A model generated the notes under the pieces. It saw only the letters and a program-made list of their open reading frames with translations. It ran no database searches and was not told the DNA's origin. Of a stretch of 64,000 nt of DNA, positions 1 through 64,000 are shown one piece after another; within the stretch, counting starts at the first letter, position 1, and every line of letters starts with the position of its first letter. A program made the position numbers and the translations under genes. The DNA comes from an uncultured Pelagibacteraceae bacterium. Lineage in GTDB: Bacteria > Pseudomonadota > Alphaproteobacteria > Pelagibacterales > Pelagibacteraceae. The DNA lies in contig CACBWM010000001.1 of assembly GCA_902542975.1 (NCBI GenBank), positions 62,001 to 126,000 on the forward strand. The letters are read 5' to 3'.

Positions 1-537
1 TTACTAGAAACTGAAGCTGGTGTTAATAGAGCTATGAATAAAATTAAAGAACTTTGTACAGATCCAAATGGTGGATGTGTATTCTGGTCTGCAGGTGCTC
101 AACCACCAGAATTATTAGTTGCTGGTGAAGTTGTTATGGCAACTGGTTGGAATGGAAGATTCTTTAATGCTGAAATTGGCGAAGGTGCTCCAATTAAACA
201 AGTATGGGATGGACAAGGTCTTGACTATGAATATTTCGCACTTGTTAAAGGTGGACCAGATGAAGCAAATGCTAAAAAAGCTTTAGCAATGATGACTAAC
301 ACTGAAATGTTAGCTGGAAGTGCTAAATATATTGCATATGCTCCATACAGATTATCATCTTTAGAAATTATCAAAGCAAATGAGCCTTGGTATAAAGATG
401 GTAAAACTGAAATGATGCCACAAATGCCAACTGCTCCTTCAAACACTAAAAAATACTTTTTAGTTGATCCATTTTTCTGGGCTGATAACGGTACAGAACT
501 TGGTGAAAAGTGGGAAGCTATGAAAGCTGGTCTATAA
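1..537 (+). CDS. Spermidine/putrescine-type ABC transporter substrate-binding protein, C-terminal part
   Basis: Only the last 178 codons lie in the window; the frame is open from base 1, so the gene starts upstream and the ATG at 34 is internal. The residues resemble the C-terminal half of PotD/PotF-like periplasmic binding proteins (a 'GEVVMATGWNGR' stretch, then a late 'FFWADNGTELGEKWEAMKAGL' end). Binding proteins of this class capture polyamines or related cations in the periplasm for import. The gene is followed by a strong terminator and then by two matching permeases, which supports the assignment. The real substrate cannot be read from this fragment. Spermidine/putrescine is the family default; in oceanic bacteria the class also covers taurine-like and other amine substrates. 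Confidence 0.8.
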   Translation, partial: LLETEAGVNRAMNKIKELCTDPNGGCVFWSAGAQPPELLVAGEVVMATGWNGRFFNAEIGEGAPIKQVWDGQGLDYEYFALVKGGPDEANAKKALAMMTNTEMLAGSAKYIAYAPYRLSSLEIIKANEPWYKDGKTEMMPQMPTAPSNTKKYFLVDPFFWADNGTELGEKWEAMKAGL

Positions 538-574
538 AAATAGTATTAAAGACTAGTATAATATAATATATATA

Positions 575-600
575 GGGCGACTTTTTAAGTCGCCCTTTTT
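575..600 (+). terminator. Rho-independent terminator between binding protein and permeases
   Basis: A perfect 9-bp stem (GGGCGACTT paired with AAGTCGCCC) with a 3-nt loop is followed by five T residues. It ends only 4 bp before the ATG of the permease at 605. It should stop most transcripts after the binding-protein gene and let a fraction read through to the permeases. Confidence 0.9.
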
Positions 601-604
601 ATTT

Positions 605-1867
605 ATGAGCAGCGAAACAAAACAAATACTTACAACCGATGGAATTCCTTTAGAGATAAGCTTAAAAAAAGCTGAAAGGAAAAATAAAATCAAAGCATTT
701 CTACTTGTTGCTCCATTATTACTTTTTTTGATTATCACTTATATTTTTCCAATCGGGGAAATGTTTACAAGAAGCATTGATGATAAAATGATTACAAACA
801 TGCTTCCAAAAACATTTAAGTCTATGGAAACATGGGACGGTAAAGAGCTTCCATCCGAAGAAGTATTTGCTTCATTTTTATCTGATTTTAAAATTCTTGT
901 AGAAAAAAAAGAACATGGAAAATTAGCCCAAAGACTTAATAAAGAAAAAAATGGGTTCAACACTATTACAAAAAAATTATTCAGACAGGTAAAAAGGAAT
1001 AAAATCGACGAGACACAAAGTATTAAAGAACAAATAATGAAAGTGCACAAGAGATGGAGAAATGTAGAATATTGGCAAGCAATTAAAAGAACTGCCCCTC
1101 CTTATACTTCAGCTAAATATTTAAAAGCTATGGATATGTATTTGAATGAAGATAACAAAATTACTCAAGTTAGTGAAGATAGAAGAATACATAGAATTTT
1201 ATGGTTGAGAACTGTAGAGGTTGCTTTCTTTGTAACGGTTTTTTGTTTTTTAATGGGTTACCCAATAGCCCATTTACTAGCAACACTCCCAATGAAGTAT
1301 AGTAATTTATTAATGATTTGCGTTCTTCTACCATTTTGGACATCATTATTAGTTAGAACAGCTAGCTGGATGATTTTACTTCAACAGCAAGGAGTAGTTA
1401 ACGATTTCTTTGTAATGATTGGGATCGTGGCAGACGATAATAGGCCAGAAATGATGTACAACAAAGTCGGAACTTATGTTGCGATGACTCAAATCCTCTT
1501 ACCATTTATGGTTTTACCACTCTACAGTGTGATGAAAACCATCTCGCCGAGTTTAATGAGAGCAGGTAAATCTCTTGGCGGAACACCTTTTGTGGCTTTT
1601 TGGAAAGTATATTTTCCATTAACCATACCAGGTATCGGGGCAGGGTGTCTTTTAGTTTTTATTTTAGCAATTGGATATTACATTACACCTGCATTAGTTG
1701 GGGGAGCATCAGGAACCTTAATTAGTAACCAAATTGCATATCATATGAAAACTACTTTAGATTGGAGTTTTGCTTCAGCGATGGGGCTTATGTTGCTTGG
1801 AGGAGTTTTGGTTATTTATTGGCTTTATAATAAATTAGTTGGAGTTGATAATATTAAGTTAGGTTAG
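605..1867 (+). CDS. ABC transporter permease, PotB-like, with large periplasmic insert
   Basis: Inner-membrane subunit of the importer whose binding protein ends at 537. Residues 31-50 form the first membrane helix. About 145 mostly hydrophilic, lysine-rich residues follow, and the usual permease core starts near residue 195. The EAA-loop region that contacts the ATPase is visible as 'SLGGTPFVAFWKVYFPLTIPG' in the last third. At 420 residues it is clearly longer than typical PotB (about 280), and the excess is the insert after helix 1. The ATG sits 4 bp after the terminator T-run, so expression probably depends on read-through. The next permease starts one base after this stop. The ATPase is not in the window and presumably lies upstream. 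Confidence 0.88.
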   Translation: MSSETKQILTTDGIPLEISLKKAERKNKIKAFLLVAPLLLFLIITYIFPIGEMFTRSIDDKMITNMLPKTFKSMETWDGKELPSEEVFASFLSDFKILVEKKEHGKLAQRLNKEKNGFNTITKKLFRQVKRNKIDETQSIKEQIMKVHKRWRNVEYWQAIKRTAPPYTSAKYLKAMDMYLNEDNKITQVSEDRRIHRILWLRTVEVAFFVTVFCFLMGYPIAHLLATLPMKYSNLLMICVLLPFWTSLLVRTASWMILLQQQGVVNDFFVMIGIVADDNRPEMMYNKVGTYVAMTQILLPFMVLPLYSVMKTISPSLMRAGKSLGGTPFVAFWKVYFPLTIPGIGAGCLLVFILAIGYYITPALVGGASGTLISNQIAYHMKTTLDWSFASAMGLMLLGGVLVIYWLYNKLVGVDNIKLG

Positions 1868-1868
1868 T

Positions 1869-2723
1869 ATGGCATTACCAAAGTATACAGAAACTAGATA
1901 TAGAATTTGGCACTACTTTTACATTGCTATATGTACTTTTGTTTTTATTTTTTTAATAGCACCTTTGTTTGTAATATTTCCATTATCATTTAATGCAGAA
2001 GAGTTTCTTGTTTTTTCAGAAGGAATGAAAAACTTAGACCCAGATGCTTTTTCATTAAGATGGTACAAAGATATGGTTTACGGTACAAAGAATCCATGGG
2101 GTCTTGCTGCAAAGAATAGTTTTATCATTGCTATATTTGCAACTTTAGGGTCAGTAATTTTAGGAACAGTTGCTGCATTAGGATTGAGCAGCAGACACAT
2201 GCCCTTTAAAGGAATAATAATGGCAACTTTGATTTCACCAATGATAGTTCCACTTATTATATCAGGTGTTGCAATATTCTTTTTTATGGCTAAGGCAGGT
2301 TTGGCGGCAACTCATACAGGAATAGTTTTAGCTCATATAATTTTAGGAACACCATTTGTTGTAATAACTGTTACTGCAACATTATCAGGTTTCGATCATA
2401 GTGTAACAAGAGCTGCAGCTAGTTTAGGTAGTAACCCAGTAAATACATTTATGAAAGTAACACTTCCGTTGATTTTACCTGGAGTAATATCAGGAGGTTT
2501 GTTTGCTTTTGTAACTTCTTTTGATGAAGTTGTGGTCGTTTTATTTTTAGCTGGTCTTGAAAATACAACTATTCCAATTCAAATGTGGACAGGTCTAAGA
2601 GAACAATTAAGCCCTACAATTCTAGCAGTAGCTACTTGTTTAATCGTTTTATCGACCTTAATATTGATTAGTGCTGAATTGTTAAGAAGAAGATCGGAAC
2701 GTTTAAGAGGAATTAATAGATAA
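1869..2723 (+). CDS. ABC transporter permease, PotC-like
   Basis: Second permease of the polyamine-type importer, 284 residues with about six predicted membrane helices starting near residue 15. The EAA loop is seen as 'AAASLGSNPVNTFMKVTLPLILPGV'. Length and layout are normal for PotC. It starts one base after the preceding permease stop, so the two are translated together. It ends base-to-base with the convergent thiolase gene (stop at 2724 on the other strand), with no room for a separate terminator. Confidence 0.9.
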   Translation: MALPKYTETRYRIWHYFYIAICTFVFIFLIAPLFVIFPLSFNAEEFLVFSEGMKNLDPDAFSLRWYKDMVYGTKNPWGLAAKNSFIIAIFATLGSVILGTVAALGLSSRHMPFKGIIMATLISPMIVPLIISGVAIFFFMAKAGLAATHTGIVLAHIILGTPFVVITVTATLSGFDHSVTRAAASLGSNPVNTFMKVTLPLILPGVISGGLFAFVTSFDEVVVVLFLAGLENTTIPIQMWTGLREQLSPTILAVATCLIVLSTLILISAELLRRRSERLRGINR

Positions 2724-3848
2724 TTAATTTACCGACTCGATTACTGTCGCAATACCCATACCTAAACCGATACATTGAGTAGATAAAGCATATTTCTTAT
2801 TTTCACGTCTAAGTAAATCTGCAGCTTTGCCAGTTATTCTCGCTCCTGTTGCTCCTAGAGGGTGTCCCAGTGCTAAAGCTCCACCATCTAAATTAGCTTT
2901 TTTTTGATCGATACCAAGATCTTTTAAGCATGCTATTGATTGAGAAGCAAAAGCTTCATTAATCTCTACAATATCGATATCATTAATTGATAAATTTGCT
3001 CTCTCTAATGCTTTCTTAGTTGCTCCTATAGGTCCAAGTCCCATTACATCTGGTTCACATCCTTTAACTCCAGTTGAAACAATTCTAGCTAAAATCTCTA
3101 AACCATTTTCTTTGGCATAGCTTTCTTCACATATCAATGTTGCTGCTGCTCCATCGGTAAGAGGTGAGGATGTTGCCGCAGTAACAGTTCCTTCTTGATC
3201 AAATGCAAGTTTTAAACCATCTAAAGTTTCTTGATTACTTTTTGGACGTATGTTTCCATCTTTTGTGCAACCAGCGATTTCAACGATTTCATTTTTAAAT
3301 TTACCATTAACTTCAGCTTCATTGGCTTTTTGATGACTTTGAATTGCAAACTCTTGTTGTTCAGTTCTTGAAATTTTATATCTCTTGGCAACATTTTCAG
3401 CAGTTATTCCCATTGAAAAATAGACATTTGGATTTTCTTTATCTGTGTAAGGATAAGGTATTGGTTCAAAGCCAGTTGTAACCCTAGTCATACTTTCAAC
3501 ACCTCCGCACACAAAAACTTTACCTGCGCCCATTGCTATTTTACCTGCTGCAACGTGAATAGCCTCCATAGATGAGCCGCACCATCTATCAACTGTCATT
3601 CCAGATGTATGTATTTCCATTCCAGATAAAAATGTTGTGAGTTTCCCAATATTAAAACTCTGCTCTCCAACCTGGAAAGCACACCCAACAACAATATCTT
3701 CTATATCAGCAGGATTTACTTTAGTTTTAGATACAAGATTTTTAACAACTTCTGCAAACATATTTACAGGCTTAACATCAATTAATTCACCTTTTCTTGC
3801 CATTGTAAAAGGTGATCTTGAATATCCTGCTATAACTGCTCTTTTCAT
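2724..3848 (-). CDS. Thiolase family protein (acetyl-CoA C-acyltransferase)
   Basis: Cytosolic thiolase that cleaves 3-ketoacyl-CoA with CoA, or condenses acyl-CoAs. The nucleophile Cys90 lies in 'RWCGSSMEAIH'; a 'NEAF' motif is near residue 290; His329 is in 'GHPLGATGAR'; the second catalytic Cys359 is in 'CIGLGMG'. All expected catalytic residues are present and 374 residues is normal. It is the last gene of the minus-strand run 10167-2724, 23 bp after the DmdA-like gene. In that context it may act on an acyl-CoA product of the run rather than in general fatty-acid oxidation, but this is inference. Chain-length specificity cannot be read. Confidence 0.92.
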   Translation of the reverse strand: MKRAVIAGYSRSPFTMARKGELIDVKPVNMFAEVVKNLVSKTKVNPADIEDIVVGCAFQVGEQSFNIGKLTTFLSGMEIHTSGMTVDRWCGSSMEAIHVAAGKIAMGAGKVFVCGGVESMTRVTTGFEPIPYPYTDKENPNVYFSMGITAENVAKRYKISRTEQQEFAIQSHQKANEAEVNGKFKNEIVEIAGCTKDGNIRPKSNQETLDGLKLAFDQEGTVTAATSSPLTDGAAATLICEESYAKENGLEILARIVSTGVKGCEPDVMGLGPIGATKKALERANLSINDIDIVEINEAFASQSIACLKDLGIDQKKANLDGGALALGHPLGATGARITGKAADLLRRENKKYALSTQCIGLGMGIATVIESVN

Positions 3849-3871
3849 ATAAGACTTATACCTACTAATTA

Positions 3872-5035
3872 TTATTTTGAAAATGGTAAAGAGGACACAA
3901 TTCCTTTTCTTAATTTATTATCAGGAGTGTGAACTAAAACTTCTGATCCTGTTTTGCAAAATTCATTTAAAATCATAGATAAACCAATATTTTTTTTGAA
4001 TTTTGGAGAATAAATCCCTGAAGTAATTTTACCAATTAATTTCTTATCTTTTGAATAAAGTGGAAAAGGAATTGAACATGGAGGACAATCTACACCATCA
4101 AATAATACTCCTTTTAATTTTTGTTTTACACCTTGTTTCTTAATATTATCTAAAGCATTTTTTCCAATGAAATCATGATCGCTTTTGTCACTACAATATT
4201 TTTCTAAGTTACATTCAATTGGATTATTTTCTTTTGTAAAATCATTTCCATATGACATTAATCCTGCTTCTATTCTGTCAATTAAATTTGGGCATCCTGG
4301 AGCAATGTTAAATTCTTTCCCCGCTTTCCATATTATATCCCAAATTTTTTCTCCCATTTCATTTTTGTCGAAGTAATCTTCAAAGCATTTAAAATAAATT
4401 TCAAATCCATCTTGTTTGCTGTATCCTGATCTTGCAATAACTTGTTTAGTTCCTAAAAAATCAAATATTCTAAAATTAAAAAATTTTAATTTTCTAATAT
4501 CTTCTCCGAATATTGATGACATCAAATCTTCAGACTTTGGACCTTGTACTGCAAGAGGATATACATCTGGTTCTGTTATGCTCACATTTAGATTTAAACC
4601 AACTGCAATACCTTTTGCCCAAAGCAATACATCAGAATCTGCTATTGAAATCCAAAACATATCATCATCTAACTTTAACAACACTGGATCATTTATCATT
4701 CCAGCATTTTCATCTATCATAGGAATATAAAAACATTTTCCAGTCTCCATATTTTTTAAAGATCTTGGCGTCATTTTTTGTACTAATAAACTAGCGTCTG
4801 GACCTGATATCTGAACTTGTCTTTGACAAGAAACATCCCATAGCTGAACATGCTCATTTAAATGCCAATAATCATCCTCAACAGATTTCTGAAATCTTTT
4901 TGGTAAGAGCATATGATTTACAACAGTAAAATCAGTTACACCACATTCTTCAACTCTCTTGGTGTAAGGAGTTCTTCTTATCCTCCTAGACATATTTAGT
5001 TTTGTGCTAATTTTGCTTTGTATCAACGAAGCCAT
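3872..5035 (-). CDS. GcvT-fold tetrahydrofolate methyltransferase, DMSP-demethylase (DmdA)-like
   Basis: The 387-residue protein has the glycine-cleavage T-protein fold. It resembles SAR11 DMSP demethylases as I remember them: an N-terminal 'SRRIRRTPYTKRVEE' and 'NHMLLPKRF' block, 'VQLWDVSCQRQVQI', 'LADSD/IADSDVLLWAKG', and 'GCPNLIDRIEAGLMSYGNDFT' around residue 260. DmdA moves a methyl group from dimethylsulfoniopropionate to tetrahydrofolate. SAR11 carries several related paralogues with unknown substrates, so I give the family but not the symbol. A second GcvT-fold gene lies in the same operon at 8944, and a hydroxyisourate-hydrolase-like gene is 3 bp upstream. That setting is unusual for a classical DmdA. 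Met15 ('MSRRIRR') is a possible alternative start. Confidence 0.8.
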   Translation of the reverse strand: MASLIQSKISTKLNMSRRIRRTPYTKRVEECGVTDFTVVNHMLLPKRFQKSVEDDYWHLNEHVQLWDVSCQRQVQISGPDASLLVQKMTPRSLKNMETGKCFYIPMIDENAGMINDPVLLKLDDDMFWISIADSDVLLWAKGIAVGLNLNVSITEPDVYPLAVQGPKSEDLMSSIFGEDIRKLKFFNFRIFDFLGTKQVIARSGYSKQDGFEIYFKCFEDYFDKNEMGEKIWDIIWKAGKEFNIAPGCPNLIDRIEAGLMSYGNDFTKENNPIECNLEKYCSDKSDHDFIGKNALDNIKKQGVKQKLKGVLFDGVDCPPCSIPFPLYSKDKKLIGKITSGIYSPKFKKNIGLSMILNEFCKTGSEVLVHTPDNKLRKGIVSSLPFSK

Positions 5036-5038
5036 ATA

Positions 5039-5374
5039 TTATTTTGACCACCAAACTGTATAGCTGTTAGGAGAAATTATTATTGGCAAGTGATAATTTT
5101 TTTTATTATCAGTCATTTTAAATTTTACGACTATTTCACCCACTATTTTTTTCTTTTTAAAGTATTTTTTAATATCACAAATCATTTCATAATCGCATTT
5201 ACAATCTTTTTTGCTAAGATTGAAATGCTGATTAATCCTACCATTTCCATCAGTCTTTGTATTCAAAAAAAGCTTTTTTAATTTTGAGGATTGTATTTGA
5301 TAAATCTTTACTTTGACGTTACTTGCATGAGTTCCATCAGAACCATTCAATAAATGTGAGCTAAATTTTGCCAT
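5039..5374 (-). CDS. 5-hydroxyisourate hydrolase / transthyretin-like protein
   Basis: A 111-residue protein of the HIUase/transthyretin family. It has the N-terminal 'SSHLLNGSDGTHASNVKVKIY' segment with the His that corresponds to the family's first signature, a 'TDGNGRIN' segment (the conserved Arg region), and a late 'NYHLPIIISPNSYTVWW' that matches the usual 'HYHVPLLLSP' region. HIUase opens 5-hydroxyisourate in purine (urate) breakdown. The canonical C-terminal tetrapeptide Tyr-Arg-Gly-Ser is not present; the chain ends Trp-Trp-Ser-Lys. No other uric-acid genes (urate oxidase, OHCU decarboxylase, allantoinase) are seen in the window. It sits between a ThDP enzyme and a DmdA-like gene with 1-3 bp gaps, so it likely serves that pathway. 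Confidence 0.75.
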   Translation of the reverse strand: MAKFSSHLLNGSDGTHASNVKVKIYQIQSSKLKKLFLNTKTDGNGRINQHFNLSKKDCKCDYEMICDIKKYFKKKKIVGEIVVKFKMTDNKKNYHLPIIISPNSYTVWWSK

Positions 5375-5375
5375 T

Positions 5376-7115
5376 TTACTCTATTGAAGATTTCTCTCTC
5401 TTGCTGGCCACAGCAGCAACAATTGGACTTAATACTGGTTTAGCTTTTACATTTACACAAGCAGTTTTACCGCTTGCAATAGCTCTTTTTAGTGCTGGAC
5501 CCAATTCTTCTCTTTTCGTTACTAATTCTCCATGACCCCCAAAACCTTCAAATATACTGTGGAAAGGTATATCTCTAAAGTCTGTTGCAACTCTTTTTCC
5601 GCTTTCAAATAGTCTTTCTTGTTGTTGACCAATTGATGCTAAGCCACCATTATTGTCAATAACAACAACGATTGGTTTCTTTTCAAAAAATGCAGTTTCT
5701 ATAGACATGCCACCAGATAAAAAGGCACCATCTCCACTAATTAAAATTACGTTCGATTTAGGATTATTATTTTTTGCAGATAATGCAAATGATACACCAA
5801 CACCCAGCATACTAAATGTGCCTGGATGTAAAATTCCACCTAATTTTTTTCCTTGAGCTCCTGCTAAATTTATAGCGATCTCCGACCAGAAATGAGTATT
5901 TCCTCCATCAATTACAAGCCAATCTTTCTCATCCATTGCGTCTTGAACGTCTAACGCTAATTGTAGCGGATGAATTTTTCCTCCATTTTTTTTTGCTTTA
6001 TCTGCTTCAATCTTTAATTCATTTAAAGATTTATCCACCCAATCTTTTTTTTTATTTTTATTATCTTGAAACCAACTATTTCTTAAATTCCATTTATTAT
6101 TTTTCTTTAAATTACATAGAGTATCCAAAAATACTCCTGGATCACATAAAAGGTTATGATCAGCCGCTCTATTAAACTCAATTTCTTCATGGGAACCATT
6201 AATACAAACTAACGTTGTTGTTTTTGGAATGAAAGGAGGGTTACCAAAATTCATTTGGTTATCTAACCTTGCACCAATCATTAAAACTAAGTCTGAATTA
6301 TGTAATGCAAATTCTGAGGGTGGATATTGGTGAATATCTGCTAAACCCATATATGCATTTGCCTCTTCCCCCAAAAGTTTTTGATGGTATGGCACATTAA
6401 AAACTGGAATATTTAAACTTTCACCCGCAGTCTCTAAATTTTTTTCTGAGTTTGACCACCAAACACCATGTCCTCCAATTATGACAGGTTTTTTTGCATT
6501 ACATGCTAGCTCAAGTATTTTTGATAGAGCATTTGGATCTGGCCATGCTTTAGCAACTGGCTTTGCTTTATGTGAAAATGGTCTTTCTTCAAGTCCAGCA
6601 TTTTCTTCAAATGAAGAAAACATTATATCCACTGGTAAACTTAGATGAACAGCTCCAGGATATCCATTCGTTGCAATTCTGTAAGCTTTGTCAACAAATT
6701 CTCTAATTCTTGTTCCATCTGTAATGCTTGCGCTATATTTTGTAAGAGGAGCAGCTATTGAAACATCATCAATTTCTTTAAAGCCACCTGAGCCTTGTCT
6801 TTTTAAACTACTTGATCCAGTTATATAAATTATCGGTGTTCTTTCTCCCCATGCTTCCATCATAGATGGCACTGCATTTGCAAAACCTTCTGGTCCAACT
6901 AAACATACAGATGGTTTTCTTGTAATTCTTGTGTGTCCATCTGCTAAGTGTCCAGCTATTTGTTCATGAGGACAATTAACCACATCAATTTGACATTCCA
7001 TGAAACCTTCAATAGCAGGATTACAAAACCCACCAGATAGAGTAAAAACTTTATTAATACCTTTATCTTTTAATGCTCTTGCAATTAATGCTCCGCCTCT
7101 TATTTTTTTTTCCAT
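5376..7115 (-). CDS. Thiamine-diphosphate enzyme of the acetolactate synthase / 2-hydroxyacyl-CoA lyase / decarboxylase superfamily
   Basis: A 579-residue three-domain ThDP enzyme. The catalytic glutamate is Glu51 in 'CPHEQIAGH'. The ThDP/Mg motif 'GDGAFLSGGMS...VIDNNGG' lies in the C-terminal quarter. A 'SSSLKRQGSGGFKEIDDVS' stretch near residue 105 recalls oxalyl-CoA decarboxylase and 2-hydroxyacyl-CoA lyase more than acetolactate synthase. It is adjacent (1 bp) to an FMN-dependent 2-hydroxyacid oxidase. That pair matches mandelate-type chemistry, in which a 2-hydroxyacid is oxidised to a 2-oxoacid and then decarboxylated to an aldehyde. That route is inference. Acetolactate synthase for branched amino acids is unlikely because no regulatory subunit gene is nearby. 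Confidence 0.83.
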   Translation of the reverse strand: MEKKIRGGALIARALKDKGINKVFTLSGGFCNPAIEGFMECQIDVVNCPHEQIAGHLADGHTRITRKPSVCLVGPEGFANAVPSMMEAWGERTPIIYITGSSSLKRQGSGGFKEIDDVSIAAPLTKYSASITDGTRIREFVDKAYRIATNGYPGAVHLSLPVDIMFSSFEENAGLEERPFSHKAKPVAKAWPDPNALSKILELACNAKKPVIIGGHGVWWSNSEKNLETAGESLNIPVFNVPYHQKLLGEEANAYMGLADIHQYPPSEFALHNSDLVLMIGARLDNQMNFGNPPFIPKTTTLVCINGSHEEIEFNRAADHNLLCDPGVFLDTLCNLKKNNKWNLRNSWFQDNKNKKKDWVDKSLNELKIEADKAKKNGGKIHPLQLALDVQDAMDEKDWLVIDGGNTHFWSEIAINLAGAQGKKLGGILHPGTFSMLGVGVSFALSAKNNNPKSNVILISGDGAFLSGGMSIETAFFEKKPIVVVIDNNGGLASIGQQQERLFESGKRVATDFRDIPFHSIFEGFGGHGELVTKREELGPALKRAIASGKTACVNVKAKPVLSPIVAAVASKREKSSIE

Positions 7116-7116
7116 A

Positions 7117-8277
7117 TTAGTAAGTTGTATTCATAAAAAGTTTTTGTTCGATTATATCAGAAGAAACTTCATTAATATCATTTAATCCAACCAAACCTAG
7201 TGTTGTGCTGGTTTCTTCTTTGATTATGTCTACAATTCTTCTTAGCCCGCTAGCACCATCAGCGCCCATAGCATACATTACAGGCCTTCCAATCATTGAA
7301 AAATCTGCTCCTAAAGCTAATGATCTAACAATATCGCTACCACTTCTTATCCCACTATCAAAAATAATCGGAAAATTATTTCCTACTGCCTCTCTAATAA
7401 AAGGTAAAATGTTTATTGCTGCTGAGGCACTATCTAATTGTCTACCTCCATGATTTGAAACTTGAATAGCATCAGCGCCCATTTCTTTAATTTTAACTGC
7501 ATCATCTGATGACATAACACCTTTTACAATTAATTTGCCTTTCCATTTATTTCTTACTCTTTTTAGAGTTTCCCAATCTGTTTTTCCTCTACTTTCTTTT
7601 CTTTTAAAAACACCTTTTCCACTTTTTGAAGTCTCGTAATTCATTGGCTTTGGTATTCCATTAAGCAATGTAGATATTGACCAAACTGGATGAGTTGCAA
7701 AATCAAAAAATTGTTTAGGTCCAATTTTAAATGGATATGAGAATCCATTTTTATCATCTCTAGTTCTCCTAGATAAAACCGGAACATCAACAGTAAGTAT
7801 AGCAACTTCATAACCAGTTTTTTCTGCTCTATCGAGCAATTCCATGACAAAAGCTTCATCCTGAAAAATATAAAGTTGAAGCCACGAATGACCTTCTGAA
7901 AGTTCATGCATTTTTTCTAAGGTAGTTGTGGAAGCCATCGATACACAAGTTGGTATATTATTTCTTGCACTCTCTTTTGCCAGCATTGAGTCTGCTCCCG
8001 GCCATGAAAGATTTGTCATACCCATTGGGGCAAAACCAAATGGATAGTCATAGTTAAATCCAAGAATATTTTTTTTTAGTTTTCTTTCCTCTACATTTCT
8101 TAGAACTCTTGGCTCAAGACGTATTTGATCTAAAGCAAAACTATTAATTTCTGATAACTTTTCATCTCCAGATGCGCCATCAATAAAATCATAAACTATC
8201 TTTGGCAATCTTTTCTTTGATAGTTTTTTTGCGTCTTCAATGCTAAAAATTTTATTACTGGCTTTAATGTTATCCAT
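7117..8277 (-). CDS. FMN-dependent alpha-hydroxy acid oxidase/dehydrogenase (LldD / glycolate oxidase family)
   Basis: A 386-residue TIM-barrel flavoenzyme that oxidises (S)-2-hydroxyacids to 2-oxoacids. The signature 'VSNHGGRQLDSASAAI' contains the catalytic His and an Arg-Asp pair. It is followed by 'FDSGIRSGSDIVRSLALGA' and 'IGRPVMYAMGADG', which bind the FMN phosphate. The N-terminal 'IEDAKKLSKKRLPKIVYDFIDGASGDE' is typical of the family. The natural substrate (lactate, glycolate, mandelate or another acid) is not evident. It overlaps the upstream peptidase-like gene by 8 bp and is 1 bp from the ThDP enzyme, so the products are probably made together and may act in sequence. Confidence 0.9.
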   Translation of the reverse strand: MDNIKASNKIFSIEDAKKLSKKRLPKIVYDFIDGASGDEKLSEINSFALDQIRLEPRVLRNVEERKLKKNILGFNYDYPFGFAPMGMTNLSWPGADSMLAKESARNNIPTCVSMASTTTLEKMHELSEGHSWLQLYIFQDEAFVMELLDRAEKTGYEVAILTVDVPVLSRRTRDDKNGFSYPFKIGPKQFFDFATHPVWSISTLLNGIPKPMNYETSKSGKGVFKRKESRGKTDWETLKRVRNKWKGKLIVKGVMSSDDAVKIKEMGADAIQVSNHGGRQLDSASAAINILPFIREAVGNNFPIIFDSGIRSGSDIVRSLALGADFSMIGRPVMYAMGADGASGLRRIVDIIKEETSTTLGLVGLNDINEVSSDIIEQKLFMNTTY

Positions 8278-8965
8278 TTAAATTTTTTATATATGTTTTT
8301 AAACTTATCTTATCATGTCTAGTCACATAATAAGCGTCATGATTAATTCTTGAAGAATAAACCTCTGAAGGAACTCCGTCAATAAAAAGCACAGCTACAC
8401 CATCATCAATGGCTATTCCATCTGGCAAATTTCCGTCTTTAATTTCTGAAATAAATTGTCGAAGTCGATTATTATCTGAAGAATGAGGTGTGCAACTTCC
8501 ATCTAAAAAATTTATTCCTTTTAATGGACTTAGCTCTTTATCGACCGAGTCTGATAATATCCAATCAAACCAACAGACGGCTCCTGCGCTTATTCCACTC
8601 AGAATTATTCCCTTTTCATATGCATCTTTAAATACTTTGATAAGATTATGTCTTTTCCAAATATTAATCATGTTAGAGGTATTACCACCTCCTACATAAA
8701 TTATATCTTTGTTCATCAGCCATTCATTAAAACCTTCCACACTTGAACATAGATTAAAATGAGATAATTTAAATTTATGCGATTTAAATCTTTTATAAAA
8801 AAGATCGGTCTTTTCTTGATTATCATTGCTAGCGGTAGGTAAAAAACCGATATTTATTTTTGATTTATTAACTTGATTTATAACATATTCATCCAAGTCT
8901 TCGTCAGACGAATGTGTAAATCCACCACCACCAATTGCTATTATTATTTTTTTATTCCTGACCAC
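8270..8965 (-). CDS. Peptidase S51 (dipeptidase E / cyanophycinase-like) family protein
   Basis: 231 residues with the S51 fold. 'YVGGGNTSNMINIWKRH' corresponds to the conserved Gly-Gly-Gly-Asn strand. The nucleophile Ser is in 'SGISAGAVCWFDW', and a candidate catalytic His is in 'CTPHSSDNNR'. Family members cleave Asp-X dipeptides or related isopeptides in the cytosol. It overlaps both neighbours (22 bp with the GcvT-fold gene, 8 bp with the hydroxyacid oxidase). A dipeptide-type importer is transcribed divergently from the same operon start. A role in hydrolysing an imported amide or peptide-like substrate is therefore plausible, but it is inference. Confidence 0.8.
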   Translation of the reverse strand: MVRNKKIIIAIGGGGFTHSSDEDLDEYVINQVNKSKINIGFLPTASNDNQEKTDLFYKRFKSHKFKLSHFNLCSSVEGFNEWLMNKDIIYVGGGNTSNMINIWKRHNLIKVFKDAYEKGIILSGISAGAVCWFDWILSDSVDKELSPLKGINFLDGSCTPHSSDNNRLRQFISEIKDGNLPDGIAIDDGVAVLFIDGVPSEVYSSRINHDAYYVTRHDKISLKTYIKNLNG

Positions 8966-10167
8966 GGAGAAGGACCTGTTGGAATATCAATTTTTAAACC
9001 TCTTACAATTTCATTTTTAAAGTCATACATTGGTAAGGTGCATATTTCGCCTTTATGAATTTTATTATCATTGCAATTAACATCCACTATTAGCCCTGGT
9101 TTATATTTTGTAGAATTCATTAAAACAATTCCAACACCACATTTTTGAAAAGGTGACCAAGTGCTTGAAGTAATTTTTCCAATTATTTCATTATTAAATT
9201 TTATATAAGTTCCTTTTAAACCTGTTCCATTTTCTACTCGTATTCCCCAACATCTTTTTTCTTTATCAGCAGTCATCAATGATGATTTTCCAATAAAATA
9301 ATTTTTTTTTAAATCTACATACTTGCCTAACCCAACATCATATGGATTTGTTTCATGATTAAAGTCTTGCCCAGCTGATAATAATCCAGATTCTATTCTT
9401 TTACATCTGAAACCAGGTGTACCCGTGAGTATCATTCCCATTTTTTTTCCTTCCTCAAGAATGTAATCCCCAACTTTTTCAGTATTATTATTTTTTCTAA
9501 AATAAATTTCCCAACCAAGTTCATTACTGAAACCCGATCTACTTATGATTACCTTTTCATTTAGTATAGTTATTTCTTTCCAATCAAAATATTTCCAATT
9601 CTCAGGAAAAGTCTCTTTACTTAAAACTTTTAAAAGATCCATAGATTTTGGTCCTTGAATTTGACTTACCCAAACGTCTGGGTCAGATATTTTTACATTA
9701 AGATTATCAGTGTGCGCCTTATACCATGAAAAAAGATCACCATCAGCTTGAACAAACCAGAATTTATTTTCTTCAAGTTTTAGTAAAACTCCATCTGTAA
9801 GCATACCTCCATCGTTGTAACAAGCGAATTGGTAAGAGCACCTTCCTACTTTTACTTTTGAGATATCTCTTGTAAATATTTTTTGTAATAGTTTTTCTGC
9901 ATCAGGACCAGATATTTCATATGGATGTTCACCAGTATGACGAAAAATTACCTCTTGTCTTACCTTCCAATACATTTCATCAGCTGTTGCATGTGAAAGC
10001 ACTTCTGGATTTAATCTTCCTGCATAAAAAGAATACTCTGGATCGTAAGGAAGTTCTTGATACGCTAGAGGATGTATTCCCACAGTTCTTGCAAGTTCAA
10101 CAACTTTATTATCATTGGATTTTAAAGGTTTTACTGAAAATCTGACTTTGTTTAATTCGTTTTGCAT
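8944..10167 (-). CDS. GcvT-fold aminomethyltransferase-like protein (second paralogue of the operon)
   Basis: 407 residues with T-protein landmarks: 'YEISGPDAEKLLQKIFTRDISKVKVGRCSY' near residues 80-115, 'SQIQGPKSMDLL' in the middle, 'RIESGLLSAGQDFNHETNPYDVGL' around 260-290, and a C-terminal barrel ('GKITSSTWSP'). Such proteins transfer a one-carbon unit from an N-, O- or S-methyl compound to tetrahydrofolate. It is clearly distinct from the DmdA-like gene at 3872 but from the same superfamily. It is the first gene of the minus-strand operon and is divergent from the ABC importer at 10309. It is probably not the glycine-cleavage T protein itself, since no gcvH or gcvP is adjacent. The substrate is unknown. 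Confidence 0.85.
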   Translation of the reverse strand: MQNELNKVRFSVKPLKSNDNKVVELARTVGIHPLAYQELPYDPEYSFYAGRLNPEVLSHATADEMYWKVRQEVIFRHTGEHPYEISGPDAEKLLQKIFTRDISKVKVGRCSYQFACYNDGGMLTDGVLLKLEENKFWFVQADGDLFSWYKAHTDNLNVKISDPDVWVSQIQGPKSMDLLKVLSKETFPENWKYFDWKEITILNEKVIISRSGFSNELGWEIYFRKNNNTEKVGDYILEEGKKMGMILTGTPGFRCKRIESGLLSAGQDFNHETNPYDVGLGKYVDLKKNYFIGKSSLMTADKEKRCWGIRVENGTGLKGTYIKFNNEIIGKITSSTWSPFQKCGVGIVLMNSTKYKPGLIVDVNCNDNKIHKGEICTLPMYDFKNEIVRGLKIDIPTGPSPWSGIKK

Positions 10168-10271
10168 TTATAAATCTAGAAAAAGTGTATATTAATTAAA
10201 ATATCTATTCAATCAGTAGATGAATCACTACATTTTGCATGTTGTTATCTAGTTCTGGAATTGTTATCTTT

Positions 10272-10291
10272 TTAGTTATTTAAACAACTAA
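10272..10291. promoter_or_regulatory. Near-perfect 20-bp inverted repeat just upstream of importer gene
   Basis: Arms TTAGTT and AACTAA flank an 8-bp centre; the full 20 bp is self-complementary except for one mismatched pair. It ends 7 bp before the Shine-Dalgarno-like GAGGGA (10299-10304) of the binding-protein gene. It could be an operator for the divergent genes or a weak leader hairpin. In very AT-rich DNA chance is a real alternative. Confidence 0.35.
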
Positions 10292-10308
10292 AGAAAAAGA
10301 GGGAACTT

Positions 10309-11796
10309 ATGAAATACATACTTAAAGTTTTTTCAGTGACTTTTATGTCTCTGATATTATCTTTTTCTATTGCCAATGCATCAAGTGGAGTATTTAAAGT
10401 ATCACATGATCTTGGATTTGGAAAAGATACTAACTTAGATGCCATAACTAAAGGGCGTTTATTTCAAGTTGTCATCAAAACTCAAAATAGATTAGTAAGG
10501 CCTGATATGAACGGTGTGCCATCACCCTCATTATCAACAGATTGGAGTGCTAATTCTGATGCAACTGAATGGACATTTAATTTAAGAAAAGGAATATATT
10601 TCCATGATGGGTCAGCTTTTGATGCTCCAGATGTTAAATATTCTTTGATGAGAGCTAAAGATCCTGATATTGGATCTCCGGTTAGAAAAAGTTTAAATGT
10701 TGTAGAAGAGATTGAAGTAGTCGATCAGCATACCGTTAAAATGAAGTTATCGACTTCATTTGCTGACTTTCCATTATTGTTAACTGACTACAGATTAAGA
10801 ATGATACCTGAAGGATCAGGAGACACTATTGGACAAACAGGAGTTGGTACTGGACCATTTATAGTTGATAAATTTGATCCAGAAGGAACTACAATTCTAA
10901 AAGCTAACCCAGATTACTGGGAAGGTGCACCAGGAGTTGCAGAAGTTCATGTTATTGCGATCCCAGATGCTCAAGCAAGAATTCAAGCTCTTTTAACAGG
11001 CCAAATTGATATGAACAGATATGTTCCTTTCAATCAAAAAAAGATATTTGACAGTAATTCTAAATTTACAACAACTGTAATTCCAACTGGAAACTGGAGA
11101 GGTGTGGTTATGAGAACTGATACTGCTCCATTTGATAATCCTAAAGTGAGAAAAGCTTTTAGGTTAGCGGTTGATAGACAAGAACTTGTAGATTTGGTTA
11201 TGGGTGGTGCGGCAACTGTATCTTGTGATACACCTGTAATGCCTTCTGATCAATATCGTTTACAAATGGATTGTCCTCAAAATATTAGTAAAGCAAAAAA
11301 TTTACTAAGAGAAGCAGGATTTCCAAATGGAATTGAATTGACTGTTTATCCAGCAACTTTAGAACCAACTTGGCCTACGATTGCAGAAGTCGTTCAGCAG
11401 CAAGTTGCAAAAGCTGGAATTAAAGTCAACATTGAAATGGTACCATCTAAAGGTTACTGGAATGAAGTATGGATGAAAAAACCAGTTTCAATGACACGTT
11501 GGAACCAAAGACCAGCAGACACAATCTTGCACGAAGCTTATCATAGTGGCGCTAAATGGAATGAGTCTTATTTCAAAAATGCTGACTTTGATAAAAATTT
11601 AGCTGATGCTAGAAGTGAGTTGGATTTCAATAAAAGAAAAAAAGCATATCAAAATGCTCAAATGACTTTATGGGAACAAAGTGGAACAATGATCCCATAC
11701 CACGTATCTAGACTTGTAGTTACATCATCAAAAGTGAAAAACCTTGATGCTGTAGATCACTTTTCTATACAGTGGCATAAAGTAAAAGTTGACTAA
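10309..11796 (+). CDS. ABC transporter substrate-binding protein, DppA/OppA (SBP family 5)
   Basis: Periplasmic binding protein of 495 residues with a signal peptide (a lysine, then a hydrophobic run, and a likely cut after 'SIANA' near residue 25). Family 5 features include 'WTFNLRKGIYFHDGSAFDAPDVKYSLMRA', 'GTGPFIVDKFDPEGTTILKANPDYW' and 'NPKVRKAFRLAVDRQELVD'. The family captures di- and oligopeptides, nickel, opines and some glycosides. A GAGGGA ribosome site precedes the ATG. The permeases and a fused ATPase follow after a terminator. The divergent operon of GcvT-fold and S51-type enzymes suggests a methylated or amide-containing ligand rather than ordinary peptides; this is inference. Confidence 0.93.
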   Translation: MKYILKVFSVTFMSLILSFSIANASSGVFKVSHDLGFGKDTNLDAITKGRLFQVVIKTQNRLVRPDMNGVPSPSLSTDWSANSDATEWTFNLRKGIYFHDGSAFDAPDVKYSLMRAKDPDIGSPVRKSLNVVEEIEVVDQHTVKMKLSTSFADFPLLLTDYRLRMIPEGSGDTIGQTGVGTGPFIVDKFDPEGTTILKANPDYWEGAPGVAEVHVIAIPDAQARIQALLTGQIDMNRYVPFNQKKIFDSNSKFTTTVIPTGNWRGVVMRTDTAPFDNPKVRKAFRLAVDRQELVDLVMGGAATVSCDTPVMPSDQYRLQMDCPQNISKAKNLLREAGFPNGIELTVYPATLEPTWPTIAEVVQQQVAKAGIKVNIEMVPSKGYWNEVWMKKPVSMTRWNQRPADTILHEAYHSGAKWNESYFKNADFDKNLADARSELDFNKRKKAYQNAQMTLWEQSGTMIPYHVSRLVVTSSKVKNLDAVDHFSIQWHKVKVD

Positions 11797-11808
11797 AAGT
11801 ATTTAGAT

Positions 11809-11840
11809 AAAGGCCGCATATAAGCGGCCTTTATTTTATT
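11809..11840 (+). terminator. Rho-independent terminator after DppA-like gene
   Basis: A perfect 9-bp stem (AAAGGCCGC with GCGGCCTTT) has a 6-nt loop and a T-rich tail. It lies between the binding protein and its permease, 41 bp before the permease ATG at 11882, and should lower permease expression relative to the binding protein. Confidence 0.9.
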
Positions 11841-11881
11841 TCTATTTAATTTATTTTTGTTAAAAAGTTCTAGTTAATCTT

Positions 11882-12838
11882 ATGCTTTTATTAATTTTAA
11901 AAAGAATTGGACTAGGGCTTATCACTTTATTTATAGTTTCATTGATTACTTTTGTAGGTGTTGAAGTTTTACCTGGGGATGCATGCACAACATATTTAGA
12001 AAGAGAAGCTTATGGAGCAGCTCTTGATGCTTGTATAAAAAGACTTGGTCTAGATGTTCCTGCTTATGAAAGATACTTGGACTGGGCATCAAATGTTGTA
12101 CGAGGTGATTTTGGTTACTCTTTAAGTGGAGAAATGCCAATTAATGAAGTACTAGGTCCAAGAGTTAAAAACTCATTAGTTTTAGCCTCTGTTTCAATAC
12201 TTATAGGAATTCCTTTAGCAATTGTATTAGGAATAATAACTGCTCTTTGGAGAGATAAGCTTCCAGATATTATGATCTCAACTATCACAATTTTTTCAAT
12301 GACTATTCCTGAGTTTATTAGTGCTACTTTACTTATTTTAATTGTTGCAATTTGGCTTGGTTGGCTACCAGGCATCGTGATTATACCATCGGATGCAACT
12401 TTTTATGAATTACTCTCGAATATAATTTTACCTGTTGTTGCAATTTCAATGATTATGACCGCACACATGGCAAGAATGGTACGTTCAAGTGTAATTCAAG
12501 TAATGGCTAGTGATTACGTGCAAATGGCAATTTTAAAAGGTGTTCCATATTGGAAAATGGTATTTAGACATGTATTACCAAATGCATTATTACCAGCAAT
12601 AAATGTAGTGGCGTTAACAATTGCTTGGTTACTAGGTGGTGTTGTTGTTACAGAAGTTGTTTTTAATTATCCCGGTTTAGGCAGACTGGTAATTGAATCT
12701 ATATCAAATAGAGATTTACCTGTTGTTCAAGCATTAGCAATAATATTGGCATCAATCTATGTGGGAATAAATTTAATAGCAGATTTAATGACACTTATGC
12801 TTAATCCAAGATTAAAAAGTTTACAGATAAGAAAATAA
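11882..12838 (+). CDS. ABC transporter permease, DppB-like
   Basis: 318 residues with an N-terminal helix ('RIGLGLITLFIVSLITFVGVEVLPGD'), a periplasmic segment, and five further helices. The EAA loop reads 'DYVQMAILKGVPYWKMVFRHVLPNAL'. This is normal size and order for the DppB/OppB subunit that forms the membrane pore with DppC. The periplasmic segment has two cysteines (in 'GDACTTYLEREAYGAALDACIK'), which might form a disulfide. The gene follows the terminator at 11809 and is 1 bp from the next permease, in a 3-gene permease/ATPase unit. Confidence 0.93.
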   Translation: MLLLILKRIGLGLITLFIVSLITFVGVEVLPGDACTTYLEREAYGAALDACIKRLGLDVPAYERYLDWASNVVRGDFGYSLSGEMPINEVLGPRVKNSLVLASVSILIGIPLAIVLGIITALWRDKLPDIMISTITIFSMTIPEFISATLLILIVAIWLGWLPGIVIIPSDATFYELLSNIILPVVAISMIMTAHMARMVRSSVIQVMASDYVQMAILKGVPYWKMVFRHVLPNALLPAINVVALTIAWLLGGVVVTEVVFNYPGLGRLVIESISNRDLPVVQALAIILASIYVGINLIADLMTLMLNPRLKSLQIRK

Positions 12839-12839
12839 A

Positions 12840-13733
12840 ATGGAGAGTAATTTAATTACAGAAGATAAACATAAAAATAAGCTAGAAAAGGCTTTTGAGA
12901 TTTTAAAGACTATGGCTTCCAAGCCCTCTGGATTAATTGGTTTATCAATTGTTTTATTTCATGTAGTCTTAGCATTATTAAGCCCTTACATTGCACCATA
13001 CGATTATAAAGCAATTAGCCCAAATACCATGTTACTTGCACCTTCAGCTGAACATTGGTTTGGAACAGATAGCTTGGGTAGAGATGTTTTTACAAGAACA
13101 ATACTTGGAGGTCGAACAGCTCTTACGGTAACTTTCTTTGGATCACTTATAGCTCTTCTGTGGGGAGGTTTACTTGGAATTTTTTGTGGTTTAGTTGGAG
13201 GTAAAATTGACGATGTTGTAATGAGAGTTGTTGATGCGTTTCTTTCTATCCCTTGGATACTTGCAATGTTATTAATTGTTTCTCTTTTAGGAACATCAAC
13301 AGAGGTTTTAATTCCTGCACTAGGTTTTTTTTATGGTAAAGGAATAGTAAGAGTTGCTAGAGCTGCTACTCACGATGTTATTGCTAAAGACTTTATAGTT
13401 TCAGCCAGAGCTAGAGGTCATAGCAATATGTCTATTATTTGGAATGAAATTATTCCAAATGTTAGAGATGCTATATTAGTAGAGGGAGCAATGAGATGGT
13501 CTTGGATGTTATTAGGATTTAGCTCATTGTCATTCTTAGGTTTTGGTGTAAGTCCACCAACGCCTGATTGGGGTTTGATGATATCCAATGCTAGAGGATT
13601 GATGTCGTTTGCATACTGGTCTGTAATTGCTCCGATAGTAGGATTAAGTTCGTTAATTATTGGAATAAATTTAACTGCTGATGCATTTGCAAAAGCTTTA
13701 GGAATTGATCGTTCAACCAAGGCACCTGTTTAA
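12840..13733 (+). CDS. ABC transporter permease, DppC-like
   Basis: 297-residue partner of the DppB-like protein. The N-terminal cytoplasmic part is followed by 'SGLIGLSIVLFHVVLALLSPYIAPYD' (helix 1) and the DppC signature 'HWFGTDSLGRDVFTRTILGGRTAL'. The EAA loop is 'DFIVSARARGHSNMSIIWNEIIPNV'. It starts 1 bp after the previous stop, and its TAA is directly followed by the ATG of the ATPase gene at 13734, so the three are translated as a block. Confidence 0.93.
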   Translation: MESNLITEDKHKNKLEKAFEILKTMASKPSGLIGLSIVLFHVVLALLSPYIAPYDYKAISPNTMLLAPSAEHWFGTDSLGRDVFTRTILGGRTALTVTFFGSLIALLWGGLLGIFCGLVGGKIDDVVMRVVDAFLSIPWILAMLLIVSLLGTSTEVLIPALGFFYGKGIVRVARAATHDVIAKDFIVSARARGHSNMSIIWNEIIPNVRDAILVEGAMRWSWMLLGFSSLSFLGFGVSPPTPDWGLMISNARGLMSFAYWSVIAPIVGLSSLIIGINLTADAFAKALGIDRSTKAPV

Positions 13734-15761
13734 ATGAATGAAATAATTGAAAGTGTTAAAAATTTATCAATTGGATTTAACAGTCAGAAGGGCAAACAAA
13801 TTTCAATACTTAGAAATGTTTCAACTAATATAAAAAAAGGAGAGACCGTAGGGATCGTAGGGGAGTCGGGTTCTGGAAAAAGTACATTAGCACTTGCTAT
13901 GATGGGCTATATAAAACAAGGCTTATTTCCTCTTAAGGGTGAATGTCTCTTTAAATCTAAGGATTTATTGAAGATGAGCAGTAGACAGCTAGAAAAAATT
14001 AGAGGTAGAAAAATAGCCATGATACCTCAAAATGCAGGACAAGCATTAACACCGAATTTAAAAATTGGATACCAAATTGATGAAGCATTAAAATTACATA
14101 CAGATCTAAACAAAACAGAGAGAGATAAAAAAATTTCAGAGTTACTAAATAAAGTTAGACTTCCTTCACCAGAAACTATGGCTTTTCGTTATCCACACGA
14201 GCTTTCTGGAGGGCAGCAACAAAGAGTGGCTGTTGCAATGGCACTGGCTGGCAAACCAGATTTACTTTTATTAGATGAGCCAACTACTGGATTAGACGTC
14301 ACAACACAAGCGCATGTCTTAGAACTATTAAGATTTATAGCAAAAGATACTGGAACATCTATGATCTATGTTAGTCATGACCTTGGAGCCATAGCACAAG
14401 TTAGTGATAGAATAGTTGTAATGTATGCGGGAGAAATTGTTTTAGAAGGACCAGCAAGAAAAATATTAAAAGAACCTATTCATCCTTATACTTATGGATT
14501 GTTAAAATCGATACCTAAACTTTCACTAGCTGGACTCCCAGCTTCTATGCCAGGAAGCCAACCTCAGCCTGGAAGCATAAATGAAGGTTGTAGTTTTTAT
14601 GATAGATGTAACCTAGCAACTGATAATTGTAAAAAAAATTCACCAGATCTGGAACATATTAAAGAATTAGATACCAATGTCAGATGTTTTAATTATAGAG
14701 AATTAATACACCAAAATAATAATTTACAAACTTCAATAACAAAAAAATTAAATAATAGTGAAGCAAATGAAGTTTTAAAATTAATGGATGTTTCAATTAG
14801 TTATGCAAAGCAGAAATTTTTTGATCAATTATTAAATAAAATTTCTGATCAAAATCCAACAGTTAAAGATATAAATATAGATATAAAAAAAGGAGAGACT
14901 ATAGCCCTGGTTGGTGAGTCTGGAAGTGGCAAGTCCACTATCTTAAAATCAATTGCTGGCTTACTCAAAACAAAAGATGGTCAAATTAAATTTGAAAATG
15001 ATCGTATTTTATCTTCTGATTTAAAAATGAGAAATCCAAATGATCTGCGAGCAATACAACTTATATTTCAAAATCCAGATGAGTCATTAAATCCAAACCA
15101 CACAGTTGAGCAAATACTTTCACAACCTCTAAAGTTGTATTTTAATTTATCAGGAGAAGAATTAAAAAAAAATATAATCGATCTACTAAAAAAAGTAAGG
15201 TTAGGAGAATTTTATATGTCAAGATACCCTAGACAATTATCAGGTGGTGAGAAACAAAGAGTTGCAGTTGCAAGAGCATTTGCAGCCAAGCCAGATATAA
15301 TTTTGTGCGATGAGGTTACATCAGCTTTAGATGTTTCGGTTCAAGCAGCTGTTTTAAACTTATTACAACAATTGAAAGAAGATCTAGGAACAACCTACGT
15401 ATTTGTTTCTCATGATTTGGCTGTTGTTAGAGCAATTAGTGATAGAGTTGCAGTTTTATATCAAGGAAGGTTATGTGAAATTGGTCCTTCTCAAAATGTC
15501 TACAAATTTCCATCACATCCTTACACTGAAGTATTATTAGGTGCTGTTTTGGAACCAGATCCAGATATAAAACCAAAATTAGTAGCTGAGGATATTGTAG
15601 AGGAAAAACCCCCTGAGAAAGGCTGTTCTTTTCAAGGAAGATGCCCAAGGAAAATAGGTGATATTTGTAATTTGGAGGTTCCACCGTGGCAAATAGGTGA
15701 AAATGGTAACGCTATTAGATGTCATATTAATATTGATGAATTAGCAAGTTTACAGCAATAG
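13734..15761 (+). CDS. Fused ABC transporter ATPase, DppD-DppF type
   Basis: A 675-residue protein carrying two complete ATPase domains in tandem. Walker A motifs 'GESGSGKST' occur near residues 43-51 and 393-401. The signatures are 'LSGGQQQRVAVAMALAGKP' near 157 and 'LSGGEKQRVAVARAF' near 500, each with a Walker B ('LLLLDEPTTGLD' and 'IILCDEVTSALD'). Each half ends in a cysteine-rich oligopeptide-transporter C-terminal motif ('GCSFYDRCNLATDNC' and 'GCSFQGRCPRKIGDIC'). The fusion replaces separate DppD and DppF and fuels import through the two upstream permeases. Fused forms are common in alphaproteobacteria. Confidence 0.94.
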   Translation: MNEIIESVKNLSIGFNSQKGKQISILRNVSTNIKKGETVGIVGESGSGKSTLALAMMGYIKQGLFPLKGECLFKSKDLLKMSSRQLEKIRGRKIAMIPQNAGQALTPNLKIGYQIDEALKLHTDLNKTERDKKISELLNKVRLPSPETMAFRYPHELSGGQQQRVAVAMALAGKPDLLLLDEPTTGLDVTTQAHVLELLRFIAKDTGTSMIYVSHDLGAIAQVSDRIVVMYAGEIVLEGPARKILKEPIHPYTYGLLKSIPKLSLAGLPASMPGSQPQPGSINEGCSFYDRCNLATDNCKKNSPDLEHIKELDTNVRCFNYRELIHQNNNLQTSITKKLNNSEANEVLKLMDVSISYAKQKFFDQLLNKISDQNPTVKDINIDIKKGETIALVGESGSGKSTILKSIAGLLKTKDGQIKFENDRILSSDLKMRNPNDLRAIQLIFQNPDESLNPNHTVEQILSQPLKLYFNLSGEELKKNIIDLLKKVRLGEFYMSRYPRQLSGGEKQRVAVARAFAAKPDIILCDEVTSALDVSVQAAVLNLLQQLKEDLGTTYVFVSHDLAVVRAISDRVAVLYQGRLCEIGPSQNVYKFPSHPYTEVLLGAVLEPDPDIKPKLVAEDIVEEKPPEKGCSFQGRCPRKIGDICNLEVPPWQIGENGNAIRCHINIDELASLQQ

Positions 15762-15818
15762 TTATGACATTTATTTTATTTCCTACTCAGTCTCAATTTA
15801 ATATAAGAAACCTTCTTT

Positions 15819-18041
15819 ATGAAAATAAATAATGTAGTTGTAATTGGTTCTGGAACAATGGGGAGCGGTATAGCTGCACATTTGTGTAATGCAAATGTAC
15901 CTGTCACTTTGTTGGATTTAACTACTGAAATTAGTCAAAAGGCTAAAGAGAGAATAGGAAAATCTAGACCTCCTTTGTTAATAGATAAATCAAAATTAGA
16001 TAATATACATGTAGGAAACATTGAGGAAAACTTTGATGTGGTTTCGAATGCAGATTGGATTGTAGAAGCTGTTGTAGAAAGAATAGATATAAAACATAAT
16101 ATTTACGAAAAAATATTTAAGCATAGAAAAAAAGAGTCCGTTGTTTCATCTAATACCTCATCTATTCCAATAAGTGTTCTTTCAGAAAAATTATCTGATC
16201 AAGACAAAAAGGATTTCTGCATAACTCACTTCTTTAATCCTGTAAGATACATGGATTTACTGGAAATAGTAAAAAGTAATGAAAGCGATTTAGATAAAGT
16301 TAAACTTTTAAAAAACTTTTGTGAAATAGACTTAGGCAAAGGTGCAATTATCTGTAATGACACTCCAGGATTTTTAGGTAATAGAATTGGAGTTTATGCA
16401 ATGCAAATTGCAATGACAGAAGCATTTAATATGAAACTTAGTGTTGAAGAGGCTGATGCTGTATTTGGCAGACCAATGGGCATACCTAAAACTGGAGTAT
16501 TTGGATTGTATGACCTAATAGGTATTGATTTAATGGCAGATGTATTAAAAAGTTTTATTAAAGAATTACCTGAAAGCGATCCATTTCAACGTGTAGCAAA
16601 AGAAATGCCACTTGTAAAAAAATTAATAGAAACTGGATATACCGGTAGAAAAGGAAAAGGTGGATTTTATAGAATGAATAAGGAGGGTGGTAAGAAAATT
16701 TTAGAGGCCATCAATCTTGAAACTGGGGAATATTCTCCCTCAAAAAAAATAGATATTAAATCTGAAAAAGTTGATTTAAAAAAATTAATTAATCGTGGAG
16801 ATAAATATGGAGATTATGCTTGGTCTGTAATTTCTAAAATAATAAAATATTCTTCTTCATTAGTTCCAGGTATTACAGATAAGTTTAATGACATCGATGA
16901 AGCAATGAGACTTGGCTTCAATTGGTCTAGAGGGCCTTTTGAAATGTTAAAAGAAATTGGAGTAAATAATTTTTTTCAAAAAATTGATAATTTTGAAGGA
17001 AATAAATTTTTAGAAAATTTATCAAAATCCAAAGATGAAAATTTTTATGGTGAGAGACAACAATATACTGAAATTGAAACTTTAGGAAAAATTAAACCAA
17101 GAGCCCTTAAACTTGATAAAAATAATTCTGCTGAAATTTACAGATTTCCTGAATTTAACATTGTCGAATTTACAACTAAAGCAAACGCTTTGAATTACGA
17201 TTCAATGGACTCTTTAAAAAACGCTACAGACAAACCATTGATAATTATTAATGAAAGTATGCAGTTTTCTGCTGGTGTTAATTTAACATATACTATGAAT
17301 TTTGCAGATAAAGGTGACTTTAAATCAATAGAAAAATTTGTCGGTTATTTTCAAGAAACATGCAAACATTTAAAATACTCAAAATTTCCAGTAGTTTCAG
17401 CACCATCAGGTCTTACCCTTGGAGGGGGTTTTGAAGTTTTAGTTCAAAGTAACTTTGTTGCTTCGCATACAAATATTGTTGTTGGATTAGTTGAAACATT
17501 GGTTGGTTTAGTTCCAGCCGGAGGAGGATGTAAAGAAATGTTATGGAGATGGTCTCAAACAGAAGAGGCAAAAAATGATCCAGATTTTGCGCCTTTAAAA
17601 GTTTTTGATATCATTGGTTATGCAAAAACTGCAACTTCTCCAGTCGAAGCTGAACCTCTAAAGTACTTAATCCCTGAAAATAAAAAAATAATGAGCAGAA
17701 ATAGTTTATTAAATGAAGCAAGAAAAATTTTGGATCAAAACAAAGAATTTACTCCTCCTAAAGAATGCACATTTAATTTATCTGGTAAATCTTTAAAAGA
17801 CAAAATGGTCGGCATGTTAGAAAAACTGTATAATGATAAAATTATATTAGATCATGGAATGATGGTTGGAACAGAGCTAGCAAATGTTTTAAGTGGTGGT
17901 GATACAACTATAGATAAAACTCTTACAGAAGATCAGTTGTTTAAATTAGAGTTGGATGCTTTCATGAAATTAATTGAGACAAGTAAAACTCAAGATAGAA
18001 TTAAACACACATTATCTACCGGAAAACCACTAGTTAACTAA
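15819..18041 (+). CDS. Bifunctional 3-hydroxyacyl-CoA dehydrogenase / enoyl-CoA hydratase (FadN-type domain order)
   Basis: A 740-residue beta-oxidation protein. The N-terminal NAD-binding fold ('VVVIGSGTMGSGIAAHLCNA', residues 6-25) and the dehydrogenase signature 'THFFNPVRYMDLLEIV' come first, followed by the dehydrogenase C-terminal domain. The crotonase domain lies at the C-terminal end, with an oxyanion-hole-like 'APSGLTLGGGFEVL' and 'GLVETLVGLVPAGGGCKEML' around residues 525-570. This order (dehydrogenase then hydratase) is that of FadN, opposite to E. coli FadB/FadJ. It would hydrate enoyl-CoA and oxidise 3-hydroxyacyl-CoA; a thiolase is at 2724 but not adjacent. It ends with a 12-bp overlap with the convergent cyclophilin gene. 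Confidence 0.9.
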   Translation: MKINNVVVIGSGTMGSGIAAHLCNANVPVTLLDLTTEISQKAKERIGKSRPPLLIDKSKLDNIHVGNIEENFDVVSNADWIVEAVVERIDIKHNIYEKIFKHRKKESVVSSNTSSIPISVLSEKLSDQDKKDFCITHFFNPVRYMDLLEIVKSNESDLDKVKLLKNFCEIDLGKGAIICNDTPGFLGNRIGVYAMQIAMTEAFNMKLSVEEADAVFGRPMGIPKTGVFGLYDLIGIDLMADVLKSFIKELPESDPFQRVAKEMPLVKKLIETGYTGRKGKGGFYRMNKEGGKKILEAINLETGEYSPSKKIDIKSEKVDLKKLINRGDKYGDYAWSVISKIIKYSSSLVPGITDKFNDIDEAMRLGFNWSRGPFEMLKEIGVNNFFQKIDNFEGNKFLENLSKSKDENFYGERQQYTEIETLGKIKPRALKLDKNNSAEIYRFPEFNIVEFTTKANALNYDSMDSLKNATDKPLIIINESMQFSAGVNLTYTMNFADKGDFKSIEKFVGYFQETCKHLKYSKFPVVSAPSGLTLGGGFEVLVQSNFVASHTNIVVGLVETLVGLVPAGGGCKEMLWRWSQTEEAKNDPDFAPLKVFDIIGYAKTATSPVEAEPLKYLIPENKKIMSRNSLLNEARKILDQNKEFTPPKECTFNLSGKSLKDKMVGMLEKLYNDKIILDHGMMVGTELANVLSGGDTTIDKTLTEDQLFKLELDAFMKLIETSKTQDRIKHTLSTGKPLVN

Positions 18042-18677
18042 TAACTTCAGACTTTTAATATAATCAGGTTTTAATACATAAGTTGATTTATTTCCTACTT
18101 TAATTTTTTTTAAAGAGTCTATCCCAGCAATCACCCTTCCAATTGGAGTATATTCACCTTGATATATTGGAATATCAATTAAAGTGATAAAAAATTCACT
18201 ATCTTCTGTATCGAACTTTTCTTTTCTAGCAAAAGCAACAGAACCAGCATTAAATAAAAAATTATCACTGAGCTCAGATTTAATTGTTCCTAAACCAGAC
18301 TTACCAGTTCCTACTCTAGAATAATTTATATTAGATATATTTCCATATTCAATATCTCCAGCTTGTATTAAAGTATTTTCTATTACTCGATAAAAAGCTG
18401 AACCATTATAGGAACCTTTATTTACTAACTTCTTAAATCGATTTACAGCTTTTGGTGAAATGTTTGAGTCTAACTCTATCAGAACTTTACCGCATTCAAC
18501 TTCCATAATTGCAATATTTTGTTTATCTTTAAATTTAAAGTTATTTAAATCAATTTTTTTTACAAAAAGACATTTATTATTTAATATATAAAATGAAGAT
18601 AAGGTTAAAATAATAAGTAGAATTAGAAAAATAAATAATATTTTTTCAGATAGCGATGGTTTTATTTTTTTTATCAT
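18030..18677 (-). CDS. Membrane-anchored peptidyl-prolyl cis-trans isomerase, cyclophilin type
   Basis: 215 residues. A membrane helix at about residues 12-32 with lysines before it suggests an anchor with the rest in the periplasm. The cyclophilin domain starts near residue 55: 'GKVLIELDSNISPKAVNRFKKLVNKGSYNGSAFYRVIENTLIQAGD' and 'FITLIDIPIYQGEYTPIGRVIAGIDSLKKI'. Compared with PpiA/PpiB the active-site region is diverged ('FYRVI' is kept, the Gln-Gly-Gly-Asp motif is reduced to 'IQAGD'), so activity may be weak. It follows the HExxH-type secreted protein gene with no gap. Its stop overlaps the convergent FadN-type gene. Confidence 0.82.
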   Translation of the reverse strand: MIKKIKPSLSEKILFIFLILLIILTLSSFYILNNKCLFVKKIDLNNFKFKDKQNIAIMEVECGKVLIELDSNISPKAVNRFKKLVNKGSYNGSAFYRVIENTLIQAGDIEYGNISNINYSRVGTGKSGLGTIKSELSDNFLFNAGSVAFARKEKFDTEDSEFFITLIDIPIYQGEYTPIGRVIAGIDSLKKIKVGNKSTYVLKPDYIKSLKLLVN

Positions 18678-19409
18678 TCAAAAAATAAACTTTTCATCTA
18701 TTTCTTTAAGACCATTAATTAAGAAATTTTTCTTCTTAGTTAAAATATTATCTTTTTTTATTAGTAAATCTATTTCTTTAAAGTTTGTTTTTAATAATGA
18801 ATAAATTTCAGCCATATCTTCTTCAGCTGTGCTCATTGAATATTCTGTTAAAAAGCCTTTTTTAATTTCCAAATCTAAACCTAATAAATCAGTGCATGTA
18901 GAACATGATGCGTAAGAAAAATCTTTATTATTAAGTTTGCTCCACTTATTTTTTTTAAAAAGCTCAGGAAAACTGTTATCAATCATGTGAAATATTTCAT
19001 GATGGATCATTCTTTCAAAATAATTTCGGTTAAATGTTAAGTCTAAAATTAAAGTCCTGAATTTATTATCTGGTATACCTCCTGTATTAATGCCTGAAAT
19101 TTCTAAGTTTTTGCAAAGAACTACAAATTTCAAATTTATTTTCCTTAAGAAATTTGAGTTATAATCTCTCAAATTATTTTGAATTGTATTAAACTCACGA
19201 TCCAAATCACTGTTATTTATGCCGTTACACTTAATATTATTTGTATCACCAATTACAAAACCTCTTTTAGATACCAAATATTTGATACCATTAACATCAT
19301 CAACTTTATGAACTTCTAAATTTGGGATTTTAATTAAATTATATATTGCATCTGCATTTACATAAGAAAAATTAAAAAATAATAGAAAAATTAATATAAT
19401 GTATCTCAT
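18678..19409 (-). CDS. Secreted putative zinc metalloprotein with HExxH motif
   Basis: 243 residues. A cleavable signal peptide is likely ('MRYIILIFLLFFNFSYVNADA', cut near residue 20). Around residue 135 the sequence 'FERMIHHEIFHMIDNSFPELF' contains His-Glu-x-x-His, the zinc-binding and catalytic motif of zincin metallopeptidases. A Cys-x2-Cys pair is found in 'ASCSTCTDLL', and a downstream 'TAEEDMAEIYSLL' stretch could supply the third ligand (Glu), as in gluzincins. I do not recognise a named family; related proteins are usually annotated 'putative zinc-binding metallopeptidase'. It shares an operon with the membrane cyclophilin and faces the 44-residue membrane-protein gene across a 52-bp divergent gap. 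Confidence 0.65.
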   Translation of the reverse strand: MRYIILIFLLFFNFSYVNADAIYNLIKIPNLEVHKVDDVNGIKYLVSKRGFVIGDTNNIKCNGINNSDLDREFNTIQNNLRDYNSNFLRKINLKFVVLCKNLEISGINTGGIPDNKFRTLILDLTFNRNYFERMIHHEIFHMIDNSFPELFKKNKWSKLNNKDFSYASCSTCTDLLGLDLEIKKGFLTEYSMSTAEEDMAEIYSLLKTNFKEIDLLIKKDNILTKKKNFLINGLKEIDEKFIF

Positions 19410-19461
19410 TTTAATAATTTGATGATATTAGATATAATATGAATGTGATAGGATTTATTTA

Positions 19462-19596
19462 ATGAAAAAAAGAAAAAGAAAAAAAAATATTAATAGAGAT
19501 CATGAGTCAGTGCCTAAGATGTTTGCAAAAAAATACATATATTTCTATTATCCCTTTTTCTGGATCATTCTAATAATATTCTTATTACTAAAATGA
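19462..19596 (+). CDS. Small single-helix membrane protein (44 residues)
   Basis: Begins with a strongly basic stretch (seven Lys/Arg in the first eight residues). A hydrophilic middle follows, then one aromatic and aliphatic helix ('YIYFYYPFFWIILIIFLLLK') that ends the protein. Positively charged residues before the helix suggest an N-in orientation. Its TGA overlaps the ATG of the ureohydrolase gene (ATGA, start at 19593), so it could be translationally coupled to it or act as a leader peptide. Small size makes it easy to miss and also leaves some doubt that it is translated. No function is recognised. Confidence 0.6.
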   Translation: MKKRKRKKNINRDHESVPKMFAKKYIYFYYPFFWIILIIFLLLK

Positions 19597-20546
19597 CAAA
19601 GTCTAAAAAACCTATTCAGCCTGTTAGTGGCACAGAAGTACCAAGATATGCGGGCCCTTCTACATTTGCAAGATTACCTGAGCTAAGAGATGTAGAAAGT
19701 TGTGATGTTGCTATTGTCGGAGTTCCATTTGATTCAGGAACAAGTTATAGACCAGGTGCAAGATTTGGCCCACAAAGTATTAGACAAGCATCTAGACATT
19801 TAAGGACTAATTATCATCCTAATTATGATGTAGAACCATTCAAAGTACAACAAGTTGCAGATGCAGGTGACATTACTTGCAATCCATTTAATATTGATGA
19901 AGCCATCAAACAAATTGAAGTAGGAGCAACCAATTTATTAAATAAAGTTGGAGGAATAATAAGCCTTGGAGGAGATCACACAATTGCTGTGCCTTTACTT
20001 AGAGCAGCCAATAAAAAGAATAAAGGACCTGTATCACTTGTTCATTTTGATGCCCATTTAGATACCTGGGATACCTACTTTGGAGCACCATATACGCATG
20101 GCACTCCATTTAGAAGAGCTCGTGAGGAAAATTTATTTTTAGATGATGCCTCTATGCATGTAGGTATAAGAGGTCCACTTTATAGCAGAGATGATATAAA
20201 AAATGATGAAAGCTTTGGATTTAAAATTATTCATTGTGATGAATTTCAAACAGAAGGAATTGATATAATCGTTGAAAGAATAAAAAATAGAGTAGGTGAT
20301 AATGCATTATATTTGTCTATTGATATTGATGTATTAGATCCAGCATTTGCACCAGGCACAGGAACACCTGAAATTGCAGGAATGACCACAAGAGAAATGG
20401 TAAACGTCCTCAGGGGTTTATCAGGCTTAAATTTGATTTCGGCAGATGTAGTTGAAGTTGCGCCTGCTTATGACCACGCAGAAGTTACCTCTCTAGCTGC
20501 AGCAACAATTGTTTATGAATTAACAAATTTATTTGCAAAATCATGA
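19593..20546 (+). CDS. Agmatinase / ureohydrolase family protein
   Basis: 317 residues of the arginase/agmatinase superfamily, which hydrolyses guanidino compounds to urea and an amine with a binuclear Mn centre. Metal ligands are visible in 'SLGGDHTI' (His), 'VHFDAHLDTWD' (Asp, His, Asp) and 'SIDIDVLDPAFAPGTGTPE' (two Asp). The fit is closer to agmatinase or guanidinobutyrase than to arginase. An aldehyde dehydrogenase gene follows 20 bp later. This fits a guanidino-acid or putrescine-type degradation, but the substrate is not proven. The start overlaps the stop of the 44-residue membrane protein gene. Confidence 0.9.
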   Translation: MTKSKKPIQPVSGTEVPRYAGPSTFARLPELRDVESCDVAIVGVPFDSGTSYRPGARFGPQSIRQASRHLRTNYHPNYDVEPFKVQQVADAGDITCNPFNIDEAIKQIEVGATNLLNKVGGIISLGGDHTIAVPLLRAANKKNKGPVSLVHFDAHLDTWDTYFGAPYTHGTPFRRAREENLFLDDASMHVGIRGPLYSRDDIKNDESFGFKIIHCDEFQTEGIDIIVERIKNRVGDNALYLSIDIDVLDPAFAPGTGTPEIAGMTTREMVNVLRGLSGLNLISADVVEVAPAYDHAEVTSLAAATIVYELTNLFAKS

Positions 20547-20566
20547 AGAAAGGATAATTTGCGCGC

Positions 20567-22000
20567 ATGATTGAAAAGAGAAATTTTTATATTAATGGTT
20601 CATGGGTTCCCCCAAAAAACCCAAAAGATATTGAGGTCATAAATCCAGCAACAGAAAAAAATTGTGCAGTAATTTCTTTAGGCAGTAAGGAGGATATCAA
20701 TGATGCAGTTTTAGCAGCTAAAGAAGCTTTTAAAACCTGGGGATTTACCTCTAAAGAAGAAAGATTGTCATTATTAGAAGTTTTTTATTCATTATATAAA
20801 AAAAGATGGAATGATATTACAGATGCAATTATTCAAGAGATGGGAGCGCCAAAAGACTTTGCGTCAAAACTACAAACAGGAACTGGTGCGAGTCATACAA
20901 AATCATTTATTCGTTATCTAAAAGAATTTGAATTCGAAAAACCTTTGGGAGATCATGCAAAAAATCAAAGAATAATATATGAGCCTAAAGGTGTGTGTGC
21001 ATTAATAACACCGTGGAACTGGCCAATAAATCAAGTTACTTTAAAAGTCATTCCTGCATTGGCCTCTGGTTGTACCATGATTTTAAAACCTTCAGAACTA
21101 GCACCTTTATCCGCGATGATTATAGCTGAGTTAATAGATGAAGCAAAATTTCCGAAAGGTGTTTTTAATTTAGTAAATGGAGATGGGGAAATAACTGGAG
21201 AGGCATTAACAAGTCATCCAGATGTAAATATGATCTCATTCACTGGCTCTACAAGAGCAGGGGCTTTAATTTCTCAAAATGCCGCAAAGGACTTTAAAAG
21301 AGTAAGTCTGGAACTAGGAGGAAAAGGTGCAAATATTATATTTGAAGATGCTGACGCTGAAGCAATAGAAAGAGGTGCATTTAGATGTTTTAGAAATTCG
21401 GGACAATCATGTAATGCCCCTACAAGAATGCTTGTTGAAAAATCAATTTATAATGAAGCGATAGAAAGACTAAGAAAATATGCAAATGAATTTAAAGTAG
21501 ATGATCCAAATAAAAATGGAGAGCATATTGGTCCTGTAATTTCTGAAACTCAATTCAATAAAATTCAAGGTTTAATTCAAAAAGGAATAGATGAAGGAGC
21601 AAAATTAGTTGCAGGTGGAGTTGGAAAGCCAAACGGATTAAATGATGGTTATTATGTAAAACCGACCGTTTTTGCAGATGTAAAAAATGAAATGGAAATT
21701 GCAAGAACAGAAATATTTGGTCCTGTTTTATCTGTTATTCCATTTGAAACTGAAGAAGAGGCAATTAAAATTGCAAATGATACTGATTATGGATTAACAA
21801 ACTATATTCAAACTCAAGATAAGGAAAAGGTACAAAGAGTTGCCAGAAAACTTAGATCTGGAATGGTTGATGTAAATGGTGCTGGTATTGCAGTTGATGC
21901 ACCTTTTGGAGGTTTCAAACATTCTGGAATTGGAAGGGAAGCAGGTAAAGAAGGATTGCTTGAATTTCTAGAAGTTAAATCTGTAGGTGGTTGGAATTAA
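20567..22000 (+). CDS. NAD(P)-dependent aldehyde dehydrogenase
   Basis: 477 residues of the ALDH superfamily. 'TPWNWPINQVTLKVIPALASGCTMILKPSE' binds cofactor and holds the catalytic-site Asn. 'SLELGGKGANIIFEDAD' gives the general-base Glu, and the catalytic Cys is in 'FRNSGQSCNAPTRML'. It oxidises an aldehyde to an acid in the cytosol. It is 20 bp downstream of the ureohydrolase, so an aminoaldehyde or semialdehyde from a guanidino/amine pathway is a reasonable substrate. It overlaps the convergent argE-like gene by 4 bp at the stop. Confidence 0.92.
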   Translation: MIEKRNFYINGSWVPPKNPKDIEVINPATEKNCAVISLGSKEDINDAVLAAKEAFKTWGFTSKEERLSLLEVFYSLYKKRWNDITDAIIQEMGAPKDFASKLQTGTGASHTKSFIRYLKEFEFEKPLGDHAKNQRIIYEPKGVCALITPWNWPINQVTLKVIPALASGCTMILKPSELAPLSAMIIAELIDEAKFPKGVFNLVNGDGEITGEALTSHPDVNMISFTGSTRAGALISQNAAKDFKRVSLELGGKGANIIFEDADAEAIERGAFRCFRNSGQSCNAPTRMLVEKSIYNEAIERLRKYANEFKVDDPNKNGEHIGPVISETQFNKIQGLIQKGIDEGAKLVAGGVGKPNGLNDGYYVKPTVFADVKNEMEIARTEIFGPVLSVIPFETEEEAIKIANDTDYGLTNYIQTQDKEKVQRVARKLRSGMVDVNGAGIAVDAPFGGFKHSGIGREAGKEGLLEFLEVKSVGGWN

Positions 22001-23184
22001 TTTATAGATTTATCTTTTACACCTTTTAAAAAGTCTAGGCATTTTTTTAATTCACTAAGTTCTATATATTCATCAATTTTATGAGCCTGTTCAATCGAAC
22101 CAGGTCCACAAACTACAGTGCTAATACCAACTTCTTGAAAGAGTCCAGCCTCTGTTCCAAACGAAACAGCTTCTCTTGAATTGTCACCAGTTATACTAGA
22201 AACAAATTCACAAGCTTCGGAATCGTTTAATCTATTAAATCCAACTACTTCGCCTATAATTTCTTTTTTAATATAAGCATCTGAAAAAACTTTTTTCATT
22301 TCTGGCAATAATTCATTATCAACATAATCGTCTATTATTTGATTTACAAAATCTCCATCTTCTCTGACCACTGGTCTAGTTTCCCATTCAACTTTACATT
22401 TATCAGCGATAACATTATGAGCTATACCACCTGAAACTCCACCAACTGATAATGTAGAATATGGTGGATTAAATATACAATCTTTAGGAGCTCTATCTTT
22501 TAGTTTTGATCTAATTTCTAGTAATTTATTTACGTACCTCGATGCATATTCAACTGCATTAACACCTTGGCCTGGTGTAGAACTATGACCAGCTAAACCT
22601 CCAAAGTGAACTGTATATTCATTCATACCTTTATGGGCATCAATGATTTTCATATTGGTTGGTTCACCAATAATGCAAATTCCATCTTTAATATCTCTTT
22701 TTTTTAATTCTTTTATTAATAATGGTGCGCCGATGCATGCGGTTTCTTCATCAAATGTAAATGAAAAGTGAATGTCTCTATCTAAATTATTTTCTTTAAA
22801 TACAGGAGCATATGCTAGAGCACATGCAATAAAACCTTTCATATCACAAGAACCTCTCCCAAATAATTTCTCATTTTTTATAGTTGCAACAAATGGATCA
22901 GTAGACCAGCCTTTTGAAACTGGAACTACATCTGTGTGACCTGAGAGAATAATGGGTTTTTTACCATTTCCATTTTTAGATTTTAAAGAAGCAAAAAGAT
23001 TAACTCGTTTTTTATCACCATCAAAAATTCTAAATGAAGTTGCTCCTAAATTTTTTAAAATATCATCACAATAATTAATGAGACTATTATTATCGTTTCC
23101 AGAAATAGTTTTGAAAGCAATCAAATCTGTCAATATTCGTATCGAATTTTTATAAATTTTATCAGGATTATTTTCTGTACTCAT
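21997..23184 (-). CDS. argE: Acetylornithine deacetylase (ArgE) / M20 family amidohydrolase
   Basis: 395-residue M20 metallo-amidohydrolase. Metal and catalytic residues lie in 'ILSGHTDVVPVSKGWSTDPF' (His, Asp), 'GRGSCDMKGFIACALAYAPV' (Asp), 'SFTFDEETACIGAPLLI' (Glu pair) and 'IIGEPTNMKIIDAHKG'. ArgE removes the acetyl group from N-acetylornithine in arginine biosynthesis. Succinyl-diaminopimelate desuccinylase (DapE) is related, but the 'GEPTNMKIIDAHKG' pattern suits ArgE better. It is divergent from csaA with only 25 bp between the start codons. Confidence 0.82.
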   Translation of the reverse strand: MSTENNPDKIYKNSIRILTDLIAFKTISGNDNNSLINYCDDILKNLGATSFRIFDGDKKRVNLFASLKSKNGNGKKPIILSGHTDVVPVSKGWSTDPFVATIKNEKLFGRGSCDMKGFIACALAYAPVFKENNLDRDIHFSFTFDEETACIGAPLLIKELKKRDIKDGICIIGEPTNMKIIDAHKGMNEYTVHFGGLAGHSSTPGQGVNAVEYASRYVNKLLEIRSKLKDRAPKDCIFNPPYSTLSVGGVSGGIAHNVIADKCKVEWETRPVVREDGDFVNQIIDDYVDNELLPEMKKVFSDAYIKKEIIGEVVGFNRLNDSEACEFVSSITGDNSREAVSFGTEAGLFQEVGISTVVCGPGSIEQAHKIDEYIELSELKKCLDFLKGVKDKSIN

Positions 23185-23209
23185 CTACAAATCATTATAT
23201 ATTAAATTT

Positions 23210-23551
23210 ATGAAAGAACAAATTACGTATGAAGACTTTGATAAAGTTGATATTAGATTGGGAACAATTATTTCTGTAAGAAAAAATGAAAAAGCAAGAA
23301 AACCTTCATTAGTTGTAGAAGTTGATTTTGGAGAAAAGATAGGGATAAAACAATCTTCAGCTCAAATTACTCATTATTACAATGAAGAGAATCTTAAAGG
23401 AAAACAAGTAATTGGTGTTTGTAATTTTGCAGAAAAAAATATTGCAGGAGTTGTATCACAAGTATTAATTCTCGGAGCTATAGATGCAGAAGGTAGAGTA
23501 ACTTTAGTTCATCCATCTCAAGAAGCAGAGAATGGATTACCAATTGCTTAA
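23210..23551 (+). CDS. csaA: CsaA-type tRNA-binding domain protein
   Basis: 113 residues forming a single OB-fold tRNA-binding domain: 'DFDKVDIRLGTIISVRKNEKARKPSLVVEVDFGE' and 'QIT...NLKGKQVIGVCNFAEKNIAGVVSQVLILGA' match CsaA, as does the C-terminal 'HPSQEAENGLPIA'. CsaA has been described as a secretion-related chaperone and as a tRNA-binding protein; the cellular role is not settled. It is first in a plus-strand string that runs to 30621 and is immediately followed (no gap) by the LysE-type gene. Confidence 0.9.
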   Translation: MKEQITYEDFDKVDIRLGTIISVRKNEKARKPSLVVEVDFGEKIGIKQSSAQITHYYNEENLKGKQVIGVCNFAEKNIAGVVSQVLILGAIDAEGRVTLVHPSQEAENGLPIA

Positions 23552-24142
23552 ATGCATCCAGAACTATTATCATTAAGTTTATTTTTTTTTGTTACCAGTT
23601 GCTCACCTGGCCCAAATAATATTGTTGCATCTCATTCAGGTTTTAATCATGGAGTAAAAAAAACCATACCTCTAATGTTGGGTGTTATATTTGGTTTTAC
23701 TTCAATGTTATCTTTAGTCAATTTTGGGCTCATTAACATTTTTAAATTATACCCAATAATTCAAAAAATTTTAGTTTTCACAGGGTCTGCATTTTTAGTT
23801 TATTTGGCTTACAGAATTTCATTTTCCAAATCTTCTAACCAAAAAGAAAAACTAGAACCTGTTAAATTTATAGAAACATTTCTTTTTCAATTCTTAAATC
23901 CTAAAGGAGTAATCGTTGCTATTATTGCAGTATCAACTTATATCGAATCTGGAGATAACTTTTTTACTTATTCTTTCTGGCTCCTAACTTCTGCCTTTTT
24001 CTTTGCTATATTTAGTATCTTATTTTGGACTTTAATTGGTAAATTTATGAGAAAATTCGCGACAAATGAGAAATTTATTAAATGGTTCAATTATGTTATG
24101 TCAGCGCTTTTATTAGGCTGCATAGCTACATTTTATTATTAA
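23552..24142 (+). CDS. LysE/RhtB family amino-acid exporter
   Basis: 196 residues with about six membrane helices. The family N-terminus 'TSCSPGPNNIVASHSGFNHGVKKTIPLMLGVIFGF' and 'FQFLNPKGVIVAIIAVSTYI' in the middle are typical of LysE/RhtB exporters, which push amino acids or their derivatives out of the cell. The substrate cannot be read. The start directly abuts the csaA stop and the aconitase gene starts 2 bp after the stop, so it is probably co-transcribed. Confidence 0.88.
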   Translation: MHPELLSLSLFFFVTSCSPGPNNIVASHSGFNHGVKKTIPLMLGVIFGFTSMLSLVNFGLINIFKLYPIIQKILVFTGSAFLVYLAYRISFSKSSNQKEKLEPVKFIETFLFQFLNPKGVIVAIIAVSTYIESGDNFFTYSFWLLTSAFFFAIFSILFWTLIGKFMRKFATNEKFIKWFNYVMSALLLGCIATFYY

Positions 24143-24144
24143 AT

Positions 24145-26814
24145 ATGAAACCAGGAAACAAAAACTCGTTCAATTCGTTAACTAAAATTTTAGTTAACGG
24201 CAAAAGTTATAATTTTTACTCACTGAAAGAGGCTGAGAAAAATGGTTTAGCAGGTATATCAAAGCTTCCAAAATCATTGAAGGTCTTACTTGAGAATTTG
24301 TTAAGATTTGAAGACGATATAACGGTTAATAAAAAACAAATTGAAGCTATTAAAGATTGGTTAAAATCTAAAAGTTCTAATACAGAAATTGCATATAGGC
24401 CTGCGAGAGTTTTACTTCAAGATTATACTGGAATTCCAGCGGTTGCAGATTTAGCTGCAATGAGAGAGGCTGTAAAAGAAAAAAATAAAGATCCAAGTAC
24501 TATCAATCCATTATCATCAGTTGATTTGGTAATTGATCACTCTGTACAAGTAGATAAATTTGCAAATAAAAATTCATTAAAAGAAAATGTTGATATTGAA
24601 TTTAATCGGAATGCTGAAAGATATTCTTTTCTCAAATGGGGGCAACAAGCATTCAATAATTTTAGAATAGTTCCACCGGGAACTGGAATATGTCATCAAG
24701 TTAATTTGGAATACCTTTCAAAAGTTGTTTGGAATGAAAAATATAAAGGTGAAGAATATATATTTCCAGATACTTTAGTTGGAACAGATAGTCATACAAC
24801 TATGGTAAACGGCCTATCGGTTTTGGGCTGGGGCGTGGGCGGAATTGAAGCTGAAGCTGGAATGTTAGGTCAACCTATTTCGATGTTAATACCTGAAGTT
24901 ATTGGGTTTGAAATGAAATCAAAAATGCCAGAAGGTACAACAGCAACTGATCTTGTTTTAACTGTAGTTAAAATGTTGAGAGACAAAGGAGTTGTGGGAA
25001 AGTTTGTCGAATTCTATGGCGAAGGACTAAAAAATCTGACTTTAGCAGATAGGGCTACCATAGCAAATATGGCACCTGAGTATGGTGCAACTTGTGGTTT
25101 TTTCCCAATAGATGACGAGACTTTAAAATATTTAAAATTCTCAGGAAGAGATGATCAAAATGTTGAAATTGTAAAACAGTATGCTCAAGAACAAGGACTT
25201 TGGGCAAGTTTAGATGTAGAGTTTACAGACACTCTATCTTTAGATATGTCAACTATAGTGCCGACTATTTCAGGACCAAAACGTCCCCAAGATAAAGTTT
25301 TGCTAACTAATGCATCATCAAATTTTAAAAAAGTGTTTTCAGAAGTTACTAAAAAAGAAGAGCCAAATATTTATAATGTTGAAAAAGAAGAATTTAAAAT
25401 AACTGATGGTGATGTTTTAATTGCTGCAATCACTTCTTGCACTAATACCTCTAATCCAAGTGTACTAATTGGAGCAGGTTTGCTTGCAAAAAATGCAATT
25501 GAAAAAGGTTTAATGACTAAGCCCTGGGTGAAAACATCTTTAGCACCTGGATCTCAAGTAGTTACAGATTATTTAGAAAAAGCTGGGCTGAATATTTATT
25601 TAGATAAGTTAGGATTTAATTTAGTTGGTTATGGATGCACTACTTGTATTGGTAATTCAGGTCCATTAGCTGATAACATATCAGACTCCATAAAAAATAA
25701 TAATATTTATGCTGTTTCAGTTTTATCTGGAAACAGAAACTTTGAAGGAAGAATTTCACCTCTAATAAAAGCAAACTATTTAGCATCTCCGCCATTAGTT
25801 GTTGCTTATGCAATAGCAGGAACTATGAGATTTGATTTGTATAAGGATCCGTTAGGTAAAGATAAAGATGGTAAAGATGTTTTTTTAAAAGATATATGGC
25901 CATCTAACAAAGAAATAGAAGAAACATTGAGAAATTCGTTAAATGCAGAGATGTTTATAAAAAGATACTCGAATGTTTCCCAAGGACCAGAACAATGGCA
26001 AAAAATTAAAACAGATGAAACCAATATTTATAATTGGGAAGATAATTCAACATATGTAAAAAAACCTCCATTTTTCGACAATCTTCCTGATAAACCAGAA
26101 GGATTTAAAGAAATTAAGGATGCAAGACCACTATTAATATTAGGTGATAGTATTACCACTGATCATATTTCACCTGCTGGATCAATTCAAAAAGATAGTC
26201 CGACTGGAGAATATTTTATGAAACATCAAATTCTTCCTAAAGACTATAATTCCTATGGAGCAAGAAGAGGCAATCATGAGGTTATGATGAGAGGGACTTT
26301 TGCTAATATAAGAATTAGAAATGAAATGGCTCCTGGTACTGAAGGTGGTTTTACAAAATTGTACCCTGAGGAAAAAGTAATGCCTGTTTATGATGCGGTT
26401 GTTGAATATAAAAAAAGAGGTACAGATTTAGTTGTAATTGGTGGTAAAGAGTATGGAACTGGTTCTTCAAGAGATTGGGCGGCCAAAGGTACTAAACTTT
26501 TAGGTGTAAAAGCTGTTTTTGCAGAAAGTTTTGAGAGAATTCATAGATCAAATCTTATAGGAATGGGTATACTACCATTACAGTTTAAAGATGGAATAAA
26601 TAGAACTAATCTAAAATTAGATGGCTCAGAACTATTTTCTATTATTGACTTAGAAAAAGGTATAGATCCTAGAGATGAAGTTGATGTTGAAATCAAATAT
26701 GTTTCTGGAGATATCAAGAGAATTAAAATGTTAAGTAGAATAGATACCAAGAACGAATTAGAGTATTACAAAAATGGTGGAATTTTACAATATGTACTTA
26801 GGAACATGATTTAA
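24145..26814 (+). CDS. acnA: Aconitate hydratase A
   Basis: An 889-residue TCA-cycle enzyme converting citrate to isocitrate. The [4Fe-4S] ligands are in 'ITSCTNTSNPSV' and 'GYGCTTCIGNSGPL'. The substrate-binding blocks include 'VGTDSHTTMVNGLSVLGWGVGGIEAEAGMLG' and 'SRDWAAKGTKLLGVKAVFAESFERIHRSNL'. I place the start at 24145 ('MKPGNKNSFNSL'), 2 bp after the upstream stop, rather than at 24082, because the longer version would run 61 bp into the exporter gene in another frame and adds residues foreign to the family. The TAA shares a base with the next ATG. Confidence 0.96.
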   Translation: MKPGNKNSFNSLTKILVNGKSYNFYSLKEAEKNGLAGISKLPKSLKVLLENLLRFEDDITVNKKQIEAIKDWLKSKSSNTEIAYRPARVLLQDYTGIPAVADLAAMREAVKEKNKDPSTINPLSSVDLVIDHSVQVDKFANKNSLKENVDIEFNRNAERYSFLKWGQQAFNNFRIVPPGTGICHQVNLEYLSKVVWNEKYKGEEYIFPDTLVGTDSHTTMVNGLSVLGWGVGGIEAEAGMLGQPISMLIPEVIGFEMKSKMPEGTTATDLVLTVVKMLRDKGVVGKFVEFYGEGLKNLTLADRATIANMAPEYGATCGFFPIDDETLKYLKFSGRDDQNVEIVKQYAQEQGLWASLDVEFTDTLSLDMSTIVPTISGPKRPQDKVLLTNASSNFKKVFSEVTKKEEPNIYNVEKEEFKITDGDVLIAAITSCTNTSNPSVLIGAGLLAKNAIEKGLMTKPWVKTSLAPGSQVVTDYLEKAGLNIYLDKLGFNLVGYGCTTCIGNSGPLADNISDSIKNNNIYAVSVLSGNRNFEGRISPLIKANYLASPPLVVAYAIAGTMRFDLYKDPLGKDKDGKDVFLKDIWPSNKEIEETLRNSLNAEMFIKRYSNVSQGPEQWQKIKTDETNIYNWEDNSTYVKKPPFFDNLPDKPEGFKEIKDARPLLILGDSITTDHISPAGSIQKDSPTGEYFMKHQILPKDYNSYGARRGNHEVMMRGTFANIRIRNEMAPGTEGGFTKLYPEEKVMPVYDAVVEYKKRGTDLVVIGGKEYGTGSSRDWAAKGTKLLGVKAVFAESFERIHRSNLIGMGILPLQFKDGINRTNLKLDGSELFSIIDLEKGIDPRDEVDVEIKYVSGDIKRIKMLSRIDTKNELEYYKNGGILQYVLRNMI

Positions 26815-27458
26815 TGGATGAAGATATTGAAATAATAAATACCCAAACACGTAATGAAAAAATTAAAAACTTTTTCATAAATAATAAAAATTCTTTAATT
26901 TCGATATTAGTAATAATTATTTTGGCTTTAATCGGCTACTTTTCTTTTGAAGAATATCAATCTAGCAAAAGAGAAAAATTAGCTGATAAATACGACTTAG
27001 CTGTAATAAGGTATGAAGCAGATAATAAATATAATGTGATCCCAGATCTTAAAGAGGTGATTAATGCTAAAGACAAAACATATTCTCCTCTAGCCTTTTA
27101 TTTTTTGCTAGATAACGATTTGATAAATTCAAAAGATGAAATTAACAATTATTTTGATATTGTAATTAATGATATTGGTTTGGATAAAAAGTTTAAAGAA
27201 CTAACAATCTTTAAAAAAGGCCTATATAATTCAGATTTTTCAGATGAAAATCAATTGTTAGCTATTTTTAATCCTTTAATTAAAGCAGATAGTATATGGA
27301 AACCACACAGTCTTTATATTATGGCAGAATATTATTTATCAAAAAATCAAATGCAAAAATCAAAAGAATTTTTTGAGCAAATAGTTAGTCTTGAAAATAA
27401 TAACTCAAAAATAAAAACCAAAGCTCAAAAAAGGCTAAGATCTAGTTTCAGTGAGTAG
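26814..27458 (+). CDS. YfgM-like membrane-anchored tetratricopeptide protein
   Basis: 214 residues. A cytoplasmic N-terminus of about 30 residues is followed by a membrane helix ('LISILVIIILALIGYFSF', about residues 30-48) and an alpha-helical, TPR-like periplasmic domain ('WKPHSLYIMAEYYLSKNQMQKSKEFFEQIVSLENN'). This is the plan of YfgM, an accessory of the SecYEG translocon and periplasmic chaperone network. The gene directly precedes bamB and overlaps it by 8 bp, as yfgM and bamB are paired in many proteobacteria. It shares one base with acnA. Confidence 0.75.
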   Translation: MDEDIEIINTQTRNEKIKNFFINNKNSLISILVIIILALIGYFSFEEYQSSKREKLADKYDLAVIRYEADNKYNVIPDLKEVINAKDKTYSPLAFYFLLDNDLINSKDEINNYFDIVINDIGLDKKFKELTIFKKGLYNSDFSDENQLLAIFNPLIKADSIWKPHSLYIMAEYYLSKNQMQKSKEFFEQIVSLENNNSKIKTKAQKRLRSSFSE

Positions 27459-28719
27459 GATAGTATTATATTTCGTCTTTTTACTTTTATTATCAAGTTG
27501 TGGTCAAAGTGATAAATCTGTAGAAAATACCAATTCTAAAATTTTATTTGAAGAAATTAAACCAATTCAAAAACAATTAAATCCCAATATACAAATAAAT
27601 CTATCTAAATTTGTTAAAGATAATAGTTTTATAAATAATAATACAAATAATAATGGAAATATTAACTTTGAGCCAACATTTAAAAAAAAGAAAACTTTTA
27701 AATTTTCAAAGATTAAACAGTTTAATTCAATCGATACAGATATTTTATTTATCAAAAATAATGATCTTGTTTATTTTGATAACAAAGGCACAATTTTCAG
27801 AATTAATGAAAATTTTGAAACTTTGTGGAAAGCAAATCATTACTCAAAGAAAGAGAGAAAACTTAATCCGATATTATATTTTAATTATATAGATAATAAA
27901 ATTATTGTTGCTGATACTCTTTCAAATATTTTTTCATTAAATTTAGATAATGGGGAACTAAACTGGAAGAAAGACAGTCTATCTCCATTTAATTCAAATA
28001 TTGCAATAAAAAATGATAAATTTGTCACTGTTGATTTTGATAATGTTATTAGATGTTTCTCAATAGTAGATGGAGATGAATTATGGAATTTTAAAACAGA
28101 AAACACATTCATTAAATCTCAAAAAAAATTATCTGTTATTATTAAAGATGACATTGTTTATTCACTTAATAATTTAGGTGATCTTACGGCATTAAATATT
28201 AATGATGGGAGTTTAGTTTGGCAAACACCTACTCAGAGCAACGAAATATTCTTAAATGCATTTAGTCTAAAAAATTCAGAAATGATTTTAAATAATGAAA
28301 CAATATATTTTTCAAATAATAAAAATGAGTTATTCTCAATTGACACAAGAACTGGCATAGTAAAATGGAAACAAACTGTAAATTCCAGTTTAAAGCCTAC
28401 GATTTCTGAAAATTATATTTTTAATATTTCTGAGGAAGGATATTTATTTGTAATTGATACTGAGACTGGAAATATAATCAGGATCACTGATGTTTTCTCA
28501 ACATTTAAAAAAAGAGAGAAAATTACACCAGTAGGTTTTGTTATTGCTAAAAATAAAATTTATTTGTCTACTGATAATGGACGAATTTTGATTATTAATT
28601 TAACTAATTCTGAAACAGAGAAAGTAATTAAATTTAATAATGAAAAAATATCGAGGCCATTTATTAATAATGCCAATATTTTTTTTATTAAAAATAATGG
28701 AATTATAAAATCAAATTAA
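27451..28719 (+). CDS. bamB: Outer-membrane assembly lipoprotein BamB (PQQ-like beta-propeller)
   Basis: 422 residues. A lipoprotein signal with lipobox 'LLSSCGQ' (Cys near residue 17) and repeated propeller blades with Asp-Gly and Trp motifs ('NLDNGELNWKKDS', 'IVDGDELWNFKTEN', 'NINDGSLVWQTPT', 'DTRTGIVKWKQTV') identify BamB, part of the BAM complex. The start is a GTG inside the yfgM-like gene (8-bp overlap). The N-terminal region before the propeller is asparagine-rich. In E. coli der follows bamB; here a cupin-like gene does. Confidence 0.85.
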   Translation: MSRIVLYFVFLLLLSSCGQSDKSVENTNSKILFEEIKPIQKQLNPNIQINLSKFVKDNSFINNNTNNNGNINFEPTFKKKKTFKFSKIKQFNSIDTDILFIKNNDLVYFDNKGTIFRINENFETLWKANHYSKKERKLNPILYFNYIDNKIIVADTLSNIFSLNLDNGELNWKKDSLSPFNSNIAIKNDKFVTVDFDNVIRCFSIVDGDELWNFKTENTFIKSQKKLSVIIKDDIVYSLNNLGDLTALNINDGSLVWQTPTQSNEIFLNAFSLKNSEMILNNETIYFSNNKNELFSIDTRTGIVKWKQTVNSSLKPTISENYIFNISEEGYLFVIDTETGNIIRITDVFSTFKKREKITPVGFVIAKNKIYLSTDNGRILIINLTNSETEKVIKFNNEKISRPFINNANIFFIKNNGIIKSN

Positions 28720-29150
28720 TGTTATTAAAATTTTTGGAAAAAATTGGAAGAAAAAAAATAGTTTTAGATAGGGGGCCGTCTCACCCAAAATTTAATGAAG
28801 CCAAACCATGGATGAATAGATATTATTTATTATTTAGGAATAGACCAAAGTGGTTCCCATTTAATATATTAATTCATGAAATGTTGGATGATGATCATGG
28901 GGATGGAGTTCATAATCATCTATTCCCTTATATTACAATAATTTTGAGAGATGGTTATTGGGAAACTACTAAAAAAGGCAAGTTCTGGAGAAAACCTGGA
29001 TATATTGGATTTAGATCAGCCAATGCATATCATAGAGTAGACCTTGAGCCAGGAACAAGGCCAATGACAATTTTTATCTCTGGACCTTTTGGATTAAGAA
29101 AAGGACCAAGATCAGAATATGGTATCGATTTTAATTCAAAAAAGAATTAA
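28719..29150 (+). CDS. Cupin-like hypothetical protein
   Basis: 143 residues with a probable RmlC-type cupin barrel. 'HEMLDDDHGDGVHNHLFPYITIILRDGYWETT' has the His-x-His type metal motif, and a second block 'FRSANAYHRVDLEPGTRPMTIFISGPF' has a later His. Typical cupins bind a metal through such histidines; the substrate and role are unknown. It shares one base with bamB upstream and one with zapE downstream, so it belongs to the same string of co-translated genes. No signal peptide, so probably cytosolic. Confidence 0.65.
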   Translation: MLLKFLEKIGRKKIVLDRGPSHPKFNEAKPWMNRYYLLFRNRPKWFPFNILIHEMLDDDHGDGVHNHLFPYITIILRDGYWETTKKGKFWRKPGYIGFRSANAYHRVDLEPGTRPMTIFISGPFGLRKGPRSEYGIDFNSKKN

Positions 29151-30205
29151 TGCAAAAAAGTTTTGTTAAAGATTTTAAACTTTACTGCAAAAAGAAAAAT
29201 TTAGACGTTAATTCGCATCAGATAAAACTCATAAAAGTATTAGAAGAATATTATAAATTAAACTACAAATCATTTATCTCAAAAATTTTATCAAAAAAAA
29301 ATTATAAAAAAGGCTTTTATCTTTATGGAGATGTTGGTGTGGGTAAAACCATGATATTAGATTTTTTTTTCAACTTAGTTGAGGGTAAAAAATTAAAACT
29401 TCACTTCAATGAATTTATGCTTAGCTTTCATGATTTTGTACACCAATCCAAAGATAAAAATGACGAAAATAAAATAAGTAAATTTGTTAAAAAATTAAAA
29501 TCGAAAGTAAAATTAATATATTTTGATGAGTTTCAGGTTACAAATATAGTAGATGCAATGATACTTGGAAAATTATTTGATGAAATATTTAAAGAAGATT
29601 TAAAAATTATTGTAACCTCTAATATAAAAATCGAAAATTTGTATAAAGATGGTTTGCAAAGGGATCAATTCAAACCTTTTATAAAAATAATGCAAAATCA
29701 ATCATTTGAATATCAATTAAATATAGATGATGATTATAGAAAGTCCAAAGGCAATAAAACTCAAAGATATTACTCACCTTTAAATCAAGAAAACAATTTT
29801 AAAATAAACAAATTATTTAGAGTGATGACTAAAGATAAGATTTTAAAAGAAAAGACTTTAAACATCAAAGGGAGAAAATTTATTTTAAAAAATTTTTATG
29901 ATGGTATTGTTCGATTAACTTTTAAAGAAGTATGTGATAAAAATTTAGGATCGGAAGATTATATTAAAATAGTAAAAAATTGTTTTTTTATAGTTATGGA
30001 AAATGTGCCAGCATTTAATGATTTAAATTCGAATCAACAACAAAGATTTATAACTTTTTTAGATATCGTATATGATCAAAATATACCTATGGCCATTAGT
30101 GCAGAACTAAATATTGATAAACTCACATCATCAAAATTATTGGAAAAACCATTTAAGCGAACCATTAGCCGATTATATGAACTAACATCTAAAAAGTATT
30201 TATGA
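29150..30205 (+). CDS. zapE: AFG1-like / ZapE family ATPase
   Basis: A 351-residue P-loop ATPase. Walker A is 'GDVGVGKTM' near residues 60-68 and Walker B 'KLIYFDEFQVTNIVDAMILGKLF' around residue 122. The family's 'FNEFMLSFHDFVH' segment and the C-terminal 'ISAELNIDKL' region are also present. ZapE is a cell-division-associated ATPase that interacts with FtsZ in E. coli; the mitochondrial relative Afg1 acts in protein quality control. It overlaps yjbQ by 4 bp at its stop. Confidence 0.88.
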   Translation: MQKSFVKDFKLYCKKKNLDVNSHQIKLIKVLEEYYKLNYKSFISKILSKKNYKKGFYLYGDVGVGKTMILDFFFNLVEGKKLKLHFNEFMLSFHDFVHQSKDKNDENKISKFVKKLKSKVKLIYFDEFQVTNIVDAMILGKLFDEIFKEDLKIIVTSNIKIENLYKDGLQRDQFKPFIKIMQNQSFEYQLNIDDDYRKSKGNKTQRYYSPLNQENNFKINKLFRVMTKDKILKEKTLNIKGRKFILKNFYDGIVRLTFKEVCDKNLGSEDYIKIVKNCFFIVMENVPAFNDLNSNQQQRFITFLDIVYDQNIPMAISAELNIDKLTSSKLLEKPFKRTISRLYELTSKKYL

Positions 30206-30621
30206 GACAAGAATTTTTTAATCTTGAACTTAAAACAAATGGTCAAAAATTATATGAATTTACAGATCAAACGATAGACTGGATAAATAAAAATAATTTT
30301 AATAATGGTATTTTAAATTTAAGCATACAGCACACTAGTGCATCTTTAATTGTTCAAGAAAATGCTGATCCAGATGTTCAATCAGATTTAATTAATTATT
30401 TTGATAAAATTGCTCCAATGGATAATAAATTATATGTTCATACAATAGAAGGTAAGGACGATATGCCAGCTCATATAAAGTCAGCTTTAACTAACAATCA
30501 AATATCCCTCAGTATAAAAAACAAACAACTTTTGTTAGGAACTTGGCAAGGAATTTACCTTTTTGAACATAGGTTAGCTTCTATGAAAAGGCTTATTATT
30601 CATCATTTTATTGGAGATTAA
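30202..30621 (+). CDS. YjbQ family protein (UPF0047)
   Basis: 139 residues matching the secondary thiamine-phosphate-synthase-like YjbQ fold: 'GILNLSIQHTSASLIVQENADPDVQSDL', then 'HTIEGKDDMPAHIKSALTNNQISLSI' and 'GTWQGIYLFEHR'. The conserved histidines in 'QHTSAS', 'DMPAH' and 'FEHR' are all present. Weak thiamine phosphate synthase activity has been reported for the family; the physiological role is open. It overlaps the zapE stop by 4 bp. Its stop directly abuts the stop of the convergent photolyase gene. Confidence 0.88.
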   Translation: MRQEFFNLELKTNGQKLYEFTDQTIDWINKNNFNNGILNLSIQHTSASLIVQENADPDVQSDLINYFDKIAPMDNKLYVHTIEGKDDMPAHIKSALTNNQISLSIKNKQLLLGTWQGIYLFEHRLASMKRLIIHHFIGD

Positions 30622-32040
30622 TTAATTTTTTAATGTTTGAAATGCTTTTAGAGCTGCGTTTCTAGCTTCTTCATGCATGACTATTGGGTAAGGGTAATCA
30701 GAACCAATTTTAGTTTTTATAGCTTCTTGATATTTAGTTTCCATTTCCCATGGTTTATGAATAAATTTATTTGGAACTCTCTCTAATTCAGGTACCCATT
30801 TTTTTACATACAGACCTTGTTTATCAAATTTTTCACCCTGCAATATAGGATTAAAAATTCTAAAATAAGGGGCTGCATCTGCACCACAGCCAGCAACCCA
30901 TTGCCATTGTGCAACATTGTTTGCTTCGTTAAAATCTAACAAACAATTTCTAAAATGTTTTTCACCCTCTTTCCAATTAATTCTTAAATGTTTTACAAGA
31001 AAAGAACCAACTACCATTCTAATTCTATTATGCATCCAACCTGTTTCATAAAGTTGTCTCATCCCAGCATCAACAATTGGGTATCCAGTCATACCATTTT
31101 TCCAAGCTTTCAAATTTTTTGCATTTTTATCCCATGGAAATTTGTCAAATTCTTTTCTTAAATTACCTTTTAGCATTTCAGGGAAATAATTAATTAAACT
31201 ATGTGAAAATTCTCTCCAGCCTAATTCATTTAGATACTTTTTAACACTAATATTTTTTGATTTATATTTATAACATTTGTCCCAAATATTACTTACGTGT
31301 ATTTGTCCGTTTCTAATGAATGGCGAAAGTTTTGACGAACCATTTATAGCTGGATAATCTCTATCAACTCCATATTTCAACATTCTATTTTCAACAAACT
31401 CATTTAAATATTTTTCGGATTGTTTTTCAGATGGATCCCAATATTTTTCAAATTTTTTATACCAATTTTTCTTTGGTAAAATTTGATCTGGAACATTACT
31501 ATTTTTGAATAATTTTATTTTGCTCTTAGCTCTTTTTACGTTTAATGATTTGCTTGGGATACTATCTAAGTAAATTTGTTCTCCAACTCTCCAAAATGGA
31601 CTATAAACTTTATAAGGGCTTCCATCATCTTTTGTAACATTTTTATATTCATTAAGAACATTTCCTTTAAAGCATTTTGAGAGTATTTTTTTTTTTTCAA
31701 AAATTTTAATGAGCTCATCATCTAACTTTAATTGAGATGGCTCATATATTTTATTCCAAAAAATAGAAATTTTATGTTTGTCTTTGATTTTACTAAAAAA
31801 AGTTATCTCATCAGAAAATACTAAGTCTAATTCAATATTATATTTAATTAATTCATCTTTAAAATTTATTAATGATTTACTTATCCACCATTTTTGTGCT
31901 TCTCTAACATCATCAAAATTTTTCTTGTTATAAATATACAATGCCGTGACAGTATCGTAATTATTTGTTGCATAAGATAACGCAGAATTATTTTTTATTC
32001 TAAAATCGTCTCTTATCCAAACAACAGCTTTTTTTGACAT
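30622..32040 (-). CDS. phrB: Deoxyribodipyrimidine photolyase, class I
   Basis: A 472-residue flavoprotein that repairs UV-induced pyrimidine dimers with blue light. The N-terminal photolyase domain begins 'AVVWIRDDFRIKNNSALS'. The FAD-binding C-terminal domain shows 'ELGWREFSHSLINYFPEM', 'TGYPIVDAGMRQLYETGWMHNRIRMVVGSFLVKHL' and 'NEANNVAQWQWVAGCGADAAPYFRIFNP', which hold the electron-transfer tryptophans and substrate pocket. It is the distal gene of a minus-strand group that also has a PLP enzyme and a glutamine-synthetase-family gene; no functional link to them is evident. Confidence 0.94.
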   Translation of the reverse strand: MSKKAVVWIRDDFRIKNNSALSYATNNYDTVTALYIYNKKNFDDVREAQKWWISKSLINFKDELIKYNIELDLVFSDEITFFSKIKDKHKISIFWNKIYEPSQLKLDDELIKIFEKKKILSKCFKGNVLNEYKNVTKDDGSPYKVYSPFWRVGEQIYLDSIPSKSLNVKRAKSKIKLFKNSNVPDQILPKKNWYKKFEKYWDPSEKQSEKYLNEFVENRMLKYGVDRDYPAINGSSKLSPFIRNGQIHVSNIWDKCYKYKSKNISVKKYLNELGWREFSHSLINYFPEMLKGNLRKEFDKFPWDKNAKNLKAWKNGMTGYPIVDAGMRQLYETGWMHNRIRMVVGSFLVKHLRINWKEGEKHFRNCLLDFNEANNVAQWQWVAGCGADAAPYFRIFNPILQGEKFDKQGLYVKKWVPELERVPNKFIHKPWEMETKYQEAIKTKIGSDYPYPIVMHEEARNAALKAFQTLKN

Positions 32041-32045
32041 ATAAT

Positions 32046-33179
32046 TTACTTTCTGCCTTTAAATAGCAATTGTTTGTAAAGTTTTACATCTGCATTACCT
32101 TCGCATCCAATAACTAAAACATTAGATTTTTCGTTAAGATTTATTAATTTCTTTGTTTTAGGATTATTACAGAGACTAATAAGACTGATAATTCCTGGTG
32201 TAGCACATTCACCACCTATTATTGATCTTTTACTGAGTTTCTTATCTTTAAGCATTGCAACAGTTTTAGGAACTTTTGAGTCATTTACAGTGACACAACA
32301 ATCACTAGCCTTTTTTAATACATGCCAAGGAATGAGAGACATTTCATTGCATGACATACCACCCATTATACTTTCTTTTTTTATTTTAATTTTTTTTAAA
32401 CTTTTGCTTTTTATGCTTTGAAGTACACAATCAGCTCCATCTGGTTCAACTATTATTATTTTAGGAACTCTCTTGAAATATTTTGCAACTCCCGCAACTA
32501 CACCTGCTGCCATGCCACCAACGCCAGCTTGAAGGAATATATGCGTAATATAATGCGTAGTTTGTTTTGAAATTTCTTTAATCATAATTGAATAACCAGC
32601 CATAGTTAACAAAGGAACATAACTATAATTCTTCGTAGATACATCCTGAACAATATTCCAATTATTCTTTTTTGATAATTTTTTACACTCGTTTAATGAA
32701 TTTTCGTAATTACCTTTTACTCGAATTACATCGGCTCCAAATTTTTCAATTTCTTTTACTCTCTCTTCACTTACATATTGACTAACAAAAATTTTACATT
32801 GTAAACCCAATCTTTGAGCACCCCAAGCAACTGATCTACCATGATTTCCAGCTGTTGCAGATGATATTATTATATTTTTTTTCTTTTTAGATATTTTTTC
32901 TACGGCATATGCACCACCTAAAGCTTTAAATGATTTTAAATGAAATCTTTTCGACTCATCTTTGTAAAAAATATTATTAAGTTTTAAATTTTTGTTTAGT
33001 TTCTCTAATTTTAATAATGGTGTTTTTTTATAATATTTCCACTTAGATATAGAATTAAAAGCATCAGTGATTATTTTTGACGAAATAATATTTAAAATAT
33101 AATTTCTATTAAAACTATAATTTTTATTAGATAAAAATTTTGTATATTTCCATTTTCTATAACTATCAAAGCTTTTCAC
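32046..33179 (-). CDS. PLP-dependent lyase, diaminopropionate ammonia-lyase / threonine dehydratase-like
   Basis: A 377-residue fold-type II PLP enzyme. The cofactor lysine is in 'RFHLKSFKALGGAYAVEK' near residue 85, a phosphate-binding context 'SSATAGNHGRSVAWGAQRLG' follows, and 'LQAGVGGMAAGVVAGVAKYFKR' and 'GGECATPGI' come later. The 'SFKALGGAYA' motif and the internal spacing resemble diaminopropionate ammonia-lyase (DpaL/YgeX) more than threonine dehydratase. It would eliminate ammonia from an amino acid to give a 2-oxoacid. It lies 1 bp after a glutamine-synthetase-family gene and near an ammonium transporter, so nitrogen release from an amino acid is a fitting but unproven role. Confidence 0.78.
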   Translation of the reverse strand: MKSFDSYRKWKYTKFLSNKNYSFNRNYILNIISSKIITDAFNSISKWKYYKKTPLLKLEKLNKNLKLNNIFYKDESKRFHLKSFKALGGAYAVEKISKKKKNIIISSATAGNHGRSVAWGAQRLGLQCKIFVSQYVSEERVKEIEKFGADVIRVKGNYENSLNECKKLSKKNNWNIVQDVSTKNYSYVPLLTMAGYSIMIKEISKQTTHYITHIFLQAGVGGMAAGVVAGVAKYFKRVPKIIIVEPDGADCVLQSIKSKSLKKIKIKKESIMGGMSCNEMSLIPWHVLKKASDCCVTVNDSKVPKTVAMLKDKKLSKRSIIGGECATPGIISLISLCNNPKTKKLINLNEKSNVLVIGCEGNADVKLYKQLLFKGRK

Positions 33180-33180
33180 T

Positions 33181-34506
33181 TTAACAGTCTAGAGTATTCT
33201 GTCTTTCCCATTTTGTAATTGGTTTGGACTTATCAAATTTTTCGTTATCATTAAAATCTTTTAATTCCGAAGTCCTCAACTTGACATAACTTTTTATTAC
33301 TTCTTTTCCAAATGCTTTATTCATTTCTTTATCATTTTCAATTTTATCAAGAGAATCTTTTAGTTCATTTGGTAATTTAGAAAGGTTTGGATATTTTTTA
33401 TAATCCTCATACATATTACAAAAAAGAGGTTTGCCAGGATTAATTCTTTTACTTAATCCCTCTATTCCTGCAGCTAATACACTAGCTTGAAGTAAATAAG
33501 GATTTGCGGATCCATCCATAAGTCTTAATTCAAATCTTCCCGGATCAGGAACCCTTATCATATGTGTACGGTTATTTCCTGTATATGATATACTGCTTGG
33601 AGACCATGTGGCACCAGATTTTGTTGGTGCAGCATTTATTCTTCTGTAACTATTTATTGTTGGATTAAAAAAAGTAGATAAGGATGAAGCATGTTTCATG
33701 ATGCCTCCTAAAAAGTTATAAGCTGTCTTGCTTAGCCCAAGCTTATCATGTTTATCAAGAAAGATATTTTTCTTTCCTTTCCATAAAGAAATATGTGCAT
33801 GACATCCATTACCAGTTAAATTTTCAAAAGGTTTTGGCATAAATGTTGCTCTCAAATCATGCTTTTCTGCAATAGCTTTAACCATAAATTTAAAAAAAGT
33901 ATGTCTATCAGCAGTTTTTAGACAATCTGAATAATCCCAATTCATTTCAAATTGCCCGTTAGCATCTTCGTGGTCATTTTGATAAGGACCCCATCCCATT
34001 TCAATCATACAATCACATATTTCTTTTATAAGCTCATATCTTCTCATTAATGAAGACTGGTCATAACAAGGTTTAGATTGAGTATCTCTGTTATCTGCAA
34101 TTGCGTTCCCATCAGGAGAAATCAAAAAATACTCACACTCCACACCTGACTTCATGCTATATCCCAATTCAGATAATTTTTTTATTTGTTTTTTTAACAT
34201 CACCCTTGGTGAAGCATCGACTGGTTTACCATTCATCCATAAATCTGAAGCCAACCAACCAACTTCTTTATTCCATGGTAGTTGAATTAAACTGTCAGGA
34301 TCAGGTATTGCAAACATATCAGAATCAGCTGGTGTCATATCTAGCCAGGCTGCAAATCCAGCAAATCCAGCACCATTTACTTGCATATCTTTAATTGCAC
34401 GAGCAGGAACCAATTTTGATCTTAAGACACCAAATAAATCTACAAAACTTATCAAAAAATATTTAATTTTTTTTTGTTTTGAAATTTTAAATAAATTTTT
34501 TGCCAT
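33181..34506 (-). CDS. Glutamine synthetase family protein (GlnT / gamma-glutamylmethylamide synthetase-like)
   Basis: 441 residues of the glutamine synthetase superfamily. Catalytic blocks include 'VECEYFLIS' (metal Glu), 'NDHEDANGQFEMNWDYSD', 'GNGCHAHISLWKGKKN', 'NRTHMIRVPDPGRFELRLMDGSANPYLL'. The N-terminus 'KYFLISFVDLFGVLRSKLVPARAI' is like GlnT and GmaS, enzymes that ligate ammonia or methylamine to glutamate. Methylamine ligation (GmaS) is attractive because N-methylglutamate-synthase-type genes lie nearby. The second paralogue at 40098 is inside that operon and competes for the role. It is 17 bp downstream of a 54-residue membrane protein gene and 1 bp upstream of the PLP lyase gene. 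Confidence 0.85.
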   Translation of the reverse strand: MAKNLFKISKQKKIKYFLISFVDLFGVLRSKLVPARAIKDMQVNGAGFAGFAAWLDMTPADSDMFAIPDPDSLIQLPWNKEVGWLASDLWMNGKPVDASPRVMLKKQIKKLSELGYSMKSGVECEYFLISPDGNAIADNRDTQSKPCYDQSSLMRRYELIKEICDCMIEMGWGPYQNDHEDANGQFEMNWDYSDCLKTADRHTFFKFMVKAIAEKHDLRATFMPKPFENLTGNGCHAHISLWKGKKNIFLDKHDKLGLSKTAYNFLGGIMKHASSLSTFFNPTINSYRRINAAPTKSGATWSPSSISYTGNNRTHMIRVPDPGRFELRLMDGSANPYLLQASVLAAGIEGLSKRINPGKPLFCNMYEDYKKYPNLSKLPNELKDSLDKIENDKEMNKAFGKEVIKSYVKLRTSELKDFNDNEKFDKSKPITKWERQNTLDC

Positions 34507-34523
34507 CTAATAACGTAACACAA

Positions 34524-34688
34524 TTATTTAAAAAATGATAAAAAGAAATCTTTGTAATAAATTAAATTTACACCGATAATAATTAATATCGCTATAATTA
34601 CTCCATACTTTGCTTTTGGCCATGCAAGACGTGCCATTTTGCTAGGAGTTTTATTTTCGTTTTGATTATTTTCTTCAGAATTTTGCAT
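34524..34688 (-). CDS. Small single-helix membrane protein (54 residues)
   Basis: A hydrophilic, Asn/Glu-rich N-terminus ('MQNSEENNQNENKTPS') precedes one membrane helix ('YGVIIAILIIIGVNLIYY') and a short aromatic tail. I choose the ATG at 34688. A longer reading would start with GTG at 34706 inside the upstream terminator hairpin and translate its T-run into 'SFF', which is not credible. It lies 17 bp before the glutamine-synthetase-family gene and just after the terminator of the amt unit, so it probably heads a new transcription unit or is reached by read-through. Function unknown. Confidence 0.6.
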   Translation of the reverse strand: MQNSEENNQNENKTPSKMARLAWPKAKYGVIIAILIIIGVNLIYYKDFFLSFFK

Positions 34689-34689
34689 T

Positions 34690-34726
34690 AAAAAAAAAGA
34701 GGGCACAGTATTTCATGCGCCCTCTT
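34690..34726 (-). terminator. Rho-independent terminator after amt and small membrane protein
   Basis: On the minus strand a 7-bp stem (AGAGGGC with GCCCTCT, arms at 34719-34725 and 34698-34704) encloses a 14-nt loop. A run of eight or nine T follows on that strand. It ends the amt-containing transcript 8-10 bp after the stop of the gene at 34734. Confidence 0.85.
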
Positions 34727-34733
34727 AAAAGTT

Positions 34734-34955
34734 TTAACCGTCTGTTATATTGCTTTTCCAGTCGTTAGCACTTGGTTTTTTTCTGACAATTGCATTCATT
34801 TTACCATCTTCTTGTTTAGATGAAATAACATGCCAGCCAACCCAAATAAGAATTGCTATTATAACTAGCACTCCTTCCGAACCAACACCTGGATAGACAG
34901 ATCCTTGTACCTCAGAGGCACTTAAATGATCTATCCAATTTGATACTGTTGCCAT
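34734..34955 (-). CDS. Small membrane protein downstream of amt (73 residues)
   Basis: One clear helix around residues 27-46 ('EGVLVIIAILIWVGWHVISS') follows a mildly polar N-terminus, and a basic, hydrophilic tail ('KQEDGKMNAIVRKKPSANDW') comes after. The gap to the amt stop is 13 bp with a good GGAGG ribosome site, and a terminator follows, so it is the last gene of the amt unit. No GlnK-type PII gene is present here. A role as an accessory of the ammonium transporter is inference only. I do not recognise the family. Confidence 0.7.
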   Translation of the reverse strand: MATVSNWIDHLSASEVQGSVYPGVGSEGVLVIIAILIWVGWHVISSKQEDGKMNAIVRKKPSANDWKSNITDG

Positions 34956-34968
34956 TTACATACCTCCT

Positions 34969-36369
34969 TTATCTACTGGCCGAGACTACAGCTTTTTCGT
35001 CTTCTTTAGCCTCTTCCATAATTGTATAGTCAAGTCCTGCAAGTTCTACTTCTCTTGGTATTCTTAATTTACCCATTCCGTGAAGAACTTTTGCAATTAT
35101 ATATCCAGGAAGCATACCTAGTACAAAAAACATTATTATTGCACCGATAAACATTCCAAGAGGATTAATTGCTGCATAATTAGTTCCATCCCACATAGCA
35201 CCAACACTGTATCCAGATGAAGGATAACCATTTAAAACGAAACCACATATTACAAGACCAACAAATCCAGCATAACCATGAACAGCTACCGCTCCAACCG
35301 CATCGTCGATTTTATATTTTTTCTCGACCCAGTAATGCATTTTGTAAGCTATAACTACTCCGATCATACCGATTATCATTGATTGTATTGGATGATATAA
35401 ATCATTACCTGCAGATGCACATATTATTCCCGCAAGTCCTGATGAATAAGTCCAGAAAGGATCTCCCTTCGAGACCACATACCCTGCTAACAACCCTCCA
35501 GATAACGACATTAAAAAGTTCATCGTTATTCCACTAAGTGTGGTGGGAGTTAGGTAGATGTTCGTTGCAGTAAAGAAAGTTACACCTTCCATACCATATT
35601 CAGGTCCAAGATCATAAATCGGAACATTACATGCAGCGTAAAAGCCCCAAAAACCTGTATAGATTAAGAATAATCCAACAGTCACTAACCAAGGATTTCT
35701 TGGTCCAATGTTTCTTGGTTCTCCGCTAGATGAAAATTTTCCAATTCTTGGTCCTAAAACAATTAGAACACCTAAGGCAAAACCTCCGGCAATTGCGTGA
35801 ATTACTCCGGAAGCATAAGCATCGTGATATCCTAATATTTTTAACATCCATCCATCAAAATGCCATCCCCATGAAGCATCTATTGTCCAGAAAACAGATC
35901 CAATTGCAATTGCAAGTATTCCAAATGCAAAAGTAGTTATCCTTTCAATAACCGCTCCAGATACAATTGAAGCTGCAGTCCATGAAAATAATAAAAAGGC
36001 TGCCCAGAAGACACCCATTATATGATCATTAAGATTTACGGCCATCAATGCATTTGTAGGATTAGCAAGATCATTTCCACCAAATCCACCTCCAAGAACT
36101 AGACCAGTACTTTCGGTCATAATCGAGGGAGCTAATCCGGGTCCTGTTGGAAATGCCCAGTATATCCACCAACCAAAGAAAAACCATGTGACTGTTACCA
36201 GTGGTATCAGCATTGTATTTTTCATAAGAGTGTGTTGGTGATGTTTGTAACGAGATGCCCCAACTTCATACATACAGAAACCCACGTGGATCAAAAACAT
36301 AAGAACCACAGTTACCCAATAGTAAAATTCTGTAAATAAGGTTGTGAGAGCACCTAATTGATCAGTCAT
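34969..36369 (-). CDS. amt: Ammonium transporter (Amt family)
   Basis: A 466-residue protein with about eleven membrane helices. Amt landmarks include 'FLIHVGFCMYEVGASRYKHH' near the start, 'GWHFDGWMLKILGYHDAYASGVIHAIAGGFALGV' with the first pore His, and 'VAVHGYAGFVGLVICGF' with the second pore His. The classical 'DFAGG' signature region is replaced by 'DAYASGVIHAIAGG', a diverged version. It imports ammonium or methylammonium. A sigma-70-like promoter lies 29 bp upstream and the ribosome site AGGAGAGAG is strong, so it can be transcribed independently of the N-methylglutamate-synthase genes upstream. Confidence 0.93.
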   Translation of the reverse strand: MTDQLGALTTLFTEFYYWVTVVLMFLIHVGFCMYEVGASRYKHHQHTLMKNTMLIPLVTVTWFFFGWWIYWAFPTGPGLAPSIMTESTGLVLGGGFGGNDLANPTNALMAVNLNDHIMGVFWAAFLLFSWTAASIVSGAVIERITTFAFGILAIAIGSVFWTIDASWGWHFDGWMLKILGYHDAYASGVIHAIAGGFALGVLIVLGPRIGKFSSSGEPRNIGPRNPWLVTVGLFLIYTGFWGFYAACNVPIYDLGPEYGMEGVTFFTATNIYLTPTTLSGITMNFLMSLSGGLLAGYVVSKGDPFWTYSSGLAGIICASAGNDLYHPIQSMIIGMIGVVIAYKMHYWVEKKYKIDDAVGAVAVHGYAGFVGLVICGFVLNGYPSSGYSVGAMWDGTNYAAINPLGMFIGAIIMFFVLGMLPGYIIAKVLHGMGKLRIPREVELAGLDYTIMEEAKEDEKAVVSASR

Positions 36370-36397
36370 ATTTCTCTCTCCTATTAATAGTTAACAG

Positions 36398-36426
36398 ACT
36401 CTATGAAATTTTTTTTACGCTGACAA
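36398..36426 (-). promoter_or_regulatory. Predicted sigma-70 promoter of amt
   Basis: On the minus strand a -35 element TTGTCA (36421-36426) and a -10 element TAGAGT (36398-36403) are separated by exactly 17 bp. They match consensus at 5/6 and 4/6. The start of transcription would be about 22 nt before the amt ATG. Prediction from sequence only. Confidence 0.5.
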
Positions 36427-36485
36427 TTTTATTTTATTTATAAAAAGTAGAAGTTAATAATTATTTTATCAACTTGAAATTGAAA

Positions 36486-36896
36486 TTAGAATTTTAAATA
36501 TGCTTTTTTAAGGTCAACCAGAGGATGATTCGGGGACATTTGAAACTTTACCAATAATTCTCTAGCTATCATATCTCTATCCTGCTGATTATTAGGTAAT
36601 TTTATTTTACTTGGTATCGTTACCCAACCGTTAGCATTTCTATCGAATACAGCAGGTCTATTTTCTTCATATCCCATATGAACATCTTCTAACCAATTAA
36701 GATCATCCCAACCCATAGCTTCTATATATTTTTTTAAAAATGGAGTGAGTCGACTATAGTCAGGCAAAAGATTAACGTCATACCGATAGCCAATTGTTTG
36801 GCCAATCATTTTTTCTCTAGCAGTCTCTTTTTTCTTACCTAATTGACCTTTGATCTCTTTTGATTTGACTTTTTTCTTACCTTTTTTCTTTGGCAT
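36486..36896 (-). CDS. Conserved-looking hypothetical protein with lysine-rich N-terminus
   Basis: 136 residues. The first 30 are a lysine cluster ('MPKKKGKKKVKSKEIKG'), which could bind nucleic acid or simply be flexible. The rest is a compact acidic/aromatic part ('LPDYSRLTPFLKKYIEAMGWDDLNWLEDVHMGYEENRPAVFD') with a C-terminal helix ('RDMIARELLVKF'). No signal peptide or membrane helix. It begins 8 bp after the GlxD/MgsC gene and therefore is the last gene of the N-methylglutamate-synthase operon, with amt 116 bp downstream. Not recognised; the position suggests a role tied to that enzyme. Confidence 0.7.
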   Translation of the reverse strand: MPKKKGKKKVKSKEIKGQLGKKKETAREKMIGQTIGYRYDVNLLPDYSRLTPFLKKYIEAMGWDDLNWLEDVHMGYEENRPAVFDRNANGWVTIPSKIKLPNNQQDRDMIARELLVKFQMSPNHPLVDLKKAYLKF

Positions 36897-36904
36897 ATTT
36901 GCTA

Positions 36905-38296
36905 TTAGATTTTATGGAAATCTTTAACTCCTACTGTATGATTTGTTCCTGCAAGAGGCACTTTAGCTAAAGCAGAAGCCTCCATAGTTAATGCAGCCAT
37001 ATCTTCTGGCTCTAGCGAGTGAATATTTGTTTTTCCACATGCTCTAGCTAATAATTGAGCCTCCAATGTCATTGCATGCAAATAATTGTATACTCTTAAT
37101 GCTGCGTCATCAGGATTTAATCTTTTTCTTAATTTTGGATCTTGAGTAGCAACTCCTACCGGACATCTACCCGTGTGACAGTGATAGCAATGACCTGCGG
37201 GAACACCCATTTCTTTTTCAAAGTTAGATTCTGGTATTTCCTTGTTGCAATTTAAAGCCACCATTGCACCTGTTCCGATTGCAATTGCGTCTGCACCAAG
37301 TGCTAAAGCTTTAGCCATATCTGCTCCATCTCTAACACCACCTGCATAAATTAAAGTTACTTTTCCAGTTTTACCTACATCATCCAAAGCTCTTCTTGCT
37401 TCTCTAATTCCAGCAATTCCTGGGATACCTGTGTTTGCAGCTGCAATGTGTGGCCCAGCACCTGTTGAACCCTCCATTCCATCAAGATAAATTGAATCTG
37501 GATCACATTTTGCTGCCATCCTTACATCATCATACACTTTAGCTGCTCCAAGTTTTAATTGAATTGGCACTTTGTTTTTCGTTAATTCTCTAAGCTCTTG
37601 AACTTTTAAAGCTAAATCATCTGGACCCAGCCAATCAGGATGTCTTGCTGGAGATCTTTGATCTATACCTGCAGGTAGCGATCTCATTTCTGCAACTTGG
37701 TCAGTAACTTTTTGACCCATCAAATGACCACCCATTCCAACTTTTTGTCCTTGTCCAATAAATACCTCAATTCCATCAGCTAGTTGTGCATGGTGTGGGT
37801 TAAAACCATATCTTGATTGTATGCACTGATAAAACCATTTTTCTGAATATCTTCTCTCATCTGGTATCATTCCACCTTCACCAGAACATGTTGCGCTACC
37901 AGCCATTGTAGCACCTCTAGCTAATGCAGTTTTTGCTTCATAAGATAAAGCTCCAAAACTCATTCCCGTAATGTAAACTGGAATATCAAGCTCAATTGGA
38001 TTTTCACATCTTGGACCAATAATAGTTTTGGTCTCACATTTTTCTCTGTAACCTTCAATAACAAATCTTGTTAATGTTCCTGGCAAGAAAACTAGATCAT
38101 CAAAAGTAGGTATCTTTTTCATCAAAGCCATTCCTCTCATTCTGTATCTTCCTAATTCGGCTTTGATATGAATGTCGTCCATAACCTCTGGAGTAAAAAT
38201 AGCGTTGTGTCCTAACAAACTTTTGTTTCTTGAAGCTATTCCATTACCATTAGAATGTCCGTTTGATTTTCCATTACCATTTTTTTTCTTTGCCAT
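36905..38296 (-). CDS. mgsC: FMN-binding glutamate-synthase-type subunit (GlxD / N-methylglutamate synthase MgsC-like)
   Basis: 463 residues homologous to the central and FMN domain of glutamate synthase. 'YITGMSFGALSYEAKTALARGA', 'QLKLGAAKVYDDVRMA', 'IYAGGVRDGADMAKALALGADAIAIG' form the barrel and FMN site. The iron-sulfur cluster cysteines are in 'CYHCHTGRCPVGVATQDPKLRKRL'. With the next two genes it forms the three-part enzyme that makes N-methylglutamate from glutamylmethylamide-type donors in methylotrophs. The N-terminus carries a low-complexity Gly-Asn-Lys-Ser tract ('NGNGKSNGHSNGNG') not needed for catalysis. It starts directly after the GlxC gene. The GlxD name from rhizobia is equivalent. 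Confidence 0.85.
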   Translation of the reverse strand: MAKKKNGNGKSNGHSNGNGIASRNKSLLGHNAIFTPEVMDDIHIKAELGRYRMRGMALMKKIPTFDDLVFLPGTLTRFVIEGYREKCETKTIIGPRCENPIELDIPVYITGMSFGALSYEAKTALARGATMAGSATCSGEGGMIPDERRYSEKWFYQCIQSRYGFNPHHAQLADGIEVFIGQGQKVGMGGHLMGQKVTDQVAEMRSLPAGIDQRSPARHPDWLGPDDLALKVQELRELTKNKVPIQLKLGAAKVYDDVRMAAKCDPDSIYLDGMEGSTGAGPHIAAANTGIPGIAGIREARRALDDVGKTGKVTLIYAGGVRDGADMAKALALGADAIAIGTGAMVALNCNKEIPESNFEKEMGVPAGHCYHCHTGRCPVGVATQDPKLRKRLNPDDAALRVYNYLHAMTLEAQLLARACGKTNIHSLEPEDMAALTMEASALAKVPLAGTNHTVGVKDFHKI

Positions 38297-39151
38297 TTAA
38301 ATTGCTCCTTTTTTTTCTGTAGGTTCAAGAGCATCGTAATTCCAAAGTTTTTTTCCTGCTACAACTTTGGTCATCTTAGAAACATCGAAGTTTTCTCCGA
38401 TCTCCGCAACCTTTAATTTTCTTTTAAGCCAGTCTTGATCTGAATCAGTTAATTCAGCTTCGACAGCATCACTACCAAATGATCCAATTTTTCCACCTAC
38501 AAAAATTGTCCCATCATACATAGAATCTCCTAAATTTATTCCAACATCTCCAAGAATAATAATTCGCCCTCTCTGCATCATAAAACCTGTAAAAGCACCA
38601 GCATCTCCGCCAATAATTATTGTTCCACCTTTTTGATCAATTCCTGTTCTGGCACCTACGCTTCCTTTGCATATCAGATCTCCACCTCTAATTGCCGCAC
38701 CAAAACAAGACCCTGCATTTTTTTCAATTACTACTTTTCCTGCCATCATATTTTCTGCACATGACCATCCCACTCTTCCATTAATTCTAACAATAGGACC
38801 ATCCATTGATCCACACCCAAAGTAACCCAAACTACCTTCAAATATTAAATTTAATTTATTGAGAATTCCAACTCCCAAGCTATGTTTTCCCTGTGGGTTC
38901 TTTATTACAATAGTTCCGTATCCATCTTTCATTAATTCATCAATTTTTTTATTTGCTTCACGACAATCCATGTTCTTAACGTCAATCTCAGTTCTTTTAT
39001 TAAAATCTACATCATATGTCCCAAAGTAATAAAAATTCTCTGCCTCATCTGGATTAAAAAATTTTTGTTGTGTTTTTCCAGTTAAGACTTCTGTATGAAG
39101 TCCCATTGATTGAGCTTTACTTTTTTTTTCTGATGTTTTTAAATTTGCCAT
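38297..39151 (-). CDS. mgsB: GXGXG-domain glutamate-synthase-type subunit (GlxC / MgsB-like)
   Basis: 284 residues. The second half is a right-handed beta-helix of Gly-rich turns: 'YFGCGSMDGPIVRINGRVGWSCAENMMAGKVVIEKNAGSCFGAAIRGGD', then 'CKGSVGARTGIDQKGGTIIIGGDAGAFTGFMMQ' and 'GDVGINLGDSMYDGTIFVGGKIG'. This is the C-terminal domain of large glutamate synthase expressed as a separate protein, as in the three-gene N-methylglutamate synthase. It overlaps the upstream amidotransferase gene by 13 bp and abuts the FMN subunit gene. Confidence 0.86.
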   Translation of the reverse strand: MANLKTSEKKSKAQSMGLHTEVLTGKTQQKFFNPDEAENFYYFGTYDVDFNKRTEIDVKNMDCREANKKIDELMKDGYGTIVIKNPQGKHSLGVGILNKLNLIFEGSLGYFGCGSMDGPIVRINGRVGWSCAENMMAGKVVIEKNAGSCFGAAIRGGDLICKGSVGARTGIDQKGGTIIIGGDAGAFTGFMMQRGRIIILGDVGINLGDSMYDGTIFVGGKIGSFGSDAVEAELTDSDQDWLKRKLKVAEIGENFDVSKMTKVVAGKKLWNYDALEPTEKKGAI

Positions 39152-40080
39152 ACTTTAACTTCTCCATCAAAAGGATCATAAGTTTCGATTTCTTGTGGTA
39201 ATATTGATCTTATTGCAATTTCCTCTGACCCCATTGCAACTAAATCATCTGACTCATACAATACTAGTGGTTTTGCAGCCATTGTATCTTTCGCCATTCC
39301 TAGGCTATCTTTTGTAGCAACAAAATAAGTAAATACCCCATCTAAACCGACGAGAGATTCTTTCATTCCCTCTTCTAATGTAGCTCCATTTCTCATTTTT
39401 TCTGCAAGATATACAGCGATTAATTCAGAGTCACATTCTGACATAAATCTCATGCCCTTGTTTTCCAATACTCTTCTATTATTCCAATAATTTGTTAATT
39501 GCCCATTATGAACGACTGACACATCGCTAAAAGGATAACCCCAAAATGGGTGAGCAGATTTAATATCCACTCCCGATTCTGTTGCCATCCTAGCATGACC
39601 AATTGCATGTGTCCCGACAACTTTATCTAAATTATATCTGTTACAAACAACTTCAGCGTTTCCTAGATCTTTAATTACTTCTAGAGATTTTCCCATAGAT
39701 AATATTTCTACACCTTCAACACTTTCTATTTTTTGAGAAAATTCCATTAAATCTTTGTCATACTGAATTTCATATCGTAAAGAATAAGGAAGAATTCTAT
39801 CTTCTTTTATCACTTTAGCGCCTAGCTCAGAAAGATAAGAATCAACAATTTTTTTTCTTTCGTCATAAACTGATACATCTTCTTTTACTGAAGAACTTCC
39901 CTCTGCAACATTTTCACCAACTTTAAATCGCATTATGAAATTTTGACCGTCAGTTTTTCCGTATAGAGCGTATCCAGTTGAATCTTCTCCTCTATGCTTT
40001 AATGCTTGAAGCATACCTTGAAGTTCAAAACCAACGTTTGAAGTATTTCCTCTATGAATTAACCCTGCAATCCCGCACAT
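39139..40080 (-). CDS. mgsA: Class II glutamine amidotransferase subunit (GlxB / MgsA-like)
   Basis: 313 residues with the N-terminal nucleophile Cys2 in 'MCGIAGLIHRG'. The glutaminase features 'VVGTHAIGHARMATESGVDIKSAHPF' and 'SVVHNGQLTNYWNNRR' follow, with 'SECDSELIAVYLAEKM' further on. It should release ammonia or methylamine from an amide donor and pass it to the synthase subunits encoded by the next two genes. It lies 17 bp after the glutamine-synthetase-family gene at 40098, which fits the methylamine to glutamylmethylamide to N-methylglutamate route. Confidence 0.88.
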   Translation of the reverse strand: MCGIAGLIHRGNTSNVGFELQGMLQALKHRGEDSTGYALYGKTDGQNFIMRFKVGENVAEGSSSVKEDVSVYDERKKIVDSYLSELGAKVIKEDRILPYSLRYEIQYDKDLMEFSQKIESVEGVEILSMGKSLEVIKDLGNAEVVCNRYNLDKVVGTHAIGHARMATESGVDIKSAHPFWGYPFSDVSVVHNGQLTNYWNNRRVLENKGMRFMSECDSELIAVYLAEKMRNGATLEEGMKESLVGLDGVFTYFVATKDSLGMAKDTMAAKPLVLYESDDLVAMGSEEIAIRSILPQEIETYDPFDGEVKVWQI

Positions 40081-40097
40081 ATAATTTCCTTATTAAA

Positions 40098-41567
40098 TTA
40101 TGGTAAACAATCCAGATAAGTATCAAGATCCCATTGTGTTGTTGCACCAAGGAATTTTTCCCACTCATCTCGTTTGTACCAATTAAATACTTTATACATT
40201 TCATCTGGCATTGATGATTTTATTACTTCATCTTCTGCCAATCTATCTAAAGCTTCACCTAAACTTAGTGGAAGTTTTTTAACATCTTTACCAGCTTTTT
40301 GAGCTTCATATATATTTCTAGACTCTGGTTTAGCTGGTTTCATTTTTTTAGATATTCCCTCATCACAAGCTTTAAGTAATGCAGCACCTAATAAATATGG
40401 ATTATGCATAGAGTCAACTGATCTGTACTCAAATCTACCTGGAGCAGATACTCTTAGACCGCATGTTCTATTTTGATAACCCCAGTCAGCATATACTGGT
40501 GCCCAAAAACCTTGATCCCATAATCTTCTATATGAGTTCACTGTCGAAGAACCAATTGCTGTTAAAGCCGGTAAGTGTTTCATTATCCCTGCAATTGATT
40601 GTAATCCAATCTTTCCAGGCAATTGCATATCTTTAGTGTCAGGCATAAAAGTATTAGTTCCACCGGATACATAACTAAAGACTTCTTCTACACCTGGAAG
40701 TTTTTTGTTACCCAATTTGTTAACTGATACTTTTCCACCTTTCCATAAAGACATGTTGGTGTGACATCCACTTGCTGAAACTCCCATAAATGGTTTAGTC
40801 ATAAAGCAAGCTATAAGATTATGTTCTCTTGCTACTTGAGCACAAATTTGTCTATACGTAGATAATCTATCAGCATTTCTTAAAACATTATCAAATGTCC
40901 AGTTAAGCTCTAATTGACCAGGAGCATCTTCATGATCACCTTGGATCATATCAAGACCCATCGCTTTTGCGTATTCAATAACCTTCATAAACACAGGTCT
41001 TAATGATTCAAATTGATCAATATGATAACAGAAAGGTTTTGAGAAACCTTGTCCAGTTGGAGTTCCGTCAGGATTTTTTGTTAACCACATCATTTCAGGC
41101 TCTGTTCCAACTCTTAATTCTAATCCATGTTTCTTTTTGAACTCATTCATGAAAATTCTAAGATTACCTCTGCAGTCACTTGTTAAATGACCACCTGGAT
41201 TTTTTCTTTCTTCTCTATTTCTAAAACATGTAACAAAAACTCTTCCAACTCTCTTATCCCAAGGCAATTGAACAAAAGTTTCTGGATCAGGTATTCCTAC
41301 CAATTCCATAGCTTCTGGACCATAACCAATATAATTATTATGACGATCTAAAAATAAGTTTGCTGTTGCTCCATAAACCAATTGAAAACCTTTTTCTGCA
41401 GTTCTTTCCCAGTGGTCTGCTGGTATTCCTTTTCCAACAACTCTTCCAGTTACTGAAATAAATTGATAATAGATATAAGTAATTCCTAATTCGTTTATTT
41501 TTTCTCTAACTTTTTTGACGAGTTTAGCTCTACCTGGTTGGTTTACGTGTTTTTCAAGATCCGTCAT
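40098..41567 (-). CDS. Glutamine synthetase family protein in N-methylglutamate operon (GlnT/GmaS-like)
   Basis: 489 residues. Landmarks: 'VGTEPEMMWLT' (metal Glu), 'IQGDHEDAPGQLELNWTFDN', 'SASGCHTNMSLWKGGK', 'NRTCGLRVSAPGRFEYRSVDSMHNPYLLGAALL'. It is about 45 residues longer than the paralogue at 33181 and only moderately similar. Its position 17 bp upstream of the MgsA/B/C-type genes suggests it makes the amide (glutamylmethylamide) that the synthase uses. True glutamine synthesis cannot be excluded, and the assay would decide. The leader upstream (41568-41634) has a small TTTTCAG/CTGAAAA inverted repeat and a strong GGGGGAAG ribosome site. Confidence 0.82.
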   Translation of the reverse strand: MTDLEKHVNQPGRAKLVKKVREKINELGITYIYYQFISVTGRVVGKGIPADHWERTAEKGFQLVYGATANLFLDRHNNYIGYGPEAMELVGIPDPETFVQLPWDKRVGRVFVTCFRNREERKNPGGHLTSDCRGNLRIFMNEFKKKHGLELRVGTEPEMMWLTKNPDGTPTGQGFSKPFCYHIDQFESLRPVFMKVIEYAKAMGLDMIQGDHEDAPGQLELNWTFDNVLRNADRLSTYRQICAQVAREHNLIACFMTKPFMGVSASGCHTNMSLWKGGKVSVNKLGNKKLPGVEEVFSYVSGGTNTFMPDTKDMQLPGKIGLQSIAGIMKHLPALTAIGSSTVNSYRRLWDQGFWAPVYADWGYQNRTCGLRVSAPGRFEYRSVDSMHNPYLLGAALLKACDEGISKKMKPAKPESRNIYEAQKAGKDVKKLPLSLGEALDRLAEDEVIKSSMPDEMYKVFNWYKRDEWEKFLGATTQWDLDTYLDCLP

Positions 41568-41634
41568 TCTTCCCCCTTTGAATTTTCAGATCAAAAAGGT
41601 AACTGAAAAAAAAACGTTTGTCTACTTAGATAAA

Positions 41635-42963
41635 TTAGCTCCAAGGAAACGGACTGTTCGATGTGGGATGAAGTTTTCCTTTTTCATATCTATCGAATCT
41701 AAACGGTTTTAATAATTCACTTTCATGACCTAAAATTTCTTGTGCAACAAGGTGCCCAACACCTATCATTTTATAACCATGATTTGCATCTGCAATCATG
41801 TAAACATTTTCAAAAAATCTATCGAATATTGGGAATGAGTCTGGCGTCAAACAACCCAATCCTCCTGATGGTCCCTTTCTATACAGATGAGATTTACCAA
41901 CAAAACGTTTCTGAATATGTGCAAGTGCTGAAGTCCACATATCAGAAAATTTATCAGTGGTTTGATATTCTGGAGAATCTATCCCATACGGATCAACATT
42001 AACTTCATCAAAATGTTTTTGAACAATGTAAGGTGATGTTCCACCTTGAACTCCCAATCCTTCAATATCAGGTTTATAATAAATACCCCATAAGTCTTCT
42101 GTAATTATTTTACCATCTTTATCAGAATAAAGCGGTGCATCTGTATCAACATGAATTACTGGAGGCGCTTTACCTTCATTAGTTTTTAAATAATCTGCAT
42201 CTACACCTAATACACCTTCTTGTAAAAACCAGTACTTCCACATTTCAACTTCATGCATTTTTCCATTTTTAGCATCTTTTATGTTAGTAGTTTTTGGCAA
42301 CTCCAACATATTCCAAAAATCTCTTACCCATGGTCCTGCTCCAATAACTACCTGATCACAATCAATTGTACCTTTGTCTGTAACTACGCCAGTAATTGCA
42401 TTGCTGTTGCTCCCTCTTTTAAAACCTGTAACCTTTACTCCTTTATGAACGTTTACACCGTTTGAATTTGCTTTTTTCTCTAGTGCTTTAATTGAGTCCT
42501 TATTAAATGCATATCCACCTTTTTTTTCATGCAAGACTGATGTAATACCTTTTGCTTGCCAATCACTAAAAATTCCTTGCATATATTTCATGCAATCTTT
42601 TTCACCTTCTATAAATTCTGATTCATATCCAATTGCTTTTTGTTGTTCATAAATACTTGCAACATCTTTATGCATTACTTCCGGAGAAATTTGCATATAG
42701 CCAACAGCATTATATTTAAATGCCTCTGGATCACTTTCCCAAACACTAACTGAATGAGCCATTAATTCTCTCATTGCTGGTTGAAAATAATTATTTCTAA
42801 CAACTCCACATGCAATTCCACTTGCACCTGCAGCAGTGTCTTTTTTTTCTAGGACAACTACATCGTTTGGATTTTTATATTTTTCGGAAAGTTTCCAAGC
42901 AGTACTTAACCCGTGAATTCCTCCACCAATTATTACAACTTTTGCTTTTGTCGGTAACGACAT
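41635..42963 (-). CDS. FAD-dependent oxidoreductase (DadA / sarcosine oxidase beta-like)
   Basis: 442 residues. The FAD-binding Rossmann motif 'AKVVIIGGGIHGLSTAWKLSEKY' is at residues 7-29; a Gly-rich 'GASGIACGVVRNNYF' follows, and the C-terminal 'SGGLGCLTPDSFPIFDRFFENVYMIADANHGYKMIGVGHLVAQEI' completes the DAO fold. Such enzymes oxidise N-methyl or alpha-amino groups. Located 67 bp upstream of the glutamine-synthetase/Mgs genes on the same strand, it may oxidise an N-methylated amino acid (sarcosine, dimethylglycine or N-methylglutamate). It would be a one-subunit type, different from the multi-subunit sarcosine oxidase that probably begins at 63498. Confidence 0.85.
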   Translation of the reverse strand: MSLPTKAKVVIIGGGIHGLSTAWKLSEKYKNPNDVVVLEKKDTAAGASGIACGVVRNNYFQPAMRELMAHSVSVWESDPEAFKYNAVGYMQISPEVMHKDVASIYEQQKAIGYESEFIEGEKDCMKYMQGIFSDWQAKGITSVLHEKKGGYAFNKDSIKALEKKANSNGVNVHKGVKVTGFKRGSNSNAITGVVTDKGTIDCDQVVIGAGPWVRDFWNMLELPKTTNIKDAKNGKMHEVEMWKYWFLQEGVLGVDADYLKTNEGKAPPVIHVDTDAPLYSDKDGKIITEDLWGIYYKPDIEGLGVQGGTSPYIVQKHFDEVNVDPYGIDSPEYQTTDKFSDMWTSALAHIQKRFVGKSHLYRKGPSGGLGCLTPDSFPIFDRFFENVYMIADANHGYKMIGVGHLVAQEILGHESELLKPFRFDRYEKGKLHPTSNSPFPWS

Positions 42964-43052
42964 GAACGAACTTTAATTTTTTAGCAAAGGAAAGAATATA
43001 ATAATTTTTATATATAATTTATATAAATTCTAAATATTAGTGTGAATTTTAT

Positions 43053-43403
43053 TTAAAAACTCAAATTTTTCAGAGTTTTCAAATATTCGTTAAATTCATT
43101 AACAAAATTCTGTGTAGGTAAAACGTACTTTTTTCTATGGTCATTTCCGGTTTTTTCGAGGTAAAAAAATTCTTTATCACAAGCTTCTTTGATCATGAGT
43201 GCAGATTTGGGTCTAGAGGTTTTGAAAAGTCTAGTCTTAAGTTCTTCGACAGATAAGTTTTCATTTAATTTATAGGAATTCATCACAATTAACATCATGT
43301 GATAATGTGAAGGAGACTTTCTGAAAAAGTAATTACTGGATGTATGGGACAGTTTCATTTGATCTTCCCAAAATTCCAGTAAATCCTTTGATGATTTTGA
43401 CAT
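43053..43403 (-). CDS. Putative winged-helix (MarR-like) DNA-binding protein
   Basis: 116 residues, all alpha with a short beta-wing-like part. 'NLSVEELKTRLFKTSRPKSALMIKEACDKEFFYLEKTGNDHRKKYVLPTQNFVNEFNEYLKTL' fits helix-turn-helix plus wing ('KTGNDHRKKYVLP') plus C-terminal helix, as in MarR-type proteins. I see the pattern; I did not confirm it by a profile search. The start overlaps the tdm stop by one base, so it is co-transcribed with TMAO demethylase. A perfect 14-bp palindrome in the tdm/tmoX divergent promoter region would be a natural operator for it. Confidence 0.6.
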   Translation of the reverse strand: MSKSSKDLLEFWEDQMKLSHTSSNYFFRKSPSHYHMMLIVMNSYKLNENLSVEELKTRLFKTSRPKSALMIKEACDKEFFYLEKTGNDHRKKYVLPTQNFVNEFNEYLKTLKNLSF

Positions 43404-45742
43404 TAAGATTTTACACGTGTTTTTTGAGGATCGTAATGTGGGAAACCAACAACTTTAGCAGGTATTCTTTTTTGATGTCCATCAATTTTACCGACTTCAA
43501 CGTTCATACCTATTTCTGAATGACCTACATCAATTCTGCACAAAGCAATATTTTTATTCAAAGTAGGAGATAGACATCCGCTTGTAACTACGCCAACTTG
43601 GGATCTTCCAATGTGAACACAATCACCGTGATTAGCTTTTTCTTTGCCTACAAGTTCTAATCCAACTAATTTCTTTTGCGGATTTTCTTTTCTCTTTATT
43701 AATGCTTCTTTACCAATGAAATCTGCTGTTTTTGTTTTTAAAGGAACCGTAAATCCAACACCAGCTTCAAAAGGGTCAACTTGGCCGTCAAATTCATTAC
43801 CAAATAATATTAGTCCAGCTTCAATTCTTAATAAATCTAATGCTCCAAAACCGGCAGGTATTAATCCTTCATCTTTACCAGCTTCCATAAGCACATCCCA
43901 AACCGCTGGTGCATCAGAAGGATGACACCATATTTCATATCCTAACTCGCCTGTATATCCAGTTCTAGAAACCATTAATGGAATTCCGCTAAGCTCTTTT
44001 ACTCTGCAGATTGTAAACCTAAACCATTGCAATTCTGAAATAGAAGGTTGTGTTGGTGGAGTAAAAATAAACTTTTCTAAAATTTTTCTACTATTTGGTC
44101 CTTGTAGAGAAATATTATTTATTTGATCGGTAGAGTTCTTAACTAAAACATTAAATTTTTTCTTTTTTGCCTGTTCTTTTAACCATTCACCTGCGTATTC
44201 ATCACCACATACCCATCTAAATCCATGATCACTCATTTTTAACAATGTTCCATCATCAAACATAGAACCATTTTCATAACACATCGAAGAATAAACAATT
44301 TGTCCAACTGACAATTTTTTAACATTTCTAGTTAAAGTATAGTCCATCAATTCTTCCGCATCTGGACCTAATATTTCAAATTTTCTTAAAGAAGATAAAT
44401 CAATTAAAACTGCTTTTTCTCTACACGCTGTATATTCATTTACTACTCCGTGTTTAGTGTAATCATTGGGCAGCCAATATCCTCTAGCATCAACAAAGTT
44501 TCTTGTTAACTTAGAAGTTTTCTCATGAAATCCTGTGTTTTTTGTTAGTTTTAATTCTGAGTCTGGTTTCATTCTAAATGCAAAAGATTTTGTAAATTCT
44601 CTTTTTTTTTCATAAGTTCTAACAAAAATATCTGTAGGGTTCCATGAATTACATGGATCTATATCACTTGGACACGCTGATGTTCCGCAGGTTAAATCTT
44701 TTAAAGCTCTTAATATTACATAATCTCCAGGTCTAGCAAATGATTCATCAGAAAGCACAGTATTTAAACCTCCTGCCGAAGTATTAAAAAATAAATTTAT
44801 AGCGTGCCATCCTTTTTGTCTATTAACGCCAAAATTTTCCATAGCACCACTTAAATTATCTGAACAATTTGGATGCCCAAAATAACCAGCATCTTCGTAA
44901 TACTTTGATGTACAAGCAAGATTAAAAGTATCATGTCTTCCAACAGTATCTCTTATCACTTCTACTAAAGGTTCATGATCTGTATCATAAAATTTTGAAT
45001 ATAATCCTGGTCCTGGAAAAGTATTACCCATAAAGGTCCTGGTTGTTTGCCAATCTAGACCTTTCTCTATACCTTTACCTAATTTAGCTGTATCAAAAGC
45101 AACGAAATCTGAACATTGTCTACCAGTTGGACAAATTATTTGAATATAATCTCCTTCTTTAACTTCAAAAGAAATCGCTGATTGTTTTGCAATATTTTTT
45201 TCGTCTAATGGATCAAAAATTGGATCTGGAATTATTCTATGTTCTTTATAGTCAACAATATTATTTCTTTTAATAAATAAAGTTAATTCTGTAGGAGGAT
45301 TTTGTTCATGAACCAACATATCATTACCAGGTGCAGAAAAAATGCAATAACATTTATCTTTTGAACTTATTTTAATTTTTTCTCCTGGTGGAGTGTCTTT
45401 ATCAAAAAGGATTGAAGATTTAGATTTTGCAATTTTAAGATTTCTTTTTTCTAATTGGCGCAAAGCAATTTTCGAACTTTCTTCATTTCTATTTAAAATT
45501 TTAATTATATCATTTTCTGATTTAGATGATTTTAAATTTAAAATTGATGGATCTGAATTTCCATCAGAATTAAAAACAACTATTTCACAAATTTGATTTC
45601 CTTCATTATTAATAATTTCAATTTCATCATCTGGAAAAACCTGAACTCCTGTTAATCCACCACCATTAACTACATATCTTTCAACTCCAGGTGGCAAAAC
45701 ATTTAAACCAGGTTCATTTATTCTTAAATTTTCTTCTAACAT
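43403..45742 (-). CDS. tdm: Trimethylamine N-oxide demethylase (Tdm): DUF1989 plus GcvT-fold fusion
   Basis: 779 residues with two parts. The DUF1989 (urea-carboxylase-associated) metal domain spans about 180-375; Cys277, Cys352 and Cys357 (in 'LTCGTSACPSDIDPC') are candidate zinc ligands. A GcvT-fold tetrahydrofolate-binding domain runs from about 400 to the end ('RTGYTGELGYEIWCH', 'RIEAGLILFGNEFDGQVDPFEAGVGF'). This architecture is that of Tdm, which splits TMAO into dimethylamine and formaldehyde, with the C-terminal part passing formaldehyde to tetrahydrofolate. The adjacent divergent TMAO-type importer supports this. The N-terminal 150 residues add a further DUF1989-like segment. Confidence 0.88.
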   Translation of the reverse strand: MLEENLRINEPGLNVLPPGVERYVVNGGGLTGVQVFPDDEIEIINNEGNQICEIVVFNSDGNSDPSILNLKSSKSENDIIKILNRNEESSKIALRQLEKRNLKIAKSKSSILFDKDTPPGEKIKISSKDKCYCIFSAPGNDMLVHEQNPPTELTLFIKRNNIVDYKEHRIIPDPIFDPLDEKNIAKQSAISFEVKEGDYIQIICPTGRQCSDFVAFDTAKLGKGIEKGLDWQTTRTFMGNTFPGPGLYSKFYDTDHEPLVEVIRDTVGRHDTFNLACTSKYYEDAGYFGHPNCSDNLSGAMENFGVNRQKGWHAINLFFNTSAGGLNTVLSDESFARPGDYVILRALKDLTCGTSACPSDIDPCNSWNPTDIFVRTYEKKREFTKSFAFRMKPDSELKLTKNTGFHEKTSKLTRNFVDARGYWLPNDYTKHGVVNEYTACREKAVLIDLSSLRKFEILGPDAEELMDYTLTRNVKKLSVGQIVYSSMCYENGSMFDDGTLLKMSDHGFRWVCGDEYAGEWLKEQAKKKKFNVLVKNSTDQINNISLQGPNSRKILEKFIFTPPTQPSISELQWFRFTICRVKELSGIPLMVSRTGYTGELGYEIWCHPSDAPAVWDVLMEAGKDEGLIPAGFGALDLLRIEAGLILFGNEFDGQVDPFEAGVGFTVPLKTKTADFIGKEALIKRKENPQKKLVGLELVGKEKANHGDCVHIGRSQVGVVTSGCLSPTLNKNIALCRIDVGHSEIGMNVEVGKIDGHQKRIPAKVVGFPHYDPQKTRVKS

Positions 45743-45774
45743 TTTAAATCAATGATTACTTATGTTTAAGAATA

Positions 45775-45788
45775 AATCAGTACTGATT
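45775..45788. promoter_or_regulatory. Perfect 14-bp palindrome between tdm and tmoX, candidate operator
   Basis: AATCAGTACTGATT is its own reverse complement. It lies 33 bp upstream of the tdm ATG and about 95 bp upstream of the tmoX ATG. Unlike most palindromes here it is not pure AT. It is a plausible binding site for the small winged-helix-like protein encoded after tdm; that link is inference. Confidence 0.5.
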
Positions 45789-45821
45789 AATTGTATATAT
45801 AAATTTTAGTACCAACTTTTG

Positions 45822-45850
45822 TTGACTGTGAGATTAAATTTAAGGATACT
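45822..45850 (+). promoter_or_regulatory. Predicted sigma-70 promoter of tmoX
   Basis: A -35 element TTGACT (45822-45827) and a -10 element GATACT (45845-45850) are 17 bp apart, matching consensus 5/6 and 4/6. The leader would be about 27 nt with an AGGAG ribosome site at 45873-45877. Prediction from sequence only. Confidence 0.5.
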
Positions 45851-45883
45851 TACTTACTTAATATATTAAGAGAGGAGAAATAA

Positions 45884-46828
45884 ATGAAGAAAATACTATC
45901 TTTACTCTCAGCTATAGTAATTACTGTAGTAAGCTTTGCAGGAATATCTAACGCTGACAGTAAAAAACCCATAGTGATCCCAACTCATAACTGGTCAAGT
46001 CAAATTGTTATGGCCTATGTTATTGGTGGAATCTTTGAAAGCATGGGTAACAATGTTAAATATGTAAATGCTGACTCTCAAGCGGTTTACGAGTCAATTA
46101 GAATTGGTGATGTAACTATATCTCATGAGGTATGGGAATCTGCTTTCGGTAAGTCATTTACAACAGCTTTAGACAAAGGTGGTTTGTTAGACTGGGGTGA
46201 TCATGAAGCAAGAACTCTTGAGGATATGGGATATCCAAACTGGGTTGTTGAAAAAGGTCTATGTCCAGGTCTACCAGATTGGACAGCTCTAAAAAATCCA
46301 GACTGTGCAAAAAACTTTACAACACCTGACTCTCCAGATGGAAAAGGAAGAATGTTGGAAGGACCACAAACTTGGCATGGTGACTTAATCCCTCAAAGGA
46401 TTGATGCACTTGGCTTAGGTGATTTATGGTGGGTTAAGTTTGCTGGAGGTGCTGATGCACTTTGGGCAGAGTTAGCAGCTGCTGAAAAAGAAGGAAGAGG
46501 AACTATAATTTTCAACTGGACACCAAACTTTACTGATGGTGCTGGTTTTACATTTATCGACTTCCCTCCATACACAGCTGGTTGCAGACCAGCAGATGGT
46601 GGTGATGGAAAATGTGGTTCTCCGGATGGTTATTTGAAAAAAGCAGTACACGAAGATTTTCCAAAAACTCATCCAGATGCAGCAGCAGCGTTTAAAAAAT
46701 TGTCATTTTCAACAAGTCAAATTGGTGCAATGGCAGCTTTAGTAGACGTTGACAAAATGACTCACGAAGATGCAGCTAAAAAATGGTTAGCTGATAACGA
46801 GTCAACTTGGAAAGCTTTCCTTAAATAA
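45884..46828 (+). CDS. tmoX: TMAO / glycine-betaine-type ABC transporter substrate-binding protein
   Basis: 314 residues with a signal peptide (about 24 residues, cut near 'ISNADS'). It is an OpuAC/ProX-family protein. Tryptophans that could form the quaternary-ammonium box occur in 'THNWSSQIV', 'HEVWESAFG', 'GDLWWVKFAGG' and 'IFNWTPNF'. The divergent tdm gene points to TMAO; glycine betaine or choline may also bind, as SAR11 binding proteins of this class are often broad. A consensus-like promoter and strong ribosome site suggest high expression. A terminator follows, and two unrelated small genes separate it from its ATPase and permease genes. Confidence 0.82.
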   Translation: MKKILSLLSAIVITVVSFAGISNADSKKPIVIPTHNWSSQIVMAYVIGGIFESMGNNVKYVNADSQAVYESIRIGDVTISHEVWESAFGKSFTTALDKGGLLDWGDHEARTLEDMGYPNWVVEKGLCPGLPDWTALKNPDCAKNFTTPDSPDGKGRMLEGPQTWHGDLIPQRIDALGLGDLWWVKFAGGADALWAELAAAEKEGRGTIIFNWTPNFTDGAGFTFIDFPPYTAGCRPADGGDGKCGSPDGYLKKAVHEDFPKTHPDAAAAFKKLSFSTSQIGAMAALVDVDKMTHEDAAKKWLADNESTWKAFLK

Positions 46829-46850
46829 GGATAAAAGTTAAAAAAATAAG

Positions 46851-46885
46851 ATCTCCCCCAATTCTGTTGGGGGGGATTTTTTTTT
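46851..46885 (+). terminator. Rho-independent terminator after tmoX
   Basis: An 11-bp stem (ATCTCCCCCAA with TTGGGGGGGAT, one G-T wobble), a 5-nt loop and a run of nine T. It separates tmoX from the MORN-protein gene whose ATG is at 46911. Confidence 0.92.
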
Positions 46886-46910
46886 ATAAAGATTTGTGTA
46901 AAATACAGTT

Positions 46911-47288
46911 ATGAGAAAATATCTTTTTTACATTTTTTTAAGTTTATTAATAAGTTCATCAGTTTTCGCTCGAAGCACCGGATGTAAAGAAGGTAACTGT
47001 GAAAATGGATATGGAAAATGGGTTTATACAGATAAAACTACTTATGAAGGTGAGTGGGTAGGAACAAAAAAAAATGGTCAAGGTGTAGAAACATGGCCAA
47101 ACGGATATATATATAAAGGTGAGTTTAAAAATAGCGTTTGGAGTGGAGTTGGAACTTTAACTTTCCCAGATGGGTCTACTTATGAAGGAGAGTGGGCTAA
47201 TGGTTTTATGAATGGCAAGGGAACATTTACCTGGGCTAATGGAGACCAAAAAATAGGAATTTGGAAAAACGGTAAATTACAAGATTAA
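46911..47288 (+). CDS. Exported MORN-repeat protein
   Basis: 125 residues with a signal peptide ('KYLFYIFLSLLISSSVFARS'). About four MORN repeats are seen: 'GYGKWVYTDKTTYEGEWVGTKKN', 'GQGVETWPNGYIYKGEFKN', 'GVGTLTFPDGSTYEGEWAN', 'GKGTFTWANGDQKIGIWKN'. MORN repeats form small beta-hairpins involved in membrane or protein contacts; bacterial ones are mostly uncharacterised. A Cys pair 'GCKEGNCENG' near the mature N-terminus may form a disulfide. It lies between tmoX and the tmo ATPase gene and shares one base with the membrane-protein gene that follows. No link to transport is established. Confidence 0.85.
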   Translation: MRKYLFYIFLSLLISSSVFARSTGCKEGNCENGYGKWVYTDKTTYEGEWVGTKKNGQGVETWPNGYIYKGEFKNSVWSGVGTLTFPDGSTYEGEWANGFMNGKGTFTWANGDQKIGIWKNGKLQD

Positions 47289-47839
47289 TGTCGAACGAAA
47301 CTTCATTTAATAGATTAAAAGGATTACCCGAGAACATAAAACAATTTATAGGACTAATAATTTTAACAATAGTCATAATTTCTTCTTTTGCTATTTTAAA
47401 TAATATATTTAGTGAGGGTGATGAATTAGTTAGAAAAATGAAATTGGAAGAAGAGAGAATTGCAAAAGAGAGAAAACTAAGTGCATTAATTTCAAAACTT
47501 CCCTCGGGTATATTAGTAACTTTTGATGGTACTGATCATTATAAATTATCAGATGAATTGTATGAGGGAGTGTGTAATGCCACAAAGCTTATCCCCCAAA
47601 GAGCAATAATGGGTGCAAATTTCTTAAATTTTAGAGCACACGAAATTTATACTATTAACGGCAATAAGATTGATGAAACATTTGTTGAATGGGATGCTGA
47701 AAAAAAGAAATGTTTTGCAGGTTTTACAGTTAGTGGAAATAACGTAGGAGTAGACGAAACAATTAAAGTAAGCGGTGAAGCCTTAAGTTTTTTAAGTACT
47801 GGAATTGATACAAGGGTTTATTTTATTAAAAATTTTTAA
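47288..47839 (+). CDS. Hypothetical single-pass membrane protein
   Basis: 183 residues. A cytoplasmic N-terminus, a helix at about 18-38 ('FIGLIILTIVIISSFAILNNIF'), a short charged coiled-coil-like stretch ('RKMKLEEERIAKERKLSALI') and a periplasmic beta-rich domain with two Cys (in 'YEGVCNATKLIP' and 'KKKCFAGF') that could form a disulfide. I do not recognise the family. It shares a base with the MORN gene and is 64 bp upstream of the tmo ATPase gene, so the pair may be transcribed together by read-through from tmoX. Confidence 0.7.
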   Translation: MSNETSFNRLKGLPENIKQFIGLIILTIVIISSFAILNNIFSEGDELVRKMKLEEERIAKERKLSALISKLPSGILVTFDGTDHYKLSDELYEGVCNATKLIPQRAIMGANFLNFRAHEIYTINGNKIDETFVEWDAEKKKCFAGFTVSGNNVGVDETIKVSGEALSFLSTGIDTRVYFIKNF

Positions 47840-47903
47840 TGGAAATAAGCTTCAATTATATTGATTTTAATTTAATTAATTTTCGTATACTTTTATAAGA
47901 ATT

Positions 47904-48935
47904 ATGTCTGAAGCAGTAATCAAATGCGAAGCAGTTTATAAAATTTTTGGTGAAAACGCCAAAAAGATGCTTCAAGATTCAAATGGTAATGTTGATGCTA
48001 AAACATTTCAAGAAAATGGTTGTATAGTAGGTGTTAACAATGCCTCTTTTGAAGTGGCAAAAGGAGAGATGCTTGTTGTAATGGGCTTATCTGGATCTGG
48101 TAAGTCAACTTTACTAAGGTGTATATCAAGATTAACAGATGCAACAGGTGGAAAAATTTTCATTGAAGGTCAAGATTTATTAAATTTAAATAATAAAGAG
48201 TTAATTGAGCTTAGAAGAAACAAAATGGGAATGGTTTTCCAAAGCTTTGCTCTTCTTCCACACAAAACCGTTGTAGAAAATATAGCTTTTCCTCTTCAAA
48301 TCAAAGGTATCAAAACTGAGGAGAGCATTAATAAAGCAATGGAGATGGTTAAATTAGTTGGACTTGATGGAAGAGAAAATTATTTTCCAAGAGAACTTTC
48401 AGGTGGACAACAACAAAGAGTGGGTATTGCAAGATCTCTAGCAGTTGAACCTGATATATGGTTTTTAGATGAACCCTTTTCTGCTTTAGATCCATTAATT
48501 AGAAAAGAAATGCAAGATGAATTTTTAAGACTTCAAGAAAAATTACAAAAAACAATTATGTTTATTACTCATGATTTTGATGAAGCATTAAAACTTGCTG
48601 ATCGAATTGCAATTATGAAAGATGGTATAATTGAACAACTAGATACACCTGCAAATATAGTTTTAAACCCAGCCACAGAATATGTAAGAAAATTTACTGA
48701 AGAAGTACCTAGAGAAAAAGTTCTATTAATTGAAGATGTAATGGATGAAAATATATCTAATAATTTAGGTGATGTTAGAGTTTCAAAAGATGAAATCATA
48801 GAAAATGTTGCAGAAAAAATATTAACGCAAGAAAAATCTGTAGCAGTTATAGATGAAAATAATAAAACCATTGGGTCAATCAACCCGACAAAAATAATAA
48901 ATACTGTCTTTGGCGGAAGAAAGAACGGAAAATAA
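47904..48935 (+). CDS. TMAO/glycine-betaine-type ABC transporter ATPase (ProV/OpuAA family)
   Basis: 343 residues. Walker A 'GLSGSGKSTLLRC' is near residues 66-78, signature 'LSGGQQQRVGIARSLAVEP' near 168-186, Walker B 'IWFLDEPFSALDPLIRKEM' follows, and a degenerate CBS-type C-terminal region ('VSKDEIIENVAEKILTQEKSVAVIDENNKTIGSINPTKII') resembles the ionic-strength-sensing tail of ProV/OpuAA. It also has the N-terminal 'EAVYKIFGENAKKML' typical of the family. In the TMAO system of marine bacteria this is the ATPase partner of TmoX. The permease gene follows 3 bp later. Confidence 0.9.
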   Translation: MSEAVIKCEAVYKIFGENAKKMLQDSNGNVDAKTFQENGCIVGVNNASFEVAKGEMLVVMGLSGSGKSTLLRCISRLTDATGGKIFIEGQDLLNLNNKELIELRRNKMGMVFQSFALLPHKTVVENIAFPLQIKGIKTEESINKAMEMVKLVGLDGRENYFPRELSGGQQQRVGIARSLAVEPDIWFLDEPFSALDPLIRKEMQDEFLRLQEKLQKTIMFITHDFDEALKLADRIAIMKDGIIEQLDTPANIVLNPATEYVRKFTEEVPREKVLLIEDVMDENISNNLGDVRVSKDEIIENVAEKILTQEKSVAVIDENNKTIGSINPTKIINTVFGGRKNGK

Positions 48936-48938
48936 ATT

Positions 48939-51092
48939 ATGGAATTTTTAAAAAAATATCCAAAAATATTTCAGTGGTTATTTCTATTAATTGTTTTCTT
49001 TGCTCTTTGTTTTGCTATTGATGTTCCAGAAACATATAAATTCATTAGAGGCCAAGCTGAATTCGTAAAAGATCCTAATCAAAGTAGTTATATATTTTTA
49101 GGCAAAGAAGTAAGATATTACGCCTTTGATGTTTTCTGGCGACTTCCTCCATTACTTGGATGGTTACCAATATGGATAAATGACTCCTTGTTTTTCTTAA
49201 TGAATGAGTGGATGCCAATGGAGTTTTGGAATGAGGACACTCAAGAATTTAAAACCAGACCATTAGTTTTGCAAATTAGCAGAAATTTAACAGCTTTCAT
49301 GACCTTTTTAATAGAATTAATTAGAGAAATTCTATTAGGTGGACTTGAAACAATTGTTGCCTTCACAAGTTGGGATTGGATCGATGCGAACCCTTGGGCA
49401 GAGTTACCAGGTCTACCTTGGACAATAGTTGCAGCTGGTTTTGCAATACTTGCTTATAAATTAAGTGGTATTGGACTCGCTTTATTTGCCGGTTTAACAA
49501 TGGTTTACATTTCTATATTTGGACAATGGAAACCATCGATGCAAACACTCTCTTTTATTTTAGTTGCTGCGCCTCTATCTTTTATATTTGGGTTAAGTTT
49601 AGGTATTGCAGCTTATAAAAGTAAACGTGTAGAAAAAGCTCTATATCCAATTCTATTAGTTATGCAAACAATGCCACAATATGCAGTATTAGTTCCTGCA
49701 CTTGTTCTTTTTGGAGTCGGTGACCACGCTGCAGTAATTATAACTATGGTTGTTGCTGTTCCACCCATGATATTACTCACTTTACTAGGATTGAGAGCTA
49801 TTCCTCCAGAAGTAATTGAAGCTGGAAGAATGAGTGGTTGTAATAATTGGCAACTAATGTCTAAAGTGCTAATTCCAACGGCCAGACGAGATATTTTAAT
49901 TGGCGTAAACCAGGTTATCATGGTGTGCTTTTCTATGGCTGTTATTTCAGCCTTCATTGGAGCGAAAGGTCTAGGTTTTAATTTATTGTTAGCACTAAAT
50001 CAGCTTAATATCGGATTAGCATTAGAAGCTGGTCTTTGTATTAGTCTAATTGCAATTTTATTAGATAAAATGTCATTAGCATGGGCAAACAAGCAAGTCG
50101 ATTATTTTGGCAATTTGAATTTTTTTCAAAGAAATAAAAATTTATTATTTTTTAGTATTACGGTCATAATTGGAATTTTACTCGCTTACTTTGGATCTGT
50201 TTATTTTAAAGGTGGCTACAATTATTTATTTGAAGTTCCACACAACAAAGGAATATCAACTGCTGATTTTTGGAATAAAGGTGTCGATTGGATTTTTGAT
50301 ACCTTCTTTGTTTATATAAAAGCATTTAATACATGGTTAATTCAAGAAGTGTTACAACCAATGAGGGCTTTGTATTTAAGGATGCCAGCTGTTGCTACAT
50401 TAGTTTTAGTTGTTGGTGCTGGTTATTTAATTGGTGGAATTAGATCTGCATTAGTAGTTTGTGGTTTGACATTATTCATAGCTCTAAGCCCTTGGTGGGA
50501 TAGAGCTTTAGTAACTGCTTACATGGCAACATTTGGGGTCATCGTTTCTTGCATAATTGGTTTTACAGTTGGCACATTATGTTTTCAAAATAAACATTCT
50601 GCAAAATTTATGTTAGGCGTATGTGATATATTTCAAACATTTCCATCATTTGTTTATCTTATTCCTGTTATGATGCTTTTTGGAATAACTGACACTTCTG
50701 TTCTTATTGCGGTCATTGTTTACGCAACTATACCAGCAACAAGATACACAATTGAAGGGCTTAGGAGTGTTCCAGCAGGTTTGCATGATGCAGCGACGAT
50801 GTCTGGTGTAAATAAATTTCAAAGATTAACAAAAATAGAATTTCCTTTGGCATTCCCTCATATGATGCTTGGTATAAATCAAACAATAGTGTTTGCATTA
50901 TTTATGGTAATTATAGGGGCATTTATTGGCACAGAAGATTTGGGACAATATATTTTAAAAGCTTTATCAGATAAAAATGGCGCTGGTATTGGATTAACTT
51001 TAGGTATTTGTGTAGCTTTTATAGGTTTAATCTTCGACAATTTGATAAGAACTTGGGTAGAAAAAAGAAAAAAACATCTAGGAATTGCTTAA
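48939..51092 (+). CDS. TMAO/glycine-betaine-type ABC transporter permease, double-length (tandem ProW domains)
   Basis: 717 residues with two complete binding-protein-dependent permease cores. The first has its EAA loop at 'PPEVIEAGRMSGCNNWQLMSKVLIPTARRDIL' (about residue 288). The second has 'PAGLHDAATMSGVNKFQRLTKIEFPLAFPHMMLG' (about residue 612). Each core repeats 'LPICLLLMQTMPQY'-like and 'DIFQTFPSFVYLIPVMMLFG' segments. A single chain thus supplies both halves of the pore, as in the TMAO importers of marine bacteria. It ends 6 bp before the gpsA-like gene. Confidence 0.9.
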   Translation: MEFLKKYPKIFQWLFLLIVFFALCFAIDVPETYKFIRGQAEFVKDPNQSSYIFLGKEVRYYAFDVFWRLPPLLGWLPIWINDSLFFLMNEWMPMEFWNEDTQEFKTRPLVLQISRNLTAFMTFLIELIREILLGGLETIVAFTSWDWIDANPWAELPGLPWTIVAAGFAILAYKLSGIGLALFAGLTMVYISIFGQWKPSMQTLSFILVAAPLSFIFGLSLGIAAYKSKRVEKALYPILLVMQTMPQYAVLVPALVLFGVGDHAAVIITMVVAVPPMILLTLLGLRAIPPEVIEAGRMSGCNNWQLMSKVLIPTARRDILIGVNQVIMVCFSMAVISAFIGAKGLGFNLLLALNQLNIGLALEAGLCISLIAILLDKMSLAWANKQVDYFGNLNFFQRNKNLLFFSITVIIGILLAYFGSVYFKGGYNYLFEVPHNKGISTADFWNKGVDWIFDTFFVYIKAFNTWLIQEVLQPMRALYLRMPAVATLVLVVGAGYLIGGIRSALVVCGLTLFIALSPWWDRALVTAYMATFGVIVSCIIGFTVGTLCFQNKHSAKFMLGVCDIFQTFPSFVYLIPVMMLFGITDTSVLIAVIVYATIPATRYTIEGLRSVPAGLHDAATMSGVNKFQRLTKIEFPLAFPHMMLGINQTIVFALFMVIIGAFIGTEDLGQYILKALSDKNGAGIGLTLGICVAFIGLIFDNLIRTWVEKRKKHLGIA

Positions 51093-51098
51093 GCTTAA

Positions 51099-52058
51099 AT
51101 GAGAAAAATTTTAATAATAGGCGGTGGCGCAATGGGATCTGCTTTTACATTTCCATGTATAGATAATAAAAATGAAGTAACTATCACAGAGCCTTACAAT
51201 AAAACTTTTATTAAAAATTTGTCTTCGAAAAAGAAATATCATTCTAGTTTAAAAATAAATTTACCCAATAAACTATTATACAAAAAATATTCAACTCATT
51301 TGTTAAAGAATAAATATGATTTAGTCGTTGTTGCGTTAAGTTTATCGGGAATAAATTTTATTAGTGAAGAATTTAAAAAATCAAACATCAAAAGTCCAAT
51401 TCTTATTCTTACTAAAGGTTTAAAGTATGAGAAAAAAAAACAGAAAATTTTTACTATTTCAGAGGATATAAAGAAAACTAATAAAAATATAAATGTTTCA
51501 GTTTTAAAAGGACCTTGTTTAGCAAAAGAACTATCAAATAAAAAACAAACAAGTGTAATTGTTGCTAATAAAAATATCAAAACAGCAAAAAAAATTTGTA
51601 ATATGATAACTACAAAATACTATTTAACCGAAACTTCGAAAGATGTTATTGGAGTTGAGATCTGTTCTTCAATTAAAAATATTTATTCAATGATTATCGG
51701 GGCTGGAGATAGTTTAAATATGTCTTCAAGTTTATTCAAAAAATCTATAAATGAGATGATATATATTACTAAATATTTTAAAGGAAAAATTGAGACTGCT
51801 CTTGGATTGGCTGGAGTCGGAGATTTATACGTCAGTGCTGCTGGAGGTAGAAATAGTAAAATGGGAAGTTACTTAGGGCAAGGCTATACATTCAACAATG
51901 CTAAAAGAAAATTTATGCCAAATGAAACTGTAGAGGGAGAGCAACTTGCAAGAGAAATTGCTCCATTTGTATTTAAAAAAATTCAACAAAAAAAAATCCC
52001 TTTGATGACAAAATTAATTAAATCTATAATTAACAATAAAAAATTAATATTAAATTAA
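51099..52058 (+). CDS. NAD(P)-dependent glycerol-3-phosphate dehydrogenase-like protein (GpsA family)
   Basis: 319 residues. The Rossmann motif 'ILIIGGGAMGSAFTFPCID' is at the N-terminus. 'VLKGPCLAKELSNKKQTSVIVA' and the catalytic-domain 'CSSIKNIYSMIIGAGDSL' (Lys) and 'TALGLAGVGDLYVSAAGGRNSKMGSYLGQG' correspond to GpsA blocks. GpsA reduces dihydroxyacetone phosphate for lipid synthesis. Here it is 2 bp before a sugar-type ABC ATPase gene and in one block with a transporter and glycosidase, so it may instead oxidise a released glycerol- or glycerate-type product; this is inference. The protein is strongly lysine-rich and diverged. Confidence 0.78.
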   Translation: MRKILIIGGGAMGSAFTFPCIDNKNEVTITEPYNKTFIKNLSSKKKYHSSLKINLPNKLLYKKYSTHLLKNKYDLVVVALSLSGINFISEEFKKSNIKSPILILTKGLKYEKKKQKIFTISEDIKKTNKNINVSVLKGPCLAKELSNKKQTSVIVANKNIKTAKKICNMITTKYYLTETSKDVIGVEICSSIKNIYSMIIGAGDSLNMSSSLFKKSINEMIYITKYFKGKIETALGLAGVGDLYVSAAGGRNSKMGSYLGQGYTFNNAKRKFMPNETVEGEQLAREIAPFVFKKIQQKKIPLMTKLIKSIINNKKLILN

Positions 52059-52060
52059 AA

Positions 52061-53146
52061 ATGGCGAGTATTAAAATAGATAAAGTAAATAAGTATTTTG
52101 GAAGTACACACGTTATTAAAGATGTTTCTCTAGATATAAAAAGCGAGTCTTTTACTGTTCTAGTAGGACCAAGTGGTTGTGGTAAATCAACAATTTTAAG
52201 AATGATTGCTGGTTTAGAGGAAATTAATTCAGGTACAATATCTATTGATAATAAAGTTGTAAATGATTTACCACCTAAAGAAAGAAATATTGCAATGGTA
52301 TTTCAATCTTACGCTCTTTATCCTCATATGACAGTATTTGATAATATGGCTTTTGGCTTAAAAATAGAAAAAAAATCAAAAGAAGAGATAGAGCAAAGAG
52401 TAATGGAAGCTGCTAAAATCTTACAAATAGAAGAGTATCTTGAGAGAAAACCCAAACAATTATCTGGAGGACAACGTCAAAGGGTGGCAATAGGTAGAGC
52501 AATTACAAGAAAACCAAAAGTTTTTTTATTTGATGAGCCATTATCTAACCTAGACGCAGCATTAAGAGTACAAATGAGAGTAGAATTGGCAAAATTACAT
52601 GATCAACTCAATGCAACAATGATCTACGTAACTCATGATCAGACTGAAGCCATGACACTTGCAAATGATATTGTTGTATTGGATCAAGGTATAGTTTCAC
52701 AAAAGGGATCACCAATGAACTTATATAATAACCCAGATAATTTATTTGTTGGAGGTTTTATTGGATCTCCAAAAATGAATTTTATAGATAGTAAAATTTT
52801 AAGTAAAAGTTCAAAGAGTTCTGAAGTAGATATAATGGGGACTGGAAAGTTAAATGTACCAAAAATTTCTGAGAATACTAAAGAAGGGGATAGTATAAAA
52901 ATTGGTATAAGACCAGAGCACTTAATATTAAACGCAGATTCAGATTCTTTGTGGGAAAGCAAGGTTTTCGTCGTGGAAAAATTAGGGTCAGGAACATATT
53001 TATATTTAGAGAAAGAGGGAGATCCTCTTGTTGTACAAACTGATGGGGACACTGATATTAAAGTAGGTGACACTGTTAAAATAGGTTTTGATCCATTTCG
53101 TTGCCATTTATTTGATAATAAAGGTATTTCTTTTAAAAATTCCTAA
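52061..53146 (+). CDS. Sugar-type ABC transporter ATPase (UgpC/MalK/MsmX family)
   Basis: 361 residues. Walker A 'GPSGCGKSTILRM' near 37-49, signature 'LSGGQRQRVAIGRAITRKP' near 133-151, and Walker B 'VFLFDEPLSNLDAALRVQMR' are all present. The C-terminal TOBE region ('IKIGIRPEHLIL', 'EKLGSGTYLYLEKEGDPLVVQTDGD') is the regulatory part of this ATPase family. It powers the permease pair at 54639-57081 and uses the binding protein at 53259. It is 2 bp after the gpsA-like gene. Confidence 0.93.
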   Translation: MASIKIDKVNKYFGSTHVIKDVSLDIKSESFTVLVGPSGCGKSTILRMIAGLEEINSGTISIDNKVVNDLPPKERNIAMVFQSYALYPHMTVFDNMAFGLKIEKKSKEEIEQRVMEAAKILQIEEYLERKPKQLSGGQRQRVAIGRAITRKPKVFLFDEPLSNLDAALRVQMRVELAKLHDQLNATMIYVTHDQTEAMTLANDIVVLDQGIVSQKGSPMNLYNNPDNLFVGGFIGSPKMNFIDSKILSKSSKSSEVDIMGTGKLNVPKISENTKEGDSIKIGIRPEHLILNADSDSLWESKVFVVEKLGSGTYLYLEKEGDPLVVQTDGDTDIKVGDTVKIGFDPFRCHLFDNKGISFKNS

Positions 53147-53258
53147 ATCAATCTCAGGTAGTATCGTGTAAATTACATACTTGTTATTCTTCTTTTAAAT
53201 GTTCATTATGTATTAATTTTTAAATAACTTTAGAAAACAAGAAATAAGAGGGGAATAT

Positions 53259-54587
53259 ATGTTTAAAAATATATTAATAACAATCTCTGCAATAGCTTTT
53301 GTTTTTAATTCAATTGCATTTGCAGATATCAAATTCTGGACGACAGAAACTCAACCAGCAAGAATGGCTAAACAAGAAGAGATGGCTAAAGCCTTTGAAG
53401 CTAAAACTGGAATTGGAGTTGAAGTTATCCCGATTGATGAAAAAGATTTAGGAACAAGAGCTACTGCAGCAGCCGCAGCAGGAGATCTTCCTGATGTAAT
53501 TTATCATACACTACAATATGTATTACCATGGGCTGAAGCCGGAATTTTAGACGTTGATGCAAATAATGATGTAGTTAAATCACTTGGAAAGAAAACCTTT
53601 GCACCAGGTGCTTTGAAAATGGCTAGCGCTGGTGGTAAAATCGCAGCGGTGCCAGTTGATGGTTGGACACAAATGGTTGTTTATAGAAAAGATCTATTTG
53701 AACAAGCTGGATTGGAACCACCAACAACATATGCAAACATTGAAAAAGCTATAGATGCTTTATCTAGCAATGAAATGTTCGGATTTGTTGCAGCAACTAA
53801 AACTGATGAAAATTTTATGAGTCAGGTTTTGGAGCATGTTCTACTTGCAAATGGAGTTAACATTGTCAAAAAGGGTGGAACAAAAAAACAAGGAAGAGCT
53901 TTAAAAAATTCTTTACAGTTTTATAAAAAATTAGCTAAAGCTAGCCCTCCAGGAGAACTTTATTGGAAACAATCAAGAGAACTTTATTTTGCTGGTAAAA
54001 CTCCAATGATAATATGGTCACCATTTATCATGGATGAATTAGCTGGTTTAAGAGATTCAGCTCCACCAACAATTAATAGTGACCCTACATCACCTGAATT
54101 GGCATCTAAAACTGGTTTCATAACTAATTTTAGTGGACCAAATAATGTAAAAGGTGCAGCTTGGGCAGATGTTAGATACTTTGGTATAACTGCGGATGCA
54201 GATACTGATGAAGCTAAGCAGTTTATTCTTTATTCTATGGATGAGGGATACACTAGTACTTTATCTATCGCACCAGAAGGTAAATTCCCTGTAAGAAGAG
54301 GTAATGCGAGTGATCCAAATGCATTTACAACGGCTTGGAGTAAACTACCTGTTGGAGTTGATAGAAAAGCTCCTTTAACAGATCTATATTCTGCAGATGT
54401 AATAAATAATATTGTTGCTGGTTTAGATACTGCTAACAGATGGGGAGTAAAAGAAGGTGAACTATCTAGAGCATCTAAAATTATTAACAATAAGTTTATA
54501 AATAGAATCACTAGACAATATATTGACGATCAATTGACGCTAGATGAAGCAGTAGATGAAATTAATACTGTGCTAGCTAGCTTCTAG
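53259..54587 (+). CDS. Sugar-type ABC transporter substrate-binding protein (family 1, UgpB/MalE-like)
   Basis: 442 residues with a signal peptide of about 22 ('NILITISAIAFVFNSIAFADI'). Typical family-1 landmarks are 'EEMAKAFEAKTGIGVEVIPIDEKDL', 'AAAAGDLPDVIYHTLQYVLPWAEAG', 'AAVPVDGWTQMVVYRKDLFEQAGL' and 'APEGKFPVRRG'. It would capture a sugar or glycoside in the periplasm. The GH63-like gene at 57081 suggests glucosyl- or mannosylglycerate-like compounds. Three of the four transporter parts are linked to it, but a terminator separates it from the permeases. Confidence 0.9.
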   Translation: MFKNILITISAIAFVFNSIAFADIKFWTTETQPARMAKQEEMAKAFEAKTGIGVEVIPIDEKDLGTRATAAAAAGDLPDVIYHTLQYVLPWAEAGILDVDANNDVVKSLGKKTFAPGALKMASAGGKIAAVPVDGWTQMVVYRKDLFEQAGLEPPTTYANIEKAIDALSSNEMFGFVAATKTDENFMSQVLEHVLLANGVNIVKKGGTKKQGRALKNSLQFYKKLAKASPPGELYWKQSRELYFAGKTPMIIWSPFIMDELAGLRDSAPPTINSDPTSPELASKTGFITNFSGPNNVKGAAWADVRYFGITADADTDEAKQFILYSMDEGYTSTLSIAPEGKFPVRRGNASDPNAFTTAWSKLPVGVDRKAPLTDLYSADVINNIVAGLDTANRWGVKEGELSRASKIINNKFINRITRQYIDDQLTLDEAVDEINTVLASF

Positions 54588-54608
54588 TAATTTAAAAAAT
54601 TAAAAAAA

Positions 54609-54638
54609 GCGGGTAATATTAATTATCCGCTTTTTTTT
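54609..54638 (+). terminator. Rho-independent terminator directly before permease ATG
   Basis: A 9-bp stem GCGGGTAAT with ATTATCCGC (one G-T wobble), a short loop, and eight T residues that end at 54638. The permease ATG is at 54639, so the T-run is also the start of the ribosome-binding region. No Shine-Dalgarno-like element is free between them. Confidence 0.9.
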
Positions 54639-55898
54639 ATGAGTTCAAAACTTGCAAAAATTGAAAAAAGAACAGCTTATCTTTTAATATTACCATCGGT
54701 TCTTTTAGTATTTTCTATAATTTTATTTCCAATATTCTCAAATATTTGGATTAGCTTTAAAAACGTAGAACTTAAAGATTTAAGAATTCCTGAGCCAAGA
54801 GCAAAAAAATTAGTAAAATCAATTAAAGATAATCCTAATCAAATAAAAATAATTTATAAATTAAGAAATAGTTCTCTTACACAAGAAATTACTAATGTAA
54901 AATTTAAAGATAAATATCCTGACAACATTGAACCAATAAGTTTAAATAATAAATGTCAATTTAAATCAAATTTACTTAAGTGTGAGCTAGGTAATTGGCC
55001 AAAAAAATATCGAGAAAATTTAGAAATAGTATTTCAAAATACTAATAATCAAGAAATTTCAAAGAAGGAACTAAAATCTTATAAACCTAAACTATCAGGC
55101 AAGTCACAAAATATATTACTAACTTATGAATTTACTTTAAATAATTTTAAAAAAGTAATCAAAGATAAATCTTTTATAGATCTATTATCAACAACTTTTT
55201 ATTACACTTTTTTTGGAACCATAGGTGCAATAGTTTTTGGAATTTTGGCTGCACAAATGGTAAATCAAAAATTTTTTGGAAGAACATTTATGAGAAGTGT
55301 TCTTTTATTTCCTTATGTTGCGCCAGTTGTTGCTCTTGCTTATACCTGGGAACTTTTACTTGATCCAACAAGTGGAACTTTGAATAATTTGTTAATTAAC
55401 TATCAAATTATTGATGGACCAATAAATTTGCTAGGACAAAAATATGTAACTTTAAACATACTTGGTTTTGATTTTAAATTGAGGCTAGCATTAACAACTG
55501 TAATTATTTTTGAAATTTGGAGATATTTTCCTCTAGCATTTTTATTTATTCTTGCTCGTCTTCAAGCAGTTCCAAAAGAGTTGTATGAAGCAGCTGATGT
55601 TGACGGTGCAAATCCTATCCAAAAATTTCTTAATATTACTTTACCCCAAATATTAGCAGTGATTTCAATTTTATTTATGATTAGATTTATTTGGAATTTT
55701 AATAAATTTGAAGACATCTTTTTACTGACTGGCGGGGCATCAGGTACAAGAACATTGCCAATCAATGTATATCAACAAGGTTTTTCAATCGGGGATATCG
55801 GTATGGGTTCTGCAGTTTCTATTGTGATTGTAGTGTTTCTTTTAATTTTTATGTTTATCTATTTTAAACTTTTAGGAAAAAGAGCTGATGAAAATTAA
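54639..55898 (+). CDS. Sugar-type ABC permease (MalF-like) with periplasmic DUF11/Ig-like insert
   Basis: 419 residues. Helix 1 is at about 16-36; then about 130 residues precede the next helix near 180. In this insert 'YKLRNSSLTQEITNVKFKDKYPDNIEPISLNNKCQFKSNLLKCELGNW' has the pattern of a DUF11-type beta-sandwich, with a Cys pair in 'NKCQF...LKCEL'. The permease core has the EAA loop 'YEAADVDGANPIQKFLNITLPQIL'. Similar size differences occur in MalF, which has its own Ig-like periplasmic loop that contacts the binding protein. The gene overlaps the next permease by 11 bp. Confidence 0.88.
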   Translation: MSSKLAKIEKRTAYLLILPSVLLVFSIILFPIFSNIWISFKNVELKDLRIPEPRAKKLVKSIKDNPNQIKIIYKLRNSSLTQEITNVKFKDKYPDNIEPISLNNKCQFKSNLLKCELGNWPKKYRENLEIVFQNTNNQEISKKELKSYKPKLSGKSQNILLTYEFTLNNFKKVIKDKSFIDLLSTTFYYTFFGTIGAIVFGILAAQMVNQKFFGRTFMRSVLLFPYVAPVVALAYTWELLLDPTSGTLNNLLINYQIIDGPINLLGQKYVTLNILGFDFKLRLALTTVIIFEIWRYFPLAFLFILARLQAVPKELYEAADVDGANPIQKFLNITLPQILAVISILFMIRFIWNFNKFEDIFLLTGGASGTRTLPINVYQQGFSIGDIGMGSAVSIVIVVFLLIFMFIYFKLLGKRADEN

Positions 55899-57081
55899 AA
55901 ATATATTTACTTATTGCTTTATCTCGTCTTTGTTTTTGTTTTCATTAATTTGTATTTGGAAAATCTTGGTTACATTGCAAGGAATTGAATTAACAAATTT
56001 TAATTTTAATAAATTATTTACTTTTGGAATAGTTCTTTGTGTAATGAATCTTTTTATTGGAAAAAAATTTAATTTAAATATTAAACTAATTATACTAGCA
56101 CTTTTATTTTCTATCTTTGATTATTTTATTTCTATAAATTTACCTATTTGGTACAGTTTTGGTATATTCTTAATCTCACTGTTTTTCTTTAATACAATAA
56201 AAAACTACGACAAAAACTTTTTGTCAAAAAATCACTCGTCTCAAAAATTATTCTTTAACTTTTTAACACTTTTTGGGATCACACTGTTCTCTTTTGTAAT
56301 TCTTTTCCCTTTTTACATGATGTTAGTTACAAGCTTTAAAACTCAAGCATTATTATTATTAAACCCATTAGACTTTAGTATTAACTTCGCACAAGGTTTG
56401 CCAGAATTATTCAAGTCTTATTTTGTAGTATTTAAAGATTACAATTTCGGAAGATATATGCTAACGAGCACAATTGTCTCTTTAGGCACAGTCATTATAA
56501 CCTTAATTTTTGCAATACCAGCAGCTTACGCAGTTGCTAGACTTAATTTTTTTGGGAAAAATTTTTTATCAACATCCATATTGATAATTTATTTATTTCC
56601 AGCGATAGTTTTAGTGATACCTTTGTACACAATTTTTAGTCAATTTGGTTTAAGAAATTCTATTGAAGGTTTGTTAATAGTTTATACAGCAACGACTTTA
56701 CCTGTAGCAATTTATATGTTGCAAGGTTACTTTAAAAGTATTCCAAAAGAATTAGAAGAAGCAGGTATAATAGATGGTCAAAATTGGCTTGGTATAATTT
56801 TTAAAATTATACTTCCGCTAAGTTTACCTGCAATATCATCAGTAGCTTTGTATGTATTTATGATAGCTTGGAATGAATTTTTATTTTCATTAATGTTTTT
56901 AGACCGCCCAAATACGTTCACATTATCAAGAGCTATTCAGTTTTTAAATGTTGGAGCTGAAACACCTAGACAATATTTGATGGCAGGGTCTGTAGTAGTA
57001 ACTTTGCCTATTTTAATAATTTTTGTTTATTTTGAAAAATATTTAGTAAGTGGTCTTACCGCAGGAAGTGTTAAAGGATAA
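55888..57081 (+). CDS. Sugar-type ABC permease (MalG-like) with extra N-terminal membrane helices
   Basis: 397 residues. A typical MalG core starts near residue 120 ('LFGITLFSFVILFPFYMMLVTSFKTQ') and has the EAA loop 'LEEAGIIDGQNWLGIIFKIILPLSLPAI'. Before it are about 115 residues with around four hydrophobic segments that are not part of the standard family ('TYCFISSLFLFSLICIWKILVTL', 'LIILALLFSIFDYFISI', 'WYSFGIFLISLFFF'). It overlaps the preceding permease by 11 bp and shares a base with the glycosidase gene (TAATG). Confidence 0.88.
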   Translation: MKIKNIFTYCFISSLFLFSLICIWKILVTLQGIELTNFNFNKLFTFGIVLCVMNLFIGKKFNLNIKLIILALLFSIFDYFISINLPIWYSFGIFLISLFFFNTIKNYDKNFLSKNHSSQKLFFNFLTLFGITLFSFVILFPFYMMLVTSFKTQALLLLNPLDFSINFAQGLPELFKSYFVVFKDYNFGRYMLTSTIVSLGTVIITLIFAIPAAYAVARLNFFGKNFLSTSILIIYLFPAIVLVIPLYTIFSQFGLRNSIEGLLIVYTATTLPVAIYMLQGYFKSIPKELEEAGIIDGQNWLGIIFKIILPLSLPAISSVALYVFMIAWNEFLFSLMFLDRPNTFTLSRAIQFLNVGAETPRQYLMAGSVVVTLPILIIFVYFEKYLVSGLTAGSVKG

Positions 57082-58340
57082 TGCAAAATAAAGTAGAAGA
57101 GGCAAAAAAAATATTATTAGCTAACAGAAAAGATGGTTACACACTTCCTACTAATAACAAATTATATCCTGCTCAATGGAATTGGGACTCAGCCTTTATT
57201 GCACTTGGTTATTCATACTTTAATTTAGATTTTTCAATTATAGAAATTGAAACTTTGCTTAATGGTCAGTGGGACGATGGAATGGTACCTCACATTCTTT
57301 TCCATGAAAAAGATACGTCTTATTTTCCAAATCATACGACTTGGAAATGCGGAAAAAATATTCCATCATCTGGTATTACTCAGCCACCAGTTTTAGCCAG
57401 TATTTTGAGGAAAATAGTTGAAAAAAATCAACTTAGTAAAGAACAACATTCAAGAATTGAAAAAATAATAACAAAAATTAAAAATTATCATGATTGGTTC
57501 ATAAAATTCAGAGATCCTAATAAAACCGGTCTTGTATCCATATTACATCCTTGGGAGAGCGGGTATGATAATTCACCAATTTGGGACCAACCAATGAGCA
57601 ATATAAAAGTAGATAAAGACCTTAATTATAAAAGAAGAGATCTTGAAGTTTCAAACTCTGATGAGAGACCTTTAAAAACTGATTATGACAGATATGTAAC
57701 TTTAAGAGATCAATTTAGGGATGTTCATTACGATCCACATAAATTGTATGAGATCTCTGATTTTAATGTAGTAGATGTTGGATTTAATGCTTTATTTTTG
57801 AGAGCAAATAAAGATCTGCTTGGCTTAGCTAAAAATTTTAGTTTAAATTTTGATGATTTAAACAATTTCGTATCTAAAACTGAAAATGAAATATTAAAAT
57901 TATATGATAATAATATTAATGATTTTATCTCAAAAGATTTAAAAACTAACTTGAATATCTTTATTCCATCGATAACAAATTATTTTACTCTCTTTGCAAA
58001 TTTACAAGATGATGAATTAAATAAAAAAATTGTTAAGAATTTAAAAAATCACAATATTAATGACGATTACTATTTTTCAACAATAAAACCAAATCATCCT
58101 ACATTTGAAGAAAAAAGATATTGGAGAGGTCCAATATGGATAAATTGTAATTGGTTAATTTATCAAGGACTTATTAAAAAAGAGCCAGAATATGCAAATG
58201 AAATCAAAAAAAAAACCTTAGAATTAATTGAAGAAAAAGGTTTTCATGAATATTACAGTTATAAAGACGGATCAGTTATGGGCGCAAATAATTTCTCATG
58301 GAGCGCAGCTTTATATTTAGACTTAGTTTTTGAAAATTAG
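57081..58340 (+). CDS. GH63/MGH1-like glycoside hydrolase, glucosylglycerate or mannosylglycerate hydrolase candidate
   Basis: 419 residues with no signal peptide, so cytosolic. It is an (alpha/alpha)6-barrel glycosidase: 'LYPAQWNWDSAFIALGYS' near the start, 'LLNGQWDDGMVPHILFHEKDTSYFPNH', 'SSGITQPPVLASILRKIVEKNQ', 'HPWESGYDNSPIWD', then 'YWRGPIWINCNWLIYQGL' and 'NNFSWSAALYLDL' at the end. These blocks recall the short GH63 enzymes (glucosylglycerate/mannosylglycerate hydrolases, about 420-450 residues). The gene overlaps the permease gene by one base, so its substrate is very likely the imported compound. Specificity is not proven; trehalase-like action is an alternative. Confidence 0.78.
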   Translation: MQNKVEEAKKILLANRKDGYTLPTNNKLYPAQWNWDSAFIALGYSYFNLDFSIIEIETLLNGQWDDGMVPHILFHEKDTSYFPNHTTWKCGKNIPSSGITQPPVLASILRKIVEKNQLSKEQHSRIEKIITKIKNYHDWFIKFRDPNKTGLVSILHPWESGYDNSPIWDQPMSNIKVDKDLNYKRRDLEVSNSDERPLKTDYDRYVTLRDQFRDVHYDPHKLYEISDFNVVDVGFNALFLRANKDLLGLAKNFSLNFDDLNNFVSKTENEILKLYDNNINDFISKDLKTNLNIFIPSITNYFTLFANLQDDELNKKIVKNLKNHNINDDYYFSTIKPNHPTFEEKRYWRGPIWINCNWLIYQGLIKKEPEYANEIKKKTLELIEEKGFHEYYSYKDGSVMGANNFSWSAALYLDLVFEN

Positions 58341-58349
58341 TTTAAATTT

Positions 58350-59684
58350 TTAGTTTTTATTTAGAAATGTTTCAGAGGAATCGTCCATTGCTTTTGCCCA
58401 AGCTGTATGATGAATTGGAGCGACAGATCCAGTCACTGGAGATGAAAAAGATTTATTCCTATAGGTTGATATATCTTCAACTTTATGATGCTCCCATTCT
58501 TTAAAATGTTTTCTGATTAGTTCAAAATCTATTTTTGGGTAATCTGACATCTCATGTAATTCTTTTGTGTATTCAGTTTGAAAATCAATCATCTGATCAG
58601 GATTTTCTAGTTTTTCTTCTAAAGAAACCCATTTGTTAATATCTTTTTCAATATCCTCACCACTTGGCATATTTATTTTACCCATTATAACATCTCTTGC
58701 GTACCAAGCTTGGCAATCAAACATATTAAATGTGTGAAACTGGTCTTGCATTCCTAGATACAAAAGTTTGTGATTATCTTGCCAAACAATACCTTTGTAT
58801 AATTTTGGGGGATAGAGTCTATTTTTTGTTTTAAGTTTTAAATTTTCTTCCAAGAAAGGAAAATGATGTAAGTAACCAGTACATAGTATTATTACATCTG
58901 CATCCTGTTCGGTGCCATCTTTAAAAATTGCTTTTTTTCCCTCTAATCTATCTAAATAGAACACTTCCTTCATTCCTTCAGGCCATTTAAAACCCATAGG
59001 ATTATGCCTGTAGCCAATTGTTACACTTTTTGCTCCATATTTATTGCATTGAAGTGCAATATCTTCTGCAGAATAACTACTTCCTAAAACTATAATATTT
59101 TTTCCTCTAAATTCTTCCGCATCTCTAAAGTCATGCGAATGCATTATTCTTCCAGGAAATGAACTCATACCTTTATATTCAGGTATAAAAGGAACTGAAA
59201 AATGACCAGTTGACACTACAACGTAATCAAAATGATCAGTTAAAATTTTATCATTTTCTTTATCTTGATAGCTAACTTCAAATTTATCTGATTTAAAAAC
59301 TGTATTAACTACTCTTGTATTAAATTTAATTTTATTTCTTAAATTTCCTTTACTTACTCTACTTGTGATATAATCATAAATTACTTCTCTAGGTGGGAAA
59401 GAAGGAATTGGCTTTCCAAAATGTTCATCAAAAGAATAATCTGCGAATTCAAGACACTCTTTAGGTCCATTTGACCAAAGATACCTATACATACTATTAT
59501 GAACTGGATCTCCATATTGGTCAGATCCCGTTCTCCAGCTATAATTCCAAAGACCTCCCCAATCACTTTGTTTTTCAAAGCAAACTATTTCAGGGATCTT
59601 GTCTCCCTTTTTATCAGCATGTTCAAAAGCTCTCAGTATTGATAACCCGCAAGGTCCAGCACCGATAATAGCGACTTTAGTCAT
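58350..59684 (-). CDS. tmm: Trimethylamine monooxygenase (Tmm), flavin-containing
   Basis: 444 residues. The FAD motif 'AIIGAGPCGLSILRAFEH' is at the N-terminus. The FMO signature is seen as 'FPGRIMHSHDF', and the NADPH site as 'IIVLGSSYSAEDIALQCNKYG'. Length, 'QSDWGGLWNYSWRTGSDQYGDPVHNSMYRYLWSNGPKE' and the C-terminal 'TGSVAPIHHTAWAKAMDDS' fit marine trimethylamine monooxygenase. It oxidises TMA to TMAO with NADPH and oxygen and can also act on dimethyl sulfide. It is on the other strand from the GH63-like gene, which ends 9 bp away, and divergent from the iron alcohol dehydrogenase gene. Confidence 0.92.
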   Translation of the reverse strand: MTKVAIIGAGPCGLSILRAFEHADKKGDKIPEIVCFEKQSDWGGLWNYSWRTGSDQYGDPVHNSMYRYLWSNGPKECLEFADYSFDEHFGKPIPSFPPREVIYDYITSRVSKGNLRNKIKFNTRVVNTVFKSDKFEVSYQDKENDKILTDHFDYVVVSTGHFSVPFIPEYKGMSSFPGRIMHSHDFRDAEEFRGKNIIVLGSSYSAEDIALQCNKYGAKSVTIGYRHNPMGFKWPEGMKEVFYLDRLEGKKAIFKDGTEQDADVIILCTGYLHHFPFLEENLKLKTKNRLYPPKLYKGIVWQDNHKLLYLGMQDQFHTFNMFDCQAWYARDVIMGKINMPSGEDIEKDINKWVSLEEKLENPDQMIDFQTEYTKELHEMSDYPKIDFELIRKHFKEWEHHKVEDISTYRNKSFSSPVTGSVAPIHHTAWAKAMDDSSETFLNKN

Positions 59685-59760
59685 GATAATTTTTCCTCTA
59701 CAATTAAAATTATAAATATATTGTACTAAGAAAAATAGAAAAATTAAATATTATTTTAAT

Positions 59761-60918
59761 ATGAAAACTAATTGGAATTATCCTACTACAATTTGGGTTG
59801 GAGAGAATAGAATTCAAGATTTAAGCATAGCCTGTAAAAATTTGAAAATTAATAAACCATTATTTGTCACTGATAAGGATTTAATTAATCTAAAAATGGT
59901 TCAAGATATAATTAAAGATTTAAAAAAAACCCATAATCATCTTCAAGTTTTTTCAAATTTTTCAGGTAATCCTGTAGGAGAGAATGTGGAAGAGGGGGTA
60001 GGTGAGTTTAAGAAATTAGGTTGTGATGGAGTTATTGCATTTGGTGGTGGCAGCGGTCTTGATGTAGGTAAAGCTATTGCTTTTATGTCAGGACAGTCTA
60101 GACCAATATGGGATTTTGAAGATATAGGTGATTATTGGAAAAGAGCAGATGAAACTAAAATTGCACCTATCATTGCTGTACCCACTACAGCAGGGACAGG
60201 ATCAGAAACTGGAAGAGCATCAGCTATAATCAATAAACAAACAGGCATAAAAAAAATTATTTTCCACCCGAAATTTTTACCTTCAATTGTAATTTTAGAT
60301 CCTAATTTAACTTTAGATCTTTCTCCAAGATTGACTGCAGCCACAGGTATGGATGCTTTGGCACACAATTTAGAAGCTTTTTGTGCGCCTGGATTCCACC
60401 CGATGGCTGATGGAATTGCGGTTGAGGGAATGAAGTTAATTAAAAACTCATTAATTAAAGCAGTTAAGAACGGTAAAGATTTAAATGCTAGAGCAGAATT
60501 ATTAGCTTCAGCTAGTATGGGTTCTACCGCTTTTCAAAAAGGGCTTGGTGCTATTCATTCTTTAAGCCACCCTATTAACGCGCAATTTAATGTTCACCAC
60601 GGTTTATCAAATGCAATCTTTATGCCTTATGTATTAACTTTTAACAAAGAAATGATTAAAAAAAGAATAATTTCTATATGTGATTATCTCGAACTCGATA
60701 AAAGTTTTGATAGTTTTTTACACTGGATTTTAGAATTAAGAAAAGAATTAAATATACCACATAAATTATCAGAAATTGTTGATGTAAATAAAATAAATTT
60801 AGAGCAGTTATCAGTTATGGCATTAGAAGATCCTTCAACTTCTACCAATCCAAGGAAAATGAGTAAGGATGACATGAAAGCACTTTATGAACACAGTATT
60901 TCAGGTAAATTATTTTAA
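59761..60918 (+). CDS. Iron-containing alcohol dehydrogenase
   Basis: 385 residues of the group III alcohol dehydrogenases. The NAD-binding 'IAFGGGSGLDVGKAIAFMSG' and 'APIIAVPTTAGTGSETGRASAI' are followed by metal ligands in 'TGMDALAHNLEAFCAPGFHPMADGIA' and 'GAIHSLSHPINAQFNVHHGLSNAIFMPYV'. It interconverts an alcohol and aldehyde. The setting between tmm and fhs suggests a role in C1 or formaldehyde/alcohol metabolism, but this is inference. It shares one base with the amidotransferase gene. Confidence 0.88.
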   Translation: MKTNWNYPTTIWVGENRIQDLSIACKNLKINKPLFVTDKDLINLKMVQDIIKDLKKTHNHLQVFSNFSGNPVGENVEEGVGEFKKLGCDGVIAFGGGSGLDVGKAIAFMSGQSRPIWDFEDIGDYWKRADETKIAPIIAVPTTAGTGSETGRASAIINKQTGIKKIIFHPKFLPSIVILDPNLTLDLSPRLTAATGMDALAHNLEAFCAPGFHPMADGIAVEGMKLIKNSLIKAVKNGKDLNARAELLASASMGSTAFQKGLGAIHSLSHPINAQFNVHHGLSNAIFMPYVLTFNKEMIKKRIISICDYLELDKSFDSFLHWILELRKELNIPHKLSEIVDVNKINLEQLSVMALEDPSTSTNPRKMSKDDMKALYEHSISGKLF

Positions 60919-61700
60919 TGAAAAGAATCCTGATAGTTGAAGGTAACCTTAGAGAAGAAAATCAAAGCTTTACTGATGGCGGAATTAAAACTCATACTGA
61001 AAGTTTAAAAGACAGTATTAGTTATTTTACAGATCAATTAGATATTGATGTTGTTAATCCTTCATCAGATGAAAATATTAATGAAGTAGCTAAAGATTTA
61101 ACTAAATATCATGGAATGATATGGGGTGGTAGTAGTTTAAATATTTACAATGATACTCCAGAAATAAGAAGACAAATAAACTTTATGAGGGAATGTCAAA
61201 AGAATATAAAAAATATATTCGCAATATGTTGGGGAATGCAAGTTGCTGTGACCGTTGCTGGTGGTGAAGTAAAGAAATGCCCTAATGGCGCTCACAGGGG
61301 AATAGCTCACGACATAGAAATAAACGAAAATGGTCTTAAACATCCGCTTTATAAAAATAAAAATAAAAAATTTAATACCCCTGCATTTAATTTTGATGAA
61401 GTTGTAAAATTACCTGAGGGCTCTACATTACTTTCATCAAATCCAATAAATAAAGTCATGGGTATAAATTTTAATGTTGGTTCAACGAATGTATGGGGAA
61501 TACAATATCACCCAGAAATAACTTATGCCAAAATGATAAGCTTAATTCATTTTAGGAGAGATCGACTTTTAGAAAAAAAAGCATTTATTGACCAAATGGA
61601 AATAGACTCTCACGTAAAAATTATAGAAGATGAAAATAAAATTTCAAATAAAGATGCAAGGATGAGAGAATTAGAAAATTGGTTAAATATTTTAAATTAG
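60918..61700 (+). CDS. Class I glutamine amidotransferase-like protein
   Basis: 260 residues of the triad-type GATase fold. Nucleophile Cys in '[24 protein letters not shown]', catalytic His in '[15 protein letters not shown]'; a following Glu completes the triad. It resembles the amidotransferase domain of GMP synthase, but it is free-standing. It shares a base with the iron alcohol dehydrogenase gene and ends with a 4-bp overlap with the convergent fhs. The substrate is unknown; it may release ammonia from a gamma-glutamyl compound of the methylamine pathway (inference). Confidence 0.82.
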
Positions 61701-63376
61701 AACAAGCCTTCTATTTCACCTTTTTCATTAAGCTTAATAGAGTCTGCTGCAGGAACTCGAGGAAGTCCAGGCATTGTCATGATGGCTCCGCATATAACAA
61801 CAATAAATTCTGCACCTGAAGATAATCTTACTTCTCTAATTGGTAATGAATGGCCTGTTGGAGCACCTTTTGCGTTTGGATCAGTAGAAAAACTATATTG
61901 TGTTTTTGCTACGCATATCGGTAAATTTCCATAACCCGCTTCTTCAAAAGATTTTAATTGATCTTTTATTTTACTATCAGCAACAACTTCGTTTGCTCGA
62001 TAAATTTCTTTTGCAACAGTCTCAACTTTTTTCAACAAAGGTGTTTTTTCATCATATAAAAATTTAAAATTTGCTTGTTTTTGATCAATTAAATCTACAA
62101 CATGTGAAGCAAGTTCTTTTGTCCCTTCGCCACCATTTGACCAATGAGTGCATAAAGTAGCTTTTACTCCCATATTATCACAAGCATTTATTAACTCTTT
62201 TACCTCATTATCTGTATCAGCAACAAAATGATTAACAGCAACCGCTACCGGTAAACCAAATTTTTTTACGTTTTCAATATGTCTTTCTAAATTTACTAAA
62301 CCTTTTTTTAACGCTTCTACATTTTCATTTTTTAAATCATCTTTAGCTACACCGCCGTGCATTTTTAATGCTCTGATTGTTGCAACAATAACTACACACT
62401 CAGGTTTTAAATTTGATTTTCTACATTTAATATCTAAAAATTTTTCTGCTCCTAGGTCTGCTCCAAATCCAGCTTCAGTTACAACATAATCAGCTAGTTT
62501 TAAACCTGCTTTGGTTGCTATTACAGAGTTACAACCGTGCGCAATGTTTGCAAAAGGACCACCATGAATAATTGCTGGATTATTTTCTAACGTTTGAGTT
62601 ACGTTAGGCCTGATTGCTTCTTTTAACAAAACAGTCATTGGTCCGTGGGCATTTAAGTCTTTTGCAAAAATAGGCTTTCTATCTCTAGTATAAGCAACAG
62701 TAATATTACCGATTCTCTTTTCCAAATCTTCAAGATCATTTGCTAAACAAAAAATAGCCATTATCTCAGATGCTACTGTAATATCAAAACCATCTTCTCT
62801 TGGAAAACCATTAGCAACTCCTCCTAAATTAATATTGATAGATCTTAAAGATCTATCATTCATATCCATTACTCTTCTCCAGACTACTCTTCTTACATCT
62901 ATGTTTAATTTATTTCCCCAATAAATATGATTATCAATCAACGCCGACAATAAATTGTGAGCAGATGTAATTGCATGGAAGTCTCCAGTAAAATGTAAAT
63001 TGATTTGTTCCATTGGAACAACTTGAGCATATCCTCCACCTGCTGCTCCACCTTTCATTCCAAACGAAGGACCTAAACTAGGTTCACGTAAACACACTAT
63101 AGAATTTTTACCAATTTTATTTAATCCATCATTTAAACCAACTGACGTAGTGGTTTTTCCCTCACCTGCAGGAGTTGGTGTAATAGCAGTAACTAAAATT
63201 AATTTTCCATTTTGTTTATCTTTTAAACTATCCAAATATTCTAAATTTATTTTAGCAATATGACGTCCCATAGGGCTAAAAGCACTTGGTTCGTCTGGAA
63301 CATTAATTTTACCCAAAATCTCATTTATGGGTTTCATTTTTGCTTCTCGTGCAATTTGGATATCTGATTTTGACAT
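61697..63376 (-). CDS. fhs: Formate-tetrahydrofolate ligase
   Basis: 559 residues. ATP-binding '[20 protein letters not shown]' at about 63-82, '[35 protein letters not shown]', 'GHPLPI-like [17 protein letters not shown]' and '[15 protein letters not shown]' near the end are diagnostic. It makes 10-formyl-THF from formate, THF and ATP, and the reverse direction gives ATP when methyl groups are oxidised. This links it to the methyl-group-consuming proteins in the window. Its stop overlaps the amidotransferase stop by 4 bp, and it is divergent from the sarcosine-oxidase-type gene at 63498. Confidence 0.96.
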
Positions 63377-63497
63377 AAATCTAATTACTTATTAATGAGC
63401 AGAATTACTATCCTTTTTTGTCACGTATTTAAACATCTAAAAAATATATATAAAAAAAATTAGCAAAAACTTATATTTAATTTTATAAAACTTACGG

Positions 63498-64000
63498 ATG
63501 CAGAAATATTCAGTATTTAGTCTAATCAAAAACGCTTTCTCCAATCACCAAAATTGGGAAGTTGCTTGGAAAGATCCAACTCCAAAAAGTGAATATGATG
63601 TAGTCATCATTGGAGGCGGAGGACACGGTCTTGCTACTGCATATTATTTAGCAAAAGAACATAATATTAGAAATGTAGCTATCATTGAGAAAGGCTGGAT
63701 TGGTGGTGGAAATGTTGGTCGAAATACAACGATCATAAGATCAAATTTTATGTACGATGCTAATGCAAGATTTAATGAATTTGGAATGGATTTATGGAGA
63801 AACTTAAGTCAAGAACTGAACTTTAATGTGATGTTTTCTCCAAGAGGAATAATAAACTTAGCCCACTCAGATGCTCAAATGAACGCATATGCTCGTAGAG
63901 GAAACTCTATGAGATTAAATGGAATAGATGCAAAATTATTGGATAGAGACGAAGTTAAAAAATTAATTCCAATGGCTGACTTTAGCGATGAAGTACGTTT
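63498..64000 (+). CDS. Sarcosine oxidase beta-subunit-like (SoxB / N-methylglutamate dehydrogenase-type) flavoprotein, 5' part
   Basis: The first 167 codons; the frame stays open to the window end. The N-terminal 'KYSVFSLIKNAFSNHQNWEVAWKDP' extension is followed by 'YDVVIIGGGGHGLATAYYLAKEH' (FAD-binding) and 'WIGGGNVGRNTTIIRSNFM'. These fit the beta subunit of heterotetrameric sarcosine oxidase and of N-methylglutamate dehydrogenase, which release formaldehyde or methylene-THF from N-methyl groups. Other subunits would be expected just outside the window. It is divergent from fhs with a 121-bp gap that holds AT-rich promoter-like elements but no other gene. The choice between sarcosine and N-methylglutamate cannot be made here. 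Confidence 0.85.
   Translation, partial: MQKYSVFSLIKNAFSNHQNWEVAWKDPTPKSEYDVVIIGGGGHGLATAYYLAKEHNIRNVAIIEKGWIGGGNVGRNTTIIRSNFMYDANARFNEFGMDLWRNLSQELNFNVMFSPRGIINLAHSDAQMNAYARRGNSMRLNGIDAKLLDRDEVKKLIPMADFSDEVR

Follow-up and report, generated by a model that had tools for sequence, protein, structure and literature searches.

A ten-gene SAR11 cassette built around a proteobacterial four-enzyme core, with a possible role in catabolism of a methyl-onium compound

Results

In the window (the whole 64,000-nucleotide stretch of DNA analysed, from an uncultured Pelagibacteraceae bacterium), the minus-strand block 2724-10167 consists of seven open reading frames (ORFs), all of which were confirmed (Table 1). 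The gaps between successive genes, counted from the thiolase end, are 23, 3, 1, 1, -8 and -22 bp. The gene block and spacing are thus as described in the initial annotation, and the Pfam domains agree with the protein names given there. The divergent genes at 10309-15761 had been described as a complete dipeptide-type importer; they encode a family-5 binding protein (SBP_bac_5), two permeases (BPD_transp_1) and a double ATPase with oligo_HPY domains, as in Dpp/Opp-type ABC importers. An Rfam scan of the window yielded nothing above the gathering score.

Table 1. Genes of the block, the divergent importer and the right-hand neighbour
Feature	Position	Strand	Evidence
Thiolase; resident neighbour, perhaps recruited	2724..3848	-	Pfam Thiolase_N/C
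D: DmdA-like, predicted THF-dependent methyltransferase	3872..5035	-	Pfam GCV_T and GCV_T_C; NF009133 530.5 bits, cut-off 410
H: transthyretin/HIUase-fold protein, distinct subfamily	5039..5374	-	Pfam Transthyretin 72.3 bits
T: ThDP-dependent enzyme, fits no named subfamily	5376..7115	-	Pfam TPP_enzyme N/M/C
F: FMN 2-hydroxyacid oxidase/dehydrogenase type	7117..8277	-	Pfam FMN_dh 396 bits
S51-family hydrolase, accessory	8270..8965	-	Pfam Peptidase_S51 123.7 bits
G: second GcvT-fold protein	8944..10167	-	Pfam GCV_T and GCV_T_C
Importer family-5 solute-binding protein	10309..11796	+	Pfam SBP_bac_5 278.7 bits
Importer permease 1	11882..12838	+	Pfam BPD_transp_1 126 bits
Importer permease 2	12840..13733	+	Pfam BPD_transp_1 82.1 bits
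Importer fused double ATPase, 675 aa	13734..15761	+	ABC_tran and oligo_HPY, two stretches each
fadB-like neighbour, outside the system; right-hand border marker	15819..18041	+	Seen with or without the cassette

Of 297 genomes of the order Pelagibacterales, 47 have the gene for T, all of them belonging to the window's genus; the neighbourhoods of 20 of these carriers were compared. The eleven genes from the thiolase to the ATPase showed the same order and orientation in 17 neighbourhoods; the remaining three (L044, L045 and L056) were ended by the end of the contig or stretch. Outside near-identical strains, identities were 79-82% for the thiolase, 81-87% for T, 51-65% for H and 54-66% for the S51 protein; the conserved order has thus outlasted sequence divergence. 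Values of dN/dS ranged from 0.014 to 0.204 (nine genes, compared with L054). The arrangement is not due to chance; the genes are not scattered in these close relatives and form, as had been proposed, one conserved unit together with the importer.

Genomes G020 and G030 lack the cassette, and in them the thiolase and fadB genes are separated by 96 bp. Because the thiolase adjoins fadB alone in these two genomes, the unit that is present or absent as one block is 3872-15761, comprising the six other catabolic genes and the importer. fadB was ruled out as a member of the system, being found in 27 of 28 genomes regardless of the cassette. A search of plasmids for T gave no match at 1e-80.

Genes labelled F, T, H and D were all found in 63 of 83 loci of Alpha-, Beta- and Gammaproteobacteria (individually, T in 83, D in 78, H in 75 and F in 70-71). 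These four enzymes constitute the older core. Rhodobacteraceae and Comamonadaceae are among its carriers, and a LysR gene adjoins the core there. In each of F, T, H and the S51 protein, the catalytic residues were identical in all sequences aligned at these positions. In L073, L074 and L081, T and H are present with neither F nor D adjoining, and the closest D-like matches in the genomes concerned are 35-36% identical; T and H therefore need no D. The S51 gene, to which a role in amide opening had been assigned, belongs to the SAR11 unit but is missing from loci that keep the core (for example L076, L079, L083 and L119), so we regard it as accessory. An asparaginase considered as its counterpart in L073 and L074 was not kept as a candidate, as none was found beside T in L081. 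Among listed titles and opening lines of abstracts, chiefly from open-access journals, we recognised no paper describing the gene set.

In F, K252, H276 and R279, which we take to be the catalytic Lys and the His/Arg pair of FMN 2-hydroxyacid enzymes, were identical wherever aligned (71 sequences). F has the characteristics of an FMN-dependent 2-hydroxyacid oxidase/dehydrogenase, with lactate oxidase and (S)-mandelate dehydrogenase as its nearest solved relatives. T retains E51 but fell below the cut-off in all 25 NCBIfam matches listed; it scored 237.3 bits against the 2-hydroxyacyl-CoA lyase model NF058623 (cut-off 600) and at best 276.3 bits among the acetolactate synthase models listed (NF004516, cut-off 587). 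Among solved structures, those closest to T belong to 2-hydroxyacyl-CoA lyases, oxalyl-CoA decarboxylase and benzaldehyde lyase. With catalytic residues kept in F and T, the enzyme types earlier proposed for 2-hydroxyacid oxidation and the ThDP step are retained here. The S51 protein keeps S126 and H161.

The ring opening that the initial annotation ascribed to the HIUase-like protein did not find such support. H scored 72.7 bits against the HIUase model TIGR02962, below the cut-off of 87.45. Its H7, R46 and H95, at the positions of the catalytic His, Arg and His of HIUases, were identical wherever aligned (76 sequences) and W108 was kept too. 5-Hydroxyisourate hydrolases carry a C-terminal Tyr-Arg-Gly-Ser signature, which in the rows shown for H is replaced by a Trp-containing end. 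On account of the low score and the different C-terminus, ring opening by H would be a guess. No uricase was named among the gene neighbours scanned, and we found no link between the gene set and homarine or urate catabolism.

D exceeded the cut-off of the NCBI DmdA model NF009133 in 6 of 6 proteins scanned; in five other loci it scored 539-634 bits, compared with 575 for the canonical DmdA of the window's own genome. Scoring like a true DmdA, D may simply use DMSP. G scored 206 bits on the same model, below the cut-off, and formed its own clade (support 100/100). D likewise formed its own clade (100/99 and 97/91). The placement of D among the SAR11 and Roseobacter types of DmdA had a support of only 73/46, with an AU p of 0.347 for an alternative, in a tree from which L215 and L208 were left out; a position nested between the two DmdA types (89/85, AU p 0.007) appeared only with the divergent L215 included and was dropped. 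The closest solved relative of D is 3TFH, a GcvT-like protein (E 3e-114). The separate canonical DmdA of the genome adjoins an acyl-CoA-ligase-like ORF. In seven genomes (G507, G673, G680, G682, G686, G688 and G1139), D is the sole match of the DmdA search at E <= 1e-85.

The passages available of PMC7487153 name a Glu and a Tyr of DmdA as folate-binding; at these positions, mapped by spacing, D has Glu in 31/31 sequences and Tyr in 29/31 (Phe in 2/31). The same passages name W171, E178 and Y180 in an alignment of DmdA. By spacing, W171 corresponds to the Trp of a W-x6-E-x-Y stretch in the genome's own DmdA, and at the equivalent position D has Tyr in 30/31 sequences and Phe in 1/31. This Trp was rejected as a marker of DMSP use, since Roseobacter-type DmdA beside an acuI-like gene (L204/L216 and L205/L217) also has Tyr. 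A lower pathway like that of DmdB/C/D was rejected as well: the CoA ligase and enoyl-CoA hydratases near some cores passed general fatty-acid models only, and the acyl-CoA dehydrogenases near cores passed none of the models listed.

Genes for MttB-family methyltransferases are in excess near the core. Among the matches listed, 9 lay within 12 kb of T (1.2 expected; 8 of 26 genomes) and 5 within 5 kb (0.58 expected), with radii set after inspection and genomes that are not independent of each other. For homocysteine methyltransferases, which G456, G682 and G686 carry close to the core, the corresponding numbers were 3 (0.48 expected) and 2 (0.23 expected). In L079, genes for an MttB, a DHDPS-family protein, an aldehyde dehydrogenase and a DAO-type enzyme adjoin the core, a set known from hydroxyproline catabolism. 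The listed stretches of many loci, such as L085, L088 and L135, contain no second methyltransferase; in the genome of L135 (G680), the nearest MttB gene is 10.5 kb away. The theme of methyl transfer, first noted from the two GcvT-fold proteins of the cassette, is supported by the methyltransferase genes near the core elsewhere.

Discussion

The genes, their linkage, the kept catalytic residues, the MttB excess near the core and the insertion site are observed, whereas every reaction, the reaction order and the substrate are inferred, the last two as in the initial annotation. Judged from sequence, the chances are about even that the cassette serves to import and degrade a small methyl-onium compound via a 2-hydroxy acid. 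The onium centre would be a sulfonium or a quaternary ammonium group. The compound would enter through the Dpp-type importer and, where the S51 hydrolase is present, may be released from an amide. D would transfer one of the methyl groups to tetrahydrofolate and so form 5-methyl-THF. Another would be moved by G in SAR11 and, in other lineages, perhaps by MttB-type or homocysteine methyltransferases. F would then oxidise the (S)-2-hydroxy acid, T would decarboxylate or cleave the resulting 2-oxo acid, and H might, at a guess, hydrolyse the product of T.

With somewhat less than even confidence, we propose that F-T-H-D represents a new catabolic pathway, common to many proteobacteria, in which an abundant but so far overlooked methyl-onium metabolite would be demethylated with formation of 5-methyl-THF and its 2-hydroxy acid skeleton cut by a new ThDP enzyme together with a new HIUase-fold hydrolase; that SAR11 bacteria gain or lose the cassette in one piece at a fixed site; and that a share of the genes named dmdA serve this pathway rather than DMSP breakdown. 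SAR11 bacteria are among the commonest marine cells and live on few compounds. A ten-gene cassette in about one-sixth of the sampled genomes of the order makes its compound worth finding. Because D passes the DmdA cut-off and is the sole match in seven genomes, a second pathway may be hidden in tallies of DMSP demethylation. Neither T nor H can be placed in a named subfamily, and since the two are closely paired, their joint reaction is open to testing.

A quaternary ammonium version, with a betaine-like compound or a conjugate of one losing its first methyl group to G, MttB or a homocysteine methyltransferase and with D acting on another onium centre or on a related compound, is unlikely in our estimate, even though the MttB excess, the homocysteine methyltransferases near the core and the gene set of L079 all speak for it: D groups with DMSP demethylases, and since a trimethylammonium compound is no longer an onium after one demethylation, a DmdA-type second step would be chemically awkward. 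In a sulfonium version, F and T would oxidise and decarboxylate DMSHB or a similar dimethylsulfonio 2-hydroxy acid towards DMSP or its aldehyde, and D would demethylate the DMSP-like product. In its favour, D makes up one of three clades, next to SAR11-type and Roseobacter-type DmdA, and passes the DmdA cut-off in 6 of 6 proteins scanned; F and T fit oxidative decarboxylation; and according to the passages available of PMC11306096, the step that decarboxylates DMSHB is not yet understood. However, this scheme leaves H, S51 and G without a task, some loci have T and H but no D, and MttB-type companions suggest an ammonium group; we rate it as distinctly improbable. Each protein does belong to a common superfamily and D passes the DmdA cut-off, so that the genes might have been gathered by chance or for the sake of regulation, with D as a redundant DMSP demethylase, F and T acting on lactate-type acids and H on urate. 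This we think very improbable, given a gene order common to distant taxa, the other, canonical DmdA in the genome, the score of H below the HIUase cut-off and the finding that none of the scanned neighbours was named as a uricase.

The thiolase adjoins the other operon genes in all complete neighbourhoods, as first annotated, but is separable, because G020 and G030 keep it beside fadB with the cassette absent. That it catalyses the true last step, cleaving a product previously made into a CoA ester, is possible but doubtful. An ortholog occurs in 12/12 carriers versus 3/16 genomes without T, and one of these three (G022) lacks fadB and has a contig that breaks off at the thiolase, so that it may be a carrier whose sequence is incomplete. 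Close to the core, L113 and L194 have thiolases that are 55% and 57% identical, and some cores are flanked by genes for a CoA ligase, an acyl-CoA dehydrogenase or an enoyl-CoA hydratase. Against such a role, besides G020 and G030, the 23 bp before the thiolase are the largest gap of the operon, and of the 59 loci outside SAR11, only 3 include a gene with the label thiolase.

The cassette shares parts with several known systems. THF-linked GcvT-family proteins, some with unassigned substrates, are described among SAR11 one-carbon genes in the passages available of PMC3160333, where unassigned GcvT-like genes lie beside metF or beside sarcosine oxidase and glycine betaine transport genes; those passages do not mention the present gene set. 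MttB-family genes near some cores recall MttB/Mtg-type demethylation of glycine betaine in marine bacteria, but SAR11 carriers have G in place of MttB, and according to the part of PMC12478193 available, Pelagibacteraceae have no MtgC. With DMSP demethylation, the cassette shares a protein of DmdA type that is above the cut-off and keeps the folate-binding Glu and Tyr; D differs in forming its own clade in a genome with a separate canonical DmdA and in adjoining F, T and H, whereas DmdA of L216 and L217 adjoins an acuI-like gene. H has the fold and the aligned His, Arg and His of the 5-hydroxyisourate hydrolase of urate degradation, but differs in its score, its Trp-containing end and its surroundings, with no uricase named among the neighbours scanned. 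In the known mandelate-type pair, an FMN dehydrogenase is combined with a ThDP decarboxylase. The succession of an FMN 2-hydroxyacid enzyme and a ThDP enzyme is the same here, and the solved relatives of F include (S)-mandelate dehydrogenase; the cassette differs in the lyase and decarboxylase types to which T is related and in the addition of two methyltransferases and H.

The seven-gene operon and its importer

Seven ORFs on the minus strand, with spacings of 23, 3, 1, 1, -8 and -22 bp, lie beside a complete, divergent oligopeptide-type importer that begins 141 bp from them. The initial annotation had reported such an operon, and this observation was right. The genome of the window (1.14 Mb, 33 contigs, 80.89% complete) shows 10 GCV_T matches and a second DmdA (DMSP demethylase) of 369 aa, which adjoins an acyl-CoA-ligase-like ORF. 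Near the start of the window, the 420-aa ORF gave no Pfam match at 1e-10; its location would make it the first permease of a Pot-type importer. The ORF set in the second half of the window recalls the SAR11 one-carbon region in the available part of PMC3160333.

Features of the window and of related loci
Feature	Sequence	Position	Strand	Content or setting
420-aa ORF	window	605-1867	+	flanked by a binding-protein fragment and a BPD_transp_1 permease
Operon	window	2724-10167	-	in transcription order: GcvT-fold protein, S51-family hydrolase (S51), 2-hydroxyacid oxidase-type FMN (F), ThDP (T), transthyretin/HIUase-fold (H) and DmdA-like (D) proteins, thiolase
Six catabolic genes	window	3872-10167	-	operon without thiolase
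Importer	window	10309-15761		with the six genes, the cassette (3872-15761)
ORF set	window	33181-63376		ORFs like glutamine synthetase, glutamate-synthase parts and FMO-like monooxygenase; by eye, iron-type alcohol dehydrogenase and formate-THF ligase ORFs
779-aa fusion	window	43403-45742	-	DUF1989 + GCV_T + GCV_T_C; just upstream of a divergent binding-protein ORF at 45884
MttB gene set	locus L079	762-8615	opposite to core	upstream of core: MttB, DHDPS-family, aldehyde dehydrogenase, DAO-type and CoA ligase genes
Sulfatase-family gene	locus L113	8129-9553		between fadB-like and T genes
Agmatinase-type and trans-3-hydroxy-L-proline dehydratase genes	locus L190	11812-14877	divergent	beside core
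Contig of genome G022	L203, C14	1-10745		ends at a thiolase 99% identical to that of the window

Cassette borders and the thiolase

Of 297 genomes from the order, 47 carried T at E <= 1e-100 (32/150 among those of high quality); all 47 belong to the window's genus, one of 11 genera. Eleven genes from thiolase to the importer ATPase kept one order and orientation in 17 of the 20 neighbourhoods fetched from the 47 carriers; the other three (L044, L045 and L056) were interrupted by the end of a contig or stretch. With near-identical strains left out, identity ranged over 79-82% (thiolase), 81-87% (T), 51-65% (H) and 54-66% (S51). Nine genes were compared with those of the near relative L054, giving dN/dS of 0.014-0.204.

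Both flanks (pot genes, thiolase, fadB and then a peptidyl-prolyl isomerase gene) are kept in G020 and G030, which lack T, with 96 bp between thiolase and fadB. Because these flanks persist without the cassette, the six catabolic genes and the importer form one present/absent unit. The 28 genomes tested comprised 12 carriers and 16 that lack T; fadB occurred in 27 of them, and thiolase orthologs (75-100% identity, one interrupted by a contig end) in 12/12 carriers and 3/16 genomes without T. The thiolase correlates with the cassette yet is separable: the unit described initially is real and widespread, but its seventh gene occurs without the cassette in G020 and G030. G022 (99% complete) is one of these three genomes with a thiolase ortholog, and neither T nor fadB was found in it; since fadB is missing and the contig stops at thiolase, G022 may carry the cassette, its site being lost in an assembly gap.

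The F-T-H-D core outside SAR11

In genome samples, T was found in 6/385 genomes of the class, 2/250 and 13/295 of the families of G680 and G681, and 2/398 of the phylum; every count includes the genome of the query or of the window. A search through named genome contigs gave at least 537 candidates encoding a relative. Titles among the best 80 of these named SAR11, SAR116, Rhodobacteraceae, Rhizobiaceae, Hyphomicrobiales, Pelagibius, Comamonas, Polaromonas, Rubrivivax and gammaproteobacterial MAGs, some MAG titles naming ponds or Lac Pavin.

Together with three loci from the class, these best 80 of at least 537 gave 83 loci (24 SAR11, 59 others). Every locus carried a label for T; the counts for the other genes were D 78, H 75, F 70 (71 by cluster), S51 43, binding protein 41, permeases 40 and 41, and ATPase 36. 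All of these are minimum counts, as contigs often end early and ORF calling passed over some genes (e.g. H in L087). Some gene predictions at GC-rich loci are doubtful. At least 63 of the 83 loci had labels for all four core genes, and in the loci displayed they ran F, T, H, D on one strand, with a TctC gene between H and D in six betaproteobacterial loci. The four-gene core spans Proteobacteria. In L073, L074 and L081, T and H have neither F nor D alongside (the closest D-like proteins of these genomes reach 35-36% identity), L196 holds T and H, and L200 T alone. These loci make T-H the tightest pair and show that D is not found everywhere.

Conserved residues and the position of D

With gaps excluded, the aligned residues showed no variation at K252, H276 and R279 in F (71 sequences), at E51 in T (84), at H7, R46, H95 and W108 in H (76), or at S126 and H161 in S51 (44). 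T fell below the cut-off in 25/25 NCBIfam rows among the matches listed; the closest solved structures were oxalyl-CoA decarboxylase, 2-hydroxyacyl-CoA lyase and benzaldehyde lyase. H fell below the HIUase cut-off (72.7 vs 87.45) and ends in a Trp-containing motif, at the position where HIUases carry Tyr-Arg-Gly-Ser.

D exceeded the NCBI DmdA cut-off (530.5 vs 410), as did 5/5 further D proteins scanned. It formed a clade (support 100/99 with 31 rows, 97/91 with 19) besides those of SAR11-type and Roseobacter-type DmdA; the order of the three had support of 73/46, with AU p 0.347 for an alternative. An earlier apparent rejection of a DmdA clade (AU p 0.007) came from a tree holding a very divergent row and gave way to the latter value, and a residue said to mark DMSP binding did not separate D from Roseobacter-type DmdA. 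Because neither clade order nor this residue decides, the substrate of D may be DMSP, a different sulfonium or some other compound. Judged by sequence, H and D are distinct subfamilies. D was the sole match of a DmdA search (E <= 1e-85) in G507, G673, G680, G682, G686, G688 and G1139, and dmdA annotation needs a warning.

Genes accompanying the core

SAR116-titled loci, Pelagibius and several genomes from G681's family had MttB-family methyltransferase genes close to the core. With radii picked after inspection, related genomes and rounded genome sizes, the 12-kb radius around T held at least nine (8 genomes), where 1.2 would be expected (Poisson P 5e-6), and the 5-kb radius at least five, where the expectation was 0.58 (P 3e-4; 26 genomes, 166 matches among those listed). 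Under the same choices, homocysteine methyltransferase genes (60 matches) numbered 3 within 12 kb against 0.48 expected (P 0.013) and 2 within 5 kb against 0.23 (P 0.023). Other companions were Ldh_2, ketopantoate-reductase-type, FAH-type, MTHFR-like, LysR regulator and TRAP-like or TctC genes, and CoA-pathway genes in some loci. The L079 set is what we take to be like a hydroxyproline-betaine route. The L113 sulfatase scored 284.6 bits with the choline-sulfatase model (cut-off 433), and the L190 dehydratase 587.9 bits (cut-off 550).

Proposed pathway and substrate

The importer would probably take up a methyl-onium compound, freed where needed by S51; D would then probably demethylate it, yielding 5-methyl-THF, and in SAR11 the GcvT-fold protein would demethylate it further. 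F probably oxidises a 2-hydroxy acid to a 2-oxo acid, which T would cut, H probably hydrolysing the product. The close pairing of T and H suggests adjacent steps; gene order hints faintly that D acts last. In outline, the initial interpretation, which guessed a methylated substrate, appears plausible.

DMSHB, a dimethylsulfonio 2-hydroxy acid, would suit F, T and D, and the available part of PMC11306096 reports a knowledge gap at its decarboxylation step, but DMSHB would leave H, S51 and the GcvT-fold protein idle. A quaternary ammonium compound would fit the MttB and homocysteine methyltransferase genes better than DMSHB does but D less well.

Among the papers listed by literature searches, we recognised none on this gene set. 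The analysis adds the cassette borders, the separable thiolase, the core across Proteobacteria, the MttB excess and the H and D subfamilies. PMC3160333, in its available part, describes SAR11 one-carbon genes; the GcvT-like genes without an assigned role there stand in other gene settings. The available part of PMC12478193 reports that Pelagibacteraceae have no MtgC and describes MttB-type betaine demethylation in marine bacteria.
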